Below are positions 1 through 51,355 of a stretch of DNA of 51,355 nucleotides, piece after piece. Location: the IMG/VR virus record IMGVR_UViG_3300033145_002956, positions 1 to 51,355 of that record; one strand, given 5' to 3'. The translations under genes and the position numbers were made by a program. How positions within the stretch are numbered: position 1 is the first letter of the stretch; each line of letters starts with the position of its first letter. The notes below the pieces were generated by a model. That model saw only the letters and a list, made by a program, of their open reading frames with translations. It was not told the DNA's origin and made no database searches. The DNA comes from a virus.

Positions 1-130
1 TGAGTTATACACATTAAACAATAGCATACTTTATTATAGACATTGTAATAAACAAATATAGAACATTATAGACATTGTAATAAAATATATAGAACTCAAC
101 CTCTCCATAAAAAAACATCTATCCTATCAT
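1..130. repeat. Left inverted terminal repeat
   Basis: These 130 bases reappear as the reverse complement at 50982-51111, with one mismatch that I could find near the inner edge. The repeat is AT-rich and contains the short motif TTATAGACATTGTAATAAA twice. No gene reads through it. Inverted terminal repeats are typical of linear replicons such as archaeal linear viruses and Borg-like elements, so I read this as one genome end. The first 48 bases also recur directly at 51308-51355. Confidence 0.93.
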
Positions 131-363
131 TATCTCAATAGCAGAAGAGATCGGAGAAGGCAGGAGATAGGTTCGTATATATAGTCTGTCTTGTAGTTTT
201 TTTCTTGTAGTTTTCTTGTATAGTTATTCTATTGAAACTATTAGAATGTACAGGGATTTCTGCGTTGAAGTGCATAGCTAAAAAATCGTTTTTTGTTAAT
301 GTAGTTTTCGTTAAATGTTTGAAATTGTTGTGTGTGTGATCTCGTGAGGGTTCTAATTTGTCT

Positions 364-381
364 CTACTATATATATAGTAG
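364..381. promoter_or_regulatory. Palindromic operator candidate upstream of the first promoter
   Basis: CTACTATATATATAGTAG is a perfect 18-bp palindrome ending about 12 bp before the BRE/TATA element of the first operon. That position suits an activator or repressor site. The element encodes several dimeric regulators (AbrB and ribbon-helix-helix types) that could bind it. No binding evidence exists in the sequence. Confidence 0.5.
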
Positions 382-392
382 GAGTATATAAT

Positions 393-408
393 CGAAAGCT
401 TTATAAAG
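393..408 (+). promoter_or_regulatory. BRE/TATA promoter of the left operon
   Basis: CGAAAG (BRE-like) followed by CTTTATAAAG (TATA box) is the best archaeal promoter in this stretch. Transcription should begin near position 430, just before the GGTGA ribosome site of the 442 gene. The same CGAAAGC+TATA arrangement recurs at 5904-5920. Confidence 0.75.
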
Positions 409-441
409 GCTGTATGTGAGGGGGGAGTGAAAGGTGAGAGT

Positions 442-627
442 ATGAAAAATAAAGAAAGCGAGAAGATCGAGCTTCTGATGGAGCTTGAAAAGGAAACCAA
501 GAATACCTATCGGTATGCTGTGGTGCAGGAGGGGGGCAGACCTCCTGCTGTGAGAACTGTATATATCGAGAAGTGGGCTGTCCCTTCTCACCCAGATAAA
601 ATAAAATTGACGGTAGAGGCGGTCTAA
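442..627 (+). CDS. Small conserved archaeal-type protein, 61 aa
   Basis: The start is the ATG after AAGGTGAGAGT; an upstream GTG at 427 is in frame but worse placed. The pattern TKNTYRY...Y-I-EKWA...P-KI-LTVE resembles a family of short uncharacterised proteins found in archaea and their viruses. It is probably a single beta-rich fold. It is first in a long run of close or overlapping plus-strand genes, so it is probably expressed early. Function unknown. Confidence 0.7.
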   Translation: MKNKESEKIELLMELEKETKNTYRYAVVQEGGRPPAVRTVYIEKWAVPSHPDKIKLTVEAV

Positions 628-1011
628 GTGTCTGTGGGTATGAGTGTGCATCATGTAACGAAGATCGAGGCTATGGCGAATGAGTCTTTGGGTTCAAAGG
701 TCTATAGTAGGCATTTAAAGGTCTATGCTAAGCAATGGTATGGAGAAGAACCAAGGGAAGTGTTGGACATTGTTCTCTTTTCAGATGATCTGGATAGACA
801 ACAGCTTGAGATTGAGGATACTAAGAAGCTTGCAGATCTTGTGTCCGATCTGCAAAATGCAAAGGTGGATGTTGAATATCCAGATGAACCAGAGCTGACG
901 CAGGGCTTTCAGAAGGTAACGATTACTTTTGCAGGAAAAGAATATACAGATGTAACTAATTTTATAGATGCAATACAAAAGAGGTTGTCGGGTGGTGATG
1001 GAGATGAATGA
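628..1011 (+). CDS. Hypothetical protein, 127 aa
   Basis: Begins at GTG directly after the previous stop; in-frame ATG or GTG codons a few residues later are alternatives. The protein is soluble and acidic at the C-terminus, with mixed alpha/beta character and no cysteine motif. I do not recognise it. Its end overlaps the next start, so it is probably translated in the same early operon as the Ku-like protein and ligase. Confidence 0.6.
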   Translation: MSVGMSVHHVTKIEAMANESLGSKVYSRHLKVYAKQWYGEEPREVLDIVLFSDDLDRQQLEIEDTKKLADLVSDLQNAKVDVEYPDEPELTQGFQKVTITFAGKEYTDVTNFIDAIQKRLSGGDGDE

Positions 1012-1186
1012 AGAAGAATTGAAGAAAACGCTACAGCGGTGTATGGCTTTGCTCGATGATGGAAGTATTATATCGGCTTCTGAGGAGATCAAAAAAGTAG
1101 CAATAAAGTTAGATGAAGAAGGGCTTGGAAGGACAATCAGAAGGATAAGGGAGGAAGTGTATGAAATGACTTGGAAGGACGAATAA
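1004..1186 (+). CDS. Small helical hypothetical protein, 60 aa
   Basis: The start at 1004 has GGTGGTG six bases upstream; an ATG at 998 in the same frame is too close to that site. The sequence is charged and strongly helical (MNEEELKKTLQRCM...), ending in EMTWKDE. No catalytic motif is visible. It overlaps the preceding gene by 8 bases, consistent with translational coupling. Confidence 0.6.
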   Translation: MNEEELKKTLQRCMALLDDGSIISASEEIKKVAIKLDEEGLGRTIRRIREEVYEMTWKDE

Positions 1187-1288
1187 GTGATGGGAATGAA
1201 GAACCGAAAAAGGAGATTTTTTATTGAGGAGTTTGGTATAACTCCTAAATTTTTGAAGAAAATAAAAAATGGAAAGGTGAGAGTATGA
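1187..1288 (+). CDS. Very small basic protein, about 30-33 aa
   Basis: A short frame with possible starts GTG 1187, ATG 1190 or ATG 1196 and a stop overlapping the start of the Ku-like gene (GTATGA). The product is highly basic (MKNRKRRFFIEEFG...). The frame carries the ribosome site of the next gene and may serve translational coupling. No strong ribosome site precedes it. Confidence 0.4.
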   Translation: MMGMKNRKRRFFIEEFGITPKFLKKIKNGKVRV

Positions 1289-2085
1289 AAAAAATAAAAG
1301 TGCCTCTTCCGAGAGGTAATAAAATGACCCTTATTTTAGGGGTTGGAGATAAAAAACAGCGTTTTTCCTGTAAAATAAGGAAAAGCGTTGCGAGTAGCTA
1401 TGGCATGTCTGGAAATATGATATGTCCTAAGTGTTTTGTTACTGCTGAGGGAGGGCATGAAATCCATAAAGTGGAGCAATACTACATTTGTCCTTCTTGT
1501 CAGAATATATACAAAAAGGGAGAATTAAAGTATAGGGTAACCGATGGCGTGGTCTATTCTGAAGAGGAGAGAAAAAAGTATTTAGGGTGGATCACGAGGC
1601 AGGAGATTGAGATGGTGGGTGTGGTTTCTCTTGATGAGATCCTACCAGCTATTGAGCTTGTGAGTACTACTTATGAGCTGTTTGGCGAACCAAAGGCTAT
1701 GCAGGGTATCTATACTTATCTGGATACTGAAAGGTTAGGTATTCTTGTAGAATTTGGTTACTATGGTGAGATAAGAAAGGGGATCATCATACCTTCTGCA
1801 AAGAAGTTGTTGATCCTCATGCTTAGGGATTCTGTGCTTGTTAAAGAGCCTGCTATTGAGATCGGTAATGGTGGTAGTGAGAGTTATAATACTCTGTTTA
1901 AGTTTGCTGAAAGTGAGAAAGGAACGAAACTCGTTGAGTTTCTTGAAGCTGTGCGTAATGGTACTTTAGATGAAATAAAGCCTGTTGAAGAACCCGAAAC
2001 TGTGAGTGAGGATGAGTTGGATACTTCTATTTTTGGGGAGATAGGTAAAGAGAAAAAGAAGATAGTTTTAACGGTGGAAAAATGA
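1285..2085 (+). CDS. Ku-like DNA end-binding protein (putative)
   Basis: 266 aa, the usual size of single-chain prokaryotic Ku. Visible are a CPKC...CPSC zinc ribbon (residues about 50-75), then a segment reading RQEIEMVGVVSLDEILPAIE and, further on, LGILVEFGYYGEIRKGIIIPSAKKLLILMLRD. These parallel the Ku core ('EIEIVGFVPLDEIDPIY...', 'GIARFVLRGREHLVALRP...L-LHTLRYADE'). The C-terminus is acidic then basic. The N-terminus is divergent. The gene starts after AAAGGTGAGAGT, the same leader as the 442 gene. An ATP-dependent ligase follows after one tiny gene, the classic non-homologous end-joining pairing. The assignment rests on motif order and context and needs a profile search. Confidence 0.68.
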   Translation: MKKIKVPLPRGNKMTLILGVGDKKQRFSCKIRKSVASSYGMSGNMICPKCFVTAEGGHEIHKVEQYYICPSCQNIYKKGELKYRVTDGVVYSEEERKKYLGWITRQEIEMVGVVSLDEILPAIELVSTTYELFGEPKAMQGIYTYLDTERLGILVEFGYYGEIRKGIIIPSAKKLLILMLRDSVLVKEPAIEIGNGGSESYNTLFKFAESEKGTKLVEFLEAVRNGTLDEIKPVEEPETVSEDELDTSIFGEIGKEKKKIVLTVEK

Positions 2086-2216
2086 AATACTTTGAGATAT
2101 TTATTGATGATTTGAAAGAGGGTGTACGAAAGAAGGTATTGAGTTTTCTTGGGCTTAAAGATGCGAAAGAAGGTAATTACGATGTTTTTCCTCTTTTTAT
2201 TTTGGAGGAGGATTAA
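2082..2216 (+). CDS. Small conserved phage/archaeal protein, 44 aa
   Basis: The ATG overlaps the Ku-like stop (ATGA), and the stop is adjacent to the ligase start. The pattern MKYFEIFIDDLKEG...NYDVFPLFILEED matches a very common small viral protein type ('M-YFEI-WDDL-...NWDVFP-A-I'). Its function is unknown. GGAGGAGGAT at its 3' end is the ribosome site for the ligase. Confidence 0.65.
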   Translation: MKYFEIFIDDLKEGVRKKVLSFLGLKDAKEGNYDVFPLFILEED

Positions 2217-3017
2217 ATGTCTTCTCTTTCTTTTTTTGAACCTATGTTAGCTGAGTCTGTTGCTCAGATACCTAAGAATGATGATTGTCGTTATATCTTC
2301 GAGGAAAAATATGATGGCATGAGAGTTTTGCTTGTAAACAATAAGCTTGTGTCAAGGCATGGAACGAGGGTCGATCATGCTTTTCCAGAGTTACAGAAGG
2401 AGTTAAAGAAATTGTCGAAACATTCTGTTTTTGATGGTGAGCTTGTAATTTTCAGAGAGGGTTTGTGTGACTTCGATCTTGTTCAGGAAAGGAGAAGTAT
2501 GGATAATCCTTTTACTATTAAATATTATAGTAATCGGTATCCTGCTCGGCTTATGCTGTTTGATTGTCTTGTCTGGGAGGGAGAACCTGTAATGAACTAT
2601 TGTCTATGGGAGAGAAAAAAGCTTCTTAACGATGTTTCCTTTTTGAACGGTGGCTTTGTTCAAACTGTTCCTTTCTCGTCAGTGGTGAATGAGATTGTGA
2701 GAGATGGTATCGAAGGAGTTATCGCAAAAGATGTAAAGCAGGGGTATTACTGTGGCAAAAGACTCTGGAAAAAATATAGATTTATGTCGGAAACAGTGGT
2801 TAAGATCGTTGAGGTCGAGGATCATCCAGCGGGTTGTCTGTTGCATACTGAAGAAGGATGGAGGATTAATTTGGCAGGTAAGAAACGAACAGAGAAAGCA
2901 AAAAGGCTATTTAGAGAGGGAGAGTTTAAAGTCGAAATTTCCTACTTTGAGAAAACAAAAAAAGGAGAGCTTCGATTTGCTAAGTTTAAAAGATTTTTGG
3001 AACGAGAGAGGTTTTGA
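2217..3017 (+). CDS. ATP-dependent DNA ligase (LigD-ligase-domain type)
   Basis: 266 aa, a compact nucleotidyltransferase plus OB-fold ligase that seals nicks in duplex DNA through an enzyme-AMP intermediate. Motif I is EEKYDGMR with predicted adenylated Lys31; motif Ia is SRHG; motif III is FDGELVIF (about residue 78); motif IV is EGVIAKD (about 166-172); motif V lies in RLWKKYRF (about 183). The last 80 residues form the OB domain. It lacks the DNA-binding domain of replicative archaeal ligases, as stand-alone NHEJ ligases do. It sits directly downstream of the Ku-like gene with a strong GGAGGAGG ribosome site. Confidence 0.92.
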   Translation: MSSLSFFEPMLAESVAQIPKNDDCRYIFEEKYDGMRVLLVNNKLVSRHGTRVDHAFPELQKELKKLSKHSVFDGELVIFREGLCDFDLVQERRSMDNPFTIKYYSNRYPARLMLFDCLVWEGEPVMNYCLWERKKLLNDVSFLNGGFVQTVPFSSVVNEIVRDGIEGVIAKDVKQGYYCGKRLWKKYRFMSETVVKIVEVEDHPAGCLLHTEEGWRINLAGKKRTEKAKRLFREGEFKVEISYFEKTKKGELRFAKFKRFLERERF

Positions 3018-3028
3018 AAGTGATCGTT

Positions 3029-3172
3029 ATGGAAAAAAAATATGAAAGAAAAAAGTGTTATCTGTGCGGATGGGAAATACCAGAAGGAGAAGAATACTAT
3101 TTAAATGGAAAAACATTATGCTGGCAATGCTGGAAGGGAGAAGTGGAAAATCCAGAGCATAGGGTGATCTAA
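3029..3172 (+). CDS. Small zinc-ribbon protein, 47 aa
   Basis: Contains CYLCGWEIPEGEEYYLNGK followed by CWQC, a treble-clef/LIM-like CxxC-x(n)-CxxC site. An in-frame GTG at 3020 would add three residues. The stop overlaps a possible 15-codon frame, and the AbrB-like gene follows. It could bind nucleic acid or serve as a protein adaptor; no specific role can be read. Confidence 0.6.
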   Translation: MEKKYERKKCYLCGWEIPEGEEYYLNGKTLCWQCWKGEVENPEHRVI

Positions 3173-3219
3173 TGAGAAAACAGATCGTTGAATTTACAAA
3201 CAGATTTTTGGAGGGGTAA
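3172..3219 (+). CDS. Possible 15-aa coupled peptide
   Basis: Starts in the TAATG overlap with the zinc-ribbon gene and ends two bases before the next ATG, carrying that gene's GGAGGGG ribosome site. It may exist only to pass ribosomes along the operon. Weakly supported. Confidence 0.25.
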   Translation: MRKQIVEFTNRFLEG

Positions 3220-3221
3220 AA

Positions 3222-3410
3222 ATGACAGAAAAGAGAGTGATACAAAAACGAAAGGGAGAGTATCCTGTGTTATTTTGTGTGATTCCAGCTTTTTTTAGGC
3301 ATGTCTTTGGTTTTGATAAAGGTGATGTTCTCGATTGGAGTCTTGAAAATGTGGAAGGTGAGTGGTGCATAGTTATACGGTCTGAGAAAATAAGGTTTGA
3401 GGGGATTTAA
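3222..3410 (+). CDS. AbrB/SpoVT-type DNA-binding regulator
   Basis: 62 aa. The segment IPAFFRHVFGFDKGDVLDW followed by a beta strand (WCIVIRS) matches the AbrB swapped-hairpin pattern 'IPk-fr--lgl-kGD-l-w---d--i-i'. Such proteins are dimeric transcription regulators or antitoxins. GGAGGGG lies 5 bases upstream of the start. Its stop overlaps the next ATG. It may control early genes, perhaps through the palindrome at 364-381 (inference). Confidence 0.72.
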   Translation: MTEKRVIQKRKGEYPVLFCVIPAFFRHVFGFDKGDVLDWSLENVEGEWCIVIRSEKIRFEGI

Positions 3411-3592
3411 TGAAAGGGGCTAAGTGTGATCGATGTGGAAAGTTTAGAAAAGTTTGTTGTGAGTTAACTGCTTTCGATCCTGTTGAGGAAGAGCAGATAG
3501 CGTTCTTAGGGGATATTTGCTTGGATTGTATAGAAGATTTAAAAGAGTGGATGAAGATTCCTCCTTCACTAAAAAAGGTACGGGGTGAATAA
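3410..3592 (+). CDS. Small zinc-finger protein, 60 aa
   Basis: CDRCGKFRKVCC at the N-terminus and CLDCIEDLKEW later give a CxxC...CxxC metal site, with an extra Cys pair between. It is soluble and otherwise featureless. The start overlaps the AbrB-like stop, and the C-terminus overlaps the following secreted-protein gene. Function unknown. Confidence 0.62.
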   Translation: MKGAKCDRCGKFRKVCCELTAFDPVEEEQIAFLGDICLDCIEDLKEWMKIPPSLKKVRGE

Positions 3593-4028
3593 AGTGAAAA
3601 AGAAAATATTTGTATCGCTGGCAGTGTCTTTGATGATGTTGTCAGTGGTGCTGGCTCAGGAGGATGGAGCAGAAAAGATCGATACTCTTGTCATAAGGAC
3701 AAGGGTGGGTACTGACTACTACTGTGGTAGGTTGATCTACACAGGTATTAGTAGTGTGGAAGTTGTAAAAAATGGTAGAGCTGTTCATGATGTAGGGCTT
3801 CCTGCAGGGTTTGAGGTTGAAGTGCGAGTGCATAAATGGAATAACATAGACTTCGCTACTTGGGATCGAGACTTTGGTTGGTGTGGTGGCTCTCTTGTGG
3901 TTTTCCAGGGCGACTACGATGGGATCTATGTCATTGATGTCTTGCTCTACAAATATGGGACTCTAATAGATACGAAGCACATAGTTTACAACTTCCAAGA
4001 AGAGTCGTATAAACTGAGGTTCATCTGA
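3585..4028 (+). CDS. Secreted hypothetical protein with signal peptide, 147 aa
   Basis: The N-terminus MNKVKKKIFVSLAVSLMML...VLAQ is a clear signal peptide with cleavage likely after the LAQ region. The mature part is beta-rich with two cysteines (YYCGRLIY, GWCGGS) that could form a disulfide. GTG 3585 and GTG 3594 are both possible starts. A terminator-like hairpin overlaps its stop. It may act at the cell surface; I do not recognise the family. Confidence 0.65.
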   Translation: MNKVKKKIFVSLAVSLMMLSVVLAQEDGAEKIDTLVIRTRVGTDYYCGRLIYTGISSVEVVKNGRAVHDVGLPAGFEVEVRVHKWNNIDFATWDRDFGWCGGSLVVFQGDYDGIYVIDVLLYKYGTLIDTKHIVYNFQEESYKLRFI

Positions 4029-4045
4029 ACCTCTTTTTATTTTTT
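4016..4045 (+). terminator. Intrinsic-type terminator hairpin
   Basis: GAGGTTC-ATCT-GAACCTC is a perfect 7-bp stem with a 4-base loop, followed at once by CTTTTTATTTTTTG. It spans the stop codon of the secreted-protein gene and would end or attenuate the first early transcript. Archaeal polymerases mainly need the T-tract, so the stem is a notable extra. Confidence 0.65.
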
Positions 4046-4057
4046 GAAGGTGATAAC

Positions 4058-4378
4058 ATGTTGAAAATAGAGAATTGTAAAATAAGAAAAGAAGATGATG
4101 AGATGTTTGTGGAGTATTGGGATCAAGGTAGGATGATGGGGTATGTTGCTTGGTTACACCGTTGGCATGGCGGTCCAAATCTTTTTGGTTGGCTTGGTAC
4201 TGTCTCTGATGGCTGGATAGTCGTTTTGAATAATGGCAGGGGCTACTTGTTTCCTCTTCATGGCAGGACAGGTGTTGTTGCCACGAGATATGTTGCTGAG
4301 AAGTTTGGTCTCGGACTTGATGATGCTAAATTCTACGCAGAGGTTTTGGCAAAGTGCTGGGAGTGTCAGGTGGTATAG
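4058..4378 (+). CDS. Hypothetical protein, 106 aa
   Basis: Starts 6 bases after GGTGAT. It is rich in Trp and Gly (WLHRWHGGPNLFGWLGTVSDGW) and has two C-terminal cysteines (CWEC). There is no signal peptide or membrane span. It begins a second run of tightly packed small genes after the 4016 terminator. I do not recognise it. Confidence 0.6.
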   Translation: MLKIENCKIRKEDDEMFVEYWDQGRMMGYVAWLHRWHGGPNLFGWLGTVSDGWIVVLNNGRGYLFPLHGRTGVVATRYVAEKFGLGLDDAKFYAEVLAKCWECQVV

Positions 4379-4624
4379 ATGGGAATTAAACAGGAAGGGA
4401 AGATAATAGACATTCAGATAAATGGTGGTGGCGAAGAGATAATGACTATTCTTGATGAGTATTGTGAGGAGATTGCAGTTATACCTACAGAGGAAGGTAA
4501 AAACTATTTTCGGAGTTTTGAGGGGAAAGTACCTCCAAAGTTTGTGAGGCAGTGTATTTTTGCAGGGATATTCTTTGCTTTGAAGCATCCTGAGAGAATT
4601 GAGGTAATTAGGGAGGCGATATGA
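4379..4624 (+). CDS. Hypothetical protein, 81 aa
   Basis: Follows the preceding stop directly; the ribosome site AGGTGG lies in the previous gene. It is soluble, with a beta-rich N-terminal half and a helical C-terminal half. Its end overlaps the next ATG by 4 bases. No recognisable motif. Confidence 0.55.
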   Translation: MGIKQEGKIIDIQINGGGEEIMTILDEYCEEIAVIPTEEGKNYFRSFEGKVPPKFVRQCIFAGIFFALKHPERIEVIREAI

Positions 4625-4863
4625 TGAGTGCTGAGGATGTGAAAAAGGAGAAGGAGAAGGAGAAAGAGGAAAAAAAGAGATTGGTTGGTGTGGACTGGTT
4701 TATGGAGAATTACTGTAAATGTTGCTCTAAGAAGAGTGGGGAGAAATCCTTTTGCGGTGATTTAGAGCAGTTGGGAAATTGTATTGAAGTCGAAAAGCTT
4801 AGGGTCTTAGGGAGGATTTTTGTGAGTGTAAATAGGGATGTTAGGGTGATCCTTGATGAATGA
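4621..4863 (+). CDS. Lysine-rich protein with a Cys cluster, 80 aa
   Basis: After a highly charged K/E stretch the sequence shows CKCCSKKSGEKSFCGD...GNC, five cysteines that could hold a metal. Start ATG 4621 or 4624. It sits in the overlapping early gene chain. Function unknown. Confidence 0.58.
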   Translation: MMSAEDVKKEKEKEKEEKKRLVGVDWFMENYCKCCSKKSGEKSFCGDLEQLGNCIEVEKLRVLGRIFVSVNRDVRVILDE

Positions 4864-5116
4864 GGTGCGAAAAGGTGTCGGTGCTGTATTTGTAGTGCAG
4901 GAAGGTATTGCTATCGTAGGACACATGGAAGTATTCGAAGCGTATGTTAGAGTTGAGGGCGTTCCTATCGAGGCGACTATAAGAGATTTGACAGTGAAAA
5001 AGATAGATGATACTTTAAAAAAGTTTCCGAAGCGATTTCTCTATCACATGCCTCTCTCTTATCCTCGTCTTTGGGCTAAAGCGAAAATGTATTTTGGGGG
5101 GATTCACAATGTCTGA
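4856..5116 (+). CDS. Hypothetical protein, 86 aa
   Basis: ATG 4856 follows TTAGGGTGAT; a TTG one codon earlier is less likely. The N-terminal half is beta-rich and ends in VEGVPIEATIRDLTVKK, the C-terminal half helical and basic. It overlaps both neighbours. Not recognised. Confidence 0.55.
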   Translation: MNEVRKGVGAVFVVQEGIAIVGHMEVFEAYVRVEGVPIEATIRDLTVKKIDDTLKKFPKRFLYHMPLSYPRLWAKAKMYFGGIHNV

Positions 5117-5474
5117 TCCTTCAAAGATGTTAAAAAAGTTGCATATTTTTATGGTGCTGTGGTTCTTTGGTTGTATGTGCTTCTCGGTGTATATAGAGAA
5201 CTGGATAGTTCTTCTGTGGCAGTTACTTTGCTTGGCTTTTTTTGGATTGTACTTTTATGAGTATCGTTATGCTGAGAAGATGTTTGCAGATTTTGATGGG
5301 ATGATAAAGGAGGGTATTGAGATTATGAGTAGGAGTGCAGAGGTAAGAAGAGCTATTGTTATCGAGCATTTAAAGTTGCTTAGAAAATACCAGGTGCAAG
5401 AGGAATTACTGCAATCCTTACAGAAGGATAATTGGGTTCTCCGGATGGGAGTCCTTGATTATGGAGGGAGATAA
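5109..5474 (+). CDS. Membrane protein with C-terminal coiled coil, 121 aa
   Basis: The ATG at 5109 follows TTGGGGGGATT. Two hydrophobic helices (about residues 10-55: IFMVLWFFGCMCFSVYI and IVLLWQLLCLAFFGLYFY) precede a long charged helix. The topology suggests a small membrane anchor with a cytoplasmic coiled coil. It overlaps the Toprim gene start. Function unknown. Confidence 0.6.
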   Translation: MSDPSKMLKKLHIFMVLWFFGCMCFSVYIENWIVLLWQLLCLAFFGLYFYEYRYAEKMFADFDGMIKEGIEIMSRSAEVRRAIVIEHLKLLRKYQVQEELLQSLQKDNWVLRMGVLDYGGR

Positions 5475-5853
5475 TATTAAGATTTTGTACTTTGGTGACT
5501 TTGATCCTTCTGGAATGGACATTCAAAGGTATCTGAGAGAACGTTTGAGAGATGAGTTTGGTGTGGATGCAGATGTTAGGAGAATTGCTATAACCGATGA
5601 ACAAATCCAGAAGTATAACATACCTCCTGCTCCTGCAAAGAGGTCAGATACGAGGTTTAATGGCTTCGTAGATGAACATGGAGATCGTGCTGTGGAGTTG
5701 GATGCTATCGAGCCTAATGTACTGCAGGAAATAATTAGGAGTTCTATTAGGGCTTTGTTTGATGAGAAGATTTACCAAGAACAAAAACTGGAGGAGAAAG
5801 AGAAGCAGCAGGAGATTAAGAGAATGATTGAAGAATATTTTGGAGGTGCTTAA
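5461..5853 (+). CDS. Stand-alone Toprim-domain protein (topoisomerase VI-A/Spo11-like)
   Basis: 130 aa. The N-terminus reads ILYFGDFDPSGMDI, the DxD-like metal signature of Toprim domains in topoisomerase VI A subunits and related phage proteins. Further conserved-looking segments are RIAITDEQIQKYNIP and ELDAIEPNVLQEIIR. The usual N-terminal winged-helix half with the catalytic Tyr is absent and is not encoded just upstream. The C-terminal 30 residues form a charged helix. It may be a reduced nuclease or accessory subunit for a host enzyme. ATG 5461 is preferred over TTG 5455 by spacing to GGGAG. Confidence 0.68.
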   Translation: MEGDNIKILYFGDFDPSGMDIQRYLRERLRDEFGVDADVRRIAITDEQIQKYNIPPAPAKRSDTRFNGFVDEHGDRAVELDAIEPNVLQEIIRSSIRALFDEKIYQEQKLEEKEKQQEIKRMIEEYFGGA

Positions 5854-5903
5854 GAGATATACATTGACCGAGATACATTTTTTTATATATATCTTTTTCT
5901 ATA

Positions 5904-5920
5904 CGAAAGCTTTTTATATA
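5904..5920 (+). promoter_or_regulatory. BRE/TATA promoter of the recombination operon
   Basis: CGAAAGC followed by TTTTTATATA, 45-60 bp before the 5967 start, inside a very AT-rich spacer. The start codon has GAGGTG seven bases upstream, so this transcript has a real leader. It likely drives 5967-8619. Confidence 0.72.
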
Positions 5921-5966
5921 TCTCTTGCGGATATATCTTTGTAAAAAATATATGAGGTGAAAAAAT

Positions 5967-6383
5967 ATGGCTGGTATACCGGATATTCCTCTAAAAAAAG
6001 ATGAGGAATTTGGAACGGAAATAACAAAGGGCGAGTTCAGAGGCGTTGTTATCGGCGTCAAGATGGTAGATAAGCATCCTGTGTCAGGTGTGGCCTTTCC
6101 ATTTGGAGAGTTGCTGTATATAGAAATAGAGCCTGACCCAGAAAAAGGATGGGAACACCAGGGGATTCTTTGTAATCCCAACACGAAAACAAAGCTCTCG
6201 AAGTGGTATCATGTCCAGAGTGCCTTTAGGAGATTAGGGTACACAAATATAAAAGACATTCTCGGAAAGGCATTTCTGTTTGAAGAGAAAATGGTTGAAG
6301 TTGGTGCGAAAGGTGGTGCTCAGGCTGTTATATTGCCTATAAAAGATATTACACCACCAAAAAAGGAGGCAAAGACTATTTAG
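5967..6383 (+). CDS. Hypothetical protein, possibly an SSB-like OB-fold protein
   Basis: 138 aa, soluble and beta-rich (GEFRGVVIGVKMVDKHPVSG, LLYIEIEPDP). First gene of the operon with the Sak4-like ATPase and exonuclease; in phages that position is often taken by a single-strand binding protein. The sequence itself has no decisive motif, so the SSB suggestion is contextual. The strong promoter and ribosome site imply good expression. Confidence 0.5.
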   Translation: MAGIPDIPLKKDEEFGTEITKGEFRGVVIGVKMVDKHPVSGVAFPFGELLYIEIEPDPEKGWEHQGILCNPNTKTKLSKWYHVQSAFRRLGYTNIKDILGKAFLFEEKMVEVGAKGGAQAVILPIKDITPPKKEAKTI

Positions 6384-6399
6384 GATGGATATTTGATTT

Positions 6400-6444
6400 G
6401 GGGAAGGAGTCTCTTCTCTTCATTCCTATGACCGCTCCTTCCCC
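6400..6444 (+). promoter_or_regulatory. Stem-loop in the spacer before the RecA-like gene
   Basis: GGGGAAGGAG (6400-6409) pairs perfectly with CTCCTTCCCC (6435-6444) across a 25-base loop. It is followed 15 bases later by a second 10-bp hairpin. Both stems contain SD-like GGAG. Could be a transcript-stabilising or regulatory RNA structure. Confidence 0.5.
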
Positions 6445-6459
6445 ACACCGCAACCTAAG

Positions 6460-6496
6460 GGAAAGGAGGTTGGGACTCCTCCTTTCCTATTTTTTT
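6460..6496 (+). terminator. Hairpin plus T-tract before the RecA-like gene
   Basis: GGAAAGGAGG (6460-6469) pairs with CCTCCTTTCC (6478-6487), followed by TATTTTTTT. It looks like an intrinsic terminator but lies only 10 bases before the next ATG, and no second promoter is visible in the spacer. Partial termination or attenuation between SSB-like and ATPase genes is a reasonable reading. Confidence 0.55.
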
Positions 6497-6505
6497 GGTG
6501 GTTAT

Positions 6506-7210
6506 ATGGTAAAACGTGAAGAACTTCGTAAGTTAATAAAGGAAAAAATTCTGTTGTATGGGGATACTGATACTGGAAAAACTTTTGCTTCTGTAAAGCT
6601 TGCTGCATATCTTGTGGAGAGTGGAAAGAAAGTTGTTTTTATCGATCCTGAGTTTGGATCTCAGCGTGAGCTTGATCTTCTGTCTGATGATATTCTTGAG
6701 GGTATTGATCTTCGTGTTGTTAGGACATATCCTGAGTTTCGAGAAGCGTGTATGGAAGATTCTGATTGCTTCTTGAAGATTATAGATGGTCTCTCTGAGG
6801 GTATGGAGTTGCATAGAAGGTTCTTGGAGGATAGGTTCATTGCTCAGGGAGAGTATATTGTTAAAGATAAAAAGTTTAAAATTGAGGACATAGAAACTTT
6901 TTCATTGCCCTGGCAGACATACGCAAAGCTATATAGTGATTTAGAGGGCGTTGTTTATAGGGCTATCCAGCATCGCTATCACTTTTTAATGACTATGCAT
7001 CCTTTGAAAGCTACAGAGAGCAGAATAGAGCTTACGCAGTCTATATTTCGAAAGATGGATACTGTTTTGGAACTCCGCCGAGATGAAACTTCTGAAGGTG
7101 GTGTCAATCGTTATGGTGTGATTAAGAAGAATAGGGGTGTTGATGTTTCTAACTGTGTGGTTTCTGATGTATTTGAGATCTTAAAAAAGAAGTTTGAGGG
7201 GATGATATGA
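6506..7210 (+). CDS. RecA/Sak4-like recombination ATPase
   Basis: 234 aa. Walker A is LLYGDTDTGKT (residues about 16-26); the Walker B-type strand is CFLKIIDGLSEG (about 90-100); a C-terminal segment VIKKNRG follows. This is the layout of phage Sak4/AAA_24 single-strand annealing ATPases. It would promote strand annealing or exchange in recombination-dependent replication. The ATG at 6506 follows TTTTGGTGG; an upstream in-frame ATG at 6398 would run through both hairpins and give an implausible N-terminus. It overlaps the next gene by 4 bases. Confidence 0.75.
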   Translation: MVKREELRKLIKEKILLYGDTDTGKTFASVKLAAYLVESGKKVVFIDPEFGSQRELDLLSDDILEGIDLRVVRTYPEFREACMEDSDCFLKIIDGLSEGMELHRRFLEDRFIAQGEYIVKDKKFKIEDIETFSLPWQTYAKLYSDLEGVVYRAIQHRYHFLMTMHPLKATESRIELTQSIFRKMDTVLELRRDETSEGGVNRYGVIKKNRGVDVSNCVVSDVFEILKKKFEGMI

Positions 7211-7464
7211 AAGTGGAGAAAATAGAGTTAGTTTTGTCTAAATCAGTGGGGTCTTTACTTGTGACTATGGAGGGAAATTTTGAGTATCACAAAGAGAAGG
7301 GAGTTCTGAAGATTTCGACAGAGGGAATAGTTAAGTATGTGGTAGAGATGGTGGTAGGTGATTTTAGGATGAAGTTTCCTGTGTCTACTGCTACCCCGAA
7401 GGATTTTGGGGGTCTTATGGAGAGGATGAAGAAGCAAGAGCAAGATAGCAGTAAAGGGGATTAA
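7207..7464 (+). CDS. Hypothetical protein, 85 aa
   Basis: Start ATG overlaps the ATPase stop. It is beta-rich in the first 60 residues and hydrophilic at the end (MKKQEQDSSKGD). Its place between the recombination ATPase and the exonuclease suggests an accessory role, which the sequence does not prove. Confidence 0.58.
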   Translation: MKVEKIELVLSKSVGSLLVTMEGNFEYHKEKGVLKISTEGIVKYVVEMVVGDFRMKFPVSTATPKDFGGLMERMKKQEQDSSKGD

Positions 7465-8055
7465 ATGTCCTTTGAAGAGTTATTTTCTGAGCGTACTCTC
7501 CTCTTTTGGGATATAGAAACTTCGGGTCTGGATAGTGATTCACAGTTATATACAATAGGGTATAGTATTAATTTTCAAAGTACCTGTGTTGATCAGTTCT
7601 TTGAGTATGATGATCCTGTTGCGATGGAGAGGGGGGTTTTGGAGAAGTTTTTGGATGTCTTGGAGAAGGATAAAAAGTGGCTTTTTGTGACTTTTGCTGG
7701 GTCAAAGTATGATGTCCCTTTTTTGACTACCAAATGCTTGAAATATGGATACGATGCGTTGTCTCTCTGGAATGCTTGGCATCTTGATCTTATGTTTCTT
7801 TGGATGAAAATGATGCGTACTGGAAGATCTCCTATGACTTTCAAGGCAATGAGCAAAGCGTTGGGTATAGATCATGAGGATAAGTATGGTGGTTCTCTAA
7901 TGAGTTACTTCTATCGCAAGGGGGAGTATAATAAAATTGTTTCTCACAATCGTGCGGATGTGGATCTTCTCAAAAAGGTCTACATAAAAACAGAGCCTAT
8001 CTGTAAATGGAACTTGAAAAGGAGATATTATCAGTCGAAGGTGATCAGATGGTGA
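7465..8055 (+). CDS. DnaQ-fold 3'-5' exonuclease (YprB/RNase H-like)
   Basis: 196 aa. Exo I motif FWDIETSGL (D and E at about residues 16 and 18), Exo II region FVTFAGSKYDVPFL, then HLDLMFLW, and the Exo III-type segment VSHNRADVDLLKKVY. These acidic residues bind two metal ions in DEDD exonucleases. With the Sak4-like protein it forms a standard exonuclease-recombinase pair. It starts right after the 7207 gene with AAAGGGG as ribosome site. Confidence 0.82.
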   Translation: MSFEELFSERTLLFWDIETSGLDSDSQLYTIGYSINFQSTCVDQFFEYDDPVAMERGVLEKFLDVLEKDKKWLFVTFAGSKYDVPFLTTKCLKYGYDALSLWNAWHLDLMFLWMKMMRTGRSPMTFKAMSKALGIDHEDKYGGSLMSYFYRKGEYNKIVSHNRADVDLLKKVYIKTEPICKWNLKRRYYQSKVIRW

Positions 8056-8213
8056 AAAAAGTTGGTATAGGTCTTAATCCTGTTGTACGGTGTCCTCGTG
8101 GGGATTTAATGCCTCTTAGATATTGTAGAGTTGTATGTCCTTTCTTTAAAGGTGTTGATGAGCAGGAGTTGGGAGTCAGATGTGCTTGGAGGGAGAGGCA
8201 TGGCGGAGTATAA
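8049..8213 (+). CDS. Small Cys-containing protein, 54 aa
   Basis: ATG 8049 follows AAGGTGATC inside the exonuclease 3' end. Four or five cysteines (RCPRGDLMPLRYC, VVCPFF, VRCAW) could bind zinc or an Fe-S cluster. It overlaps the next gene. Not recognised. Confidence 0.55.
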   Translation: MVKKVGIGLNPVVRCPRGDLMPLRYCRVVCPFFKGVDEQELGVRCAWRERHGGV

Positions 8214-8619
8214 TGAGAGGGAGGAGAGAAGAAAGTTTCGTGTCGCTGCGGAAAAGCTACATAAGCTTGTTCCTGCTTACAAGGTCTGGGTTGAGGACAT
8301 AGATGATGAAATAATTTCTAAGCTTAATGAGACTACAAAGGGAAAGATCGTTATAACTCGTCTGGGAAAGTATATTGTGCAGTGGTTTTATACGAATCCT
8401 AAGGCTATTACTCCTCAGAAGCGACAGAATACTTTTTATATCTTGCCTATTGGTATATATGAAAATCCTGAAGATAATGAGAAAATCAAAGTCGTTGATG
8501 AGGAAGGGACTGAGAAGATTATAGATGTGAGTGAGTCGAGTCGTCGTAGTAGTGCGAGAATCGTTGCCAGGATGCTTGCTTCATTGCACCTGTTAGATAA
8601 GTATCGCCGTTTTAGATAG
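8200..8619 (+). CDS. Hypothetical protein, 139 aa
   Basis: ATG 8200 follows GGAGGGAGAGGC. It is soluble and basic in the first half, with a C-terminal helical segment SSRRSSARIVARMLASLHLL that could contact nucleic acid. Last gene of the recombination operon; a hairpin/T-tract follows its stop. Function unknown. Confidence 0.6.
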   Translation: MAEYNEREERRKFRVAAEKLHKLVPAYKVWVEDIDDEIISKLNETTKGKIVITRLGKYIVQWFYTNPKAITPQKRQNTFYILPIGIYENPEDNEKIKVVDEEGTEKIIDVSESSRRSSARIVARMLASLHLLDKYRRFR

Positions 8620-8646
8620 TCTAAAAATTTCTTTTTATTATTCTTT
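8610..8646 (+). terminator. Terminator hairpin after the recombination operon
   Basis: TTTTAGA-TAG-TCTAAAA forms a 7-bp AT-rich stem across the stop codon, followed by ATTTCTTTTTATTATTCTTTTTT. The T-rich tract is the main archaeal termination signal. Confidence 0.6.
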
Positions 8647-8822
8647 TTTGTTTAGTCTCTTTTTGTTGATTATGATAAATAAGTTTTTGTGTGTTATATA
8701 TAGAAAAATGTATCTCTTTGTAAGGTACTATTTCTCTGTTACTTCTGTTTACTTTGAGTTTATCCTTTGGTGGTGTTCTTGTATTAAGTTTTATTAAATA
8801 CATATATAAAAAAAGTTGTAAT

Positions 8823-8858
8823 TTAGTATCCATAAGCTTTATAAATGAAGGATACTAA
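8823..8858 (+). promoter_or_regulatory. Inverted repeat flanking a TATA box
   Basis: TTAGTATCC (8823-8831) and GGATACTAA (8850-8858) are perfect 9-bp inverted arms enclosing ATAAGCTTTATAAATG. A dimeric repressor bound to the arms would cover the TATA box. Strong operator candidate for the helicase gene. Confidence 0.65.
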
Positions 8859-8880
8859 TTAATATCACATAAGAATTAAG

Positions 8881-8913
8881 TATATCCTTCTCCAAAGGAT
8901 ATATTTATAAGCA
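8881..8913 (+). promoter_or_regulatory. Second inverted repeat with adjoining TATA box
   Basis: TATATCCTT (8881-8889) and AAGGATATA (8895-8903) are perfect 9-bp arms with a 5-base spacer, running into ATATTTATAAGC. The arm core ATCC/GGAT resembles the upstream site, so one regulator may bind both. Confidence 0.6.
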
Positions 8914-8936
8914 TATATTAAATTGGAGATGTTACA

Positions 8937-8981
8937 ATGGTATTATTTTGTTCGTTCTTAGGCGGCGGTGAGTATGACTGA
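8937..8981 (+). CDS. Possible 14-aa leader peptide
   Basis: ATG after TTGGAGATGTTACA, encoding MVLFCSFLGGGEYD and ending inside the helicase start region (ATGACTGA overlap). It has a better ribosome site than most tiny frames here and could couple or attenuate helicase translation. Confidence 0.4.
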   Translation: MVLFCSFLGGGEYD

Positions 8982-10917
8982 AAAGCAAAGTGTCCGAAAG
9001 TGTCCCAAAAAATTTGCGAAAGTCACGAAAAAAGAAGGCGAAAATCGGCTTCTTTCTCAAGGTGTCCCAAAAAAGAAGCCGAAATCTGCCTCCTTTGATC
9101 AGGTGTCCCAACCTTTATTTTTGAAAAAAATCCTTATATTAAAAGGGCAGGGCTATTCCATTCGTCAGATTTCTGATCTGCTCAAAATTCCTAAGTCAAC
9201 CATATCTCGTTGGATAAAGAAGGCGAGGGAGACTATTGTTTTTGATTTGCAGGAGGTGGGACAGTGGGACAGTGGGACACCTGATAGTGGGACACCTATT
9301 TCTGGGATCATCGAGAAGATCGATATGAAGAGTGTTCCTGGCACGATCGATAAGAGAGGTGAGTACGGTGAGTTGCTTGATTTTCGTATGATCCCTATTA
9401 CTTATCAGTTGTTTTTTGCTAGATACGGTTTTCTTCCAAAGCATATATTTCCTATAAAAAAAGGAGAGTTGTCTTATAGTTCTTATCATACTGTGTATGT
9501 GCTTAAATTGTCTTCTGGAGAGGTTGTGTATTCTTATGAGGATTTTTCTGGTCGTAAGGGGTGTCATCTGGATGGGGTGGCGAAGAGGATTAATTGTGGT
9601 AGCGAGAACGGAAACCTTAAATTTGATGACTTTCTTTTATTAAGTAGAGAATATACGTTATCTCAAATCCTTGAAAATGAAGGTGATGTCTTGAAACTTT
9701 TAGGTTTTGGTGTTAAAGATATACATGAGCTTCAGAGTGATATGTCTGAAGGGGGTCTTAATTTTGATAATATCCAAAAAGTGGACTTAAAAGAAGCTTT
9801 TAATCAAGTAGCTCCTCGTGTTGTGGGAAATGAGGATGTGAAGGAGATTTTAACGTATTCAGTGGTGAGGAGAGATAGCAGAGATCCTCGTGGTTCATCT
9901 GTTCCTATCTGTGTTTTTGCTAATAGTGGAGAGGGGAAAACGTATCTACTCGATGATCTTTCTAGGGTGTTTTCAGCAGATATGTATCGTGCTGAGGACT
10001 TAACGCCTGCGGCTTTGGGTATGGTTGATCCTTCTACTGGAGAAGTGAAATACACAGGTCTTTCTGATATTATTCTGGTTGATGAGATTGACAAGGCTCA
10101 AGCAAAGACTATCTCTCTTCTTCTTGAAATTGCGGGTCTTGAAATTGGAAAAAGGGTAAGGTATGGTGTTAAATTTACAAAGGAGACGGGTTCTTTGCTA
10201 CTCTCTACTTTTCTCTTGAGTTCTAAACTTGGTATTTTTGATGAGGATAAGGGAGGTTCTTGGGGGCGAGTTGGGAATATTCATAGGCAGTATTTACGAA
10301 GGAATGTGCTTCTCAGGCTTCAGCAGGAAAGTAAAGAGTTGGATAATGAGTTGGTAGAGAAGGTTTTAGAGGGGCAGAGTGAGGAAGAGGTCTATGAATA
10401 TGAGACACTTGAGCTGTCAAAGCTTTTGTGTTTGTCTAAATTGTTTTTGATGACTTGTCAGTTTAAGATTAAGGATGTTGAAAAGATAAAGAGTATGTAT
10501 CTCTCTGAAGTTAGTGGCTTCTCCTTTGCTGGCTCTACGAATTGGTATAGAACCTTATATCGTCTTATAAAACTGCTTGCTGAGGGTAGAGCTTTGTGTC
10601 ATGGAGTAGATAGAGTAGATATTGATAAAAAGGTGATTTATGTTCTTCCTGAGGATTTTAGGAGAGTCATTGACATCCTCAAAAAGCATGCTCGTTCTCT
10701 TGGTTTCTATAAGGGTGAGATCACGCATGTCGATGAGCCAGAAGTTGAGCCTCCAGAGGAAATGACTATTGTTGAGTTTGATGAAGAGCAGTTAAAAAGG
10801 GTAGAAACTCCTTTCTTTGAGAAATGTGGTTACTGTGGAGAAAATAAGTTGATTTCTTATTTCTATAATGGAAATTATATTTGTGATGCCTGTTTGAAGG
10901 ATTTGGGGATGTCGTGA
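8974..10917 (+). CDS. MCM-like AAA+ replicative helicase with N-terminal HTH
   Basis: 647 aa. In order: a Lys-rich N-terminus; a helix-turn-helix GYSIRQISDLLKIPKSTISR (about 60-79), resolvase/Hin-like; a middle region without clear motif; an AAA+ module with NEDVKEILTYSVVRR, Walker A ANSGEGKTYLL (about 315), ALG, and Walker B IILVDEIDKA (about 366), laid out as in MCM proteins; a C-terminal CGYC...CDAC zinc ribbon (about 618-640). It should unwind DNA for replication. The HTH fusion could let it bind the repeated GTGTCCCA words in its own gene. ATG 8974 is preferred over GTG 8968 by spacing to GGCGGCGGTG. A hairpin follows the stop. Confidence 0.75.
   Translation: MTEKQSVRKCPKKFAKVTKKEGENRLLSQGVPKKKPKSASFDQVSQPLFLKKILILKGQGYSIRQISDLLKIPKSTISRWIKKARETIVFDLQEVGQWDSGTPDSGTPISGIIEKIDMKSVPGTIDKRGEYGELLDFRMIPITYQLFFARYGFLPKHIFPIKKGELSYSSYHTVYVLKLSSGEVVYSYEDFSGRKGCHLDGVAKRINCGSENGNLKFDDFLLLSREYTLSQILENEGDVLKLLGFGVKDIHELQSDMSEGGLNFDNIQKVDLKEAFNQVAPRVVGNEDVKEILTYSVVRRDSRDPRGSSVPICVFANSGEGKTYLLDDLSRVFSADMYRAEDLTPAALGMVDPSTGEVKYTGLSDIILVDEIDKAQAKTISLLLEIAGLEIGKRVRYGVKFTKETGSLLLSTFLLSSKLGIFDEDKGGSWGRVGNIHRQYLRRNVLLRLQQESKELDNELVEKVLEGQSEEEVYEYETLELSKLLCLSKLFLMTCQFKIKDVEKIKSMYLSEVSGFSFAGSTNWYRTLYRLIKLLAEGRALCHGVDRVDIDKKVIYVLPEDFRRVIDILKKHARSLGFYKGEITHVDEPEVEPPEEMTIVEFDEEQLKRVETPFFEKCGYCGENKLISYFYNGNYICDACLKDLGMS
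8990..9295. repeat. Iteron-like GTGTCCCA repeats inside the helicase gene
   Basis: GTGTCCCA occurs at 9000, 9062 and 9103 and as GTGTCCGA at 8990. The reverse form TGGGACAC/G occurs at 9257, 9265, 9273 and 9288, the first three in direct 8-bp tandem. The copies fall in different reading frames (Cys-Pro, Gly-Val-Pro, Val-Ser-Gln, Gly-Gln, Trp-Asp, Gly-Thr-Pro), so the conservation is at DNA level. Convergent arrays separated by about 150 bp suggest an origin or autoregulatory site for the encoded protein. Confidence 0.72.
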
Positions 10918-10920
10918 CGA

Positions 10921-10954
10921 ATGACCAGTTCTCTATGCTCTGAGGACTGGTCGT
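10921..10954 (+). terminator. Strong hairpin after the helicase gene
   Basis: ATGACCAGTTCTC pairs with GAGGACTGGTCGT (one or two wobbles) around the 8-base loop TATGCTCT. No T-tract follows, so it may stabilise the 3' end or be an RNA element rather than a pure terminator. Confidence 0.5.
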
Positions 10955-10988
10955 GAAGTGTTGAGAGCAATGTGTATGTTTTAATATG

Positions 10989-11004
10989 CAAAAACTTTAA
11001 AAAT
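10989..11004 (+). promoter_or_regulatory. Probable promoter of the 11.06 kb gene pair
   Basis: CAAAAACTTTAAAAATGG resembles a BRE/TATA element about 60 bases before ATG 11064, which has its own GAGGTGATA ribosome site. Confidence 0.45.
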
Positions 11005-11063
11005 GGTAGTGATTATTATCTCAGCAGTAGTAAAAGTAATTAACAACTGTTGAGGTGATAATA

Positions 11064-11225
11064 ATGGATGAAAAGTTTGTGGCCTTTTTGATTTGTGCAT
11101 TGGCGTTGATCATATACCTAAAGATGTATGGTGTTCCGCAGGTGTCTGCATGGCTATTCATTGCTGTTACTGTCTTTGTCTTGCCGCTGTGCGTTTGGTT
11201 GTGGATGATTTTTAGGAAGAGGTAG
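11064..11225 (+). CDS. Small two-helix membrane protein, 53 aa
   Basis: Starts after TTGAGGTGATAATA. Two hydrophobic segments (AFLICALALIIYL and WLFIAVTVFVLPLCVWLWMI) flank a short polar turn, with a basic C-terminus (FRKR). It could be a virion membrane or holin-like protein; no family assigned. Confidence 0.65.
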   Translation: MDEKFVAFLICALALIIYLKMYGVPQVSAWLFIAVTVFVLPLCVWLWMIFRKR

Positions 11226-11226
11226 C

Positions 11227-11391
11227 ATGAGAAAGAGGAAGAATATCTGTAAGAAAAGTAAGAGTCAGGTTACGTTACATAGTTATCTTAAGGAGGGTAA
11301 TTTTGGGAAGACTGATTATTATAAAGGTTGGTGGAATGATGTACCTTTTACTGAAGAGGAGAAAAAAAGAAACTTGGAGTTGATAAAATGA
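11227..11391 (+). CDS. Small basic hypothetical protein, 54 aa
   Basis: ATG one base after the previous stop; the stop overlaps the next ATG (ATGA). The N-terminus is very basic (MRKRKNICKKSKS), the C-terminus acidic. Overlap on both sides supports translation. Function unknown. Confidence 0.55.
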   Translation: MRKRKNICKKSKSQVTLHSYLKEGNFGKTDYYKGWWNDVPFTEEEKKRNLELIK

Positions 11392-12227
11392 GTCTTCAGG
11401 ATGATCTTGATTTTTTGAGGGATGTTTCTGTATATGAAACAAAGAAGAGGAGGGGGGGGTACTCACATGCTACTCTTGCGGAATATATAGCTAAGGCGTA
11501 TGATGTGTGTTCTCAGGAGCCTGTATATGTGCGTGAGCTTGCGAGAATCTGGCGAAAAGAGAAGGGCAGGGGTTCTTATATTTTCCTTGCGTCTTATGCC
11601 TTGAGGTTCCTCTTTGAGAGGGGGTATCTTCAGAGGGAGGATGTAGATGTTAAGTGGGTAGAGGGGTCGATGAAAAAAGAGACTGAGAGATTATGGTCTC
11701 AATATCATATATATTATAGGTTAACTCCTAAGGTGCATAAGTATGATGTTCGTTTTAAGGCTCGATCAGTGTTGAGATTGTCCCGTATAGGTCTTGAGGT
11801 TGCTATGAGGGTTGAGGATGTGTTGATCGATTTATGTAGACGGCTCTATGGTCGTGGGAATGTTTCTTCTACAGCTTTTTCTTCGCCTTTTCCAGATGTG
11901 GTTCTCTCTAAATATGAGAAGGTCATTGAGATCTCTACTCGTTCCGAGAATCCGATAGGTCTCTCTTATGTTTGGTCAAAAACAGAAGCTTATCCTGACT
12001 ATGATGTTCTTATAATTGCTCCTGCCTTTACTAGGAGAGTGTGGAAAAATACTCCTCGCTATGTTACGATAAAGCAGTATCCGGAGTCTGGGCTTTGCTT
12101 TGTGTGGGATCATTTGCGTTATACTAAGTTCTGGTTTGATGTCTGTCATCGGGATGTGGAGTTTGTCTCTGTATATGATTATCGTGAGGGTCTCAGGGAG
12201 ATCATAAAGGAGTTTGTGGGATTTTGA
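11388..12227 (+). CDS. Putative PD-(D/E)XK-type nuclease with winged-helix N-terminus
   Basis: 279 aa. The first 100 residues look like a winged helix (VYVRELARIWRKEKGRGSY, FLFERGYLQREDV). The later segment FPDVVLSKYEKVIEISTRSE resembles the PD...ExK core of restriction-endonuclease-fold enzymes, although the usual catalytic Lys is replaced in EIST. That makes catalysis uncertain. It could be a Holliday-junction resolvase, telomere-processing nuclease or inactive relative. It is the last gene before T-rich terminator tracts. Confidence 0.5.
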   Translation: MSLQDDLDFLRDVSVYETKKRRGGYSHATLAEYIAKAYDVCSQEPVYVRELARIWRKEKGRGSYIFLASYALRFLFERGYLQREDVDVKWVEGSMKKETERLWSQYHIYYRLTPKVHKYDVRFKARSVLRLSRIGLEVAMRVEDVLIDLCRRLYGRGNVSSTAFSSPFPDVVLSKYEKVIEISTRSENPIGLSYVWSKTEAYPDYDVLIIAPAFTRRVWKNTPRYVTIKQYPESGLCFVWDHLRYTKFWFDVCHRDVEFVSVYDYREGLREIIKEFVGF

Positions 12228-12261
12228 TCTTTGCCTTATCTCTCTTATTCTATTGTCGTAA

Positions 12262-12290
12262 TTTTTTTGGTTTTTTTCCTTTTTCTTTAT
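12262..12290 (+). terminator. T-tract terminator
   Basis: Three successive T-runs (TTTTTTT, TTTTTTT, TTTTT) follow the nuclease-like gene in a spacer with no other feature. Such tracts are sufficient for archaeal termination. Confidence 0.55.
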
Positions 12291-12332
12291 TGTAATGAAT
12301 ATATAAAACTGGTCATAAGTGCCTTTTTTACC

Positions 12333-12347
12333 GTAAAGCTTTTAAAT
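12333..12347 (+). promoter_or_regulatory. Promoter of the 12.4 kb membrane-protein gene
   Basis: CGTAAAGC followed by TTTTAAAT, about 30-45 bp before ATG 12377, which also has GTAGGTGATGCT directly upstream. Confidence 0.65.
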
Positions 12348-12376
12348 GGGGTCTCTCTTATCGGGTAGGTGATGCT

Positions 12377-12766
12377 ATGGTAAATGGTGTAAGTGCAGAC
12401 GCAAGAATCCCAAAGGGGACGTATAGGGCTATTGGTGCGATACTCATTGCTGTGTTGACAGTCGTAGTTGCTTATGTTTGGCAGGACATACCTGTTGAGG
12501 TATTTGCATTAAGTACAGGTGTTATGACATTTTACTTTGGTACGAGAGCTGTGGAGGATAGAAGAAAATCTCCCTCTGTGTATCCTCTGTGGCTTCCTGT
12601 TGGAACTGTGAGATTTGCTCTGTGGATGATTTATCTCATAGGCTTTGCTCTCTATGTTCTTGAGTATGGCTATATTCTTAGGGAATTGGCTACTCTTGCG
12701 ATTTATGCGTCTGTTTGGTATTTTGGAAATAGATTTTTGGGAGATTTTAAGTTAGGAGGTAGATGA
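12377..12766 (+). CDS. Four-helix integral membrane protein, 129 aa
   Basis: Four hydrophobic spans (AIGAILIAVLTVVVAYVW; EVFALSTGVMTFYFG; VRFALWMIYLIGFALYVL; LATLAIYASVWYFG). It precedes the S-layer gene. It may reside in the virion or host membrane. I do not recognise the family, and no pore or enzyme motif is visible. Confidence 0.68.
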   Translation: MVNGVSADARIPKGTYRAIGAILIAVLTVVVAYVWQDIPVEVFALSTGVMTFYFGTRAVEDRRKSPSVYPLWLPVGTVRFALWMIYLIGFALYVLEYGYILRELATLAIYASVWYFGNRFLGDFKLGGR

Positions 12767-12862
12767 TCTCTTGGGCAGAGAAGGCGGCTTTGGTGTTTTC
12801 ACTCTCACCTTTCCCCCCTGTAAGCCAAGAGGTCAAAAAATAAAATAGAAGGTGATGTAAAA

Positions 12863-14377
12863 ATGAAAATAAAAAAAATAGGAGCAATATTGGCAGGAGC
12901 TGTGATGATAGGTAGTGCGGTAGCTGCTGCTTGGGAACCAAGTGAAAACGTGGATTTTTTTATAAATCCTGATACAGGACAACCAAATGCTGTTATTGTA
13001 GTCGGTGCAAACGCTGCGGCTTCTGATGTAACGGCTGGTGCTTGGATTGCAGCACAGATAGGGAACATGGCTTTCAAAGAGGTAGAAGAGGAGATAGTAG
13101 GTAAATGGACTTGGGAAGGAGAAGGTGTAGGAGAGTTCGGAGCTAAATTCCTCATTCCTACAGATGATTTCCACGAACAATTAGATTCTTTGTACTGGAA
13201 AGATCTAGATGAGAACGAAGTATATTCTGAAGGGGATGTTCATGAGTGGATGTTACTGTGGCCGGGCTTGTTCGGGGCGGACTACAATTTGCAGATACTC
13301 CATGGGAACAACCCTGTAATGTACTGTGCTCACATACACGAGGGTGAGACTTTCAAGTTCTTAGGAAACTACTACTATCCAATAGAAATAAGTCCCGACC
13401 CAGATTTGTCAAGTTGGGGAATGACACAGGGGACTATACTCTGCGGAGATGTAGAAGAATATCCAGAGAGAACAATTTCTATAGGACCATACTATTTTGG
13501 AGACTATAAGGTAGTGTTCAAAGATATTTCTGTGTATGATCCTAGAAGAGTTTTGCTAACTATAGTAGATCCATCGGGAAAAGAACATTCAAGAATTGTA
13601 GAAGATGAAGGCAGTACAACTCTCTTTGATGATGAGGATAGACCTGTCTTTGTCTTGACTGTTAATGATATATTCTTGGGTGTGACTACCACCGAAGCTA
13701 AAATTCAGGTTACCACCTATGCTAACTACGGTGAAATAGAGTTTCCGAAGTACTGTCTCAGCGACGGGCTTGAATACTGGAATCTAAGTCTCTTCGATTG
13801 TGGACCCGAAGAAAATGGCTACAACATACATTTATGGTTTAGTGGATTCTTTGGGTACTATCCAGAATACTCTCCCTTGAATAGGACTATCAGCATACCA
13901 ACGTTCGATCTAACGAAGATAGAGAACTTCGACTATGTCTCCGGAAACTACATATCAGTCGATTTCGATGCAACCCCTCACTACAACGGAGAACTCATCT
14001 GGGATCTGAGCAAAGTTACTGTGACCCAGAAAACTGGTGACTTCACCAAGAAGTTGGTTCCCGTAGTAATAGACCCAACTCAGCTAGTAGTGAACGATGA
14101 CGAAGTAACAATTGCACACAAATTGAGTTACAACCTGATCTTAGTAGGTGGACCAGGGCTTGTACTTCAGCCAAATGGTGAAAAATTACCAGCGAACACA
14201 CTAACAAACGAAATTGTTGAAAATAATCTGTCAGCGGTAGACTGGTACACTGCTACTGGAGTATATGAGTATATTGAAGATGTGTACTCAGACAAAGATG
14301 TGATAATAGTAGCTGGCGCAGATAGGGTTGCTACCAAAAATGCAGTCATTGCTTTGCTGACTGATTTGAATGCATAA
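12863..14377 (+). CDS. S-layer protein of euryarchaeal type
   Basis: 504 aa. Signal peptide MKIKKIGAILAGAVMIGSAV, then NAVIVVGANAAASDVTAGAW, the hallmark N-terminal S-layer motif of methanococci and relatives. It ends with VIIVAGADRVATKNAVIALL, the matching C-terminal S-layer domain. The middle is beta-rich and shorter than in many host S-layer proteins. Codon choice differs from the neighbours (more AAC, GAC, TTC), suggesting high expression or recent capture from a host. A 97-base leader precedes it, in which CACCTT could pair with the AAGGTG ribosome site. Roles could be virion envelope coat, mimicry of the host surface, or replacement of the host lattice. Confidence 0.88.
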   Translation: MKIKKIGAILAGAVMIGSAVAAAWEPSENVDFFINPDTGQPNAVIVVGANAAASDVTAGAWIAAQIGNMAFKEVEEEIVGKWTWEGEGVGEFGAKFLIPTDDFHEQLDSLYWKDLDENEVYSEGDVHEWMLLWPGLFGADYNLQILHGNNPVMYCAHIHEGETFKFLGNYYYPIEISPDPDLSSWGMTQGTILCGDVEEYPERTISIGPYYFGDYKVVFKDISVYDPRRVLLTIVDPSGKEHSRIVEDEGSTTLFDDEDRPVFVLTVNDIFLGVTTTEAKIQVTTYANYGEIEFPKYCLSDGLEYWNLSLFDCGPEENGYNIHLWFSGFFGYYPEYSPLNRTISIPTFDLTKIENFDYVSGNYISVDFDATPHYNGELIWDLSKVTVTQKTGDFTKKLVPVVIDPTQLVVNDDEVTIAHKLSYNLILVGGPGLVLQPNGEKLPANTLTNEIVENNLSAVDWYTATGVYEYIEDVYSDKDVIIVAGADRVATKNAVIALLTDLNA

Positions 14378-14381
14378 ATTC

Positions 14382-14402
14382 TTTCCTTTTTTTTCTTTTT
14401 TT
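14382..14402 (+). terminator. T-tract after the S-layer gene
   Basis: TTTCCTTTTTTTTCTTTTTTT directly follows the S-layer stop, a strong archaeal termination signal fitting a highly expressed single-gene transcript. Confidence 0.6.
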
Positions 14403-14415
14403 AAGAGAGGAGAAA

Positions 14416-14511
14416 ATGGAAACAGAGAAATTTGATATTTTGCTTTTGGCGAGTGCTTTGATAGTTGTTACGGTAGCTTTTGCGATCATGGCGTATATTA
14501 TTTTGAAGTGA
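14416..14511 (+). CDS. Single-span membrane peptide, 31 aa
   Basis: ATG follows AGAGAGGAGAAA. The product is METEKFDI followed by one hydrophobic helix and a terminal Lys. One of many short single-span peptides in this genome, possibly virion membrane components. Confidence 0.55.
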   Translation: METEKFDILLLASALIVVTVAFAIMAYIILK

Positions 14512-14615
14512 TCTGGGCTCAAGTGCAGGGTGCTTTCATCATATCACCATTCCTCCTATGAAATGATTCTCCTGCTGAGAAACTCAGATTGCTTTCCTTT
14601 TTGGAGGTGAGAAAA

Positions 14616-14924
14616 TTGAAGAAGATTGAAGCAAAAAAGAATTCCATTTTGATAGCTGGGGAAGTAGAAATATATCCTGAAGCGATTTATGTGCATCGGG
14701 CGTTTGGAGTAGAAGAAAAAAGAGCAGGGGAAATAGGGAAGTGTGTTAGAGCTCTTCACATTATGGAGGGTTGTGAATCTCAGGTAATTTTGAAGTTGGC
14801 GGAGAAATTCGTATTGCCTAATGAGTTTCTTTTTGCAGTCTGGTTATGTGGATGGCATTATCAGAGGATGGAGATCAAGTCTCTCTTAGTGAAAGCTGGA
14901 GTGCCAGCAGATTTTTTGTGGTGA
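14616..14924 (+). CDS. Hypothetical protein, 102 aa
   Basis: TTG 14616 is chosen because GGAGGTGAG sits five bases upstream; the frame opens earlier but without a site. The product is soluble, mixed alpha/beta, ending LLVKAGVPADFLW. The tRNA begins two bases after its stop, so processing of this transcript probably releases the tRNA. Function unknown. Confidence 0.6.
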   Translation: MKKIEAKKNSILIAGEVEIYPEAIYVHRAFGVEEKRAGEIGKCVRALHIMEGCESQVILKLAEKFVLPNEFLFAVWLCGWHYQRMEIKSLLVKAGVPADFLW

Positions 14925-14925
14925 A

Positions 14926-15036
14926 TGCGGGGTAGAGAAGTCAGGAGTTCTCGCTGGGCTCATGAATCTCATCACCAGCTTCTTTTCTTCGGATTGGGCA
15001 ACCCAGAAACCGGTGGTTCAAATCCACCCCCCGCAA
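14926..15036 (+). tRNA. Initiator-type tRNA-Met (CAT) with intron
   Basis: Acceptor TGCGGGG pairs perfectly with CCCCGCA; T-arm is GGTGG-TTCAAAT-CCACC; D-arm is GAGA...TCTC with the GG pair. The anticodon stem is CTGGG/CCCAG, giving three consecutive G-C pairs (29-31:39-41), the initiator hallmark. The anticodon CAT is at 14961-14963. A 36-base intron (14965-15000) fits a bulge-helix-bulge: outer stem CTGGG/CCCAG, bulge TGA, helix CTCA/TGGG, bulge CAA. Splicing at TG|A and CA|A gives loop CTCATGA. CCA is not encoded. The first pair is T1-A72, where archaeal initiators have A1-T72. A one-base shift in splicing would give CTCATAA instead. Confidence 0.85.
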
Positions 15037-15150
15037 CTTATATTCTCTTTTCATTATATCCTCTTTTTTTATATTCCTTTTTTCCTCTGATTTAGAAGAG
15101 AGAATATCTTTTTTTTATATATCTTTTTTGATATATACGCTACAAAAATT
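15037..15150 (+). terminator. T-rich spacer after the tRNA
   Basis: Contains runs TTTTTTT, TTTTTT and TTTTTTTT and a 9-bp inverted repeat (ATATTCTCT ... AGAGAATAT). It probably ends the tRNA transcript and separates it from the virion operon. No gene seen. Confidence 0.5.
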
Positions 15151-15163
15151 ATTTAAGTATATA
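15141..15163 (+). promoter_or_regulatory. Promoter of the virion operon, leaderless
   Basis: TACAAAAATTATTTAAGTATATA places a TATA element 17-29 bp before ATG 15180. There is no ribosome site before that ATG, so the mRNA likely begins at or near the start codon. Confidence 0.65.
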
Positions 15164-15179
15164 TGTTTTAGAGATAAGC

Positions 15180-16379
15180 ATGGCTACAGATATAGCAAAG
15201 TTAGCACCGTCTCTTCCTACGAAGAAAATGAAAGAGGCATTGCCTAAAGTTAGTTATGATATTAAGGATGCGATGCAGGCTGAGAGGAAAAGGTTGGGGT
15301 TGAGTTGGGAGGATTACTTCAGGATGAAGGTGGGTAAGAGTTCTCCATCGACTCCATCAACACCGTCTCAGACTAATGAGATTTCTAGTTTGCATCCTGA
15401 TCTCAATGTTGCTGGTGTTCCTGTTTCTCCTTTACTTCTATCGCAGGAGACTAAAGAGGAGTTTACAAAGGAGTATTATGAGATGTTGAAGGATCAGATA
15501 GGTCTTCGTAGGAAACAGATTCAGGAGGAGATAGAGGAGCAATTTGGAAGTGAAGGTGGAAGTATGTCGAAAGCACTTGAGAAGGTTATAGAATACCAAG
15601 CTTTGTCAAAAGCTTTGGAAAGTATGGGTAAGAGTGAGAAAAGTAAGGAAGGTGATAAAAAAATGGATGCGTCAGATATGATGTTATTGATGATGCTGAT
15701 GAACAATCAGCAGCGAACACCGCCACAACAGCAGCAGACTATGGACCCGATGACTATGATGATGTTTATGCAGATGATGCAAAAAGAGCCGCCAAAGGAG
15801 GACGATAAAATGTCGAATTTTCTAATGCAGTACATGCAAAATGAAATCTCGGGGCAGCGGGAGGCGAACAAGCAGCTTCTTGCGGAAATGATGCAACAGA
15901 AGAGAGAAGAAAAATTAGCTAGTGATCAGAAAATGCTTTTGGATCAACAGGCACAGATTTTTCAGGCTTTTAAAGATGAGGTTGCTCAGCAGTTTGCGAA
16001 CTTTACGCAACAGCAACAGCAACAGTTAGAGCTTGTTAGAAGGCAGAATGATCTGGAAGAGAGTTTGAGGAAAACTTTGAGTATAATTGATCAGATCAAG
16101 GAATTTGAGGAACATGCTAAGGAGATAGGTATCTCTAAGGGGCTCTCCTCAGAGGAGTCTCAGAAAGCGGTTGCTGAGGCGACAGCTGGGAGAAATGATC
16201 TTCTTCTAAATATCATTCAGAAGGGTCTAGAGTATATATCAAAGCAGACTGCTTCAAAGCCTGTTCCTACGCCAGTGCCACCGGTGGCTCAGTCTTCGCC
16301 GACTCCGCCGCCTCCGAAACCGGAGGTGGAGGCAAAGCCCCCGCCGCCTATTAAATTTATAGAAAAGAAGAAGGAATGA
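15180..16379 (+). CDS. Coiled-coil, Met/Gln-rich structural protein, 399 aa
   Basis: Long heptad-like helical regions, Met-rich tracts (MMLLMMLMNNQQ, MTMMMFMQMMQK), Gln tracts and a Pro-rich C-terminus (PTPPPPKPEVEAKPPPP). Such composition suits a scaffold, stalk or internal virion protein. It is first in the virion operon and translated leaderless. No enzymatic motif. The stop overlaps the next ATG. Confidence 0.65.
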   Translation: MATDIAKLAPSLPTKKMKEALPKVSYDIKDAMQAERKRLGLSWEDYFRMKVGKSSPSTPSTPSQTNEISSLHPDLNVAGVPVSPLLLSQETKEEFTKEYYEMLKDQIGLRRKQIQEEIEEQFGSEGGSMSKALEKVIEYQALSKALESMGKSEKSKEGDKKMDASDMMLLMMLMNNQQRTPPQQQQTMDPMTMMMFMQMMQKEPPKEDDKMSNFLMQYMQNEISGQREANKQLLAEMMQQKREEKLASDQKMLLDQQAQIFQAFKDEVAQQFANFTQQQQQQLELVRRQNDLEESLRKTLSIIDQIKEFEEHAKEIGISKGLSSEESQKAVAEATAGRNDLLLNIIQKGLEYISKQTASKPVPTPVPPVAQSSPTPPPPKPEVEAKPPPPIKFIEKKKE

Positions 16380-16660
16380 GTATGAAGATACCTAGAGAGT
16401 TGGCTAAGTTCATACTGCCAGATATAAAGGTAGATGTCTTTGCTTTGAAAAAAGAGATAGATGGGGGAATGACTCCTCAAGATTTTGTCTATCGCTGGTT
16501 TTCTAAAGGTGGTATTATACAGGGGCAGACTAGGGCTATTATGGTGTCTAATAATTCTTTCTTTCGCTTTTTAGCTTCTGAGAAGGGTAAGAAGTGGATT
16601 AGAGATAATCTTGATGGTTTGTTGGATTATCTTTATGAGCTTGCGAAGAAAGATACCTGA
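16376..16660 (+). CDS. Hypothetical protein, 94 aa
   Basis: The start overlaps the preceding stop. Soluble and helical, with KEIDGGMTPQDFVYRWFSKG and a C-terminal helix. It probably acts with the coiled-coil protein. A weak AT-rich stem (16663-16682) follows its stop. Not recognised. Confidence 0.58.
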   Translation: MSMKIPRELAKFILPDIKVDVFALKKEIDGGMTPQDFVYRWFSKGGIIQGQTRAIMVSNNSFFRFLASEKGKKWIRDNLDGLLDYLYELAKKDT

Positions 16661-16700
16661 AGATAGATATTCTATTATCTATATCCTCCTATAAAAAGCA

Positions 16701-16716
16701 GAAAGCTATTTAAATG
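16701..16716 (+). promoter_or_regulatory. Promoter of the 16.7 kb gene, leaderless
   Basis: GAAAGC followed by TATTTAAATG, centred about 27 bp before ATG 16739, with no ribosome site between. Good BRE/TATA match. Confidence 0.72.
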
Positions 16717-16738
16717 ACTACTGCTATATATACTTAGT

Positions 16739-17587
16739 ATGACAGACGAAGAACCTGAAGTGCTAACTGTTGATGGATGGGAAGAAGTCTATCCTGGTAT
16801 GTTTTGGAGTGATGAGGACAAAGCTCACCTTCGGGTGAAATATGGTGATGACAGGTATAAAGTGGAAGTCAAGCCTGAGGATTCTGACGTTTGGGAAGAA
16901 GTTGATTCTGCGGATACTTTGGTTAATGCTTACAAAAAGGCTGAGAAATATATGAAAACTCATTCTCCTCCTAAAGAGTCTAAGTTTGTTATGGAAAAGA
17001 ATGGAAGGAAGTATATCTGGCATCCTTTTGAGGGTAGATGGATAGATATTGCTCTCTTTGAAGATTTTCATGAAGCGTACAAGGCTGGGAAGATTAAGAA
17101 TGCTTTAGATGCTTTAGAATGGTTTAGTAAGAAAGAGAAGGAGGTGTCTCCAACTGAGAAGTTCAAAGGCATTCACAAGGAGCTGACTGATAAACTGATT
17201 GATTTCTTTGAGTCTTCTGAAGGTAAGAGAGTTGTGGAGAAGTATGAGAAGGAACATCTTGATTCTCTTAAACGCTTGGTGGAGACTGAAGTTGAAGAGT
17301 ACAAAAAGTGGTATGCGATATATAAGTATCTTCCAGAGATTCGTGGGGATGTGAATCTTCAGAAGAAAGTTTTTGGTAAGGAGCTCTCTAAAGATGAGCT
17401 TGCAGAGTTAGAAGTTTTGATTGGTGATAGTATCAAGAGAAAAGAGGAAAGTGCTGAATTAATGCAGAGTGACTTTGTGAGATATGCTCCTCTCAAAGAA
17501 CTTGGCTGGGAAGCTCATCATCATTCTTTAGTTCCTATTGCTCTTGGTATTGGAATCCTTTACATTCTGAAGCGTTACTATGAGTAG
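16739..17587 (+). CDS. Virion-associated protein with C-terminal membrane anchor, 282 aa
   Basis: Acidic N-terminal half with two Trp-rich beta segments (WEEVYPGMFWSDEDK, KYIWHPFEGRWID), then long charged helices. A C-terminal hydrophobic helix SLVPIALGIGILYILKRYY follows HHH. The tail anchor suggests insertion into a virion or cell membrane with the bulk facing one side. Leaderless start. Function unknown. Confidence 0.6.
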   Translation: MTDEEPEVLTVDGWEEVYPGMFWSDEDKAHLRVKYGDDRYKVEVKPEDSDVWEEVDSADTLVNAYKKAEKYMKTHSPPKESKFVMEKNGRKYIWHPFEGRWIDIALFEDFHEAYKAGKIKNALDALEWFSKKEKEVSPTEKFKGIHKELTDKLIDFFESSEGKRVVEKYEKEHLDSLKRLVETEVEEYKKWYAIYKYLPEIRGDVNLQKKVFGKELSKDELAELEVLIGDSIKRKEESAELMQSDFVRYAPLKELGWEAHHHSLVPIALGIGILYILKRYYE

Positions 17588-17595
17588 GTGGCGTG

Positions 17596-17967
17596 ATGTT
17601 TATTGATCGTCTCACTACTGATGTATATGACATTCTGACTATAGATGTTTCTGTCGTACATGATAGGGTGGATTTGGATATCTTAGGGTTGGATTATAGT
17701 AGATATGGATATATCCTTTTTATAGATGAGATCGATGCTCCTGCCCTTCTTTCGCATTATTATCTCCGTATAAATGATATTAATGCTGATCCGATTGATT
17801 TTGTTGCTTCTGGTGGATTTGGTTACCACTATATTCATAGGGCATATTTTACCAATACTGAAACGACTGCTGGAGATGTGGTTCTTGAGATAGGGGGTGT
17901 TTCCAAAGCACTTCTGGAAGAAGATACTATGATCTTGGAGGGGTTTAGGAAACTTTTAAAAATGTAA
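17596..17967 (+). CDS. Virion-type protein, paralogue of the 45.2 kb gene
   Basis: 123 aa. DVYDILTIDVSVVHDRVDLD and AYFTNTETTAGDVVLEIGG match the protein at 45193-45495 along nearly its full length, so the genome carries two diverged copies. Beta-rich, typical of small fibre or capsid-decoration proteins. ATG 17596 follows GTAGGTGG. The promoter of the next small gene overlaps its 3' end. Confidence 0.6.
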   Translation: MFIDRLTTDVYDILTIDVSVVHDRVDLDILGLDYSRYGYILFIDEIDAPALLSHYYLRINDINADPIDFVASGGFGYHYIHRAYFTNTETTAGDVVLEIGGVSKALLEEDTMILEGFRKLLKM

Positions 17968-17983
17968 CTCTCCTATTCTTGTT

Positions 17984-18079
17984 ATGGTTAAAAAGAAAGA
18001 GCTTACTCGTCTTGAAGTCTTGGAAAGATTGAAGCAGAGTGCTGAGCGTAGAAAGGAAATAATGGAGAATCTGAAGTGA
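17984..18079 (+). CDS. Small charged helical protein, 31 aa
   Basis: A TATA-like AAACTTTTAAAAATG lies about 25 bp upstream of the ATG, fitting a leaderless start. The product MVKKKELTRLEVLERLKQSA... is one amphipathic helix. The next gene starts four bases after its stop. Confidence 0.45.
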   Translation: MVKKKELTRLEVLERLKQSAERRKEIMENLK

Positions 18080-18083
18080 TCCG

Positions 18084-18896
18084 ATGCCTGAAAAATCACC
18101 CCCAGGAATCCGAAAGTGGTTGGAAAAATTGGCAGTAAAGCACGCTGTAGATATAGATATTGGCGAGTTTAGGGATCACATGGACTCTTCTGTTTCTGCT
18201 AGTGAAAATTGGGATAAGGCAAAGAAGTATCTTTATGAAAGGTATGGGATTGTGTGCGGTGCTGATGAGGAGCGGATGAGAAGGGCGATCATAGAGTCTG
18301 CTGAGGATGAGGAAAAAAAGTATGTTCAGGATTTTATTGCACAGTATAAAGATATTTACCCTGATTTATTTGAGAAGTATGGAAGTGGTGAGTTTACAGA
18401 GGAGGAAGTGGATAGAGATATTGAGTTAGAGCGTGAGATATTAAGGGGGAAGGTTAAGAGTCTTGAAGCACAGCTTGAAGCTGAAAGGAAAAAGGCCGTT
18501 CCTCCTGAAGAAGTTGCTTTGAGAGTTGTAAAGGAGACTGTGAAGGAGGAGATGGAGAGAGCTAAAGAGCTTGAAGAGAAAAGGATGAAGGAGCTTTCTG
18601 ATGCTTTGGCTCATGCTCTTAGGGAGCTATCTGAGGGTGTAGATCGTAGGCTTAAGGGTATAGAAAAGAAGATAAAGAAAGAGGCTCCTGTTCCGTCTGA
18701 GACTGTTGTTATTGCTCCCCAGATACCTGTTGTTAATACTGAGGATGTTGTAAAGGTGGATGATGAATGCATTGCGAGAGAGATGAGGGCTATCTTTAAA
18801 GAGAGATATGGTAGAGATCTGGATGAATGGAGAAATGAAATTCGCTTCTTGAAGGGAAAAGATAAAGAGAAAGCAGATAATGTTGAGTATTTATGA
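18084..18896 (+). CDS. Long coiled-coil protein, 270 aa
   Basis: Globular N-terminus (residues 1-110) followed by an extended charged coiled coil (about 110-205) and a C-terminal globular end (ECIAREMRAIFKERYGRDLDEW). Could be a scaffold or spike-assembly protein. It overlaps the next start by 17 bases. Confidence 0.6.
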   Translation: MPEKSPPGIRKWLEKLAVKHAVDIDIGEFRDHMDSSVSASENWDKAKKYLYERYGIVCGADEERMRRAIIESAEDEEKKYVQDFIAQYKDIYPDLFEKYGSGEFTEEEVDRDIELEREILRGKVKSLEAQLEAERKKAVPPEEVALRVVKETVKEEMERAKELEEKRMKELSDALAHALRELSEGVDRRLKGIEKKIKKEAPVPSETVVIAPQIPVVNTEDVVKVDDECIAREMRAIFKERYGRDLDEWRNEIRFLKGKDKEKADNVEYL

Positions 18897-19233
18897 TCTT
18901 GCTGTGGAAAATTGTAGGGCTGCTAAAAAGGAGTATCCTAAGATGAATCCTCAGCTTCGTGGTGCATTATCTCAGTTGATGTATTTTGATGAGAAAAAAA
19001 ATACTTGGGCTTATGTTTTTCCCCAAACGGAAGCGTATTGGAATCCGATTCTTCGGGCTGAGCATTTTCCGAAGTGTATGACTCCTGACTTTATTTTATA
19101 TAAGGCTATAAGGGAAGGGAAGATAGATCGTAGTGATTGTCTCGATGCTGGTATTCCTGACTGGAAGATAAATGCTATGCTCCGAGAGGGAAGGAAAGTT
19201 GCTGAGAAGTATGGGTTTGGTGAGCTACTATGA
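18880..19233 (+). CDS. Hypothetical protein, 117 aa
   Basis: Soluble, with YVFPQTEAYWNPILRAEHFPK and a helical C-terminus (INAMLREGRKVAEKYG). It overlaps both neighbours, so it belongs to the virion operon. Not recognised. Confidence 0.55.
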   Translation: MLSIYDLAVENCRAAKKEYPKMNPQLRGALSQLMYFDEKKNTWAYVFPQTEAYWNPILRAEHFPKCMTPDFILYKAIREGKIDRSDCLDAGIPDWKINAMLREGRKVAEKYGFGELL

Positions 19234-20831
19234 CTACTCGTGCTTGGGAGCAGGATAGGCCTTTTACAAAGGAGCAGGTGGATGCTTTCAATAGATATAC
19301 TCATTATCCTGTTGACATAAATAGAGAGTTTGAGAGTACTGTAAGGCAGAAGGAGAGGGAGATATGGGATAAGCTCTCTCGAGCTGGTAAGGAGGAGATG
19401 TCGGATGAGGTACAGGAGGCTTACCAGCGTTACCGAAAGGCGTTGTATGATTATTACTTAACTGAGAGTGGTATTCGATCTTATGCTCCTCCCTGGACAG
19501 TTGTTGGAAGGGCTAAGTATCCTACGGGTCGTGTGGAGAAAGCGGCAGCGAGAAGTAGGGCAAATTTGGAGAAGGTAGAGAAAGCAGAGAAGAGATTGGA
19601 TAGTGCAATAAAAAGACAGTTGAGTCAGGTTATCTATGCGAGTGATCCAGAGGCCATAAAGAAGTATAAGGAAAAGTTAAAGAAGCTTGAGGAAACTCAT
19701 GCGTTGGAGAAAAAAATTAACGATTATTTTAAGAGGACTGGGAAGTTGCCAGAAGATATACCTGATTATCTTCGAGAGAAAGCACTTTCTAATTTGAAGT
19801 TTTCTTACGAAAAGCGCCCTTTTCCTTCTTATGAGTTGTCTAGCAACACCGCAGAGATGCGTAGGATAAAAAAGAAGATAGAGGAAATTTCGAAATTGAG
19901 AGCAGTGCCTACGACAGAGAAGGTTATAGGCGATGTTAAAATTGTGGAGAATGTGGAGTTAAATCGTGTACAGATATTCTTTCCCGAAAAGCCTCCTGAG
20001 GAGATAAGAACCTACATGAAGCAAAATGGCTTCAGATGGTCTCCTCGAAACAAGTGCTGGCAGAGGCAGAGGTCTAATAGAGCAACTTATCTCGCAGAGG
20101 AGATCGTTAATAAGTATGTGGATCTTCTTGGGGGGATTGTACCTACAAAAGGGAAGATTGTTCCAGCGTTTGGTTTAGAGATGAAGCCAACTACACATCA
20201 TCAAAAGCAAATAGCTCTAAATATGTTTCTTGAAAGGGTTAAAGCGGGTGAAATTAAGGGATGGACTGGAGAGTTGTATCTTGTAGGTTCTTTTCTTGAG
20301 GGGAGAGATACTGAATACAGTGATGTAGATATAGTTATGCAGACAGTAGGTTATTTTTCTCCTGATATGGCTTCTGATCTATTCAATATACAAAAAGATA
20401 TATTACAAGATAGAGGTGTTTTTATAGATGTTTTACATAAGTTTCCTGAAGAGCCATACAAGTTGCTTCTGAAGGTTGAAAAGAAGCCTGAAGCTACCGC
20501 CACTTTTGTTGCTGGTGTGATTCCTCCTGAGCTTACGCCTGCTGAGGCCATAAAAGCAAAAAAGCAGAAGGTTTTAGCTGAGATTCCTATTGAAGAAAGG
20601 CAGAGGAGGGAGGCTGAGAGGAAGCATAGAGAGTTAAAGAGGAAGGAAGCTGAGGAAAGAAAGAAGAGATATGAGGCTATTCTGGAGGGTAAAAAGAAGC
20701 CACAGGAGTATTTGGATGCCTATATTGGACAGACAAAATTGGATAAATATGTTAAAGTCATTATTTTTGTTGGTGTTGGGGCGATTACTCTGAGATTTCT
20801 GGAGCAGGTTTTGGGGAGGGAACGACTTTAA
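19230..20831 (+). CDS. Polyvalent protein with nucleotidyltransferase domain, 533 aa
   Basis: Helical N-terminal third, then VELNRVQIFFPEKPPEEIR...GFRWSPRNKCWQRQ (about residues 245-280), a module known from large polyvalent phage proteins. Next comes a minimal nucleotidyltransferase LYLVGSFLEGRDTEYSDVDI (GS...DxD at about 350-370), then a charged region and a C-terminal hydrophobic helix. Polyvalent proteins are often packaged and injected to counter host defences. The transferase could nucleotidylate a host target. The 3' end overlaps a minus-strand gene by 47 bases. Confidence 0.68.
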   Translation: MTTRAWEQDRPFTKEQVDAFNRYTHYPVDINREFESTVRQKEREIWDKLSRAGKEEMSDEVQEAYQRYRKALYDYYLTESGIRSYAPPWTVVGRAKYPTGRVEKAAARSRANLEKVEKAEKRLDSAIKRQLSQVIYASDPEAIKKYKEKLKKLEETHALEKKINDYFKRTGKLPEDIPDYLREKALSNLKFSYEKRPFPSYELSSNTAEMRRIKKKIEEISKLRAVPTTEKVIGDVKIVENVELNRVQIFFPEKPPEEIRTYMKQNGFRWSPRNKCWQRQRSNRATYLAEEIVNKYVDLLGGIVPTKGKIVPAFGLEMKPTTHHQKQIALNMFLERVKAGEIKGWTGELYLVGSFLEGRDTEYSDVDIVMQTVGYFSPDMASDLFNIQKDILQDRGVFIDVLHKFPEEPYKLLLKVEKKPEATATFVAGVIPPELTPAEAIKAKKQKVLAEIPIEERQRREAERKHRELKRKEAEERKKRYEAILEGKKKPQEYLDAYIGQTKLDKYVKVIIFVGVGAITLRFLEQVLGRERL

Positions 20832-21141
20832 TTTTGTATGGCAGTTTAAGCTTTGTAATACCTTTTTTTTGCATTTCTTTTATTATTTGATACGCTTGTT
20901 CTTCTGTTACTTCTATTACTTTGTGTTCCTTTTCTTTAGATATTGTTTCATAGAACTCTTTTACTGCTTCTGCTGCGGGGGGTAGGGTTCCTTCTTTCTT
21001 CTTTCCTACTATGCTATGTGCGGCTTCGCTAAATTGTATGAGTGTTTTGAGTCTCTTCTTGCTTGAGGCTTCGATGCTTCGGTCTACTTTCTTCCTTAGT
21101 CTTGGTATTCCCTCTCGTATATATATTTCATATTCTTCCAT
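20785..21141 (-). CDS. Minus-strand protein related to the 21.24 kb protein, 118 aa
   Basis: ATG 21141 has TTATATGT centred about 27 bp upstream, so a leaderless start fits; an in-frame ATG at 21168 lacks this. The segment QFSEAAHSIVG...GTLPPAAEAVKE aligns with AFAEAAHSARGGTLEDVVLAVKK of the divergently placed gene at 21239, so they are probably homologous. It is the only minus-strand gene in the first 37 kb. Role unknown, perhaps regulatory or a structural variant. Confidence 0.58.
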   Translation of the reverse strand: MEEYEIYIREGIPRLRKKVDRSIEASSKKRLKTLIQFSEAAHSIVGKKKEGTLPPAAEAVKEFYETISKEKEHKVIEVTEEQAYQIIKEMQKKGITKLKLPYKIKVVPSPKPAPEISE

Positions 21142-21238
21142 GTTTAAACTATTTAAAGGAGTGTACATATAATGAGTGTGGGATCGGGCACGCAGATCGA
21201 TAGAGTTGTCTGGTTACTAAAAAGTTAGGTGATGTAAA

Positions 21239-21580
21239 GTGCCTATAAGTATATTTGGACAGGAATGTTCAATAATGAGAATAGGAAGCAGGCAGCTCAA
21301 TCTTAGGGGGCCTGCTAAAGCAAACAAAGCAAATTTTGTGATAAAGAGTAAGTCAGTACCGAGTCATACTAAAGAGTGGCTTGGTGTAGCTATTGCCTTT
21401 GCAGAGGCTGCTCATTCTGCAAGAGGAGGAACTCTTGAGGATGTAGTGCTGGCTGTGAAGAAGGGTCTTAGTGGTAAGGACTTTGGTGGTGCGGCTGCGG
21501 CTGCTAGAAGGAGAGAAATGAGATTGGCTTCGTATGATGGCAATATAGCTAAGATGAAAAGAGAACTTGCAGCAAAGTAG
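21239..21580 (+). CDS. Small virion-type protein, 113 aa
   Basis: GTG start after TTAGGTGATGTAAA. Basic, with AFAEAAHSARGG and Ala-rich helices (DFGGAAAAARRREM). The 'F-EAA-SA-G' pattern is seen in small archaeal-virus proteins near coat genes. It heads the block that contains the coat candidate. Divergent from, and homologous to, the 20785-21141 gene. Confidence 0.55.
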   Translation: MPISIFGQECSIMRIGSRQLNLRGPAKANKANFVIKSKSVPSHTKEWLGVAIAFAEAAHSARGGTLEDVVLAVKKGLSGKDFGGAAAAARRREMRLASYDGNIAKMKRELAAK

Positions 21581-21590
21581 GTGACCTCAC

Positions 21591-21974
21591 ATGAACATTT
21601 TTAAAGACTTGGATTTGTATGAAGTCGGCGGTGAGGTCTTAGGTCTGTATGGTGCCGAGTTTGTCGTGGAGTGGATACAGAAGTTTGTCCCTTCACTGTC
21701 CGAATGGATGCAGGCACTGGCTAAAGGTGTAGTTGGTGCAGGTGTCATAATCGGAAATAAAAAATATGGATTTGCTACTGGTGACTTGGAGAAGTTCGTT
21801 AATGGACTTGGAGAAGGTCTGATGGTCAGTGCTGGGTTTGATCTTTTGCAGTATGTACTGCCAAGACAGACTTCCAGTAGAGTTGCATCGAGGTATGTGC
21901 CAAAGAGAGTTGCTCAGCCTATAGCACCTCTTAGACCGCAGTATGCAAGAGAAATAAGATTTCTTGGAAGGTGA
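21591..21974 (+). CDS. Small hydrophobic virion protein, 127 aa
   Basis: Starts after TAGGTGACCTCAC. Moderately hydrophobic helices (WMQALAKGVVGAGVIIG, GLGEGLMVSAGFDLLQYVLP) alternate with a basic C-terminus. Could be a membrane-embedded or internal capsid protein. The neighbouring genes look structural and their ribosome sites are strong. Confidence 0.58.
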   Translation: MNIFKDLDLYEVGGEVLGLYGAEFVVEWIQKFVPSLSEWMQALAKGVVGAGVIIGNKKYGFATGDLEKFVNGLGEGLMVSAGFDLLQYVLPRQTSSRVASRYVPKRVAQPIAPLRPQYAREIRFLGR

Positions 21975-21978
21975 TTAG

Positions 21979-22560
21979 ATGTTGCAGGGAATAATACCAC
22001 TTGGTGAGCTTGAGAAGATAGATATAAAGGGTATCAGAGATGCTGTTCAGAAAAGGCTAATTGAAAAGATGTTGTACGCAAAGATTGTTACTAGACCTGA
22101 CGATGTTAAGATTAGAGATCTTGTTTTTGGTGATTCTTCTGATGCGACTGACTTTGTGGATCTTGATGGTCCGGCGACTGCTGCTGTAACAGGTCAGGAG
22201 CACTGGCTGATAGATTCATCTGCGTTTACTGCTGGTGATCTAAGTAGTATCCTCGCTTCGGGTACAACTTGTCCTGACAACAAAATGATTGGTATCTTCG
22301 GATTCTTTGACTTATCTCCTATTCCTGAGCTAACTGCAATAAGGTTCAAGAGAGGGTCAGATGTGCTTAACTTCTGGGAAGTTGAGCAGTGCTATGTGTA
22401 TCAGGATCTCCCAGGGGGAATGACTTGGGAACCAGTTATATATGAGCAGAACGATCCGATGGATATAGAGATGAATGTGACTGGAGGAAGCACAGATCTA
22501 AGAATAGGACTATACGCATATATCGCTGAGAGATACGGCGAGCAGGTCACAAGTCCTTGA
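21979..22560 (+). CDS. Candidate major coat protein, 193 aa
   Basis: Strong ribosome site (GGAAGGTGATTAG). A helical N-terminus (IRDAVQKRLIEKMLYAK) is followed by a beta-rich body (MIGIFGFFDLSPIPELTAI, LRIGLYAYIAERYG). Length and composition would suit a single jelly-roll or similar shell protein. The call rests on position in the virion block, fold impression and expression signals, not on recognised homology. Confidence 0.45.
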   Translation: MLQGIIPLGELEKIDIKGIRDAVQKRLIEKMLYAKIVTRPDDVKIRDLVFGDSSDATDFVDLDGPATAAVTGQEHWLIDSSAFTAGDLSSILASGTTCPDNKMIGIFGFFDLSPIPELTAIRFKRGSDVLNFWEVEQCYVYQDLPGGMTWEPVIYEQNDPMDIEMNVTGGSTDLRIGLYAYIAERYGEQVTSP

Positions 22561-22571
22561 GGTGATTGTGC

Positions 22572-22898
22572 ATGGCTAATGTTACATTGGACACACCACA
22601 GGGTCTTGGTCAGGGCTTGAAGACGCAACTCTATGATTATACTTTCTCAGCTAAGGCAACTACTGGGAAAACTGGAGGAATTACTCTTACTCTTTCGCAG
22701 TTTGATAAGATTATCAATGCGAGAGTAAGTGGAACTGTTGCAGGATATGTTGCTCAGCCTTCAACGATTTCAGGGAATACAGTTAAGCTCAAACTGTGGA
22801 AACAGGATGCTACTACAGGAGTTCTAAAAGTTGCGAGTACTGCTGCTATTGCTTCAGGTACGGTGGTCTATCTCACCGTTACGGGCTATAAAGTTTGA
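22572..22898 (+). CDS. Beta-rich structural protein, 108 aa
   Basis: ATG 22572 has GAGGTGAT six bases upstream; the frame opens slightly earlier. Nearly all predicted strands, rich in Thr, Ser and Gly (TTGKTGGITLTLSQFDK, VVYLTVTGYKV), like head-decoration or minor capsid proteins. No cysteine. Function inferred from composition and location. Confidence 0.55.
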   Translation: MANVTLDTPQGLGQGLKTQLYDYTFSAKATTGKTGGITLTLSQFDKIINARVSGTVAGYVAQPSTISGNTVKLKLWKQDATTGVLKVASTAAIASGTVVYLTVTGYKV

Positions 22899-22923
22899 TC
22901 TTCCAATACCGAGATAGATAGAA

Positions 22924-23061
22924 ATGGTATCTTTTTTATTATTTGAGGAATTGAAGAAGAGTATAGAAAGTGTGCCTATTGTGTACTTTCCTCTTTTTCT
23001 GGTTTTTTTCTTAGGTTACCTTTCTGTCTTGTCCGTTATTGGTTGCTTGGCGAACCTATGA
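22924..23061 (+). CDS. Small membrane protein, 45 aa
   Basis: MVSFLLFEELKKSIE then one long hydrophobic stretch (VYFPLFLVFFLGYLSVLSVI). The stop overlaps the next ATG. No clear ribosome site, but it fits the pattern of short membrane peptides here. Confidence 0.45.
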   Translation: MVSFLLFEELKKSIESVPIVYFPLFLVFFLGYLSVLSVIGCLANL

Positions 23062-23539
23062 AGTCTGGTGCTAAGAAGTCTAATATGGCTCAGGTTTTGT
23101 TCATAGAGCCTGTGCCGTTAATTACGAAGGACTTTGGAAGCTTGTCTGCTGGGAGTTCTTCTTCCTTGACAGAGATGGATACTGAGCTTGAGGTTGAGGC
23201 TAATCAACTTCTACAGTTGCGGATAATACCCTGTGATGATATTGAGATAACGGTGAAACAGCCTAGAGGTGTAGGGAAGTTCTCTACGAGATATACTACT
23301 TCCTCTCTAAAGTTAATGCCTGAATCTAATGCGTTCCAGCGTTTCCAAGAGTCTGAGATGTTTATTAGAGAGGATGATGTGATATACTTAAGAATCCAAC
23401 GGAGTACACTCAGTCTCGCAATAAAGTTGCTTTTGTAGGATACAAGTATCTCCTTAGATACCTTTCTGTAGCAGAAGCTAGGAAAATAACAATCTATACT
23501 TGGGTCCCGACCTTTGGTGCTGGGAAGTATAGTTCGTGA
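23058..23539 (+). CDS. Virion-type protein, reading frame interrupted by a -1 shift
   Basis: The first frame runs from ATG 23058 and stops at 23438 after an unlikely tail. If one extra A is assumed in TTAAGAATCC near 23396, translation continues as ...VIYLKNPTEYTQSRNKVAFV and ends at 23539 after GAGKYSS, giving about 160 aa with much better protein-like composition. The extension fills an otherwise empty 110-base gap. Either an indel in the assembly, a recent mutation or programmed -1 frameshifting. Function unknown, probably structural. Confidence 0.55.
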
Positions 23540-23549
23540 GGTGAATTAG

Positions 23550-23882
23550 ATGGGTGAATTTCATCATCAAAGTCATGAGATTGCTACTGCGTCTTCGGAT
23601 GTTCAGTTGTATAAGTTGACCTCAGGTAGAAAAGGTTATGTTAGGGCAGTTACTTTGCTAAATGAGGCGTCTACTTCGTCTAAGGTTTCTCTCTGGGATG
23701 CGGTATCTACGTCCTCTGGTACTGCTATGTACGCTTTCAGACTTGCTAGTAAAGAGTCGGTTGCTCTCGGTAAAAATGATCTTGGGGAGTTGTCTTTCTA
23801 CAATGGACTTGTAGTTCAGGCAAGTGCGGCTACTGGAGGAGGGAAGGTCTTCGTTTACGTCAATGTTGAGGAAGTTGTATAA
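23550..23882 (+). CDS. Small beta-rich structural protein, 110 aa
   Basis: Starts after GTGAGGTGAATTAG. Ser/Thr/Gly-rich strands (VRAVTLLNEASTSSKVSLWD, GGGKVFVYVNVEEVV), typical of small virion decoration or baseplate proteins. Between two frameshifted structural genes. Confidence 0.58.
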   Translation: MGEFHHQSHEIATASSDVQLYKLTSGRKGYVRAVTLLNEASTSSKVSLWDAVSTSSGTAMYAFRLASKESVALGKNDLGELSFYNGLVVQASAATGGGKVFVYVNVEEVV

Positions 23883-23893
23883 GAGGCGGTCTA

Positions 23894-24336
23894 ATGAAAT
23901 TTGGTAATAGGAAGGAGAGGATTACAGGTAAACTTGCCTTAGCCAATTCAATAAAAGATAGTGATGTGGCTACAGGTGCTGCAATCGCTTACTCTAAACT
24001 TGCCTTAGCCAATTCAATAAAAGATAGTGATGTGGCTACAGGTGCTGCAATCGCAGGGTCTAAAATTAGTCCTGACGTAACAAATGCTGTGATAGGTGCA
24101 GCTTCGGGGTATAAAATAGCAAGGGGTAGTGTATCTGTTACTGGATCGACGAGACTGTCACTGCTGTAGTTGCTTCTCTTGAGAGTATTGGTACTGGTGC
24201 TGGTGATCCCTTTGTGGTTACTGCGAAGCCTGCTACTTCTGGATCGACTTCTAAAATTGTGCTTTCTGTGTACCAAGATAATGGTGCTACGGCGACTACT
24301 GCGGCAACGGTTAATTGGATTGTAGTGGGTTCATAG
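23894..24336 (+). CDS. Fibre protein with internal repeat and a frameshift
   Basis: The opening frame contains two copies of a 22-residue unit (LALANSIKDSDVATGAAIAY) and ends at 24169. A -1 shift near 24145 restores a frame reading DETVTAVVASLESIGTGAGD ... TAATVNWIVVGS up to the stop at 24334-24336. That is the usual C-terminal pattern of phage-type fibre proteins ('VTAVVASL-S...ATVNWI'). The whole would be about 147 aa. Receptor-binding or decoration role inferred. Confidence 0.6.
23929..24053 (+). repeat. 66-bp tandem duplication in the fibre gene
   Basis: Bases 23929-23987 are repeated exactly at 23995-24053 (period 66 bp, 22 codons). The in-frame duplication lengthens the fibre; exact identity indicates it is recent or kept homogeneous. 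Confidence 0.85.
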
Positions 24337-24347
24337 GGGGGAGTTCT

Positions 24348-24491
24348 ATGGAGAAGTCTACTGAAGAGCTCCTCATCATTGCTGGCGTAGTTTTAATCAT
24401 AGCCTTCCTTATCTATAAGAGTAGCCAGAGGTCTCATCAAACTATAATCGAGCCTACGGAAAAGGGTGGATATGTCATTATTGAGACGTGA
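24348..24491 (+). CDS. Single-span membrane protein, 47 aa
   Basis: ATG after TAGGGGGGAGTTCT. A helix LLIIAGVVLIIAFLIYK then a polar tail (HQTIIEPTEKGGYVII). The stop overlaps the GTG start of the Cys-repeat protein. The same N-terminal anchor style recurs in the Cys-repeat proteins. Confidence 0.55.
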   Translation: MEKSTEELLIIAGVVLIIAFLIYKSSQRSHQTIIEPTEKGGYVIIET

Positions 24492-25150
24492 TCGCTGTGG
24501 AAAGAGAGACAGTAGAAAAAGCAACTGTGTTATTTGGAGGGCTTGTATTACTTGCAGGTCTCTTAAAGGTTCATGCTCAGCCTCCGCCTCCTCAATGTGA
24601 AACTGCATGTGAGATAAGTTGTCAAGCGTGTGAAATCTGTGAGGCTGGAGAGGTTCCATGTGGTACTTGCGAAACTGTGTGTGAAACCACATGCGAAACC
24701 TGTGAATTTGAACTCCCTCCCTGCGAAACTTGTGAGGCTGGAGAAGTCCCGACTCCACCTGTTCCTCCGATTGAAATTGAAATGCCTCCTGCTTCTGTAA
24801 AGAGAGTGTCTAAAATGATTTCATTTAGCAAAACTATAGATGGATCGTATGAAGTGCTTAGGGAAGATACAGCGGGAGCTATAAAAGAACTTCTATTTGC
24901 TTCTCCTTCAGATAATTACAAGATTAAAGTAGTTCTTGACGGCTCTAATGTTTATGATGATACCTTTGCTAATTTGCAGTCTATTTCTTCAGGTTTGAAC
25001 GACCTTGCTGCATACTCCTCAGGAGGAACTTATTACTTGAACATTACTGAGTTGTATTATCTAAAGAGCTGTGTTATTGCTATTGAGACTTATGAGAGTA
25101 TTGCTTTCTCTAAGCTTTATATCAAGTATGAGGTGCATGAATATGCCTGA
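24488..25150 (+). CDS. Anchored Cys-repeat protein fused to a fibre-base domain, 220 aa
   Basis: GTG start. A hydrophobic N-terminal helix (TVLFGGLVLLAGLLKVHA), then a Cys-x3/Cys-x2 region (about residues 38-85; QCETACEISCQACEICEAGE is its start), a Pro-rich hinge, and a C-terminal domain KMISFSKTIDGSYEVLREDT...LYIKYEVHEYA. The last domain is homologous to the 34914-35375 protein. The Cys region follows the same C-[EQ]-x-x pattern as the 1070-aa protein, so it is a predicted substrate of the radical SAM enzyme at 30232. Probably a virion or surface appendage. Confidence 0.65.
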   Translation: MIAVERETVEKATVLFGGLVLLAGLLKVHAQPPPPQCETACEISCQACEICEAGEVPCGTCETVCETTCETCEFELPPCETCEAGEVPTPPVPPIEIEMPPASVKRVSKMISFSKTIDGSYEVLREDTAGAIKELLFASPSDNYKIKVVLDGSNVYDDTFANLQSISSGLNDLAAYSSGGTYYLNITELYYLKSCVIAIETYESIAFSKLYIKYEVHEYA

Positions 25151-25535
25151 GATGGTAGAGATTTTAGATCAATTAAAAAAATTAAAGGGTATCTCTACGG
25201 GGTCTGCCTCGGTTACTGTAGCTAGTACTGCACCTATTACTGGTACTGTGACTGTTGGGGTGAGTCTCCCCTTGACTGTACTTAGAGTTGGTCAGATCAC
25301 TGTAGGAGCTACAACCTCAAAAGCTCTTACTTCCTCGTGTACTTCTAAAGCTGTAGGTCTTGTTGCTCATTCTGGCAATGCAGGCAAGGTCTACTTTGGG
25401 CATAGTTCTTCAGTGTCAACTTCCAGCGGTTTTGAGTTGTCTGTACCTGTATCTTTATCTATTGATAATGCGAATAAAATTTATGTAATAGCAAGCACTT
25501 CGGGTCAGAAGGTCTGTTGGGTGGTGTTGAGATGA
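25143..25535 (+). CDS. Fibre-type protein, paralogue of the 35.4-36.0 kb gene, 130 aa
   Basis: ATG 25143 has AGGTG at proper spacing. The region QITVGATTSKALTSSCTSKA ... KIYVIASTSGQKVCWVVL matches the C-terminal third of the 35368-36046 protein. Over about 57 bases (25293-25350 against 35804-35861) the DNA is almost identical, pointing to recent duplication or gene conversion. Beta-rich, with paired Cys. It overlaps the neighbouring genes. Confidence 0.62.
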   Translation: MPEMVEILDQLKKLKGISTGSASVTVASTAPITGTVTVGVSLPLTVLRVGQITVGATTSKALTSSCTSKAVGLVAHSGNAGKVYFGHSSSVSTSSGFELSVPVSLSIDNANKIYVIASTSGQKVCWVVLR

Positions 25536-26620
25536 CTGGTGAGATAAAGAAGAGGAATGATCTTTCTTTGCCTGGTCGAAGTAAGTGTCTTATTATGGAT
25601 GATGATTATATTTATTACAGTAAGGAGTCTGGTGGCAGTACAAGTGTGTACTATATTAGCATATTAGACTTCATAGGTGATAATGCTGAGACTCTTGTGG
25701 GCACAAGATCACCTAATACTGGTTATACTTCTATTTATACGATGAAACTCGATAAGTTGGATAATATGGATATTTTAATTGGTAGTATGTTGCAGTATAG
25801 TGATACAGATATAGACGAGCTTTTCTGCTATTGGAAAAATGTTCATACTTCCCCTACTCGACAGGATGGAGTTACTGGTTATTGGGAATATGAAGGGATG
25901 GTTGGATGGACAGGTGCGAATGATTACTGTTATTATATAGGTTCTTCTTCTGCTGGTGATCATGGTGTTGTTCGTGATAGGCGTTATGTGAACACAAGTG
26001 ATTATGCGTCCAAGTCTGGTGGCACTGGTGGTTTTGGTAATTGGCATGATGTAGCATGTAGTAATAGATATATCCATGGTATAGACTTGAGAGTTGGGGG
26101 TGTTGGACCTAGTGGGATCTATGGAATCTATGATGTTACTAAGTGGGATGATGCTTGGGAAGATTTTGAACTTTATTATGCTTCTATTTCTGGAAGATCA
26201 GGTATTATTTATGATAGTGTGAATGATAAATTTATAAGTTGGGGGTATAATAATCGTAGAATCTACATAGCTGATCCTACTTCTTCTAATCCTGATGCAG
26301 TATATTTTGACACTCCTTCTTCTGAGGGAAATGTTACTGATGTGAGATCCTATGGAGGATATCTATATATTGGTACTACTACAAATGGCAAGGTTTTGGT
26401 ATATGATATATCTGGTAATAAGAAAGGGGAGTATGATACGGGTGTTGCATCGCCAATAACAGCGGTTGCTGCAAATGCATCTTATGTTTGTGCAGTTTGT
26501 AGTGGATGGATGTATTTGTGGAAAATAGCAGGCGTTCCAGTTTCGGTTAATATGTCATTCCCTCTTGGTGGTCTTAAGTCTCGTTCGATTATCAGCTTTG
26601 CCAGAGGTGTATCAATATGA
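25532..26620 (+). CDS. Beta-propeller-like surface or fibre protein, 362 aa
   Basis: Repeating strand patterns with aromatic and Asp-rich blades (KCLIMDDDYIYYSKESGG, DKFISWGYNNRRIYIADP, GYLYIGTTTNGKVLVYDISG, SYVCAVCSGWMYLWKIAG) resemble a WD40/NHL-type propeller. Likely a receptor-binding or adhesion head. It overlaps the fibre gene before it and the Cys-repeat gene after it (ATGA), so it is co-translated with the cassette. Confidence 0.6.
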   Translation: MTGEIKKRNDLSLPGRSKCLIMDDDYIYYSKESGGSTSVYYISILDFIGDNAETLVGTRSPNTGYTSIYTMKLDKLDNMDILIGSMLQYSDTDIDELFCYWKNVHTSPTRQDGVTGYWEYEGMVGWTGANDYCYYIGSSSAGDHGVVRDRRYVNTSDYASKSGGTGGFGNWHDVACSNRYIHGIDLRVGGVGPSGIYGIYDVTKWDDAWEDFELYYASISGRSGIIYDSVNDKFISWGYNNRRIYIADPTSSNPDAVYFDTPSSEGNVTDVRSYGGYLYIGTTTNGKVLVYDISGNKKGEYDTGVASPITAVAANASYVCAVCSGWMYLWKIAGVPVSVNMSFPLGGLKSRSIISFARGVSI

Positions 26621-27009
26621 AAAACAAAAAAATTGTTATTGGTCTTGGTGCTCTTGGAATAGGCCTCTACTTACTGAGTAGGGCAAGAGCTTGTCCTACA
26701 GATGTTCCCTGTGGGGTATCTGAAATCTGTGGAGATTGTCAGGCTATTTGTCAGGTAGGTGAGGCTTGCTATACTTGTGATGTTTCCTGCGAGCCTGTTT
26801 CTCAGCAGTGTGGAACTGCTGAGTGCGGGGTAGGTTGTGAGGTTTCTTGTGAGGAGACCTGTGAGCTTCGTTGTGAGGAAGGTTGTATGGTCGATTGCCA
26901 GACTGCATGTCAGGCTCAGTGCGAATGGATGACTGAGCAGTGCAAAATCTGTGAAACTCTTTGTGAAGTTCACTGTCAGGTAGGATGTGAAGTTTCTGTG
27001 GAGGGCTGA
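26617..27009 (+). CDS. Anchored Cys-repeat protein, 130 aa
   Basis: N-terminal hydrophobic helix (KIVIGLGALGIGLYLLS), then a Cys-rich stretch for almost the whole remainder (for example CGVGCEVSCEETCELRCEEG), mostly Cys every fourth residue followed by Glu or Gln. No other domain. The simplest predicted substrate of the downstream radical SAM maturase. It overlaps the propeller gene and is followed one base later by the 1070-aa gene. Confidence 0.68.
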   Translation: MKNKKIVIGLGALGIGLYLLSRARACPTDVPCGVSEICGDCQAICQVGEACYTCDVSCEPVSQQCGTAECGVGCEVSCEETCELRCEEGCMVDCQTACQAQCEWMTEQCKICETLCEVHCQVGCEVSVEG

Positions 27010-27010
27010 A

Positions 27011-30000
27011 ATGGAGAAAAAAAATCTTGCTATCGTTGGAGGTTTAGGTGCATTGGCCGCTTATTTATATTATACTCGTAGACCTTGTGAGCTGTGTGAG
27101 ACCTGTGAGACTTCATGTGAGTTTTCATGTCAGACTTGTGAAATTTCTCAGGATGTTCCTGATCATTGTGGTCGAGATAATCCCGATTGGAAACATGATG
27201 ATCAGATTTATGATGTAACTTCTGTAATGAACTCTCAGGGCTACTCTGGATATTGGGAGTTAGATGTAACTATGCATAATGGACCATCAATCATATCTAT
27301 TTATGGGCCTGAAGAGCCTCCAGAGAGAAGTGATAAAGAAAAGGTACAATCGTGGCTTAGTGGTTTTGACTTGCATAGAGGCTTTTGTTATATTGATAAT
27401 AATTATTACTGGCTTAAATATCCAGCATCTTTGACACATACTCCTTACCCTCCGTGTCTTACTTGTGAAGTCGCCTGTGAGTCTTCATGTATGGAGAGTT
27501 GCGAGGTTCACTGCCAGACAGGTTGTGAGGTCTCCTGTGAGGCTGACTGTGAAACAGCATGTCAGGTTGGATGTGAGATTTCGGTAGAGCCACCGTCTCC
27601 TCCTGAGAAGAGGAAGTTAAGTATCCATGCAGAGGAGGGAGGCACAACTGATCCGTCTCCTGGCACTTACTATCATGATCCTTTGGATGTTGTTAGAGTC
27701 TTGGCAATTCCCAATTCAGGATATATCTTTGATCATTGGTCTCTTGGTGGGTCAAAGTTTTATCCTAATCCTATTGATGTGCTGATGGATGCTGATATTA
27801 ATTTGATAGCTTACTTTAAGGAAGCTCCATCGCCACCTTGTGGTACAGAGGATGTTCCTACACCTCCTCCTCCTGAACCTGGAACTGGGCATGTTTTAGT
27901 TACTTCTTTAGAGGTAGAGAGTGTTCCTGCTACTACAGAGGGAGGATGTAACACTTTACATTATGAAGCTGTGCTGACAAATCCAGGTTCTGAGTCTGCT
28001 ACTCACCATGTGGAGATTTACTTGGAGTATGGCGGTACTTCCTCAAGTATCTACAGTCAGGATGTTACTCTTGAGCCTGCTCAGACTAAATATCTTGCTA
28101 ATAATATCAGAATGTGCCTAAGTGGAACTTTAACCGTAGGTATGTCTGTAACTATTCGGGTAGTTGCAGAAAATGAAAAATCTGCGAGTGTTGTGCTTTA
28201 CCCCGGACCAACTCCTCCTCCTTGTACTACTCAGTGTGAGATCTGTGAAACTCCTTTTGAAATATGTGGTGTTATAGAAACATGTGGAACTTTAGAAACT
28301 TGTCCTACGGATGTTTGTAGAGTATCTTGTGAGATTCCCTCTGAAATTCTTCCTCCTTCAGGAATTGAAGTTTGGGTATTCTCTCAGCCAGAGGAGATTT
28401 GTCCTCCATGTCCTTTAGCTGCTAGGGCTGCTCAGGAGGTTGCTAGTGAGTATAATGTAGGTTTTAAGGATATAGATACCTTTACTGATGAGGGTAGAGT
28501 GTTGGCGGAGCAGTATAATGTTACGAGCACTCCTACTACAGTAGTCTTTGTAGATGGTACAGTAAAATGTAGATGGGAAGGGTATTTTTCCAATCTAAAG
28601 GATGTTCTTAGGGATTGTCTTGATCAGTATGTGTCAATTCCAGGTAGAAAGGTGCTGTTTTATATAGATGGTACTCTTGTGCATCAGGCGCAGGTAAGTT
28701 CTGTTCTCACCGAGTCTGCTTTTGATGAGTGTTACTTTGCACATGGTGGTAAGAGTGGTAATGAGGAGCTGGGTCCTCCTACTTTTGCAGGAGAGAAGTT
28801 TTGTTTTCATGCACATATTGGAGGAGAGTGGGGAGTGACTTATTCTCTCTTTGGATATACTGCTGAATCTGGGACTCATACTGTTACTGCGAAGCTTGTT
28901 GATGAAAATGGTAATGTTTTGGATACATGCTCGAAGACATATTCGATTGAAGCTCCTCCTCCTGAAGAGTGTACAATTGATGATGATGTCTGGAAACATG
29001 GAGATGAAGTCTATGATGTTACAGAAGTCATGAATCGTAATGGTTATGATGGGGAGTGGACTTTGTCAGTCACGATGCGTAATGGTCCGACAGGTATAGA
29101 GCTATTTGGTCCAACTGAGCCGCCTGCAAGGGAAGAGTTAAAGATGATAGCTTCATGGCAGGCGGGATATGATCTTCATAGGGGTTTCTGTCCAAAGGAC
29201 AATAATTATTATTGGTTACATTATCCTGTTGAGCTTACTCAGATTTCTGGCCCTACACCGTCTTCATCGGCTTTGTCTTTTGAGGGTGTTACAATAACTT
29301 CCTCTGGTGGTACTCATCCTTCAGATTTCGATGTTTCTGGGCGTGTTTCTAATCCAAATGCGTTTCCCGTAACTACAACAGTGGAAGCTTGTTATGCAGT
29401 TAAGGGGGGTTCCAATGAGACGGATTGTGATCTACAGACTCTTACTGTTCCTGCTCATGGTTCCTCCTCCTTTAGTATACACCTCCATGTTACGAATTGG
29501 TGCATTCCTCCTTATAAATGTGGTGGCAGTTGTACTGTTACTGTAACGGGAGATAAAATAGGGGATTATGTATCTCGGAAGTTTATGGCAGATGGAAGTG
29601 CCGAGCCTTATGAATATGGTGGAGGAACAGGTGAGCCTCCTGATGTTTGGTGTGAGATGTGTGATGTTTCCTGTGAGGAAACCTGCGAAATTTCTTGTCA
29701 GGCTGATTGCGAAGTTGCTTGCCAGACAGGCTGTGAAATCTCTTGTGAGGAAGAATGTGAATTATCCTGTCAATCTGCTTGTGAGTGGTGCATGATCTCT
29801 TGTGAAAACTGCGAAGGTCGCTGTGAAACAGGTTGTGAGGTTGCTTGCCAGACTTCTTGTGATGTTTCTTGTGAAGATTACTGTGAAAAGGCTTGTCAGG
29901 GAGCATGTGAGTTGGCTTGCGAAGAGAATTGTGAATATGCCTGTCAGGCTTACTGTGAATCTTACTGTCAAATTGGTTGCGAAGTGTCTTGTGAAACGGG

Positions 30001-30223
30001 TTGTATGGTTTCTTGTCAGGCGTCTTGTCAAGTGTCTTGTCAGGCTACCTGTGAAAGGGCTTGTCAAACCACTGCTGAATACTGTGCAACTCATTGTGAA
30101 ACCACCTGTGAGGCTATGTGCATGACGCATTGTGAGTATTGCGAAACCAGTTGCGAGCTTCAGTGTCAGACTATGTGTGAGGTAGGTCATGAAGGAGTGT
30201 GTGTAAATATAGAACCATATTAG
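27011..30223 (+). CDS. Giant multidomain Cys-repeat appendage protein, 1070 aa
   Basis: Order: N-terminal hydrophobic anchor (2-22); Cys cluster; domain A (about 60-140, WKHDDQIYDVTSVMN...); second Cys-x3 block (about 155-190); InlB-like repeat (LSIHAEEGGTTDPSPGTYY, about 198-270); Ig-like domain; third Cys region; thioredoxin-like domain with ICPPCP and a later STPTTVVFVDG cis-Pro segment (about 453-540); further beta domain; second copy of domain A (about 660-745); another Ig-like domain; final Cys block (about 880-1066) with roughly 46 cysteines, nearly all spaced C-[EQ]-x-x. No other protein here approaches it in size. Predicted virion or surface fibre whose Cys stripes are modified by the radical SAM enzyme encoded 8 bases downstream. 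Confidence 0.75.
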   Translation: MEKKNLAIVGGLGALAAYLYYTRRPCELCETCETSCEFSCQTCEISQDVPDHCGRDNPDWKHDDQIYDVTSVMNSQGYSGYWELDVTMHNGPSIISIYGPEEPPERSDKEKVQSWLSGFDLHRGFCYIDNNYYWLKYPASLTHTPYPPCLTCEVACESSCMESCEVHCQTGCEVSCEADCETACQVGCEISVEPPSPPEKRKLSIHAEEGGTTDPSPGTYYHDPLDVVRVLAIPNSGYIFDHWSLGGSKFYPNPIDVLMDADINLIAYFKEAPSPPCGTEDVPTPPPPEPGTGHVLVTSLEVESVPATTEGGCNTLHYEAVLTNPGSESATHHVEIYLEYGGTSSSIYSQDVTLEPAQTKYLANNIRMCLSGTLTVGMSVTIRVVAENEKSASVVLYPGPTPPPCTTQCEICETPFEICGVIETCGTLETCPTDVCRVSCEIPSEILPPSGIEVWVFSQPEEICPPCPLAARAAQEVASEYNVGFKDIDTFTDEGRVLAEQYNVTSTPTTVVFVDGTVKCRWEGYFSNLKDVLRDCLDQYVSIPGRKVLFYIDGTLVHQAQVSSVLTESAFDECYFAHGGKSGNEELGPPTFAGEKFCFHAHIGGEWGVTYSLFGYTAESGTHTVTAKLVDENGNVLDTCSKTYSIEAPPPEECTIDDDVWKHGDEVYDVTEVMNRNGYDGEWTLSVTMRNGPTGIELFGPTEPPAREELKMIASWQAGYDLHRGFCPKDNNYYWLHYPVELTQISGPTPSSSALSFEGVTITSSGGTHPSDFDVSGRVSNPNAFPVTTTVEACYAVKGGSNETDCDLQTLTVPAHGSSSFSIHLHVTNWCIPPYKCGGSCTVTVTGDKIGDYVSRKFMADGSAEPYEYGGGTGEPPDVWCEMCDVSCEETCEISCQADCEVACQTGCEISCEEECELSCQSACEWCMISCENCEGRCETGCEVACQTSCDVSCEDYCEKACQGACELACEENCEYACQAYCESYCQIGCEVSCETGCMVSCQASCQVSCQATCERACQTTAEYCATHCETTCEAMCMTHCEYCETSCELQCQTMCEVGHEGVCVNIEPY

Positions 30224-30231
30224 GTGATAAG

Positions 30232-32580
30232 ATGAGTGGAAATATTAAAGATTTAGATATAGAGAAAATGAGAAAAAGTCAAAGGTCTGTAGTAAATTTA
30301 GTTGCGTACACTACTGAAGCCTGTAATTTAGCCTGCGACTACTGTCACGAGAAAGGTACGCCTATCTTGATGGCAGATTGCAGTTGGAAACCTATAGAGT
30401 TGCTTGAGGTAGGGGATAAAGTAATGGGTTTAGTTAAAAAGAAGAGTTCAACTGGAAAAAGTGAAAATTGGACTTTTGCTAAAACAGAGGTGGAGGCTAC
30501 TACTTCGAGAATTTCGGATACTCTTGTACTGTCTACAGACAAGGGTGATTTTATTTGTACTCCTGAACATAAGTGGTTAGAGAGGCATCATGGTTATAAA
30601 GAATGCAAGGATTTTGTTGAAGGGCAGTTTATAAAGTATGTTTCTCCTCCTGTTGTTGTCGAGGAAACAGAGAATTATAAACTTGGATGGCTTGTTGGAA
30701 TTATTCTTGGTGATGGAACTGTCTCTTGGTATGACTATGATTATGGAAAGATTCGTAGATTTAGGTTAGCTGTTAAGGATAAGGAAATCATTGAACGTTT
30801 TAAGAATTATATGTGGGATGTTCCTTTCCATGATTTTATTATGAAAACAAGGACTGGTAATCTCTTTGCTATTAGAACGGACATCATATCTTGTGCGGAG
30901 AAAATAAGAGATTTGAGTCGTTTGTGGATAGATGATTTTGATTTCTATAGAGGTTTCTTAGGAGGAATCTATGATGCTGAAGGGTATACAGATGGTTATT
31001 CTATAAGAATTGCGAATAAAGATTCCTATATCCTTTCAAGAATTAGAGAGTGTCTCTCTAAATTAGATTTTATGTATGTTTATGAACCGGCGGAGACTTC
31101 TACTAGTCGTACTCCTAAAATACGAGTACTTGGAGGTATGGCACAGAATGTAAGGTTTATTGCTTTGGCTAATCCTTCTATTGGTAGGAAACGTCAGGTA
31201 CTTGAGGGTAAGCAAGTGCATGGCAATGCTCAAGTTTTAGGGCTTAGAGAGGGTGAGAAACAGAGGGTGTACAATATTATGACTGGAACGGGTAACTATG
31301 TTGCTGGAGGTCTAGTATCCAAGAACTGTTTTGTTCCTAAAAAGAAGAATCCTAAAAGCATGGATAACAAAACAGGGGAAGCTATGGTTGATTTTCTAAT
31401 AAAAAATTCTGGTGCTGAAAAAAGAGTTTCCATTGCTTTCTTTGGTGGCGAACCCTTACTTAACTTTGGGCTTATAAAACATGTCGTTAATTATGGTAGT
31501 AGAAAGGCAAAGGAAGCTGGGAAAGTTATGAATTTCTCGGCGACTACGAATGGAACGTTATTTGCTCTAAAACCTGAAATACTTAAATATTGGGAAGAAC
31601 ATAAGCTTGGTGTTCTCCTTTCTATAGATGGATGCGAACAAACCCACAACCTTCATAGAAAGACTAAGGATGGAGAAGGTAGCTGGAAATTGGCTATCCA
31701 GTGTATTCCTACACTCAGACGTTATCTTAAAATGTTTACAGTTAGAGTTACATACTTCCCAGATCACTTCGATCTTCTTGAAGATATTATGGCTCTCATG
31801 AAGCTCGGTGCTCCTAATATTGCTGTTGTTCCTGTGGCTGAGGCTGATTTTGATAATCCAGAGACTTGGTCTAAAGTCGAGAAGATGTACTGGGATCTTG
31901 CGAAAGTTTTTGTTTCTCTTGCTCGAAATGATTGTATTCTTCCTCTTTCCTTTGAGAGAAAGATGTTACTTGATATGTGGAGAATCAGGCACGGTGGCTC
32001 TCGTAAAAGAGGTCCCTGTGGAGCTGGTAAGGGAATGCTTGGAATTTCAACTGAAGGAATAGCGTACCCATGTCACAGATTCGTGGCTCAGGATAAGTAT
32101 AGACTTGGAGACGTTTTCAATGGTATTGATCCTGTAAAGAGGGCAGAGTTTTTGCAGATAAATCAGGATAAAATAAAAGGTGATCTTGAAGACTGTGCTA
32201 TGTGTAGAGCCTTTGAAGTCTGTGGTGGCAGTTGCATCGCTAACAATAATGTGTGGTGTGATAGCATGTACCAGAGTGTTGGAGGTCACTGTAAGATTAT
32301 TAGACTGAGATATGATATATGTAATTATATATATAATCTTTTGGTCTATAAAGAAAAGAATTCTGCTTTAATCAATTATCTTACTACTCATAGCAATATG
32401 GGGAGGAGAATGATAGGTGGACAGGGTAAGGGACAGCCTAAACGACCACCATATCCACAAAATATAAATACTCCAAAGACTATAGATGAGTCTATACGTC
32501 TAATAAAAGAGGGGCTCAAGACAGCTCCTCCTGACATAAAGGAGAAATTAAAAAGAGAACTAAATTTGGAGGTTAAATAA
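30232..32580 (+). CDS. Radical SAM/SPASM peptide maturase, intein-containing
   Basis: 782 aa precursor, about 454 aa after splicing. The radical SAM motif starts as CNLACDY and its third Cys is split by the intein; splicing restores CNLACDYCF, the classic CxxxCxxC. Then FFGGEPLLNF (the GGE SAM-binding motif) and a SPASM C-terminus with CGAGKGML...YPCHRF...CAMCRAFEVCGGSC and further Cys for auxiliary clusters. Enzymes of this layout (anSME, SCIFF and CXXX-repeat maturases) modify ribosomal peptides, often making thioether links at Cys. Three Cys-repeat proteins lie immediately upstream, making them obvious substrates. ATG 30232 follows TAGGTGATAAG. It acts in the cytoplasm under anoxic conditions. 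Confidence 0.9.
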   Translation: MSGNIKDLDIEKMRKSQRSVVNLVAYTTEACNLACDYCHEKGTPILMADCSWKPIELLEVGDKVMGLVKKKSSTGKSENWTFAKTEVEATTSRISDTLVLSTDKGDFICTPEHKWLERHHGYKECKDFVEGQFIKYVSPPVVVEETENYKLGWLVGIILGDGTVSWYDYDYGKIRRFRLAVKDKEIIERFKNYMWDVPFHDFIMKTRTGNLFAIRTDIISCAEKIRDLSRLWIDDFDFYRGFLGGIYDAEGYTDGYSIRIANKDSYILSRIRECLSKLDFMYVYEPAETSTSRTPKIRVLGGMAQNVRFIALANPSIGRKRQVLEGKQVHGNAQVLGLREGEKQRVYNIMTGTGNYVAGGLVSKNCFVPKKKNPKSMDNKTGEAMVDFLIKNSGAEKRVSIAFFGGEPLLNFGLIKHVVNYGSRKAKEAGKVMNFSATTNGTLFALKPEILKYWEEHKLGVLLSIDGCEQTHNLHRKTKDGEGSWKLAIQCIPTLRRYLKMFTVRVTYFPDHFDLLEDIMALMKLGAPNIAVVPVAEADFDNPETWSKVEKMYWDLAKVFVSLARNDCILPLSFERKMLLDMWRIRHGGSRKRGPCGAGKGMLGISTEGIAYPCHRFVAQDKYRLGDVFNGIDPVKRAEFLQINQDKIKGDLEDCAMCRAFEVCGGSCIANNNVWCDSMYQSVGGHCKIIRLRYDICNYIYNLLVYKEKNSALINYLTTHSNMGRRMIGGQGKGQPKRPPYPQNINTPKTIDESIRLIKEGLKTAPPDIKEKLKRELNLEVK
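30343..31326 (+). other. Intein in the radical SAM gene (328 aa)
   Basis: Begins with Cys (CHEKGTPILMAD) and ends ...AGGLVSKN before Cys+1 (CFVPKK). The block B-like CTPEHKWLE is present. Two LAGLIDADG-type motifs (LGWLVGIILGDGT and RGFLGGIYDAEGY) indicate a homing endonuclease. The usual penultimate His is replaced by Lys. Insertion is exactly at the third Cys of the [4Fe-4S] motif, so the enzyme is inactive until splicing. Confidence 0.93.
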
Positions 32581-32581
32581 A

Positions 32582-33010
32582 ATGGTAAATTGTGTAGCGA
32601 ATGACTTCAAAGGTGAAGGCTCGGTAATTTACTACAGTGGAGAAGGTTCAAGTCCTGCTCTTGATTGGTATGCTGAGCAAACTGGTAAAGATTGGCAGCT
32701 TACGGTGGATTATAGACAAGTGCTGGAGTTTCGTTACTATGGTACTTCAGAGCCCCCAGAGAGAGATTTAAGTCTCCAAGTCATGGATTGGCAGGCTGGA
32801 TATATGTGGGGTAGATTTCAGGTGAATCAGTATTGTGAAAAAGATCCCAATGGAGGTTATTATTACTTGGTGAAATATGCGGCAACGCTTGAAGAGGTTA
32901 CTGTTCCTCCTGTTCCTCCTGTTCCTGATGAGATGAAGTACATAATTGCTGCAATATTGATAGGAGGAGTTGCATTGATGGCTTATAACTCTTTAAAGAA
33001 GGAGGTCTGA
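32582..33010 (+). CDS. Domain-A protein with C-terminal membrane helix, 142 aa
   Basis: The body (residues 4-105: EGSVIYYSGEGSSPALDW, YYGTSEPPERDLS, WQAGYMWGRFQVNQYCEKDP) is a third version of the domain found twice in the 1070-aa protein. A Pro-Val hinge and a C-terminal helix YIIAAILIGGVALMAYN follow. Presumably a membrane-anchored partner of the large appendage protein. The ribosome site lies at the end of the radical SAM gene. Confidence 0.62.
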   Translation: MVNCVANDFKGEGSVIYYSGEGSSPALDWYAEQTGKDWQLTVDYRQVLEFRYYGTSEPPERDLSLQVMDWQAGYMWGRFQVNQYCEKDPNGGYYYLVKYAATLEEVTVPPVPPVPDEMKYIIAAILIGGVALMAYNSLKKEV

Positions 33011-33013
33011 TAA

Positions 33014-33865
33014 ATGGTGCTGTGGTGCGTTCCTGATGATTTTAAAGGTGTCGGAAAAGCCGATTATTTCTCTGGTAGTGGTAGGAGTGCTTCTTTAGAT
33101 TGGTGGTCTGAGCAAACAGGTAAAGAATTTGAGCTTACGGTAGATTACACTCAGGTCTTGGACATTGTTTATTATGGAACAGATTGTCCTCCAGAGAGAG
33201 ATTTTAGTGATCAGATCAATGATTGGCTCAGCGGTCATATGTGGGGGAGATACCAAGTTAATGACCGATGCGAAAAAGATGAAAATGGAGGGTATTTCTA
33301 CTGGGTTAAATATAAAGCAGAGTTATATGAGCTTGAGCCTACGCCTCCCCGTTTTAGAATGGAGTGTAAGTTGCTTCCCTTAGTGCCGAACGCAATTTAT
33401 AATCTATCTGCTAAAATATCTGAATTTGTATATAATCTACTCCAGAAAGTTACACCTTTGGGCTTTACTATTGAAAATTGCTATGTGGAGAATAGTACTC
33501 TCTATGTAGATTTTAAAGAGGAAGGTAGTCCAATTGGTTGGGCTGTGGTAGCTATTGTAATTGCTGTATGTGCTGCTTTTGGTATTGCAGTTGTCTCTTG
33601 GAAGGGTATTGTAGGTGAGAGAGAGATGACAAAAAGGCAGACTGCTCTCCAAGATTTTTGGGATGCTCGTTATCAAGCTCTTATAGGTGAGGGTGTCGAT
33701 CCTGAAACTGCTGCGAGGCTAGCAACTGATGCATCGGAAGCGGTGAAACAAGAGCAGGAGAAGGAGAATTGGACGAAGTATCTTATGTATGGCGTGCTTG
33801 CCATTGTTGGTATTATAGCTGTGAAATATTTGGTGATTCCAATGCTTGAACATAGAGGTGATTGA
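33014..33865 (+). CDS. Domain-A protein with two membrane helices, 283 aa
   Basis: N-terminal domain A (about 5-110: GKADYFSGSGRSASLDWWSE, YYGTDCPPERDFS, GRYQVNDRCEKDENGG), a beta segment, a membrane helix (GWAVVAIVIAVCAAFGIAVV, about 175-195), a charged helical loop, and a second membrane helix near the C-terminus (YLMYGVLAIVGIIAVKYLVI). Looks like a base or anchor for the appendage. Starts three bases after the preceding gene. Confidence 0.6.
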   Translation: MVLWCVPDDFKGVGKADYFSGSGRSASLDWWSEQTGKEFELTVDYTQVLDIVYYGTDCPPERDFSDQINDWLSGHMWGRYQVNDRCEKDENGGYFYWVKYKAELYELEPTPPRFRMECKLLPLVPNAIYNLSAKISEFVYNLLQKVTPLGFTIENCYVENSTLYVDFKEEGSPIGWAVVAIVIAVCAAFGIAVVSWKGIVGEREMTKRQTALQDFWDARYQALIGEGVDPETAARLATDASEAVKQEQEKENWTKYLMYGVLAIVGIIAVKYLVIPMLEHRGD

Positions 33866-33866
33866 T

Positions 33867-34418
33867 TTGGCTGAACTCTATTGGGGAGAAAGAGAAGCAA
33901 AAGTAAATATTGCACAGGAACTCGCTAAGATGGGAATAACGATGACATTTATCTGGTTTGCTGAGTGGCTCTATCGTAGGATTTCATCGCCTGTATCGTC
34001 TGGTATGTCTTGTTCTGTAGCTTCTCAGTTTCCTCTAGATTCGCCTTACAATCATTTAGAACCTGTGGTTGGTGTATCCTCTCTCCAGGATGTAGCTAAT
34101 TATATGTCAACATTAAAGTATCATAGAGATCCTTTCTTCAAAGATTACTATCAACCTGTTCATGTAACTATGGAGAAGGGTACAGGCGATTGTGAAGATA
34201 TGGCTATTGTTGCTGGTAGTCTCGTGCAGTCCTTAGGTATTACACCTTCATTTGCGTATCTTTACAACCCTGATGAGCTAGAGGGACATACTGTGGCATA
34301 TTGTATTTATGATGGCTATTTATGGATTTTCTCTAATAATAAAACTTATGTCCTTGAAGCTGAGAGGGTAAGTAGTCTTGTGGATATTTTTGATTATCAG
34401 TGTGTGGAGGTGCTTTAG
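33867..34418 (+). CDS. Transglutaminase-like cysteine protein, 183 aa
   Basis: TTG start after AGAGGTGATTGA. KGTGDCEDMAIVAGSL provides a predicted catalytic Cys (about 109) and EGHTVAYC a His (about 141); an Asp follows near residue 150 (IYDGYLW). This is the Cys-His-Asp order of transglutaminase/protease-fold enzymes. An N-terminal hydrophobic segment (GITMTFIWFAEWLY) may anchor it. It could crosslink or process the appendage proteins encoded around it, or cleave host wall material. Confidence 0.68.
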   Translation: MAELYWGEREAKVNIAQELAKMGITMTFIWFAEWLYRRISSPVSSGMSCSVASQFPLDSPYNHLEPVVGVSSLQDVANYMSTLKYHRDPFFKDYYQPVHVTMEKGTGDCEDMAIVAGSLVQSLGITPSFAYLYNPDELEGHTVAYCIYDGYLWIFSNNKTYVLEAERVSSLVDIFDYQCVEVL

Positions 34419-34661
34419 ATGCCTATTGATCCAAAGCAGATAAGAGAGGTTGCGAAAAAATATGAGAAGGATAGTAATGGAATTACCCTAAAGGAAATGG
34501 TCTGGTGGCTTGTCGATAAGCGTGAAGAGACGGTAAATACTATGAATGTCTTGAGTGTTGCGGTGTCGAAGAATACTACAGCTATCGTGTATCTGAAGTG
34601 GGTAGTAGGATTTATTATAACGGGCTTAGTTGGAGCTTGGGTATATATTTTTGCGAGGTGA
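34419..34661 (+). CDS. Small tail-anchored protein, holin/XhlA-like layout, 80 aa
   Basis: A charged helical N-terminus and a C-terminal hydrophobic helix (YLKWVVGFIITGLVGAWVYIF), the layout of XhlA-type phage proteins. It follows the transglutaminase-like gene with GGAGGTGCTTTAG as ribosome site. Function in lysis or membrane anchoring is conjecture. Confidence 0.55.
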   Translation: MPIDPKQIREVAKKYEKDSNGITLKEMVWWLVDKREETVNTMNVLSVAVSKNTTAIVYLKWVVGFIITGLVGAWVYIFAR

Positions 34662-34882
34662 TAAAAACGGAGTCTAAAGATTTGTTACTTCTCGGTGTTC
34701 TTGCAGTTGTGGGATATTTAGTCTATAAAAATATCTCAAAATCTTCGGCTTCTGGATTAGGTCTTGGTGGAAGAGGTAGAGCTGGGATGCCTAAGACAGA
34801 GGCGGAGCGTGTTGCTACGCATTTGAGTCGTTATGGAACAACTCAGTTGCCTCCGAGAGGTTCTGGACTATTGAGAAGATAA
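34658..34882 (+). CDS. Single-span membrane protein with basic tail, 74 aa
   Basis: GTG overlapping the preceding stop. Helix LLLLGVLAVVGYLVYKNI near the N-terminus, then Gly/Arg-rich GLGLGGRGRAG and a basic C-terminus (PRGSGLLRR). Last gene of the appendage operon before a new TATA box. Confidence 0.55.
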   Translation: MIKTESKDLLLLGVLAVVGYLVYKNISKSSASGLGLGGRGRAGMPKTEAERVATHLSRYGTTQLPPRGSGLLRR

Positions 34883-34892
34883 ATATTTAAGT
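34881..34892 (+). promoter_or_regulatory. TATA box of the second fibre pair, leaderless
   Basis: AAATATTTAAGT is centred about 27 bases before ATG 34914, with no ribosome site near that ATG. Supports transcription of 34914-37272 as a separate unit. Confidence 0.6.
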
Positions 34893-34913
34893 AGGGAAAT
34901 GAGAGATATTGTT

Positions 34914-35375
34914 ATGTTTCGCAGAAGAGACTGGGCTTCATTGATTATACAGGCAGAGTTAACAGGTAAAAAAATAGCTGAAGCTGGGAGTGTTCAGTAT
35001 GAAACTGTTGTTAGGGAAAAGCCAAAAACTACAGAAATTTATGCTCAGAAAGACCTTACTCTTGATAGTAACTCAGTTTTTGTCGATGTCAAAGGATATG
35101 GGAAGGTTCATGAAATATTTTTAATGACAGATAGCCAGAACTACAAAATTTATGTCAATGTTGATGGAAAAGATCTTTATGATGATACTTATTCTCATTT
35201 AAGAGAAATGAGTAGATTCTTAAATGAGATCGGAACGAGAACAAGTGGCTCTTATTATATTCTTTCAATTGTAGATATTCCTTTCTCTACATCTTTATAT
35301 ATTCGTGTTGAACCTTCTGAGTCTATCGTTTTTAAAGAGGTCTCAATAAAGTATGAGGTAGGTAATAGTGTCTAA
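34914..35375 (+). CDS. Fibre-base protein, paralogue of the 24.5 kb C-terminal domain, 153 aa
   Basis: ATG 34914 suits a leaderless start; ATG 34899 is an alternative. The C-terminal 100 residues (NYKIYVNVDGKDLYDDTYSH ... VSIKYEVGN) match the last 110 residues of the 24488 protein. This copy lacks the membrane helix and Cys repeats. Beta-rich, probably a fibre or baseplate element. Confidence 0.62.
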   Translation: MFRRRDWASLIIQAELTGKKIAEAGSVQYETVVREKPKTTEIYAQKDLTLDSNSVFVDVKGYGKVHEIFLMTDSQNYKIYVNVDGKDLYDDTYSHLREMSRFLNEIGTRTSGSYYILSIVDIPFSTSLYIRVEPSESIVFKEVSIKYEVGNSV

Positions 35376-36046
35376 CGTCAATGATATAAATACAGATGCT
35401 TCTGGAGACATCCAAGTCGATGTTAAAACTATGCCTTCTATTTCTGTAGCTACTGGTGTGGTTAAGGTTTCTAAAATTTTATCTACCTCTCCTGTTACTG
35501 GTACGGTCTCTGTTGGAAATATTAATTTAGATGCTTCCTCCGATGTTCAGGTCGATGTTAAAACTATGCCTACTGTGAATGCTACGGGATATGTCACGGT
35601 CAAAAGTCTCTGTTGGAAATATTAATTTAGATGCTTCCTCTGATGTTCAGGTCGATGTTAAAACTATGCCTACTGTGAATGCTACGGGATATGTCACTGT
35701 AAAGAACTTCCCAGCTACTCAAACTGTAAGTGGTAGTGTGTCTCTAGTGGGAACTTCTCCAGTGGATGCAGATATTCAGCCTTTGTCTTCTATAAAAACA
35801 GGTCAGATTACTGTAGGAGCTACAACCTCAAAAGCTCTTACTTCCTCGTGTACTTCCAAGTGTGTTTCTGTAGAGCCTCATTCTGCAAATACTGGAAAGG
35901 TGTATGTTGGTGGGGATTCTTCGGTGACTACATCTACAGGTTGGGAACTCGTAGCACCTATTTCGTTTGATGTCGATAATGCTAGCAAGATCTATGTCAT
36001 AGCAAACCAAGCAAATCAGAAAGTTTGTTGGGCGGTGTTGGGATGA
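35368..36046 (+). CDS. Fibre-type repeat protein interrupted by a -1 frameshift
   Basis: GTG 35368 overlaps the previous stop. The opening frame stops at 35625 within a duplicated stretch. A -1 shift at GTCAAAAGTC (about 35600) restores the frame that continues VSVGNINLDASSDVQVDVKT to the stop at 36044-36046. The full protein would be about 226 aa of short repeated strands (NINLDASSDVQVDVKTMPT) and a C-terminal domain shared with the 25143 protein. The ~100-bp duplication overlaps the shift site, so slippage or recombination may switch the fibre on and off. Confidence 0.6.
35507..35701 (+). repeat. Tandem duplication in the second fibre gene
   Basis: About 96 bases from GTCTCTGTTGGAAATATT (35507-35602) are repeated at 35606-35701 with a couple of substitutions. 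The spacing is not a multiple of three in the given sequence, which is the cause of the frameshift. Confidence 0.8.
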
Positions 36047-37272
36047 CACGAATAACTCATGGTTTTCATAACGATCATGCTAAACTCAAGCATCTCCTTT
36101 GGTCTGAGGCAGGGCATGTCTTTGACACTGATGTGGATTTCAATTCACAGAAAATCTATTTAGATCAGACAAACCTACCAAACACATATATCTGGGAAGA
36201 TGGTACAAATCCTATCTTCAATTTCGACACTGGAGATCAGCTTGTGTACGATATATCTGCTAATCAGTTTTTATTTAAGATTGGTGGTACTACTGAATTA
36301 TCTTTGAGTTCTACTGAGTTGAATCTTTATACCAACAATATAAGGATAGATGGAGATGCACAAGAGGGACATATTCAGATAGGTGGAGGTTATAGATGGA
36401 TTGGTCTAAAAACGAGGAATAATGGTTATTCATGGGCATTTGGTGATGACGCTAATGAAACTCTCCAGATTTCAAAATATGATCATGGAATCTCTACTTG
36501 GGATTGGGGAGTAATCGCAATAGCTTCGTCTACAGGAAATGTACAGATTAAACATAATTTAAAAGTTTTGGGAAATTTAAATATGGATAATAGAAATATT
36601 GACGATGTTGCCTCTATAGATGGCGGAGGAGATGCTGTTGTTTTTGATGATAATATTCAAATCTTAAGGAATGGTGCAACTTTAATTCTTAAAACATCAA
36701 CACAAGATGGTGCTGACCGCCCACGAATTAAATTCGACAATAACAACCAAGGATATTTTTATGGCGATGATCATGCAAAACAGGTATTCGGGTTTGTATC
36801 AGGATTTTCAGGAACTCGAACGTATGATGCTGAAGTTAGGATACATGGCAAAGCTACAACCAGTTGGGGGAAATATCTTCAATTAACGCATGATGGGGCG
36901 GATGGAATTATAGGAACAGATGCAGGAGACATAAAATTTGATCCTGCTGGGGATATTAATATAAATGACAATCTAATCAAAGACCCAACGTTCGTAAGAG
37001 TCGGTGTATCAGCAAATCATACAACATCAGGAGAAACATTTATTGGTTGTGATTCAAGTGGTGGTTCTTTTACTATCACTCTTGCTACAGCAGATTGTAT
37101 ATCGGGTCGTGTGATAATAATAAAAGATGAGGCAGGGTCAGCAAATACATATCCCATTACAATAGCTACTGAGGGAACAGAAACTATAGATGGTGACAAT
37201 GACATATCCTTAGCTGGAAATTATAGTTCATGCAGACTCTATTCAGATGGTTCAAATTGGCATGCTTTTTAA
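36043..37272 (+). CDS. Large fibre or receptor-binding protein, 409 aa
   Basis: ATG 36043 follows GCGGTGTTGGG; the N-terminus THGFHNDHAKLKHLLWSEAG resembles an attachment segment of other viral fibres. The body is beta-rich with many Asp/Asn/Gly turns (HIQIGGGYRWIGLKTRNNGY, GDIKFDPAGDININDNLIKD), ending in a compact domain (LATADCISGRVIIIKDEAGS ... SCRLYSDGSNWHAF) typical of phage fibre tips. Likely the main adhesin of the second fibre. Confidence 0.68.
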   Translation: MTRITHGFHNDHAKLKHLLWSEAGHVFDTDVDFNSQKIYLDQTNLPNTYIWEDGTNPIFNFDTGDQLVYDISANQFLFKIGGTTELSLSSTELNLYTNNIRIDGDAQEGHIQIGGGYRWIGLKTRNNGYSWAFGDDANETLQISKYDHGISTWDWGVIAIASSTGNVQIKHNLKVLGNLNMDNRNIDDVASIDGGGDAVVFDDNIQILRNGATLILKTSTQDGADRPRIKFDNNNQGYFYGDDHAKQVFGFVSGFSGTRTYDAEVRIHGKATTSWGKYLQLTHDGADGIIGTDAGDIKFDPAGDININDNLIKDPTFVRVGVSANHTTSGETFIGCDSSGGSFTITLATADCISGRVIIIKDEAGSANTYPITIATEGTETIDGDNDISLAGNYSSCRLYSDGSNWHAF

Positions 37273-37286
37273 ATGAGGTGAAAAAT

Positions 37287-37442
37287 ATGGAAAATACAAA
37301 AGATATGAAATATAGGATAGATAGTGTAGGAACGAACAAGAATTTAAATGCATACATAGATGTACCCAAACTTAACCTGCAAACGAACAGCATGAGGTTC
37401 TACAACTCCAAAGGTGAGTGTGTTGGAACTCTACATAGATGA
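37287..37442 (+). CDS. Small hypothetical protein, 51 aa
   Basis: ATG after AATGAGGTGAAAAAT. Soluble; the sequence MKYRIDSVGTNKNLNAYIDV ... YNSKGECVGTLHR looks beta-rich. It overlaps the next gene by 23 bases. Unknown. Confidence 0.55.
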   Translation: MENTKDMKYRIDSVGTNKNLNAYIDVPKLNLQTNSMRFYNSKGECVGTLHR

Positions 37443-37548
37443 CGACCCCATCTGGTTTGAAGGAAATGTCGATGAGTCAGCAAAAATCCTCTTAGATGAG
37501 GTAATAAAAGAATATATGAATTGGAGGAACTTATATGAAAATAGATGA
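37420..37548 (+). CDS. Small conserved viral protein, 42 aa
   Basis: GTG 37420 (or TTG 37423) after AAAGGTGAGT. LELYIDDDPIWFEGNVDESA ... EVIKEYMNWRN has a pattern I associate with short proteins in archaeal viruses. Overlaps genes on both sides. Confidence 0.5.
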   Translation: MLELYIDDDPIWFEGNVDESAKILLDEVIKEYMNWRNLYENR

Positions 37549-37717
37549 AAGAATAAATTTTTGGAGAAATCAGTTGTTGATGGTAAATTCTCAACTATTT
37601 GAGCTCTATCAACAAAGACTGATAGTACAGAATATGCTTCAGGAATTGGAGCTTTTGAAAAGACAAGAGGTGAAAAAGGATGAAAGTAAAGGCAAGCAAA
37701 ACGATAAATCTAAGTGA
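37535..37717 (+). CDS. Small coiled-coil protein, 60 aa
   Basis: ATG after TTGGAGGAACTTAT. One amphipathic helix (NFWRNQLLMVNSQLFELYQQ...) and a Lys-rich tail. Could be a bundle or chaperone component; no function assigned. Confidence 0.55.
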   Translation: MKIDERINFWRNQLLMVNSQLFELYQQRLIVQNMLQELELLKRQEVKKDESKGKQNDKSK

Positions 37718-37940
37718 AATTGATGTAAAGTTAATAGCTTTTCGGCCTGACGATAAAGTTATTGAAGTTCGTTGGGAAGAGAATGGAAAAAGAAACAGTA
37801 AGACTTTGAGAAAAGATGATTTTACAGAGAAGGAGGTGTCTCAGTTAAAGAAGTTCTTCTTTGAAATAATAAAAAAAATTGATTTTGTTACGGAAACTGA
37901 GAATCCCATTGATTTTGAGTCTGTAGACAGGTTTGTATAA
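37680..37940 (+). CDS. Hypothetical protein, 86 aa
   Basis: ATG after GAGGTGAAAAAGG. N-terminal beta region (VIEVRWEENGKRNSKTLRKD) and a C-terminal helix; acidic end. Last plus-strand gene before the convergent phosphodiesterase gene. Unknown. Confidence 0.58.
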   Translation: MKVKASKTINLSEIDVKLIAFRPDDKVIEVRWEENGKRNSKTLRKDDFTEKEVSQLKKFFFEIIKKIDFVTETENPIDFESVDRFV

Positions 37941-37954
37941 TATAGTATGTGAAT

Positions 37955-40003
37955 TTATTTACAGCATCCTGTACTCTTTATATTTTTTTTGACTGTATTT
38001 TTGTCTTTCTTTCTCATTTTCATTCTTGCTACTACGTCTTCTATTCTCTTCTTTTCCAGTTCTTGTACTAAATTCATTTTCTCCCACTTTTCATATAATC
38101 CAAGCATTTTTAGAATTATCTTTGGGATGTCTATTATGCTATTGCTCTCTTCTTTGTTGCTTGTGTAGTAGAAGGCGTCTATATAGTGTTGTGTGCTTTT
38201 AAATCCATGATCGCTTGTCATTACTAAATTTTTATAGTCAAAGAAGTCTATTACTTCTTTAACGTAGTTGTCTATGAAATAATATACACTGTAGTCATTT
38301 CTGTGACATAGTACATCTACAATGCTTGTTCCTAAAAAAACAACGTTTGTGGGGTATTTCTTATAGAGATCGAAGAACAGGTGCAGTTTATCCATCTCAA
38401 ATTCTTTAGCTTTTATGAGTTCAACATATCCAGCATTTGGGGGAGGTATAAATTCTGGTTTGTACCATTCTGGAAGCTCTTTCTCAAGCCATTTAGGGTA
38501 GCAGTAATCTTTTCCCGAGGTTGGAAAACCACTAATGATATAGCCATTTATTGGTCTTGGTGGCCATGTAATTGGCATATTAAAAAGCCACTCACTGTAC
38601 GCATCGCCGATAATATCAAAGATTGTTATCGTCTTTATATTTGTAAAATACTGTTCTCCTCGTGTCCATCCTCCGCTTGTTATTCCGTGAATTTTAGGTT
38701 CGACTCCTGTATATATTGTACTCCAACAGTTGTGGACTGCGATGTTGTTTATTGTGTAGGAGTTGTCTTCTGCGACTTCGAGGTTGTATACTTCGCCTTC
38801 GTAATCCTCTTCTTTTATGTCTCTTATTGAGATTTCAAAAGTGTTTCCTTTCCTTGTCCAAAGTTTTTGTTTTACTTCTTCATTGGTTTGAAGAATTACA
38901 TTGCCAAATTCTGCGTTTGCTGAGAGCCTATATGCTTTGTGTGTATTTCTACCTTTGTTAGAAAAGGATGTAATTCCACTGACGACACCTATTTTTAGGA
39001 GCATTCTTTGCACTGTTTGGAGGATAGGCAAACAGATGGAGGTTATATAATAATTGTTTTTTCTTTTGTGTCCATCTCCTTTCCAGTATCCTCTTATTAA
39101 TGCCTTTATTAAGTAAGGAGGCAAATATTCTATTTTAGGGGGTATCTTCTTTATACCTTTTGGGGTATTTCCTTCTTTAAATTGTCTGAGGAAATAGTAA
39201 AGTCCTTTGTGTCGTAGCCTTAGTCTAGCAGCGCCTGTATGAAAATGGATGTCACATTTACCAAAGGTGCTAAGATATTTTTGGTACTGTGAGATTAGTT
39301 CTTCATTCAGTTCGTTGAAAGTGATCCTCACATTGTAATTTCCATCAAAAAAAATGCTTCCATCTGCTAACCACATACCCACAAATTCCCAGAATCTTGC
39401 TTTTTGAAATTCTTCTCTTCTTATTGTCTTCGCTCTATTGTTATATGTGTTTATTTTTTTATAGAATATCTCTGGGTCTATCTCAGGGTATTTTATTGAG
39501 GGTACTACTAATCTATATTCTTTACTTATGTCTTTTGCTTCTATCCATTCTTGTTCTTGCGTTCTTATTGTGATGGGTTGTATTTTATGTTTTCTTTTTT
39601 CGTTGTCATAGTGCCTATACTTCTTTGTGGCTCTAATCGGATGTTCAGGAGTACAGAGTATATCTTCCATGTAGAAAGGAGAAATATGTACAATCTTCCC
39701 TTTGTAAAATCTTTTAAAAACCTTAGTAACTGTTTGGAAGCGCCCTCTGTGTGTTAAAACTTTGTCTCCTTCTTTAATTTCACTTATGTCTTTTTCTCCT
39801 TCTATTGTTGTTACTCTATGTCCTTTTGGAAAGCATGGACCCGAGTGTGGAACAATGTCGTCTGATAAAATGCTTCTGTGTACTCCAAGCTTTCCTTCTT
39901 TGCTAAGCTTTTTAAAGGTCGGATAAGAGTTTAAATATCGTAGAAGGTACAGCCCTGATACGCCATCAATTCCGAGCATTAATAAATCCAACTTTGCTGT
40001 CAT
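37955..40003 (-). CDS. Alkaline-phosphatase-superfamily phosphodiesterase with intein
   Basis: 682 aa precursor, about 313 aa after splicing. LLMLGIDGVSGLYL carries the first metal-binding Asp; spliced VPHSGP-CWSTIYTGVEPKIHGI is the nucleophile region of type I phosphodiesterases/nucleotide pyrophosphatases; LVMTSDHGF supplies the conserved Asp-His metal ligands. It would hydrolyse phosphodiesters or transfer phosphate groups, perhaps on nucleotide sugars or surface glycans, since it lies divergently next to the glycan module. TATA-like CTTTTTAAATGTG about 25 bp upstream indicates a leaderless start. The C-terminus is Lys-rich. Confidence 0.82.
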   Translation of the reverse strand: MTAKLDLLMLGIDGVSGLYLLRYLNSYPTFKKLSKEGKLGVHRSILSDDIVPHSGPCFPKGHRVTTIEGEKDISEIKEGDKVLTHRGRFQTVTKVFKRFYKGKIVHISPFYMEDILCTPEHPIRATKKYRHYDNEKRKHKIQPITIRTQEQEWIEAKDISKEYRLVVPSIKYPEIDPEIFYKKINTYNNRAKTIRREEFQKARFWEFVGMWLADGSIFFDGNYNVRITFNELNEELISQYQKYLSTFGKCDIHFHTGAARLRLRHKGLYYFLRQFKEGNTPKGIKKIPPKIEYLPPYLIKALIRGYWKGDGHKRKNNYYITSICLPILQTVQRMLLKIGVVSGITSFSNKGRNTHKAYRLSANAEFGNVILQTNEEVKQKLWTRKGNTFEISIRDIKEEDYEGEVYNLEVAEDNSYTINNIAVHNCWSTIYTGVEPKIHGITSGGWTRGEQYFTNIKTITIFDIIGDAYSEWLFNMPITWPPRPINGYIISGFPTSGKDYCYPKWLEKELPEWYKPEFIPPPNAGYVELIKAKEFEMDKLHLFFDLYKKYPTNVVFLGTSIVDVLCHRNDYSVYYFIDNYVKEVIDFFDYKNLVMTSDHGFKSTQHYIDAFYYTSNKEESNSIIDIPKIILKMLGLYEKWEKMNLVQELEKKRIEDVVARMKMRKKDKNTVKKNIKSTGCCK
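38729..39835 (-). other. Intein in the phosphodiesterase gene (369 aa)
   Basis: Starts CFPKGHRVTTIEG, has ILCTPEHPIRA (block B) and LAGLIDADG-type motifs FVGMWLADGS and ALIRGYWKGDG, ending NIAVHN before Cys+1. The penultimate His is present, unlike the other intein. Insertion lies between the metal motif and the nucleophile region, so activity requires splicing. Confidence 0.92.
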
Positions 40004-40075
40004 GTCTATCTTTATGAGTACACATTTAAAAAGTTTTTCCGAAATCTTTATAAATGTCTTCTCATATATTCTTTC
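40004..40075. promoter_or_regulatory. Divergent promoters
   Basis: Rightward: CCGAAATC plus TTTATAAAT (40039-40055), about 25 bp before ATG 40076. Leftward: CTTTTTAAATGTG on the minus strand (40022-40034), about 25 bp before ATG 40003. Both lack ribosome sites, so both transcripts should be leaderless. The two promoters overlap closely and may be co-regulated. Confidence 0.7.
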
Positions 40076-40729
40076 ATGACAGAAAGTAAAACTGAAGATG
40101 GTATGCCTGCTATGAATATTGCTCTTGCGTTGAATACAGGAGGTACTTGTGCTACTAAGACTCTTGAGACTTTCCTTATTAACATTATACGCTTTTTGTC
40201 TAGTAGGCAGGACAAATGTCTTGTGAATTATATATTTGTGGAAGCAGAGTCATCGAATCCTTCTCGGGCTTCTAATATGTTGTGTAAACAGTTGATTGAG
40301 CTTGACTATGACTATGTATTCTTCTTTGATTTGGATATAGTGATGCCTCCAAATTTACTTACTGATCTGATTGAGAACGCTGAGAAAAAAAACTTAGATA
40401 TTGTTTGTGGATGGGCTTATCAAAAGGATTTCCCGCCAAAAACCAATTTATTACTGAGAGAGGAAGGAGGCTATGCAGTAATAACTGAGATTGGAACTAA
40501 AGAGTTGTTTGAGGTAGATGCTACTGGTCCTGCCTGTATGCTTTTAAGGAAGGGTGTAATAGAATCCATTGAGCCTCCCTGGTTCCAAGATTCACAGGGA
40601 AATTTTAAGGAGGGTGATACCTTTGTTGGTCCAGATATAAGACTCTGTGAGAAATTTAAGAAGGCAGGCTATAAGATATGGATTGATCCTAATCTGCGAT
40701 GTGGTCATATAGGTAGGTATGTATTCTAA
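40076..40729 (+). CDS. Family 2-type glycosyltransferase, 217 aa
   Basis: GT-A layout: an N-terminal nucleotide-binding region (MNIALALNTGGTCATKTLET), the DxD-like metal motif FFFDLDIVMPPNLL (about residues 82-95), a substrate loop and a conserved end GPDIRLCEKFKKAGYKIWID. It transfers a sugar from a nucleotide donor to a glycan or protein. Short for the family, with no membrane helix. First gene of the rightward glycan operon. Confidence 0.8.
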   Translation: MTESKTEDGMPAMNIALALNTGGTCATKTLETFLINIIRFLSSRQDKCLVNYIFVEAESSNPSRASNMLCKQLIELDYDYVFFFDLDIVMPPNLLTDLIENAEKKNLDIVCGWAYQKDFPPKTNLLLREEGGYAVITEIGTKELFEVDATGPACMLLRKGVIESIEPPWFQDSQGNFKEGDTFVGPDIRLCEKFKKAGYKIWIDPNLRCGHIGRYVF

Positions 40730-40738
40730 GGTGATTGA

Positions 40739-41206
40739 GTGTATAAAGTGTATCCCAACGCTGTAATTCCAAAGAGGGAGAATGTGAGTATAGGAGATCA
40801 TAGTGTCATAGAGGATTTTGTACTTATTTATTCTTCAAAGGTGGAGATAGGGAAGTATGTGGAGATTGGAGCTGGTACGAAGATTGTTGGGAAAGGAGAG
40901 CTATATATAAGTGATTTTGTTACAATTGCTCCAAGTTGTGTAATAATCACTTCGACTCCCAATCTGCATAAGGAACTTATGGTGTCCTCTATGATACCTG
41001 ACAACATGAGAGATCCTATTATCGGAAAGACTTTTATAAGAAATCATGCTTTCATAGGTGCGGGTTCTATTATCCTTCCTAATGTGGAGATTCAGAGGAA
41101 GTGTGTTGTAGGTGCTAATTCTACAGTTCTGTCTAATTCTGTGCTTGAATCAAATTCGGTATATGTTGGTTCTCCTGTTAAGAAAGTAGGGGTGAGATTT
41201 AGATGA
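40739..41206 (+). CDS. Left-handed beta-helix acyltransferase, 155 aa
   Basis: GTG after TAAGGTGATTGA. Hexapeptide repeats throughout (NVSIGDHSVIEDFVLIYSSK, VGANSTVLSNSVLESNSVYV) ending VGSPVKKVG, the signature of sugar O- or N-acetyltransferases. Probably acetylates the amino sugar made by the aminotransferase encoded two genes downstream. Confidence 0.85.
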   Translation: MYKVYPNAVIPKRENVSIGDHSVIEDFVLIYSSKVEIGKYVEIGAGTKIVGKGELYISDFVTIAPSCVIITSTPNLHKELMVSSMIPDNMRDPIIGKTFIRNHAFIGAGSIILPNVEIQRKCVVGANSTVLSNSVLESNSVYVGSPVKKVGVRFR

Positions 41207-41442
41207 AATTAGATGCCTTCATACCAGATTATGAGCCTCATAAAAGATTACCTGTAAAATTGTCTAAAAAGTCACCTAAAAAATTACCTAATCAGTGCGT
41301 AGTAGATCATGATTGTGAGGGGGAAGTTAGAATAAGAGAGACGAATCGTGAGGGTGTTGTGATACCCCTATGTGACAAACACTATAAAAGATTGGTTAAG
41401 GTTGGTCTTGATATAAACTTGTTTATGTCTGGAGGTAAATAA
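41203..41442 (+). CDS. Small zinc-binding hypothetical protein, 79 aa
   Basis: Overlaps the acyltransferase stop. Basic N-terminus (RLPVKLSKKSPKKLPN), then CVVDHDCEGEVRI ... VIPLCDKHYKRLV, giving a Cys/His set typical of small zinc folds. Its place inside the sugar operon is odd. No function assigned. Confidence 0.58.
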   Translation: MKLDAFIPDYEPHKRLPVKLSKKSPKKLPNQCVVDHDCEGEVRIRETNREGVVIPLCDKHYKRLVKVGLDINLFMSGGK

Positions 41443-41443
41443 G

Positions 41444-42553
41444 ATGATTAAAGTTTCAAAGCCTATGGTAGGTCAAGAAGAAATAGACGCAGTTGCAGAG
41501 GTCTTGAGATCGGGTAACTACGTCTCTGGAAAAAAAGTTGAAGAGTTTGAAAAAGCCTTTGCTGAGTACATCGGTACAGATTATGCAGTTGCGGTGAACT
41601 CTGGAACGGCTGCATTACATCTTTCATTGCTTTCTCTTGGTATTGGTAAGGGTGATAAAGTTATCGTGCCACCTCTCTCTTTTTTTGCTACTATTGAGGC
41701 GGTACTCTATACAGGGGCTACTCCTATCTTTGCGGATATAGCACCGAGTTCTTTCAATATTGATCCTGAATCTATAAAGACGATTGTCGAAAAAGAGGAT
41801 ATACAGGCTATAATCCCTGTTCACTTTATGGGGATACCTTGTAATATGAAGAGAATTATGGATATTGCGAGGAAGAATGATATATATGTAATCGAAGATG
41901 CTTGTCAAGCTCATGGTGCATCTATAGAGGGCAAAAAAGTTGGTAGTTTCGGAGATGCTGGTTGTTTTAGTTTTTATGCTACAAAGAATATGACCACAGG
42001 AGAGGGAGGTATGATAACAACGAATAATCCCATTATTGTTCATTTATCTAAAATCATGAGAAATCATGGTATGCTTGATCGTCATACTCATGCTGTGTTA
42101 GGATACAATTACCGCATGACAGAGATGGAGGCTGCTATGGGTCTTGTTCAGCTTAAAAAGCTTGATGAAGCAAATGCTGTGAGGTGGAAAAATACAACTT
42201 ACTTATACAGCAAGCTTATTGATGTGGCTTGGATAGATGTCGTTTATTTTCCCTGTCGTGGAGACAGTGGACAGAGATCTGTTTTCTACTGGTGTCCTAT
42301 ATTGGTGTCTGAAGGTACGTTGGGTATGAAAACTAAGAAGCTGGTCAAACTTCTCAGAGAGAAAGGTGTTGAAGTTCGTTATCGCTACAAAAAGCCACTT
42401 TATAAGCAACCAGTTCTTCGTAGATTGGGCTGTAACAAGTTGCACCTTTCCAATGCGGAGAAAGTCGCAGGAAAATATATCGGTCTCCCGAATCGTAGCG
42501 ATATGACGAAAGAAGAGTTAGATTTTGTTATAAAAACTATTAAGGAGGTGTAA
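41444..42553 (+). CDS. DegT/DnrJ/EryC1 PLP-dependent sugar aminotransferase
   Basis: 369 aa, full length for the family. YVSGKKVEEFEKAFAEYIG, GTDYAVAVNSGTAALHLSLL, IEDACQAHGA and FSFYATKNMTTGEGGMITT, where Lys181 is the predicted PLP Schiff-base residue; ALGYNYRMTEMEAAMGLVQ follows. Converts keto-sugars to amino sugars. With the acyltransferase it would make an N-acetylated amino-deoxy sugar for surface glycans. Confidence 0.92.
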   Translation: MIKVSKPMVGQEEIDAVAEVLRSGNYVSGKKVEEFEKAFAEYIGTDYAVAVNSGTAALHLSLLSLGIGKGDKVIVPPLSFFATIEAVLYTGATPIFADIAPSSFNIDPESIKTIVEKEDIQAIIPVHFMGIPCNMKRIMDIARKNDIYVIEDACQAHGASIEGKKVGSFGDAGCFSFYATKNMTTGEGGMITTNNPIIVHLSKIMRNHGMLDRHTHAVLGYNYRMTEMEAAMGLVQLKKLDEANAVRWKNTTYLYSKLIDVAWIDVVYFPCRGDSGQRSVFYWCPILVSEGTLGMKTKKLVKLLREKGVEVRYRYKKPLYKQPVLRRLGCNKLHLSNAEKVAGKYIGLPNRSDMTKEELDFVIKTIKEV

Positions 42554-42555
42554 AT

Positions 42556-42861
42556 ATGTATAATTTTCATAAATGTATAAATAGCTGTATAGAAAAAGAA
42601 GATTTAGAGAGTTTGAAACTATTTGTGGAATTGCTTTTGGCAGAGCGTCTGAGTTCTATGGCAGACTACAAAGAACTCGTCTTTTGTAATGTGGTTAAGA
42701 GTGATGATTTTATTGCTAAGACTTTAGCAATCGATGCACAAGATATAGTTTATTGTGTTAAGACACTAGAAGCTATACCAGAAGGAGATTGGGATACTAT
42801 AAGGAAGCTCTTTTCCCAATGGGATGTAGATGTCGCATCTAGAATAGTTGAGGAGGTGTAA
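42556..42861 (+). CDS. Hypothetical protein, 101 aa
   Basis: ATG after AAGGAGGTGTAAAT. Helical, acidic; DYKELVFCNVVKSDDFIAKT and a C-terminal helix. Inside the sugar operon between aminotransferase and NAD-dependent enzyme, so it may be an accessory of that pathway. Not recognised. Confidence 0.55.
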   Translation: MYNFHKCINSCIEKEDLESLKLFVELLLAERLSSMADYKELVFCNVVKSDDFIAKTLAIDAQDIVYCVKTLEAIPEGDWDTIRKLFSQWDVDVASRIVEEV

Positions 42862-42863
42862 TT

Positions 42864-44039
42864 ATGGAGGATAATATTCTTGTAACAGGTGCGGAGGGTA
42901 CTATTGGCTGGCCTGTGTGTATGAGATTAGCTTTAAAATATCCAGAAAAAATGATAGTCGGTGTTGATAATGGGAGTAGAAGTTTATGGGTATATGACTG
43001 TGGTAGTGTCTCTGCAATTCCCATAGCTTCTATGAAAGAGAGAGTAGATGCCTTTGTAAATGAGTTTGCTCAAGTAAATCTCTCTCTTCAGGAACGTGAT
43101 GTGAGAAATGGGTTTCTAGAGAGGGTAATAAAACATGAGAAGATAGGTACTGTTGTTCATCTGGCAGCACAACCTTCAGCTCCTTACAGTATGAAACGTC
43201 CTTTGTACACACTTAGAAACAACAATGATGCTACATTACGGCTTATCTTAGCTATAAAAGAAGTCAATCCTAAAATTAGACTTATCGAAACTACAACTAT
43301 GGGTATTTATGGCACACCCCCAATAGAGATAGAGGAAGATTTTTATGTGGTTCCCGAACCAGAAGCTTTTGATTTTTTACCCGGACATGAACATCGCAAT
43401 CCTACTTATGCACAGAGGCACAATCTACCTCTCCCCCCTTTTCAAGGCGGAAGTTGGTATCACAGATCGAAATCGTATGATGCCAGCATGTTGCAGTTTG
43501 CTTCTTTTCGCTATGGTATTCCTACTGTGGATTTAAGGTTGGGTGTTGTGATAGGTGTGGGTACTACTGAAACTAAGAAAGATCCGAGACTTGCTACGAG
43601 ATTCGATTTTGACTTCTATTTTGGAGTTCTTGCCAATCGTTTCGTTGCTCAGGCTCTAACAGGTTATCCTCTTACAGTTTATGGGAAAGGAGGTCAAACA
43701 AGAGGATATATCTCTCTTGAAGATACTGTGCAGAGAATAGTAAATGCAGTTGAACTCTCCAATGATGGATACTTACCAATAAATATATTGGATAAGTGTT
43801 ATAGTGTTAGAGAGATGGCTGAGCATGTGGCTAAGGCTCACTATGGAACAGAAGTTCAGACTGTACCCAATCCCAGAAAGGAGAGTGAGGATCATTATTA
43901 CAATCCTTCTACATCGAGGATGAGAAAATTGCTGGGAGAGCCAAAGGATTCCTTAGATGATGTTCTAAGAGATGCGTTCACTACTCTTGAGCCTTACAAA
44001 GAGAGAATTGCATCTCACAAGGAGGCGTTTATGAAATGA
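42864..44039 (+). CDS. Sulfoquinovose-synthase-like NAD-dependent nucleotide-sugar enzyme
   Basis: 391 aa. Rossmann motif ILVTGAEGTIGWPV; VVHLAAQPSAPYSMKRPLYT; ETTTMGIYGTPPIEIEED; YHRSKSYDAS with catalytic Tyr199-x3-Lys203; later RFDFDFYFGVLANRFVAQAL and LTVYGKGGQTRGYISLEDTV. These closely follow SQD1/Agl3, which makes UDP-sulfoquinovose from UDP-glucose and sulfite; SQD1 has TMGEYGTP where this has TMGIYGTP. Sulfoquinovose occurs in archaeal S-layer glycans. Whether sulfite is the true co-substrate cannot be told. Confidence 0.82.
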   Translation: MEDNILVTGAEGTIGWPVCMRLALKYPEKMIVGVDNGSRSLWVYDCGSVSAIPIASMKERVDAFVNEFAQVNLSLQERDVRNGFLERVIKHEKIGTVVHLAAQPSAPYSMKRPLYTLRNNNDATLRLILAIKEVNPKIRLIETTTMGIYGTPPIEIEEDFYVVPEPEAFDFLPGHEHRNPTYAQRHNLPLPPFQGGSWYHRSKSYDASMLQFASFRYGIPTVDLRLGVVIGVGTTETKKDPRLATRFDFDFYFGVLANRFVAQALTGYPLTVYGKGGQTRGYISLEDTVQRIVNAVELSNDGYLPINILDKCYSVREMAEHVAKAHYGTEVQTVPNPRKESEDHYYNPSTSRMRKLLGEPKDSLDDVLRDAFTTLEPYKERIASHKEAFMK

Positions 44040-44923
44040 ATCTTTTAATTACGGGTGCATTGGGATATATTGGAAGTGCTCTTCTAAGAGAGTTGAATCC
44101 TTCTAATTTTGGAATAATAAGGATTTTGGATAATCTCTCTGTTGGGAAGGTAGCGAATATGATGAATCTACCGTACACTCCAGAGCTAGACATAGGAGAT
44201 ATTCGGACAAAAGAGGAAGATGTGTATCCTGCAATGGAAAATATTGATATAGTAATACATCTTGCTGGGCTGACCACTCTCCCTCAATATTCTCCTGAGA
44301 TGATAGGGAGGACTATGAGTATAAATGTTTCGGGTACGGAAACTTTATTAGACGTAGCGGAAGATTGTGGAGTCTCTAAATTCATTTATGCTTCCACCTG
44401 TAATATCTATGGTAAGAACTCAAAGATGAATTTAAACGAAGATGATCCTGTTGATCCATTGAATCCTTATTCAAGAACAAAATACTTGGCTGAGCAAGAG
44501 GTTTTAAAAAGAAAATCTTTGTCTCCATTGTGTTTGCGTTTGGCAACTAACTATGGGTGGTCTCCTGGAATTAGATGGAACTTAGTGATCAATAAATTCG
44601 TGATGTACAAAGCCATGAGAGAGCCTCTGCCTGTCTATGGAGAGGGTAATAACTGGAGAGCCTTTATCCATGTCCAAGATACTGCTAGAGCCTTCCTACA
44701 TGGGTTAGAGAAGAATTTGGAGGGGGTCTATAATGTTGGGGATGTCAATTTTACAGTGCAGGATATTGTTCACCTACTGAACTATAATAACATTACATAT
44801 TTTCCAGAAAGGGAGAAGTCCAGCTATCATGTTTCTTTTGACAAGTTTACGAAAACAGGGTTTGCTCCATCTGTTTCAGTGGAAGAAGGAATTAGAGATT
44901 TGGAAAGGAGATTTGGATTATGA
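44036..44923 (+). CDS. NAD-dependent nucleotide-sugar epimerase/dehydratase, 295 aa
   Basis: LLITGALGYIGSALLREL (NAD-binding), DIVIHLAGLTTLPQYSPEMI, YASTCNIYG, NPYSRTKYLAEQEVL with Tyr-x3-Lys, and LRLATNYGWSPGIRW are the standard extended-SDR motifs. Closest in style to GalE or CDP-abequose-type enzymes. It overlaps the preceding gene by 4 bases and supplies another nucleotide sugar to the module. Confidence 0.88.
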   Translation: MNLLITGALGYIGSALLRELNPSNFGIIRILDNLSVGKVANMMNLPYTPELDIGDIRTKEEDVYPAMENIDIVIHLAGLTTLPQYSPEMIGRTMSINVSGTETLLDVAEDCGVSKFIYASTCNIYGKNSKMNLNEDDPVDPLNPYSRTKYLAEQEVLKRKSLSPLCLRLATNYGWSPGIRWNLVINKFVMYKAMREPLPVYGEGNNWRAFIHVQDTARAFLHGLEKNLEGVYNVGDVNFTVQDIVHLLNYNNITYFPEREKSSYHVSFDKFTKTGFAPSVSVEEGIRDLERRFGL

Positions 44924-45156
44924 GATTCAGGAAAATCAGATTCAGGAAAATTAAGCTTAAATTGTTATTTGCTGAGGGGATAGTCTACAGAGGCTTCATT
45001 ATTTGCGTTCAGACTATCTTCTTTTGGATTCTAACTGGCAGTTTTAGGTGGGCTATCGGTACGTCACTGGCTTGGAACTGTGTAAATATGTGTTGTTATT
45101 ACCTCTACCACTATGTTTTCCTTAGAATGTTCAAAATGGGGAAGGAAGATCCCTAA
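44920..45156 (+). CDS. DUF2061-like small membrane protein, 78 aa
   Basis: Basic N-terminus with a short repeat (RFRKIRFRKIK), then two hydrophobic segments (GFIICVQTIFFWILTGSFRW and AWNCVNMCCYYLYHYVFL). The pattern '...TG...A...YY-YH' matches DUF2061 membrane proteins, often found with polysaccharide genes. Possibly a flippase accessory or anchor. The last gene of the glycan operon. Confidence 0.6.
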   Translation: MRFRKIRFRKIKLKLLFAEGIVYRGFIICVQTIFFWILTGSFRWAIGTSLAWNCVNMCCYYLYHYVFLRMFKMGKEDP

Positions 45157-45162
45157 CAAAAC

Positions 45163-45172
45163 ATTTTTAAAT
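45163..45172 (+). promoter_or_regulatory. TATA box of the 45.2 kb virion genes, leaderless
   Basis: CATTTTTAAATC centred about 27 bp before ATG 45193 with no ribosome site; same spacing as at 15.18, 16.74 and 40.08 kb. Confidence 0.65.
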
Positions 45173-45192
45173 CTCTATCCTAATATAGATAC

Positions 45193-45495
45193 ATGACAAT
45201 TTTATCGGATATGTATGATGTAGTAACGATAGACGTCTCTACAACGCACAATGATGTGGATATAGATCAGTTGGGCTTTTCTTATGCAGAGTGGGAGTTT
45301 ATAAAGACGATTACTGTAGTTTCTTCAGCTATAGCAAGTTTCTATCTGTGTTTTGATGATAGGGGTAAAAATAAGATTCCTGTGAAGAGTGGTGATGAAT
45401 TTACTGACATGAAAATAAAGAGGATTTACTTCACTAATACACTAACTGCGGCGGGAAATGCGGTATTGTATCTTGATGGTGTCAAAAAAAGGTGA
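45193..45495 (+). CDS. Virion-type protein, paralogue of the 17.6 kb gene
   Basis: 100 aa. DMYDVVTIDVSTTHNDVDID and KRIYFTNTLTAAGNAVLYLD match the 17596-17967 protein. Beta-rich. Being on the far side of the glycan module, it shows that structural genes flank that module on both sides. It is expressed from its own leaderless promoter. Confidence 0.6.
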   Translation: MTILSDMYDVVTIDVSTTHNDVDIDQLGFSYAEWEFIKTITVVSSAIASFYLCFDDRGKNKIPVKSGDEFTDMKIKRIYFTNTLTAAGNAVLYLDGVKKR

Positions 45496-45500
45496 TTGGC

Positions 45501-46049
45501 ATGACATTGGGAGTTAGTAAGTCACATATTGTGGATACAGAGCATTCTTTATGGGTAGATGGTGATGGAGCAGTACCCATGTTCGATGTGGAAAGGAGAA
45601 GAGCGTATTTATCAAAACAATTTTTCGCATCATATCGTTGGTTAAATGTCACAGATGGTACTGCGAAATATTTGCATTTTAGGACTCCTTCTACTATGGT
45701 AGATATTGTGTTTACGGCGGAGGTGTGTGGGAAGGCATGGGTAGATCTCTTTGAGAATCCCTCATTGTCTAATAATGGAACAGAAATATCCATATTCTGT
45801 ACGAACAGAGAAGATCCTGCCACAACAGAAGCGAAAGTGTATAGAGATCCAACTGTTACATCAGAAGGTACATGCATAGAAACTACTCTAATTGGGACTC
45901 CTGGAAAGTTTACTTTGACTGGTGGTATCTCTGTAGGCTATGGGTACTGGTACTTAAAGAGCAATACTTCCTACTTATCAAAGATAACAAATAAAGCGGG
46001 ATCTGCTTCTGATATAGGAGTAGCATTAACCTTTTTTGTCAATGAATAG
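45501..46049 (+). CDS. Beta-rich virion-type protein, 182 aa
   Basis: ATG 45501 follows AAGGTGATTGGC. Strand-rich, Ser/Thr/Gly-heavy (HSLWVDGDGAVPMFDVERRR, TIGTPGKF-like turns, GGISVGYGYWYLKSN), similar in style to phage and archaeal-virus decoration or fibre proteins. Last rightward gene of this block. Confidence 0.58.
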   Translation: MTLGVSKSHIVDTEHSLWVDGDGAVPMFDVERRRAYLSKQFFASYRWLNVTDGTAKYLHFRTPSTMVDIVFTAEVCGKAWVDLFENPSLSNNGTEISIFCTNREDPATTEAKVYRDPTVTSEGTCIETTLIGTPGKFTLTGGISVGYGYWYLKSNTSYLSKITNKAGSASDIGVALTFFVNE

Positions 46050-46083
46050 GGGAGAAAAATGAATAGGAAGGAATATCTCTTAC

Positions 46084-46212
46084 TTATTCTACGAACTTAA
46101 CAACTCCAAGAGAAGTTTTGAGTCTCGCCTTATTATACTCTTCTTCTCCAACTTCATAAATCTCTTCCCATATTGATGCTGGGAGCAGTAAATGGATATA
46201 TTTTTCTTCCAT
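46084..46212 (-). CDS. Small hypothetical protein, 42 aa
   Basis: Starts ATG after CAGGGGATAAA, directly behind the preceding gene's stop. MEEKYIHLLLPASIWEEIYE suggests a small RHH- or AbrB-like N-terminus; the rest is polar. End of the long minus-strand operon. Weakly assigned. Confidence 0.5.
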   Translation of the reverse strand: MEEKYIHLLLPASIWEEIYEVGEEEYNKARLKTSLGVVKFVE

Positions 46213-46213
46213 T

Positions 46214-46543
46214 TTATCCCCTGTATTTCTTCTTGATCTTTCTCAATGCCTCTGCGGTATCGGGGGTAGCAATCTCCTCAATGCTTTTCCAAAAGGAAAA
46301 GCATCCTGCTGGTATATGCTTATCAATTTCACTAACAGTTTTCTCGATAAAAACATCAACTGGATAGGGTATCATCCTACAAATAGTATTGATCAATGTC
46401 TCATCTATGCTTTCTTCTGAAAGAATTTCAAGAACAAGATTATAAATATCATTTACAGTATATCCTTTCTCTTCAAGCATTTTTTTCGCATATTTCAATC
46501 TTGAAAGTCCCTTTAGTTTTATTGTGTATATATATTTACTCAT
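46214..46543 (-). CDS. Helical hypothetical protein, possibly DNA-binding, 109 aa
   Basis: ATG 46543 follows TTGGTGAAAAA; the frame opens earlier but without a site. MSKYIYTIKLKGLSRLKYAK ... LEEKGYTVNDIYNLVLEILS looks like a regulator-type N-terminus followed by helices. Unknown. Confidence 0.58.
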   Translation of the reverse strand: MSKYIYTIKLKGLSRLKYAKKMLEEKGYTVNDIYNLVLEILSEESIDETLINTICRMIPYPVDVFIEKTVSEIDKHIPAGCFSFWKSIEEIATPDTAEALRKIKKKYRG

Positions 46544-46630
46544 TTTTTCACCAATTCTTGGATTCAAAGAACAACTCAAATTTACCTTTTCTTTGCTTCC
46601 ATATTCTAACAGGCAAAACAGCATTTTCAA

Positions 46631-46897
46631 CTATTTCTTTGAGCTTTTCAATACATGCTTTCCAGAGCCATGAGTCCAAATACTTCTACAGATAAGGAAG
46701 GCCGACTTTTTTGCTCTTTTTCCTCCTTTGCGTTCAACATAGAATTTCTCTACAGCTTCATGTTCTATAGCTTGCCATACAAGATCTGTAAAAGCTTCTA
46801 TTCTCTCTTTCAGTATTTTTATTTCTGTTTCTATTTCTTCTATTCTACCAACTGCCTTTCCTAATTCAAAGGGTATATTTATTTCATATTTACTCAT
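46631..46897 (-). CDS. Coiled-coil protein, possibly truncated by frameshift, 88 aa
   Basis: Begins after GAGGTGCAAAA. MSKYEINIPFELGKAVGRIE then a long coiled coil. The last 25 residues look unnatural. In the -1 frame after GCAAAAAAGT the DNA encodes LDSWLWKACIEKLKEIVENA ... FFESKNW to about 46552, with one TAG in between. The gene may have decayed from a longer one. Confidence 0.55.
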   Translation of the reverse strand: MSKYEINIPFELGKAVGRIEEIETEIKILKERIEAFTDLVWQAIEHEAVEKFYVERKGGKRAKKSAFLICRSIWTHGSGKHVLKSSKK

Positions 46898-46906
46898 TTT
46901 TGCACC

Positions 46907-47032
46907 TCATATCCATTCATGACCTGTCCATTTAAAGAGTTTTCTGCAATGCTCGCATCTACAAACAAAACTTCCTGTTGGGTTATTGAGAACATGATCT
47001 CCAATAATGGAGCAGATCGGAGGAGGCTTCAT
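46907..47032 (-). CDS. Small zinc-finger protein, 41 aa
   Basis: The ATG overlaps the upstream gene's stop (TGATG), with GAGGTGAAAGATTG before it. MKPPPICSIIGDHVLNN ... FVCRCEHCRKLFKWTGHEW holds a CxC..C-type knuckle. It might be a DNA-binding or adaptor domain. Confidence 0.6.
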   Translation of the reverse strand: MKPPPICSIIGDHVLNNPTGSFVCRCEHCRKLFKWTGHEWI

Positions 47033-47310
47033 CAATCTTTCACCTCACCATCCAATTTTTCTCTTAATTTATGTAATTCTTTAACTATGGCGTCAACTTT
47101 ATCCCATTGAGCATCTGTACTTGCGTTTATCTCTGATCTTCGTTTATCTAACTCCTCTTCTGTAATTTCTCCTTTATCATATCTATACTCTATTAAATTA
47201 TGCGCTGCATCTGCATGAGCTGTTGGGTCTCCCATCTCCTCTAATCTCTTCTTGAGATACTTTATCCTTTCATAGTCCCTCAATTCTTCTAAAATCTTCA
47301 TATAATTCAT
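47032..47310 (-). CDS. Coiled-coil hypothetical protein, 92 aa
   Basis: Starts after GAGGTTCGTATAAC. Highly charged helices throughout (ILEELRDYERIKYLKKRLEE ... AIVKELHKLREKLDGE). No cysteine or enzyme motif. Overlaps neighbours on both sides. Unknown. Confidence 0.58.
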   Translation of the reverse strand: MNYMKILEELRDYERIKYLKKRLEEMGDPTAHADAAHNLIEYRYDKGEITEEELDKRRSEINASTDAQWDKVDAIVKELHKLREKLDGEVKD

Positions 47311-47624
47311 GTTATACGAACCTCTTTGAGCTTCCAGAATTTTCTCATCTCCTCTACCCTCTTAGCCAATATGTAGAGGTCTTCTATGTATATAGCTCTA
47401 CCAGTCTTCGAAAGACAGTCCGTTCTTGGATGATTCTCAAGAAATCCACTGTACACAAACACAACTATAGTCCCAGAGGAAGATAACCTTATTTCAGCAA
47501 AGTCCTCACTGTTCTTATATGGTTTTCTACATAGCCATTCTCTCCTGTGAGAACTTCTCAAGCTCACAAAAACAGATTTAGTACCCCACCTATTGTCAAA
47601 AAGAGTGAATTTTCCTTTTGTCAT
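47307..47624 (-). CDS. Hypothetical protein, 105 aa
   Basis: The start overlaps the preceding stop by 4 bases. Beta-rich first part (FTLFDNRWGTKSVFVSLRSS, IVVFVYSGFLENH) and a helical end (LAKRVEEMRKFWKLKEV). Soluble, basic. Unknown. Confidence 0.58.
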   Translation of the reverse strand: MTKGKFTLFDNRWGTKSVFVSLRSSHRREWLCRKPYKNSEDFAEIRLSSSGTIVVFVYSGFLENHPRTDCLSKTGRAIYIEDLYILAKRVEEMRKFWKLKEVRIT

Positions 47625-47971
47625 TTTTTTACCCCCCTTATTAGCTTTCCTTTTTTCTCTCTATTTTTAATGGCTTCAGCAATTTTGTCTTTTATTGCGT
47701 CCATCATTAGATCGGTACAAGATTGGAGGTCTCCCTCAAAAACGCCTATTTCACGTCCATTAGGATCGTAGAATGTCAACGTGTATCCCTTCTTGATTAT
47801 CTTTCCCTTTTCTCCCTCATATTTATTTTTATCCTTCAATTTCTCATGGATTACAAGCGTGAATCTACAATGTTCTGAGCTTATACTTATGTCCTCGACT
47901 TTGACATCTCCGTGCTTCTCGGCTTCCTGTGCGATTCTCACAACAATAGCCAACAGATCAGATTCTTTCAT
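47621..47971 (-). CDS. Hypothetical protein, 116 aa
   Basis: ATG after AAAGGTGATCGA. Alternating strands and helices (MKESDLLAIVVRIAQEAEKH, FYDPNGREIGVFEGDLQS, MDAIKDKIAEAIKNREKKGK). It overlaps both neighbours by 4 bases. Not recognised. Confidence 0.58.
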   Translation of the reverse strand: MKESDLLAIVVRIAQEAEKHGDVKVEDISISSEHCRFTLVIHEKLKDKNKYEGEKGKIIKKGYTLTFYDPNGREIGVFEGDLQSCTDLMMDAIKDKIAEAIKNREKKGKLIRGVKK

Positions 47972-48246
47972 TCGATCACCTTTGGGCGTCTGAAGAAGCC
48001 TTTTATACTCTCTATTATCATCTCGAAATTCGTCGCTGGGCGATATATATCTATTGTTCCATCCTTATTTTTTATCAGTTCAAGATTTTGTCCCTTATAT
48101 TCTATACAGTATGCTGCGTCAACGACCATTCTTTCAGGATGTATCATTATTTTTACGATGCTTGGATCGTATGGATTTTTCTCTGTATAAACAGGTGATG
48201 GCTTCCTCACCTTCGTTGCTCTATTCTGTGTATCATATACTGGCAT
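47968..48246 (-). CDS. Hypothetical protein, 92 aa
   Basis: Starts after GAGGTTCGTGT. Beta-rich with VYTEKNPYDPSIVKIMIHPE and a basic end (IKGFFRRPKVIE). Its leader resembles that of the 47310 gene, suggesting shared expression. Unknown. Confidence 0.56.
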   Translation of the reverse strand: MPVYDTQNRATKVRKPSPVYTEKNPYDPSIVKIMIHPERMVVDAAYCIEYKGQNLELIKNKDGTIDIYRPATNFEMIIESIKGFFRRPKVIE

Positions 48247-48255
48247 ACACGAACC

Positions 48256-48399
48256 TCACTTTTGGGGTATCTGTACAACCTTTCCCTTTTGTGAGTAACA
48301 ATATCCACATGCAGGACAACAGTAGAAGTACCAATCGTACTCACCACATTCTACAACCAATTTGAGCATGTGATCTCTATTACATTTTTGACACAACAT
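48256..48399 (-). CDS. Zinc-ribbon protein, 47 aa
   Basis: MLCQKCNRDHMLKLVVECGE then CCPACGYCYSQKGK: a CxxC...CxxC zinc ribbon as in small transcription-factor-like proteins. Start after GAGGTGAATAA, where the upstream RHH gene also ends. Probably binds nucleic acid. Confidence 0.65.
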   Translation of the reverse strand: MLCQKCNRDHMLKLVVECGEYDWYFYCCPACGYCYSQKGKVVQIPQK

Positions 48400-48513
48400 T
48401 TATTCACCTCTTTTATTCAGTTCATCCTCGACAATTTTACAAACCTTCTCAAGAAAAGTCTGCCACTTCTTACAATGTAGTCTGCCTTTCAGTTCTATTA
48501 CTTTATAGTACAA
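48400..48513 (-). CDS. Short ribbon-helix-helix protein (copy 1)
   Basis: Readable as YIPDELYYKVIELKGRLHCK ... EKVCKIVEDELNKRGE. The DNA of 48429-48541 is repeated at 49188-49300, where it begins a longer RHH gene. No ATG is in frame: TTG 48513 is the only usual start, and the expected N-terminal strand (ITFKYIP) lies upstream of it without a start. Either a non-standard start or a truncated copy. Confidence 0.45.
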   Translation of the reverse strand: MYYKVIELKGRLHCKKWQTFLEKVCKIVEDELNKRGE

Positions 48514-48541
48514 TTCATCTGGAATGTACTTAAATGTTATA
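48429..48541. repeat. 113-bp direct repeat, copy 1
   Basis: Identical to 49188-49300 as far as I can compare. It covers the ribbon-helix-helix coding segment. Exact identity indicates a recent duplication or ongoing gene conversion. Confidence 0.9.
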
Positions 48542-48558
48542 TTTAATATCTATATTTC

Positions 48559-48580
48559 CTTCGTGTAATTGCTATTATAC
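48559..48580. repeat. Partial copy of the lox-like palindrome
   Basis: CTTCGTGTAATTGCTATTAT plus AC matches 22 of the 28 bases of the palindrome at 50026-50053. It directly follows the stop of the 48575-48766 gene on the minus strand, as the full copy follows the methyltransferase stop. Confidence 0.7.
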
Positions 48581-48766
48581 AAACCTCTCCATATATTCTG
48601 TCCACTCTTCCATATGTCTTCTTTGCTCCATCCTTTTTACATCACTACGCCACTGTTCCATTTCATCTCCCCAAATGCAATCCAAAAGATTGTAAAGTAT
48701 GGGGAGAATTACGAACACATACAACACCATTGCCAAGAGAATCAATCCAAAATTCATGTTATCCAT
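48575..48766 (-). CDS. Membrane protein with charged tail, 63 aa
   Basis: Start ATG 48766 (an ATG three codons later is possible). One hydrophobic helix (GLILLAMVLYVFVILPILYNLL) and a charged helical C-terminus (EQWRSDVKRMEQRRHMEEWT). A longer upstream frame exists but would overlap the next gene. No strong ribosome site. Confidence 0.5.
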   Translation of the reverse strand: MDNMNFGLILLAMVLYVFVILPILYNLLDCIWGDEMEQWRSDVKRMEQRRHMEEWTEYMERFV

Positions 48767-48773
48767 TTTAAAG

Positions 48774-48974
48774 CTATTTGTTATCTGTTCTAGTGTTTTC
48801 CCAGATCCAAGATGACACAAGCTTGTCCACAAGACTATATATATTAGCATTATCCCATTCTCTTGGGATCGCTCCAAGTATTCTGTCATAGTTTTCCAAG
48901 ACGATGATATAATCTTTATATATCTCTATCTCAAGTTTTGTTATTACCCTCTTTTCTGTACTACTTTTTGTCAT
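48774..48974 (-). CDS. Hypothetical protein, 66 aa
   Basis: Overlaps the end of the RHH copy 2 gene. MTKSSTEKRVITKLEIEIYK ... SLVDKLVSSWIWENTRTDNK is polar with mixed structure. Unknown. Confidence 0.52.
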   Translation of the reverse strand: MTKSSTEKRVITKLEIEIYKDYIIVLENYDRILGAIPREWDNANIYSLVDKLVSSWIWENTRTDNK

Positions 48975-49272
48975 TCTCTATCCCTCCCCCTACTTTATTT
49001 CTATCTTCTTTAACTTTTTCTCTAATGTAAAATGCAAGACTATCCAACTCGTAACGAATGCCATGTATATTCTTGGTAATAGGATTACTCTCACATTTTT
49101 CCTTTATCCTACCCAATATGTTTGCCCACCTTAAGGCCTCTTCCATCCCATCTAAGCCCTCCTTTGCTTCTGCATCCAGCTCCTCATCGACAATTTTACA
49201 AACCTTCTCAAGAAAAGTCTGCCACTTCTTACAATGTAGTCTGCCTTTCAGTTCTATTACTTTATAGTACAA
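48961..49272 (-). CDS. Ribbon-helix-helix protein (copy 2) with C-terminal helical domain
   Basis: 103 aa from TTG 49272. The first 35 residues are identical to copy 1; the rest is helical (EGLDGMEEALRWANILGRIK). Upstream in the same frame is ATG at about 49314 giving MNNKQ, then an in-frame TGA, then VITFKYIPDELYYKV. So the natural start may be lost by a nonsense mutation or the TTG is used. RHH proteins regulate transcription as dimers. Confidence 0.55.
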   Translation of the reverse strand: MYYKVIELKGRLHCKKWQTFLEKVCKIVDEELDAEAKEGLDGMEEALRWANILGRIKEKCESNPITKNIHGIRYELDSLAFYIREKVKEDRNKVGGGIENDKK

Positions 49273-49300
49273 TTCATCTGGAATGTACTTAAATGTTATA
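49188..49300. repeat. 113-bp direct repeat, copy 2
   Basis: Second copy of 48429-48541. It ends just before the divergent promoter region of the rightward RHH gene. Confidence 0.9.
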
Positions 49301-49349
49301 ACTCATTGCTTATTGTTCATTTTGATATATACTCTAAAGTATGCATAAG

Positions 49350-49359
49350 CTTTATATAC
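49350..49359 (+). promoter_or_regulatory. Promoter of the 49.39 kb operon
   Basis: AAGCTTTATATACTC, about 30 bp before ATG 49388. The reverse complement also contains TATATA, so the spacer may drive both directions. Confidence 0.6.
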
Positions 49360-49387
49360 TCTACCTACTTTCTTGATAGTGATACCT

Positions 49388-49525
49388 ATGAAAAAAGGAA
49401 AAGTTATAACCATAAAGGACATACCAGTGGATTTGTTTTTTAGAGCTGTAAAGCTTAAAGCTGAGCTTCACTGTAAGACTTGGGGAGAGTTCCTTAAGAA
49501 GGTTGTGAAGAAATTAGAGGGATAA
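49388..49525 (+). CDS. Ribbon-helix-helix regulator (copy 3), 45 aa
   Basis: MKKGKVITIKDIPVDLFFRA then VKLKAELHCKTWGEFLKKVV. The N-terminal strand VITIKDIP and two helices match the RHH fold, and the sequence is paralogous to the two minus-strand copies (IPDELYYKVIELKGRLHCKK). It is near the start of a short rightward operon and may repress its own divergent promoter region. Confidence 0.75.
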   Translation: MKKGKVITIKDIPVDLFFRAVKLKAELHCKTWGEFLKKVVKKLEG

Positions 49526-49527
49526 GG

Positions 49528-49941
49528 ATGGATGATCCAATAGGACATGGTAGAGCAATGGCAAGGGTTATAGAGGTAATGGAAACTGCGGACGAGAGGC
49601 CTATGAGGAAGTATACCTCAGATTTAGAAAATTTGAAGGTGGATATATTTATAGAAATGAATCGTCCCTCTTTTTGCGGTGAAAAAGGACTTGTGTTGTT
49701 TTTTGGATTTTTATTGATGTTGTTAGTGATACCTAATCCTTACTTCGGTCTGTGGTCGGGTAGAGGGGTATATTATCTCCAAACAGTAATAATAGTGTTC
49801 TTATTGATTCTTGGTGCGTTTTTATGTAGTGTGTGGTTATATCTGAAGACAAGAAAAGCGATAAGGAAGTATGACAGGTTGATAGAGGAGAAAGATAGAG
49901 AAGAGATTAAGAGAGAGATGCATATATTTGGATTGTGGTAA
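49528..49941 (+). CDS. Two-span membrane protein, 137 aa
   Basis: ATG after GAGGGATAAGG. A soluble N-terminus, two hydrophobic helices (LVLFFGFLLMLLVIPNPYFG; VIIVFLLILGAFLCSVWLYL) and a charged C-terminal helix. Unknown role. Confidence 0.62.
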   Translation: MDDPIGHGRAMARVIEVMETADERPMRKYTSDLENLKVDIFIEMNRPSFCGEKGLVLFFGFLLMLLVIPNPYFGLWSGRGVYYLQTVIIVFLLILGAFLCSVWLYLKTRKAIRKYDRLIEEKDREEIKREMHIFGLW

Positions 49942-49960
49942 TCTCTGAGGAGGTGATTTT

Positions 49961-50026
49961 GTGTATGAATATACAGGTATAATAGTGTTTTTGGGACTGC
50001 TAATAGGTACATCGTGGCTACTGTGA
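49961..50026 (+). CDS. Single-span peptide, 21 aa
   Basis: GTG preceded by an excellent GAGGAGGTGATTTT. The product VYEYTGIIVFLGLLIGTSWL plus Leu is essentially one hydrophobic helix. Its stop touches the lox-like palindrome. Despite its size the ribosome site makes it credible. Confidence 0.55.
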   Translation: MYEYTGIIVFLGLLIGTSWLL

Positions 50027-50053
50027 CTTCGTGTAATTGCTATTATACGAAGT
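50026..50053. repeat. 28-bp lox-like palindrome
   Basis: ACTTCGTGTAAT-TGCT-ATTATACGAAGT: 12-bp arms with one mismatch and a 4-base spacer. The arm word ACTTCGTATAAT is the same as in P1 loxP arms. It sits just past the methyltransferase stop; partial copies occur at 48559-48580 and 50763-50775. Could be a recombination site, a protein-binding site or a 3' RNA hairpin for both convergent transcripts. Confidence 0.7.
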
Positions 50054-50735
50054 TGATCGAATTAATATTCTTGAGGAACATCTCACCAATGTACTTTGAA
50101 TATGCAGGAGGTACAGCTTGTGCAAGCATCTTCTTATCTGTTATCCAATCTATACCCATGGCGTGTTGCCATACTTCCAATTTAGATTTATTTTCAAGAC
50201 CATTCAATTTGCAGTAATTGTGCTTAGAATCGTTTCCACCATGACCTGCCACAGTGACATAATACCCATCTTTGACTAGTCCTCTATGTTTCTTGTGGTT
50301 GGGCTGTGGCACTTTGAAGCCATGTATCTCAAAATACCTGTGTCTTATCACCTTTAATCCAAACATCTCCCCACAGAGCATTAAATCCTTCCGTATGGGT
50401 GACCCAGGAACATTCTCAATAATGAATGGCTTCCCACTATCAAGAAGGATCTTCCGTGTACGACTTATGAGGTCAGGGTAGGATCTTCCCTCATTGTGCC
50501 ACCGTCTTGCTGCATAAGAGTAAGCTTGACATGGGGGAGAAGCCCATATAAGATCAAATTGCGCATAGAAGTCTTCATAGTAGGGAAACATCATTTTCGT
50601 AACATCATTCTGTACAAAGATGAAAGGATATTCAGGTTGAGGGTTTATGTCAACTCCTATTATCGTGTCAAAACCGGCCATCTTCAAGCCCATACTTGCT
50701 CCACCAGCTCCACAATACAAATCCAAAACCTTCAT
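50043..50735 (-). CDS. dcm: C5-cytosine DNA methyltransferase
   Basis: 230 aa, compact. Motif I LDLYCGAGGASMGLKMAGFD; motif IV ASPPCQAYS with catalytic Cys69; motif VI ENV (about 107-109); motif VIII RHRYFEI; motif X QAVPPAYSKYIG. The target-recognition region is short. It methylates cytosine in a specific sequence, probably protecting the element from host restriction; no partner endonuclease is adjacent. Both ends carry lox-like words, so it may be a movable cassette. The symbol is used only as a family label. Confidence 0.93.
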   Translation of the reverse strand: MKVLDLYCGAGGASMGLKMAGFDTIIGVDINPQPEYPFIFVQNDVTKMMFPYYEDFYAQFDLIWASPPCQAYSYAARRWHNEGRSYPDLISRTRKILLDSGKPFIIENVPGSPIRKDLMLCGEMFGLKVIRHRYFEIHGFKVPQPNHKKHRGLVKDGYYVTVAGHGGNDSKHNYCKLNGLENKSKLEVWQHAMGIDWITDKKMLAQAVPPAYSKYIGEMFLKNINSINFV

Positions 50736-50762
50736 ACTTTTACTAAGAGTCCATGTTAAAAA

Positions 50763-50775
50763 AACTTCGTATAAC
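50763..50775. repeat. Half copy of the lox-like arm
   Basis: AACTTCGTATAAC, one arm of the 50026 palindrome, lies about 30 bp upstream of the methyltransferase start. Confidence 0.55.
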
Positions 50776-50981
50776 AGAAAAAGAAAGACATTCCAATCTA
50801 TCTATTCTACTATCTAACCTAAGTCATGAAATCCATCAAAATTTTATGACTATCCTATAGCTTATGTCATGAAATCCATCAAAATTTTATGACATCTATT
50901 GTTACTCTAATGTAAGTTACACAATGAAGTTAATTTATCATGTCTATTTTAGTAGCTATGAACCTATTTAGTTAATCATGG
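50776..50981. other. Non-coding right subterminal region
   Basis: No gene. It contains two 28-bp palindromic direct repeats (50823-50893) and AT-rich sequence leading into the right inverted terminal repeat. Counterpart of the left subterminal region, with no obvious sequence similarity to it. Confidence 0.6.
50823..50893. promoter_or_regulatory. Two 28-bp direct repeats with internal dyad
   Basis: The same 28 bases occur at 50823-50850 and 50866-50893. Each begins GTCATGAAAT and ends ATTTTATGAC, so each copy is itself an imperfect palindrome. They are 43 bp apart centre to centre, close to four helical turns. Likely binding sites for a dimeric regulator or telomere/origin protein. Confidence 0.75.
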
Positions 50982-51111
50982 ATGATAGGATAGATGGTTT
51001 TTTATGGAGAGGTTGAGTTCTATATATTTTATTACAATGTCTATAATGTTCTATATTTGTTTATTACAATGTCTATAATAAAGTATGCTATTGTTTAATG
51101 TGTATAACTCA
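50982..51111. repeat. Right inverted terminal repeat
   Basis: Reverse complement of 1-130 with a single mismatch I could find (TGG against TGT near 50995). Followed by an extra 27-bp repeat unit and the terminal palindrome. Confidence 0.93.
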
Positions 51112-51138
51112 ATGCTATTGTTTAATGTGTATAACTCA
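51085..51138. repeat. 27-bp tandem repeat at the right terminus
   Basis: The unit beginning ATGCTATTGTTTAATG and ending ATAACTCA occurs at 51085-51111 and 51112-51138. The left end has only one copy (1-27, inverted). Copy-number difference between ends is typical of recombining telomeric repeats. Confidence 0.9.
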
Positions 51139-51307
51139 GTAGATAAGACAGAATCCAAAACAAGACAGGATACGCCCCCGAATAGCAAATAGAACTGGAA
51201 TGTCTGTCAGTTTTGCTTTCCTTTGGAAAGCAAAACTGACAGACATTCCAGTTCTTTTTTTTTTTTTTTGGCGTATCCTGTCTTGTTTTGGATTCTGTCT
51301 TATCTAC
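51139..51307. other. Terminal palindrome, candidate hairpin telomere
   Basis: Symmetrical around 51223: 38-bp outer arms (51139-51176 with 51270-51307), a 15-by-15 mismatched block (51177-51191 against fifteen T residues at 51255-51269), perfect 30-bp inner arms (51192-51221 with 51225-51254), and a TTT apex. Outside this the arms continue into the inverted terminal repeats. Incompletely paired hairpins of this kind are known at poxvirus ends. Confidence 0.85.
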
Positions 51308-51355
51308 TGAGTTATACACATTAAACAATAGCATACTTTATTATAGACATTGTAA
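51308..51355. repeat. Direct copy of positions 1-48
   Basis: The last 48 bases equal the first 48, so the contig closes on itself. This is an assembly overlap rather than a biological feature, and shows that reads pass from the palindrome into the left terminal repeat. Confidence 0.9.

Follow-up and report, generated by a model that had tools for sequence, protein, structure and literature searches.

Gene content of the locus

The window, that is the whole 51,355-nucleotide stretch of IMG/VR virus record IMGVR_UViG_3300033145_002956 analysed here, carries three proteins with C-[EQ]-x-x repeats followed by a radical SAM/SPASM maturase gene (Table 1). A sequence-only reading had described the three as consecutive: all are present, but two genes devoid of the repeats stand between the first and the second. 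The maturase gene begins with an ATG 8 bases past the stop codon of the protein 3 gene, as that reading had placed it. For protein 3 itself, the ATG at 27011 is a better start and gives 1070 aa.

Table 1 Features of the Cys-repeat and maturase gene block.
Feature	Position	Strand	Remarks
Cys-repeat protein 1	24488-25150	+	220 aa, 13 Cys; hydrophobic N-terminus, C-E-x-x tract, C-terminal domain
Protein without Cys repeats	25143-25535	+	Between Cys-repeat proteins 1 and 2; paralogue of 35579-36046 (58% identity, E 6e-35)
Protein without Cys repeats	25517-26620	+	367 aa, between Cys-repeat proteins 1 and 2; weak sub-cut-off LVIVD repeat match
Cys-repeat protein 2	26617-27009	+	130 aa, 23 Cys; N-terminal hydrophobic segment
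Cys-repeat protein 3	26987-30223	+	1078 aa, 90 Cys; hydrophobic segment at the N-terminus; folded domains link its several Cys tracts
Domain copy A of protein 3	27149-27436	+	Common to copy B, 32582-33010 and 33014-33865; approximate boundaries
InlB-type B-repeat domain (PF18998) in protein 3	27617-27826	+	31.7 bits, cut-off 23.6
Thioredoxin-like stretch with CPPC in protein 3	28376-28618	+	Under curated cut-offs
Domain copy B of protein 3	28988-29266	+	46% identity to copy A; approximate boundaries
C-terminal C-[EQ]-x-x tract of protein 3	29642-30220	+	About 46 Cys
Radical SAM/SPASM maturase gene	30232-32580	+	Precursor of 782 aa, predicted to splice to 454 aa
N-extein	30232-30342	+	First two Cys of CxxxCxxC (C31, C35)
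Intein	30343-31326	+	328 aa, LAGLIDADG endonuclease (LAGLIDADG_3 37.4 bits, cut-off 22.5); inserted before C38
C-extein	31327-32577	+	Opens with cluster C38; carries the seven SPASM-pattern Cys
Paralogue of protein 3's duplicated domain	32582-33010	+	No Cys tract; by sequence comparison
Second such paralogue	33014-33865	+	No Cys tract; C-terminal hydrophobic segment
Transglutaminase-like protein	33846-34418	+	PF01841 24.6 bits, cut-off 23

The Cys-x3 repeats greatly exceed what chance would produce: a codon-aligned pattern of five C-[EQ]-x-x units has 17 matches in the window and none in 100 dinucleotide shuffles. Cys codons are mixed in the gene of protein 3 (74 TGT, 16 TGC), as are those for Glu and Gln, which points to selection acting on the protein. 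In the CxxxC motifs of the window, the residue directly after Cys is Glu in 57%, Gln in 24% and Met in 7% of cases. The C-terminus of protein 3, initially credited with about 46 cysteines in its last 187 residues, has 45 in that span and 46 in the last 190.

An N-terminal hydrophobic segment is visible in all three Cys-x3 proteins, earlier described as membrane-anchored; they are putatively fibres, and none matches a tail family in profile searches. The thioredoxin-like CPPC stretch of protein 3 could point to disulphides and counts against the mechanism proposed below. Neither the 130-aa protein nor the 193-aa protein at 21979 gave a usable AlphaFold model (pLDDT 54 and 35, respectively). The C-terminal domain of protein 1 has a paralogue at 34899-35375 (40% identity over 87 aa, E 7e-19) which carries no Cys tract. 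Since this virus keeps same-domain paralogues free of the tract, for proteins 1 and 3 alike, the tract is an added module. The transglutaminase-like protein is possibly a further modifying or cross-linking enzyme.

A radical SAM/SPASM enzyme with an intein

With its exteins joined, the enzyme scores 60.3 bits against the radical SAM superfamily (PF04055, cut-off 29.5) and retains CxxxCxxC and all other cluster cysteines. The seven-Cys pattern of a SPASM auxiliary cluster is present as well (C268, C286, C327, C330, C336, C340 and C359), with the SPASM Pfam profile PF13186 reaching 15.6 bits against a gathering score of 21.5. Across 14 aligned enzymes, too divergent a set to serve for a collection scan, the three radical SAM cysteines and C268, C327, C330 and C340 are invariant; C286, C336 and C359 are nearly so.

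The sequence-only reading recognised the radical SAM/SPASM gene but overlooked its 328-aa intein. The insertion sits exactly at the third cysteine of CxxxCxxC: CNLACDY/CHEKGT...VSKN/CFVPKK, slashes marking the junctions. Cys1, a block-B-like TPEH, the terminal Asn and the +1 Cys can be read from the sequence, and LAGLIDADG motifs are present; Hom_end_hint scores 27.1 against a cut-off of 32.1, and the penultimate residue is Lys instead of the usual His. Another virus (L218/L308) has a homologous intein at exactly this site. Further maturases carry inteins too, at cluster cysteines other than this one, and these join cleanly.

Among curated families, the best profile is that of PapB (NF047865), with 279.7 bits and E 3e-83 over residues 24-351, aligned to 6-327 of 330. 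Maturases of quinohemoprotein amine dehydrogenase (218 bits), nif11-type (207) and SCIFF (197) follow; lower-scoring matches include the profiles of cyclophane and sactipeptide maturases. The enzyme falls short of every curated family cut-off, including that of PapB (340), and we rejected on score its membership both in the PapB equivalog and in TIGR04115; it is a relative of PapB outside the family proper. The profile search suggested by the sequence-only reading thus leads to families making thioether or other peptide cross-links, all of the best ones (PapB, quinohemoprotein amine dehydrogenase, SCIFF) being peptide maturases and not a family of unrelated function; the CXXX-repeat family it had named is not reached (TIGR04115, 126.2 bits, cut-off 350).

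In the enzyme tree, the window enzyme lies on a long branch, with no supported close kin. Only 23 residues precede its barrel, no leader-binding (RRE) domain is visible there, and the targets have no obvious RiPP leader when judged by eye. The long branch, the scores below curated cut-offs and the missing RRE and leader count against the proposed mechanism.

Co-occurrence of enzymes and repeats in other viruses

The association of Cys-x3 proteins with radical SAM genes, offered before as a check, holds when tested both ways. Starting from the repeats, 18 of 29 records with in-frame C-[EQ]-x-x repeats have a radical SAM gene over the cut-off, against 2 of 50 controls (Fisher p 1.6e-8); under a strict blind rule the counts are 15/26 and 5/53 (p 9e-6). 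Four records (L018, L109, L111 and L115) were discarded as repeat-positives because their repeats look like chance or out-of-frame translations, and their removal strengthens the association. No radical SAM gene was detected in 5 of the 25 records with genuine-looking repeats; four of these are short contigs whose repeat gene reaches or nears the contig end. We judge that such records do not generally keep the Cys proteins without the enzyme. A 35.6 kb fragment (G019, L101) with a genuine repeat protein and no detected enzyme is a possible counter-example, and counts against the proposal.

Starting from the enzyme, a Cys-dense ORF lies within about 10 kb in 59 of 78 viral loci, versus 1 of 120 random viral loci of similar total sequence (p 2e-32). 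All 78 Cys-dense ORFs share the strand of the enzyme, and in 16 loci the repeat ORF is within 50 bp of it. A strict Cys-x3 criterion gives 26 positives among the 53 enzyme-first clusters that have no contigs in common with the repeat-first scan (p 4e-15 versus random loci). Of the 120 random loci, only one has a radical SAM enzyme of this type, and no single clade of the tree accounts for the link.

In E/Q-type enzyme-first loci, the residue after Cys is Glu (50%) or Gln (33%); other viral clades place Asn, Asp, Ser, Thr or Tyr beside Cys. The repeat type appears to follow the enzyme clade. The related contig L137 pairs a C-x3 repeat ORF with a full TIGR04115 member (485.6 bits). Nine other enzymes scanned singly match PapB or SCIFF best, or nothing strongly; viral enzyme L127 matches the SCIFF maturase TIGR03974 best. 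Radical SAM matches in unverified human-gut phage scaffolds come without a Cys-repeat partner; we put them down as probable SCIFF-type genes and left them out.

Several carriers of the repeats have tail identity: L347 matches central tail fibre J (E 4e-35), L366 and L370 contain the S74 fibre chaperone over its cut-off, and L061, L118 and L298 give weak tail matches. The virion location advanced in the sequence-only reading is thereby backed for relatives, through tail-fibre and tail-protein domains; for the window it is presumptive. The cultured jumbo phages SPN3US and phiEaH2 contain the pairing as well, their Cys-repeat ORFs having been overlooked. It also occurs in some archaeal and planctomycete genomes (Bathyarchaeota, Phycisphaerales), and hence is not solely a virion device.

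We recognised no hallmark virion gene in the window. Searches with the extein, the 1078-aa and 193-aa proteins and a helicase-like protein at 8968 found no relatives of this virus in viral contigs, nor did the 1078-aa and helicase-like proteins among phages. Together with the cellular pairs, these two results count against the proposal. An S-layer domain (PF05124) and the inteins, and only these, suggest an archaeal host.

Proposed mechanism and alternatives

We now propose that the locus is a viral protein-stapling cassette, whose enzyme modifies the repeats, most likely with Cys-to-Glu/Gln thioether staples that would stiffen virion appendages. Taken as a whole, we consider this reading likely. 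Its parts differ in strength: the enzyme very probably acts on the tract, whereas both the thioether to Glu/Gln as the modification and a place for the tract in a virion appendage of this virus are fairly probable.

The intein would splice out and restore the enzyme. With S-adenosylmethionine and auxiliary clusters, the latter would abstract a hydrogen from the Glu/Gln side-chain carbon adjoining the carbonyl; this carbon would then join the sulphur of a repeat Cys, at a loss of 2 Da per bond. If the enzyme behaves like PapB, in which the donor Cys precedes the acceptor with an Xn spacing of 0-6, Cys i would most likely pair with Glu/Gln i+5. The tract would turn into a chain of small covalent rings, and consequently into a stiff rod resistant to proteases and reduction. 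Such a rod, incorporated in the tail or the surface of the virion, would be of use in an anaerobic host, whose reducing conditions keep disulphides from forming.

The strongest alternative, though an unlikely one, is that the enzyme modifies the repeats otherwise, by alpha-carbon (sactionine) or carbon-carbon cyclophane bonds, hydroxylation or epimerisation, the cysteines serving for recognition or cluster binding. SPASM maturases make many bond types, the lower-scoring cyclophane and sactipeptide matches allow for it, and the varied residues beside Cys in other clades suggest clade-specific acceptor chemistry. However, the top profile matches are makers of non-alpha thioethers, and chemistry at a side-chain carbon agrees with the dominance of Glu/Gln next to Cys in the window.

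It is improbable that the cassette is non-structural, the Cys proteins being secreted or membrane-bound effectors, for instance against competitors or in superinfection exclusion. Their hydrophobic N-termini and the similar pairs in cells outside a viral context would suit such a role, but the carriers are large and multidomain, relatives have tail domains, and Cys-free paralogues reside in the same gene block. Slightly less credible still are metal-binding or disulphide-bonded stalks next to an enzyme with another target: dense cysteines suit such bonding, as does the CPPC stretch, yet Cys-dense ORFs are linked to these enzymes, always on one strand and through no single clade, while random viral loci are nearly free of the enzymes. 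Least plausible is an inactive gene, with the intein destroying the interrupted cluster motif and the repeats left unmodified in this virus; apart from the Lys in place of His, the frame, splicing residues and LAGLIDADG motifs are intact, and the same-site homologue and clean joins elsewhere argue for function.

Beyond this locus, we would lean slightly towards a broader version of the stapling model: bacterial and archaeal viruses would widely staple Cys-repeat tracts of tail fibres and other surface proteins by their own radical SAM enzymes, in several clades with a grammar each (C-E/Q-x-x, CNNTCYG, CTCNCNY, CxxC, CSGC), a kind of post-translational chemistry that viruses are not known to use, with inteins at Fe-S ligand cysteines as a possible redox or timing control. 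In the open-licence PMC literature, which leaves out most subscription journals and all preprints, we found no report of virion proteins modified by radical SAM enzymes. If the model holds, standard virion proteomics, with fixed Cys alkylation and annotated frames only, can miss such proteins.

Virions may thus contain covalently stapled parts, made by a chemistry so far mainly known from peptide natural products. If so, the same radical chemistry also builds virus structure and affords very stable stalks or fibres with no need for oxidising surroundings. Many radical SAM genes in phages, including the cultured ones above, have no assigned role and would acquire one, and peptide stapling would gain new enzyme clades as well as long natural substrates.

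Comparison with known systems

PapB cross-links Cys-Xn-Asp/Glu with n of 0-6, and also two tandem CX3E units, though not the reversed order; tandem and nested motifs with variable spacing are processed as well (PMC9413430). This freyrasin ranthipeptide maturase resembles the window enzyme by the best whole-enzyme match, the radical SAM and SPASM composition and a target rich in Cys and acidic residues. It differs in that the window enzyme has an intein and no visible RRE, stays below the family cut-off, and faces large anchored proteins instead of a leader-core peptide, with Glu/Gln directly after Cys. The natural CX3D/E spacing of PapB departs from the window repeats, where Cys recurs every fourth residue, and this too counts against the proposal.

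TIGR04115 is named for Cys-x3 repeat targets, like those carried by the window neighbours, but the enzyme's score leaves it outside the family. CefB (NF038107, Cys-every-fifth maturase) has, by its family name, regularly spaced target cysteines, but scores only 78.4 bits against a cut-off of 600. The SCIFF maturase (TIGR03974) matches by profile and makes thioethers on a Cys-rich peptide; its target is short, without a repeat tract, and the window enzyme is below the cut-off of 425. The Rv2578c-type radical SAM protein NF038136 also contains an intein and aligns over the length of the window intein with 42.5 bits, far below the cut-off of 700 and in another host protein family.

QhpD (TIGR03906, quinohemoprotein amine dehydrogenase maturase) is the second-best match, below its cut-off of 453, and acts on a subunit of a bacterial enzyme instead of a repeat protein. 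QhpD links Cys to Asp/Glu side-chain carbons in that subunit, and so sets a precedent for a target other than a natural product.

A cysteine-repeat gene block with a probable linked maturase

The window, a 51,355-base IMG/VR virus record, encodes three proteins that combine a hydrophobic N-terminus with tracts in which each fourth residue is cysteine. The sequence-only reading had described them as consecutive; in fact, two further genes separate proteins 1 and 2. In CxxxC units the residue next after Cys is Glu (57%), Gln (24%) or Met (7%), and a codon-aligned five-unit C-[EQ]-x-x pattern matches 17 times in the window versus none in shuffles. The tracts are not a simple DNA repeat, since both Cys codons occur in them. 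Two of the carrier domains, the C-terminal one of protein 1 and the duplicated one of protein 3, have tract-free paralogues (for protein 3, directly downstream of the maturase); the tracts are add-ons to domains that also exist without them. No virion family was recognised in the window.

The radical SAM/SPASM gene reported 8 bases past the largest Cys-repeat gene is borne out. Its joined extein (the maturase minus its intein; 454 aa) scores 60.3 bits against the Radical_SAM profile (cut-off 29.5) and aligns with 13 enzymes from other viral contigs at 19-28% identity, cluster cysteines being conserved. The proposed comparison with radical SAM/SPASM subfamilies held for thioether/peptide maturases, but not for the CXXX-repeat target family TIGR04115, where 126.2 bits against a cut-off of 350 rule out membership. 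The best NCBIfam profile is PapB, a Cys-Asp/Glu thioether maturase (NF047865), and other thioether/peptide maturases rank next; at 279.7 bits (cut-off 340), PapB membership is likewise ruled out. These rankings place the enzyme as a relative of thioether-forming maturases that belongs to no curated family.

The Cys-protein block also holds a transglutaminase-like protein, possibly a second cross-linker. Elsewhere, a virus-encoded S-layer-like protein suggests an archaeal host and might act as a surface mimic; a run of sugar genes perhaps serves a surface glycan.

Features of the window and of related loci (cysteine sites in window maturase numbering)
Record	Feature	Position	Details
Window	S-layer-like protein	12863-14377	PF05124, 79.8 bits
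Window	Cys-repeat protein 1	24488-25150	13 Cys
Window	Cys-repeat protein 2	26617-27009	23 Cys
Window	Cys-repeat protein 3	26987-30223	90 Cys
Window	Radical SAM/SPASM maturase	30232-32580	
Window	Maturase intein	30343-31326 (C38)	328 aa; directly before third Cys of CxxxCxxC
Window	Protein 3 domain paralogues	32582-33010, 33014-33865	Tract-free
Window	Transglutaminase-like protein	33846-34418	
Window	Protein 1 domain paralogue	34899-35375	Tract-free
Window	Second intein gene	37955-40003 (-)	Type I phosphodiesterase/nucleotide pyrophosphatase, LAGLIDADG intein
Window	Sugar genes, by appearance	40076-44923	Glycosyltransferase (alone profile-checked), acetyltransferase-like, aminotransferase-like, two epimerase-like
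L218/L308	Maturase intein	C38	
L313	Maturase intein	C286	
L316	Two maturase mini-inteins	C268, C340	
SPN3US (L276, NC_027402.1)	Tandem Cys-rich ORFs	about 6112-6501, 6515-6916, 6920-7138	
Phycisphaerales (L289)	662-aa protein	8646-10631	144 Cys
Phycisphaerales (L289)	Radical SAM gene	13469-14887	

Repeats and maturases co-occur

A pattern scan over viral contigs gave 120 stretches. The repeat-positive set of 29 records comprised 26 with the pattern in frame in the dominant ORF and three borderline ones (L002, L008, L034) admitted by eye and not blindly, radical SAM genes near L002 having been seen beforehand; in 50 control records the DNA pattern matched outside the dominant in-frame ORF. Radical_SAM scored above cut-off in 18/29 repeat records versus 2/50 controls (Fisher p 1.6e-8), and in 20/29 at E 1e-3. 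Under a strict rule moving the three borderline records to the controls, the counts are 15/26 versus 5/53 (p 9e-6). Among the nine negatives, four are not genuine repeat proteins and four are short contigs with the repeat gene at or near the contig end. The pairing expected in other contigs is found, with the remaining negative, G019 (35.6 kb), as a possible counter-example. Contig L002 (62,651 bases) carries four successive radical SAM genes around a C-Q-x-x protein.

Starting from enzymes, six viral maturases (alignment A2) retrieved 80 loci, 78 of which were analysed; the queries came from repeat-bearing contigs, making this set partly dependent on the first. By the strict Cys-x3 criterion, a dominant repeat ORF lies at 39/78 loci, in 34/62 clusters (70% clustering) and in 26/53 clusters without contigs known from the repeat scan. 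A grammar-free criterion (dominant ORF with at least 11 Cys per 60 residues) is positive at 59/78 loci versus 1/120 random viral loci, picked by an arbitrary 14-mer and similar in total sequence (p 2e-32, optimistic given near-duplicate contigs). The cluster comparison, 26/53 versus 1/120, is fairer (p 4e-15). All 78 Cys-dense ORFs lie on the enzyme strand and none opposite, which is no stand-alone test because viral genes are usually co-oriented.

Grammars, carriers and inteins

Related maturases also adjoin other grammars, among them CNNTCYG-type (L321, L328, L335, L347), CTCNCNY (L363, L366, L369, L370) and CxxC (L329, L346, L502). Repeat-linked enzymes as a whole are not one clade, supported branches forcing at least 14 changes. 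The CNNTCYG-group enzymes do fall within one supported clade and L363 pairs with L369; these groupings suggest that enzyme and substrate grammar may be co-specialised.

The carrier at L347 is similar to central tail fibre J (E 4e-35), and those at L366 and L370 contain the endosialidase chaperone Peptidase_S74 above cut-off; weaker tail-protein matches occur at L061, L118 and L298, and L010 and L003 show head-decoration or virion structural matches. Grammars other than C-[EQ]-x-x thus sit on tail-fibre proteins in some cases.

Five inteins in four distinct maturases sit directly ahead of four cluster cysteines, each of them invariant or close to it. The window intein (junctions CNLACDY/C...KN/CFVPKK) is homologous to that of L218/L308 (28% identity, E 3e-28). 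Inteins, which often target conserved active-site codons, require Cys, Ser or Thr at +1, and the placement seen here may therefore be ordinary homing; we know of no description of inteins at cluster cysteines of such maturases.

Cultured phages and cells

In Salmonella phage SPN3US, three small Cys-repeat ORFs lie upstream of gp102 and gp103, both radical SAM genes, and adjoin a virion structural gene; Erwinia phage phiEaH2 (L272) shares the arrangement. Annotation omits these ORFs or uses another frame, SPN3US gp100 being a different frame of the second. Their grammar, CSxxC/CSGC, differs in type from the window's C-[EQ]-x-x.

The device is not limited to viruses, as the pair occurs in a Bathyarchaeota contig, a second genome of that phylum (L502, CxxC tract), a contig binned as Clostridiales, a planctomycete contig and a Phycisphaerales chromosome. 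The Cys protein of this chromosome starts with a twin-Arg-like signal, and the radical SAM gene lies ~3 kb downstream of it.

Proposed chemistry and known systems

PapB links Cys to Asp/Glu side-chain carbons at Xn spacings of 0 to 6 and handles tandem and nested motifs, the reversed order not being a substrate (PMC9413430); the thiol ligates an auxiliary cluster (PMC10470005). By analogy, the fitting cross-link pair in a C-E-x-x-C-E-x-x tract would be Cys i to Glu/Gln i+5. Glu and Gln offer a side-chain CH2 beside a carbonyl, and Met one beside sulphur, features that would fit radical formation at that CH2. Within the open-licence PMC literature, no description turned up of virion proteins modified by radical SAM enzymes. 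The enzyme class and the concept of CXXX-repeat targets are already known; a viral structural use of a radical SAM maturase with such repeats would be new.
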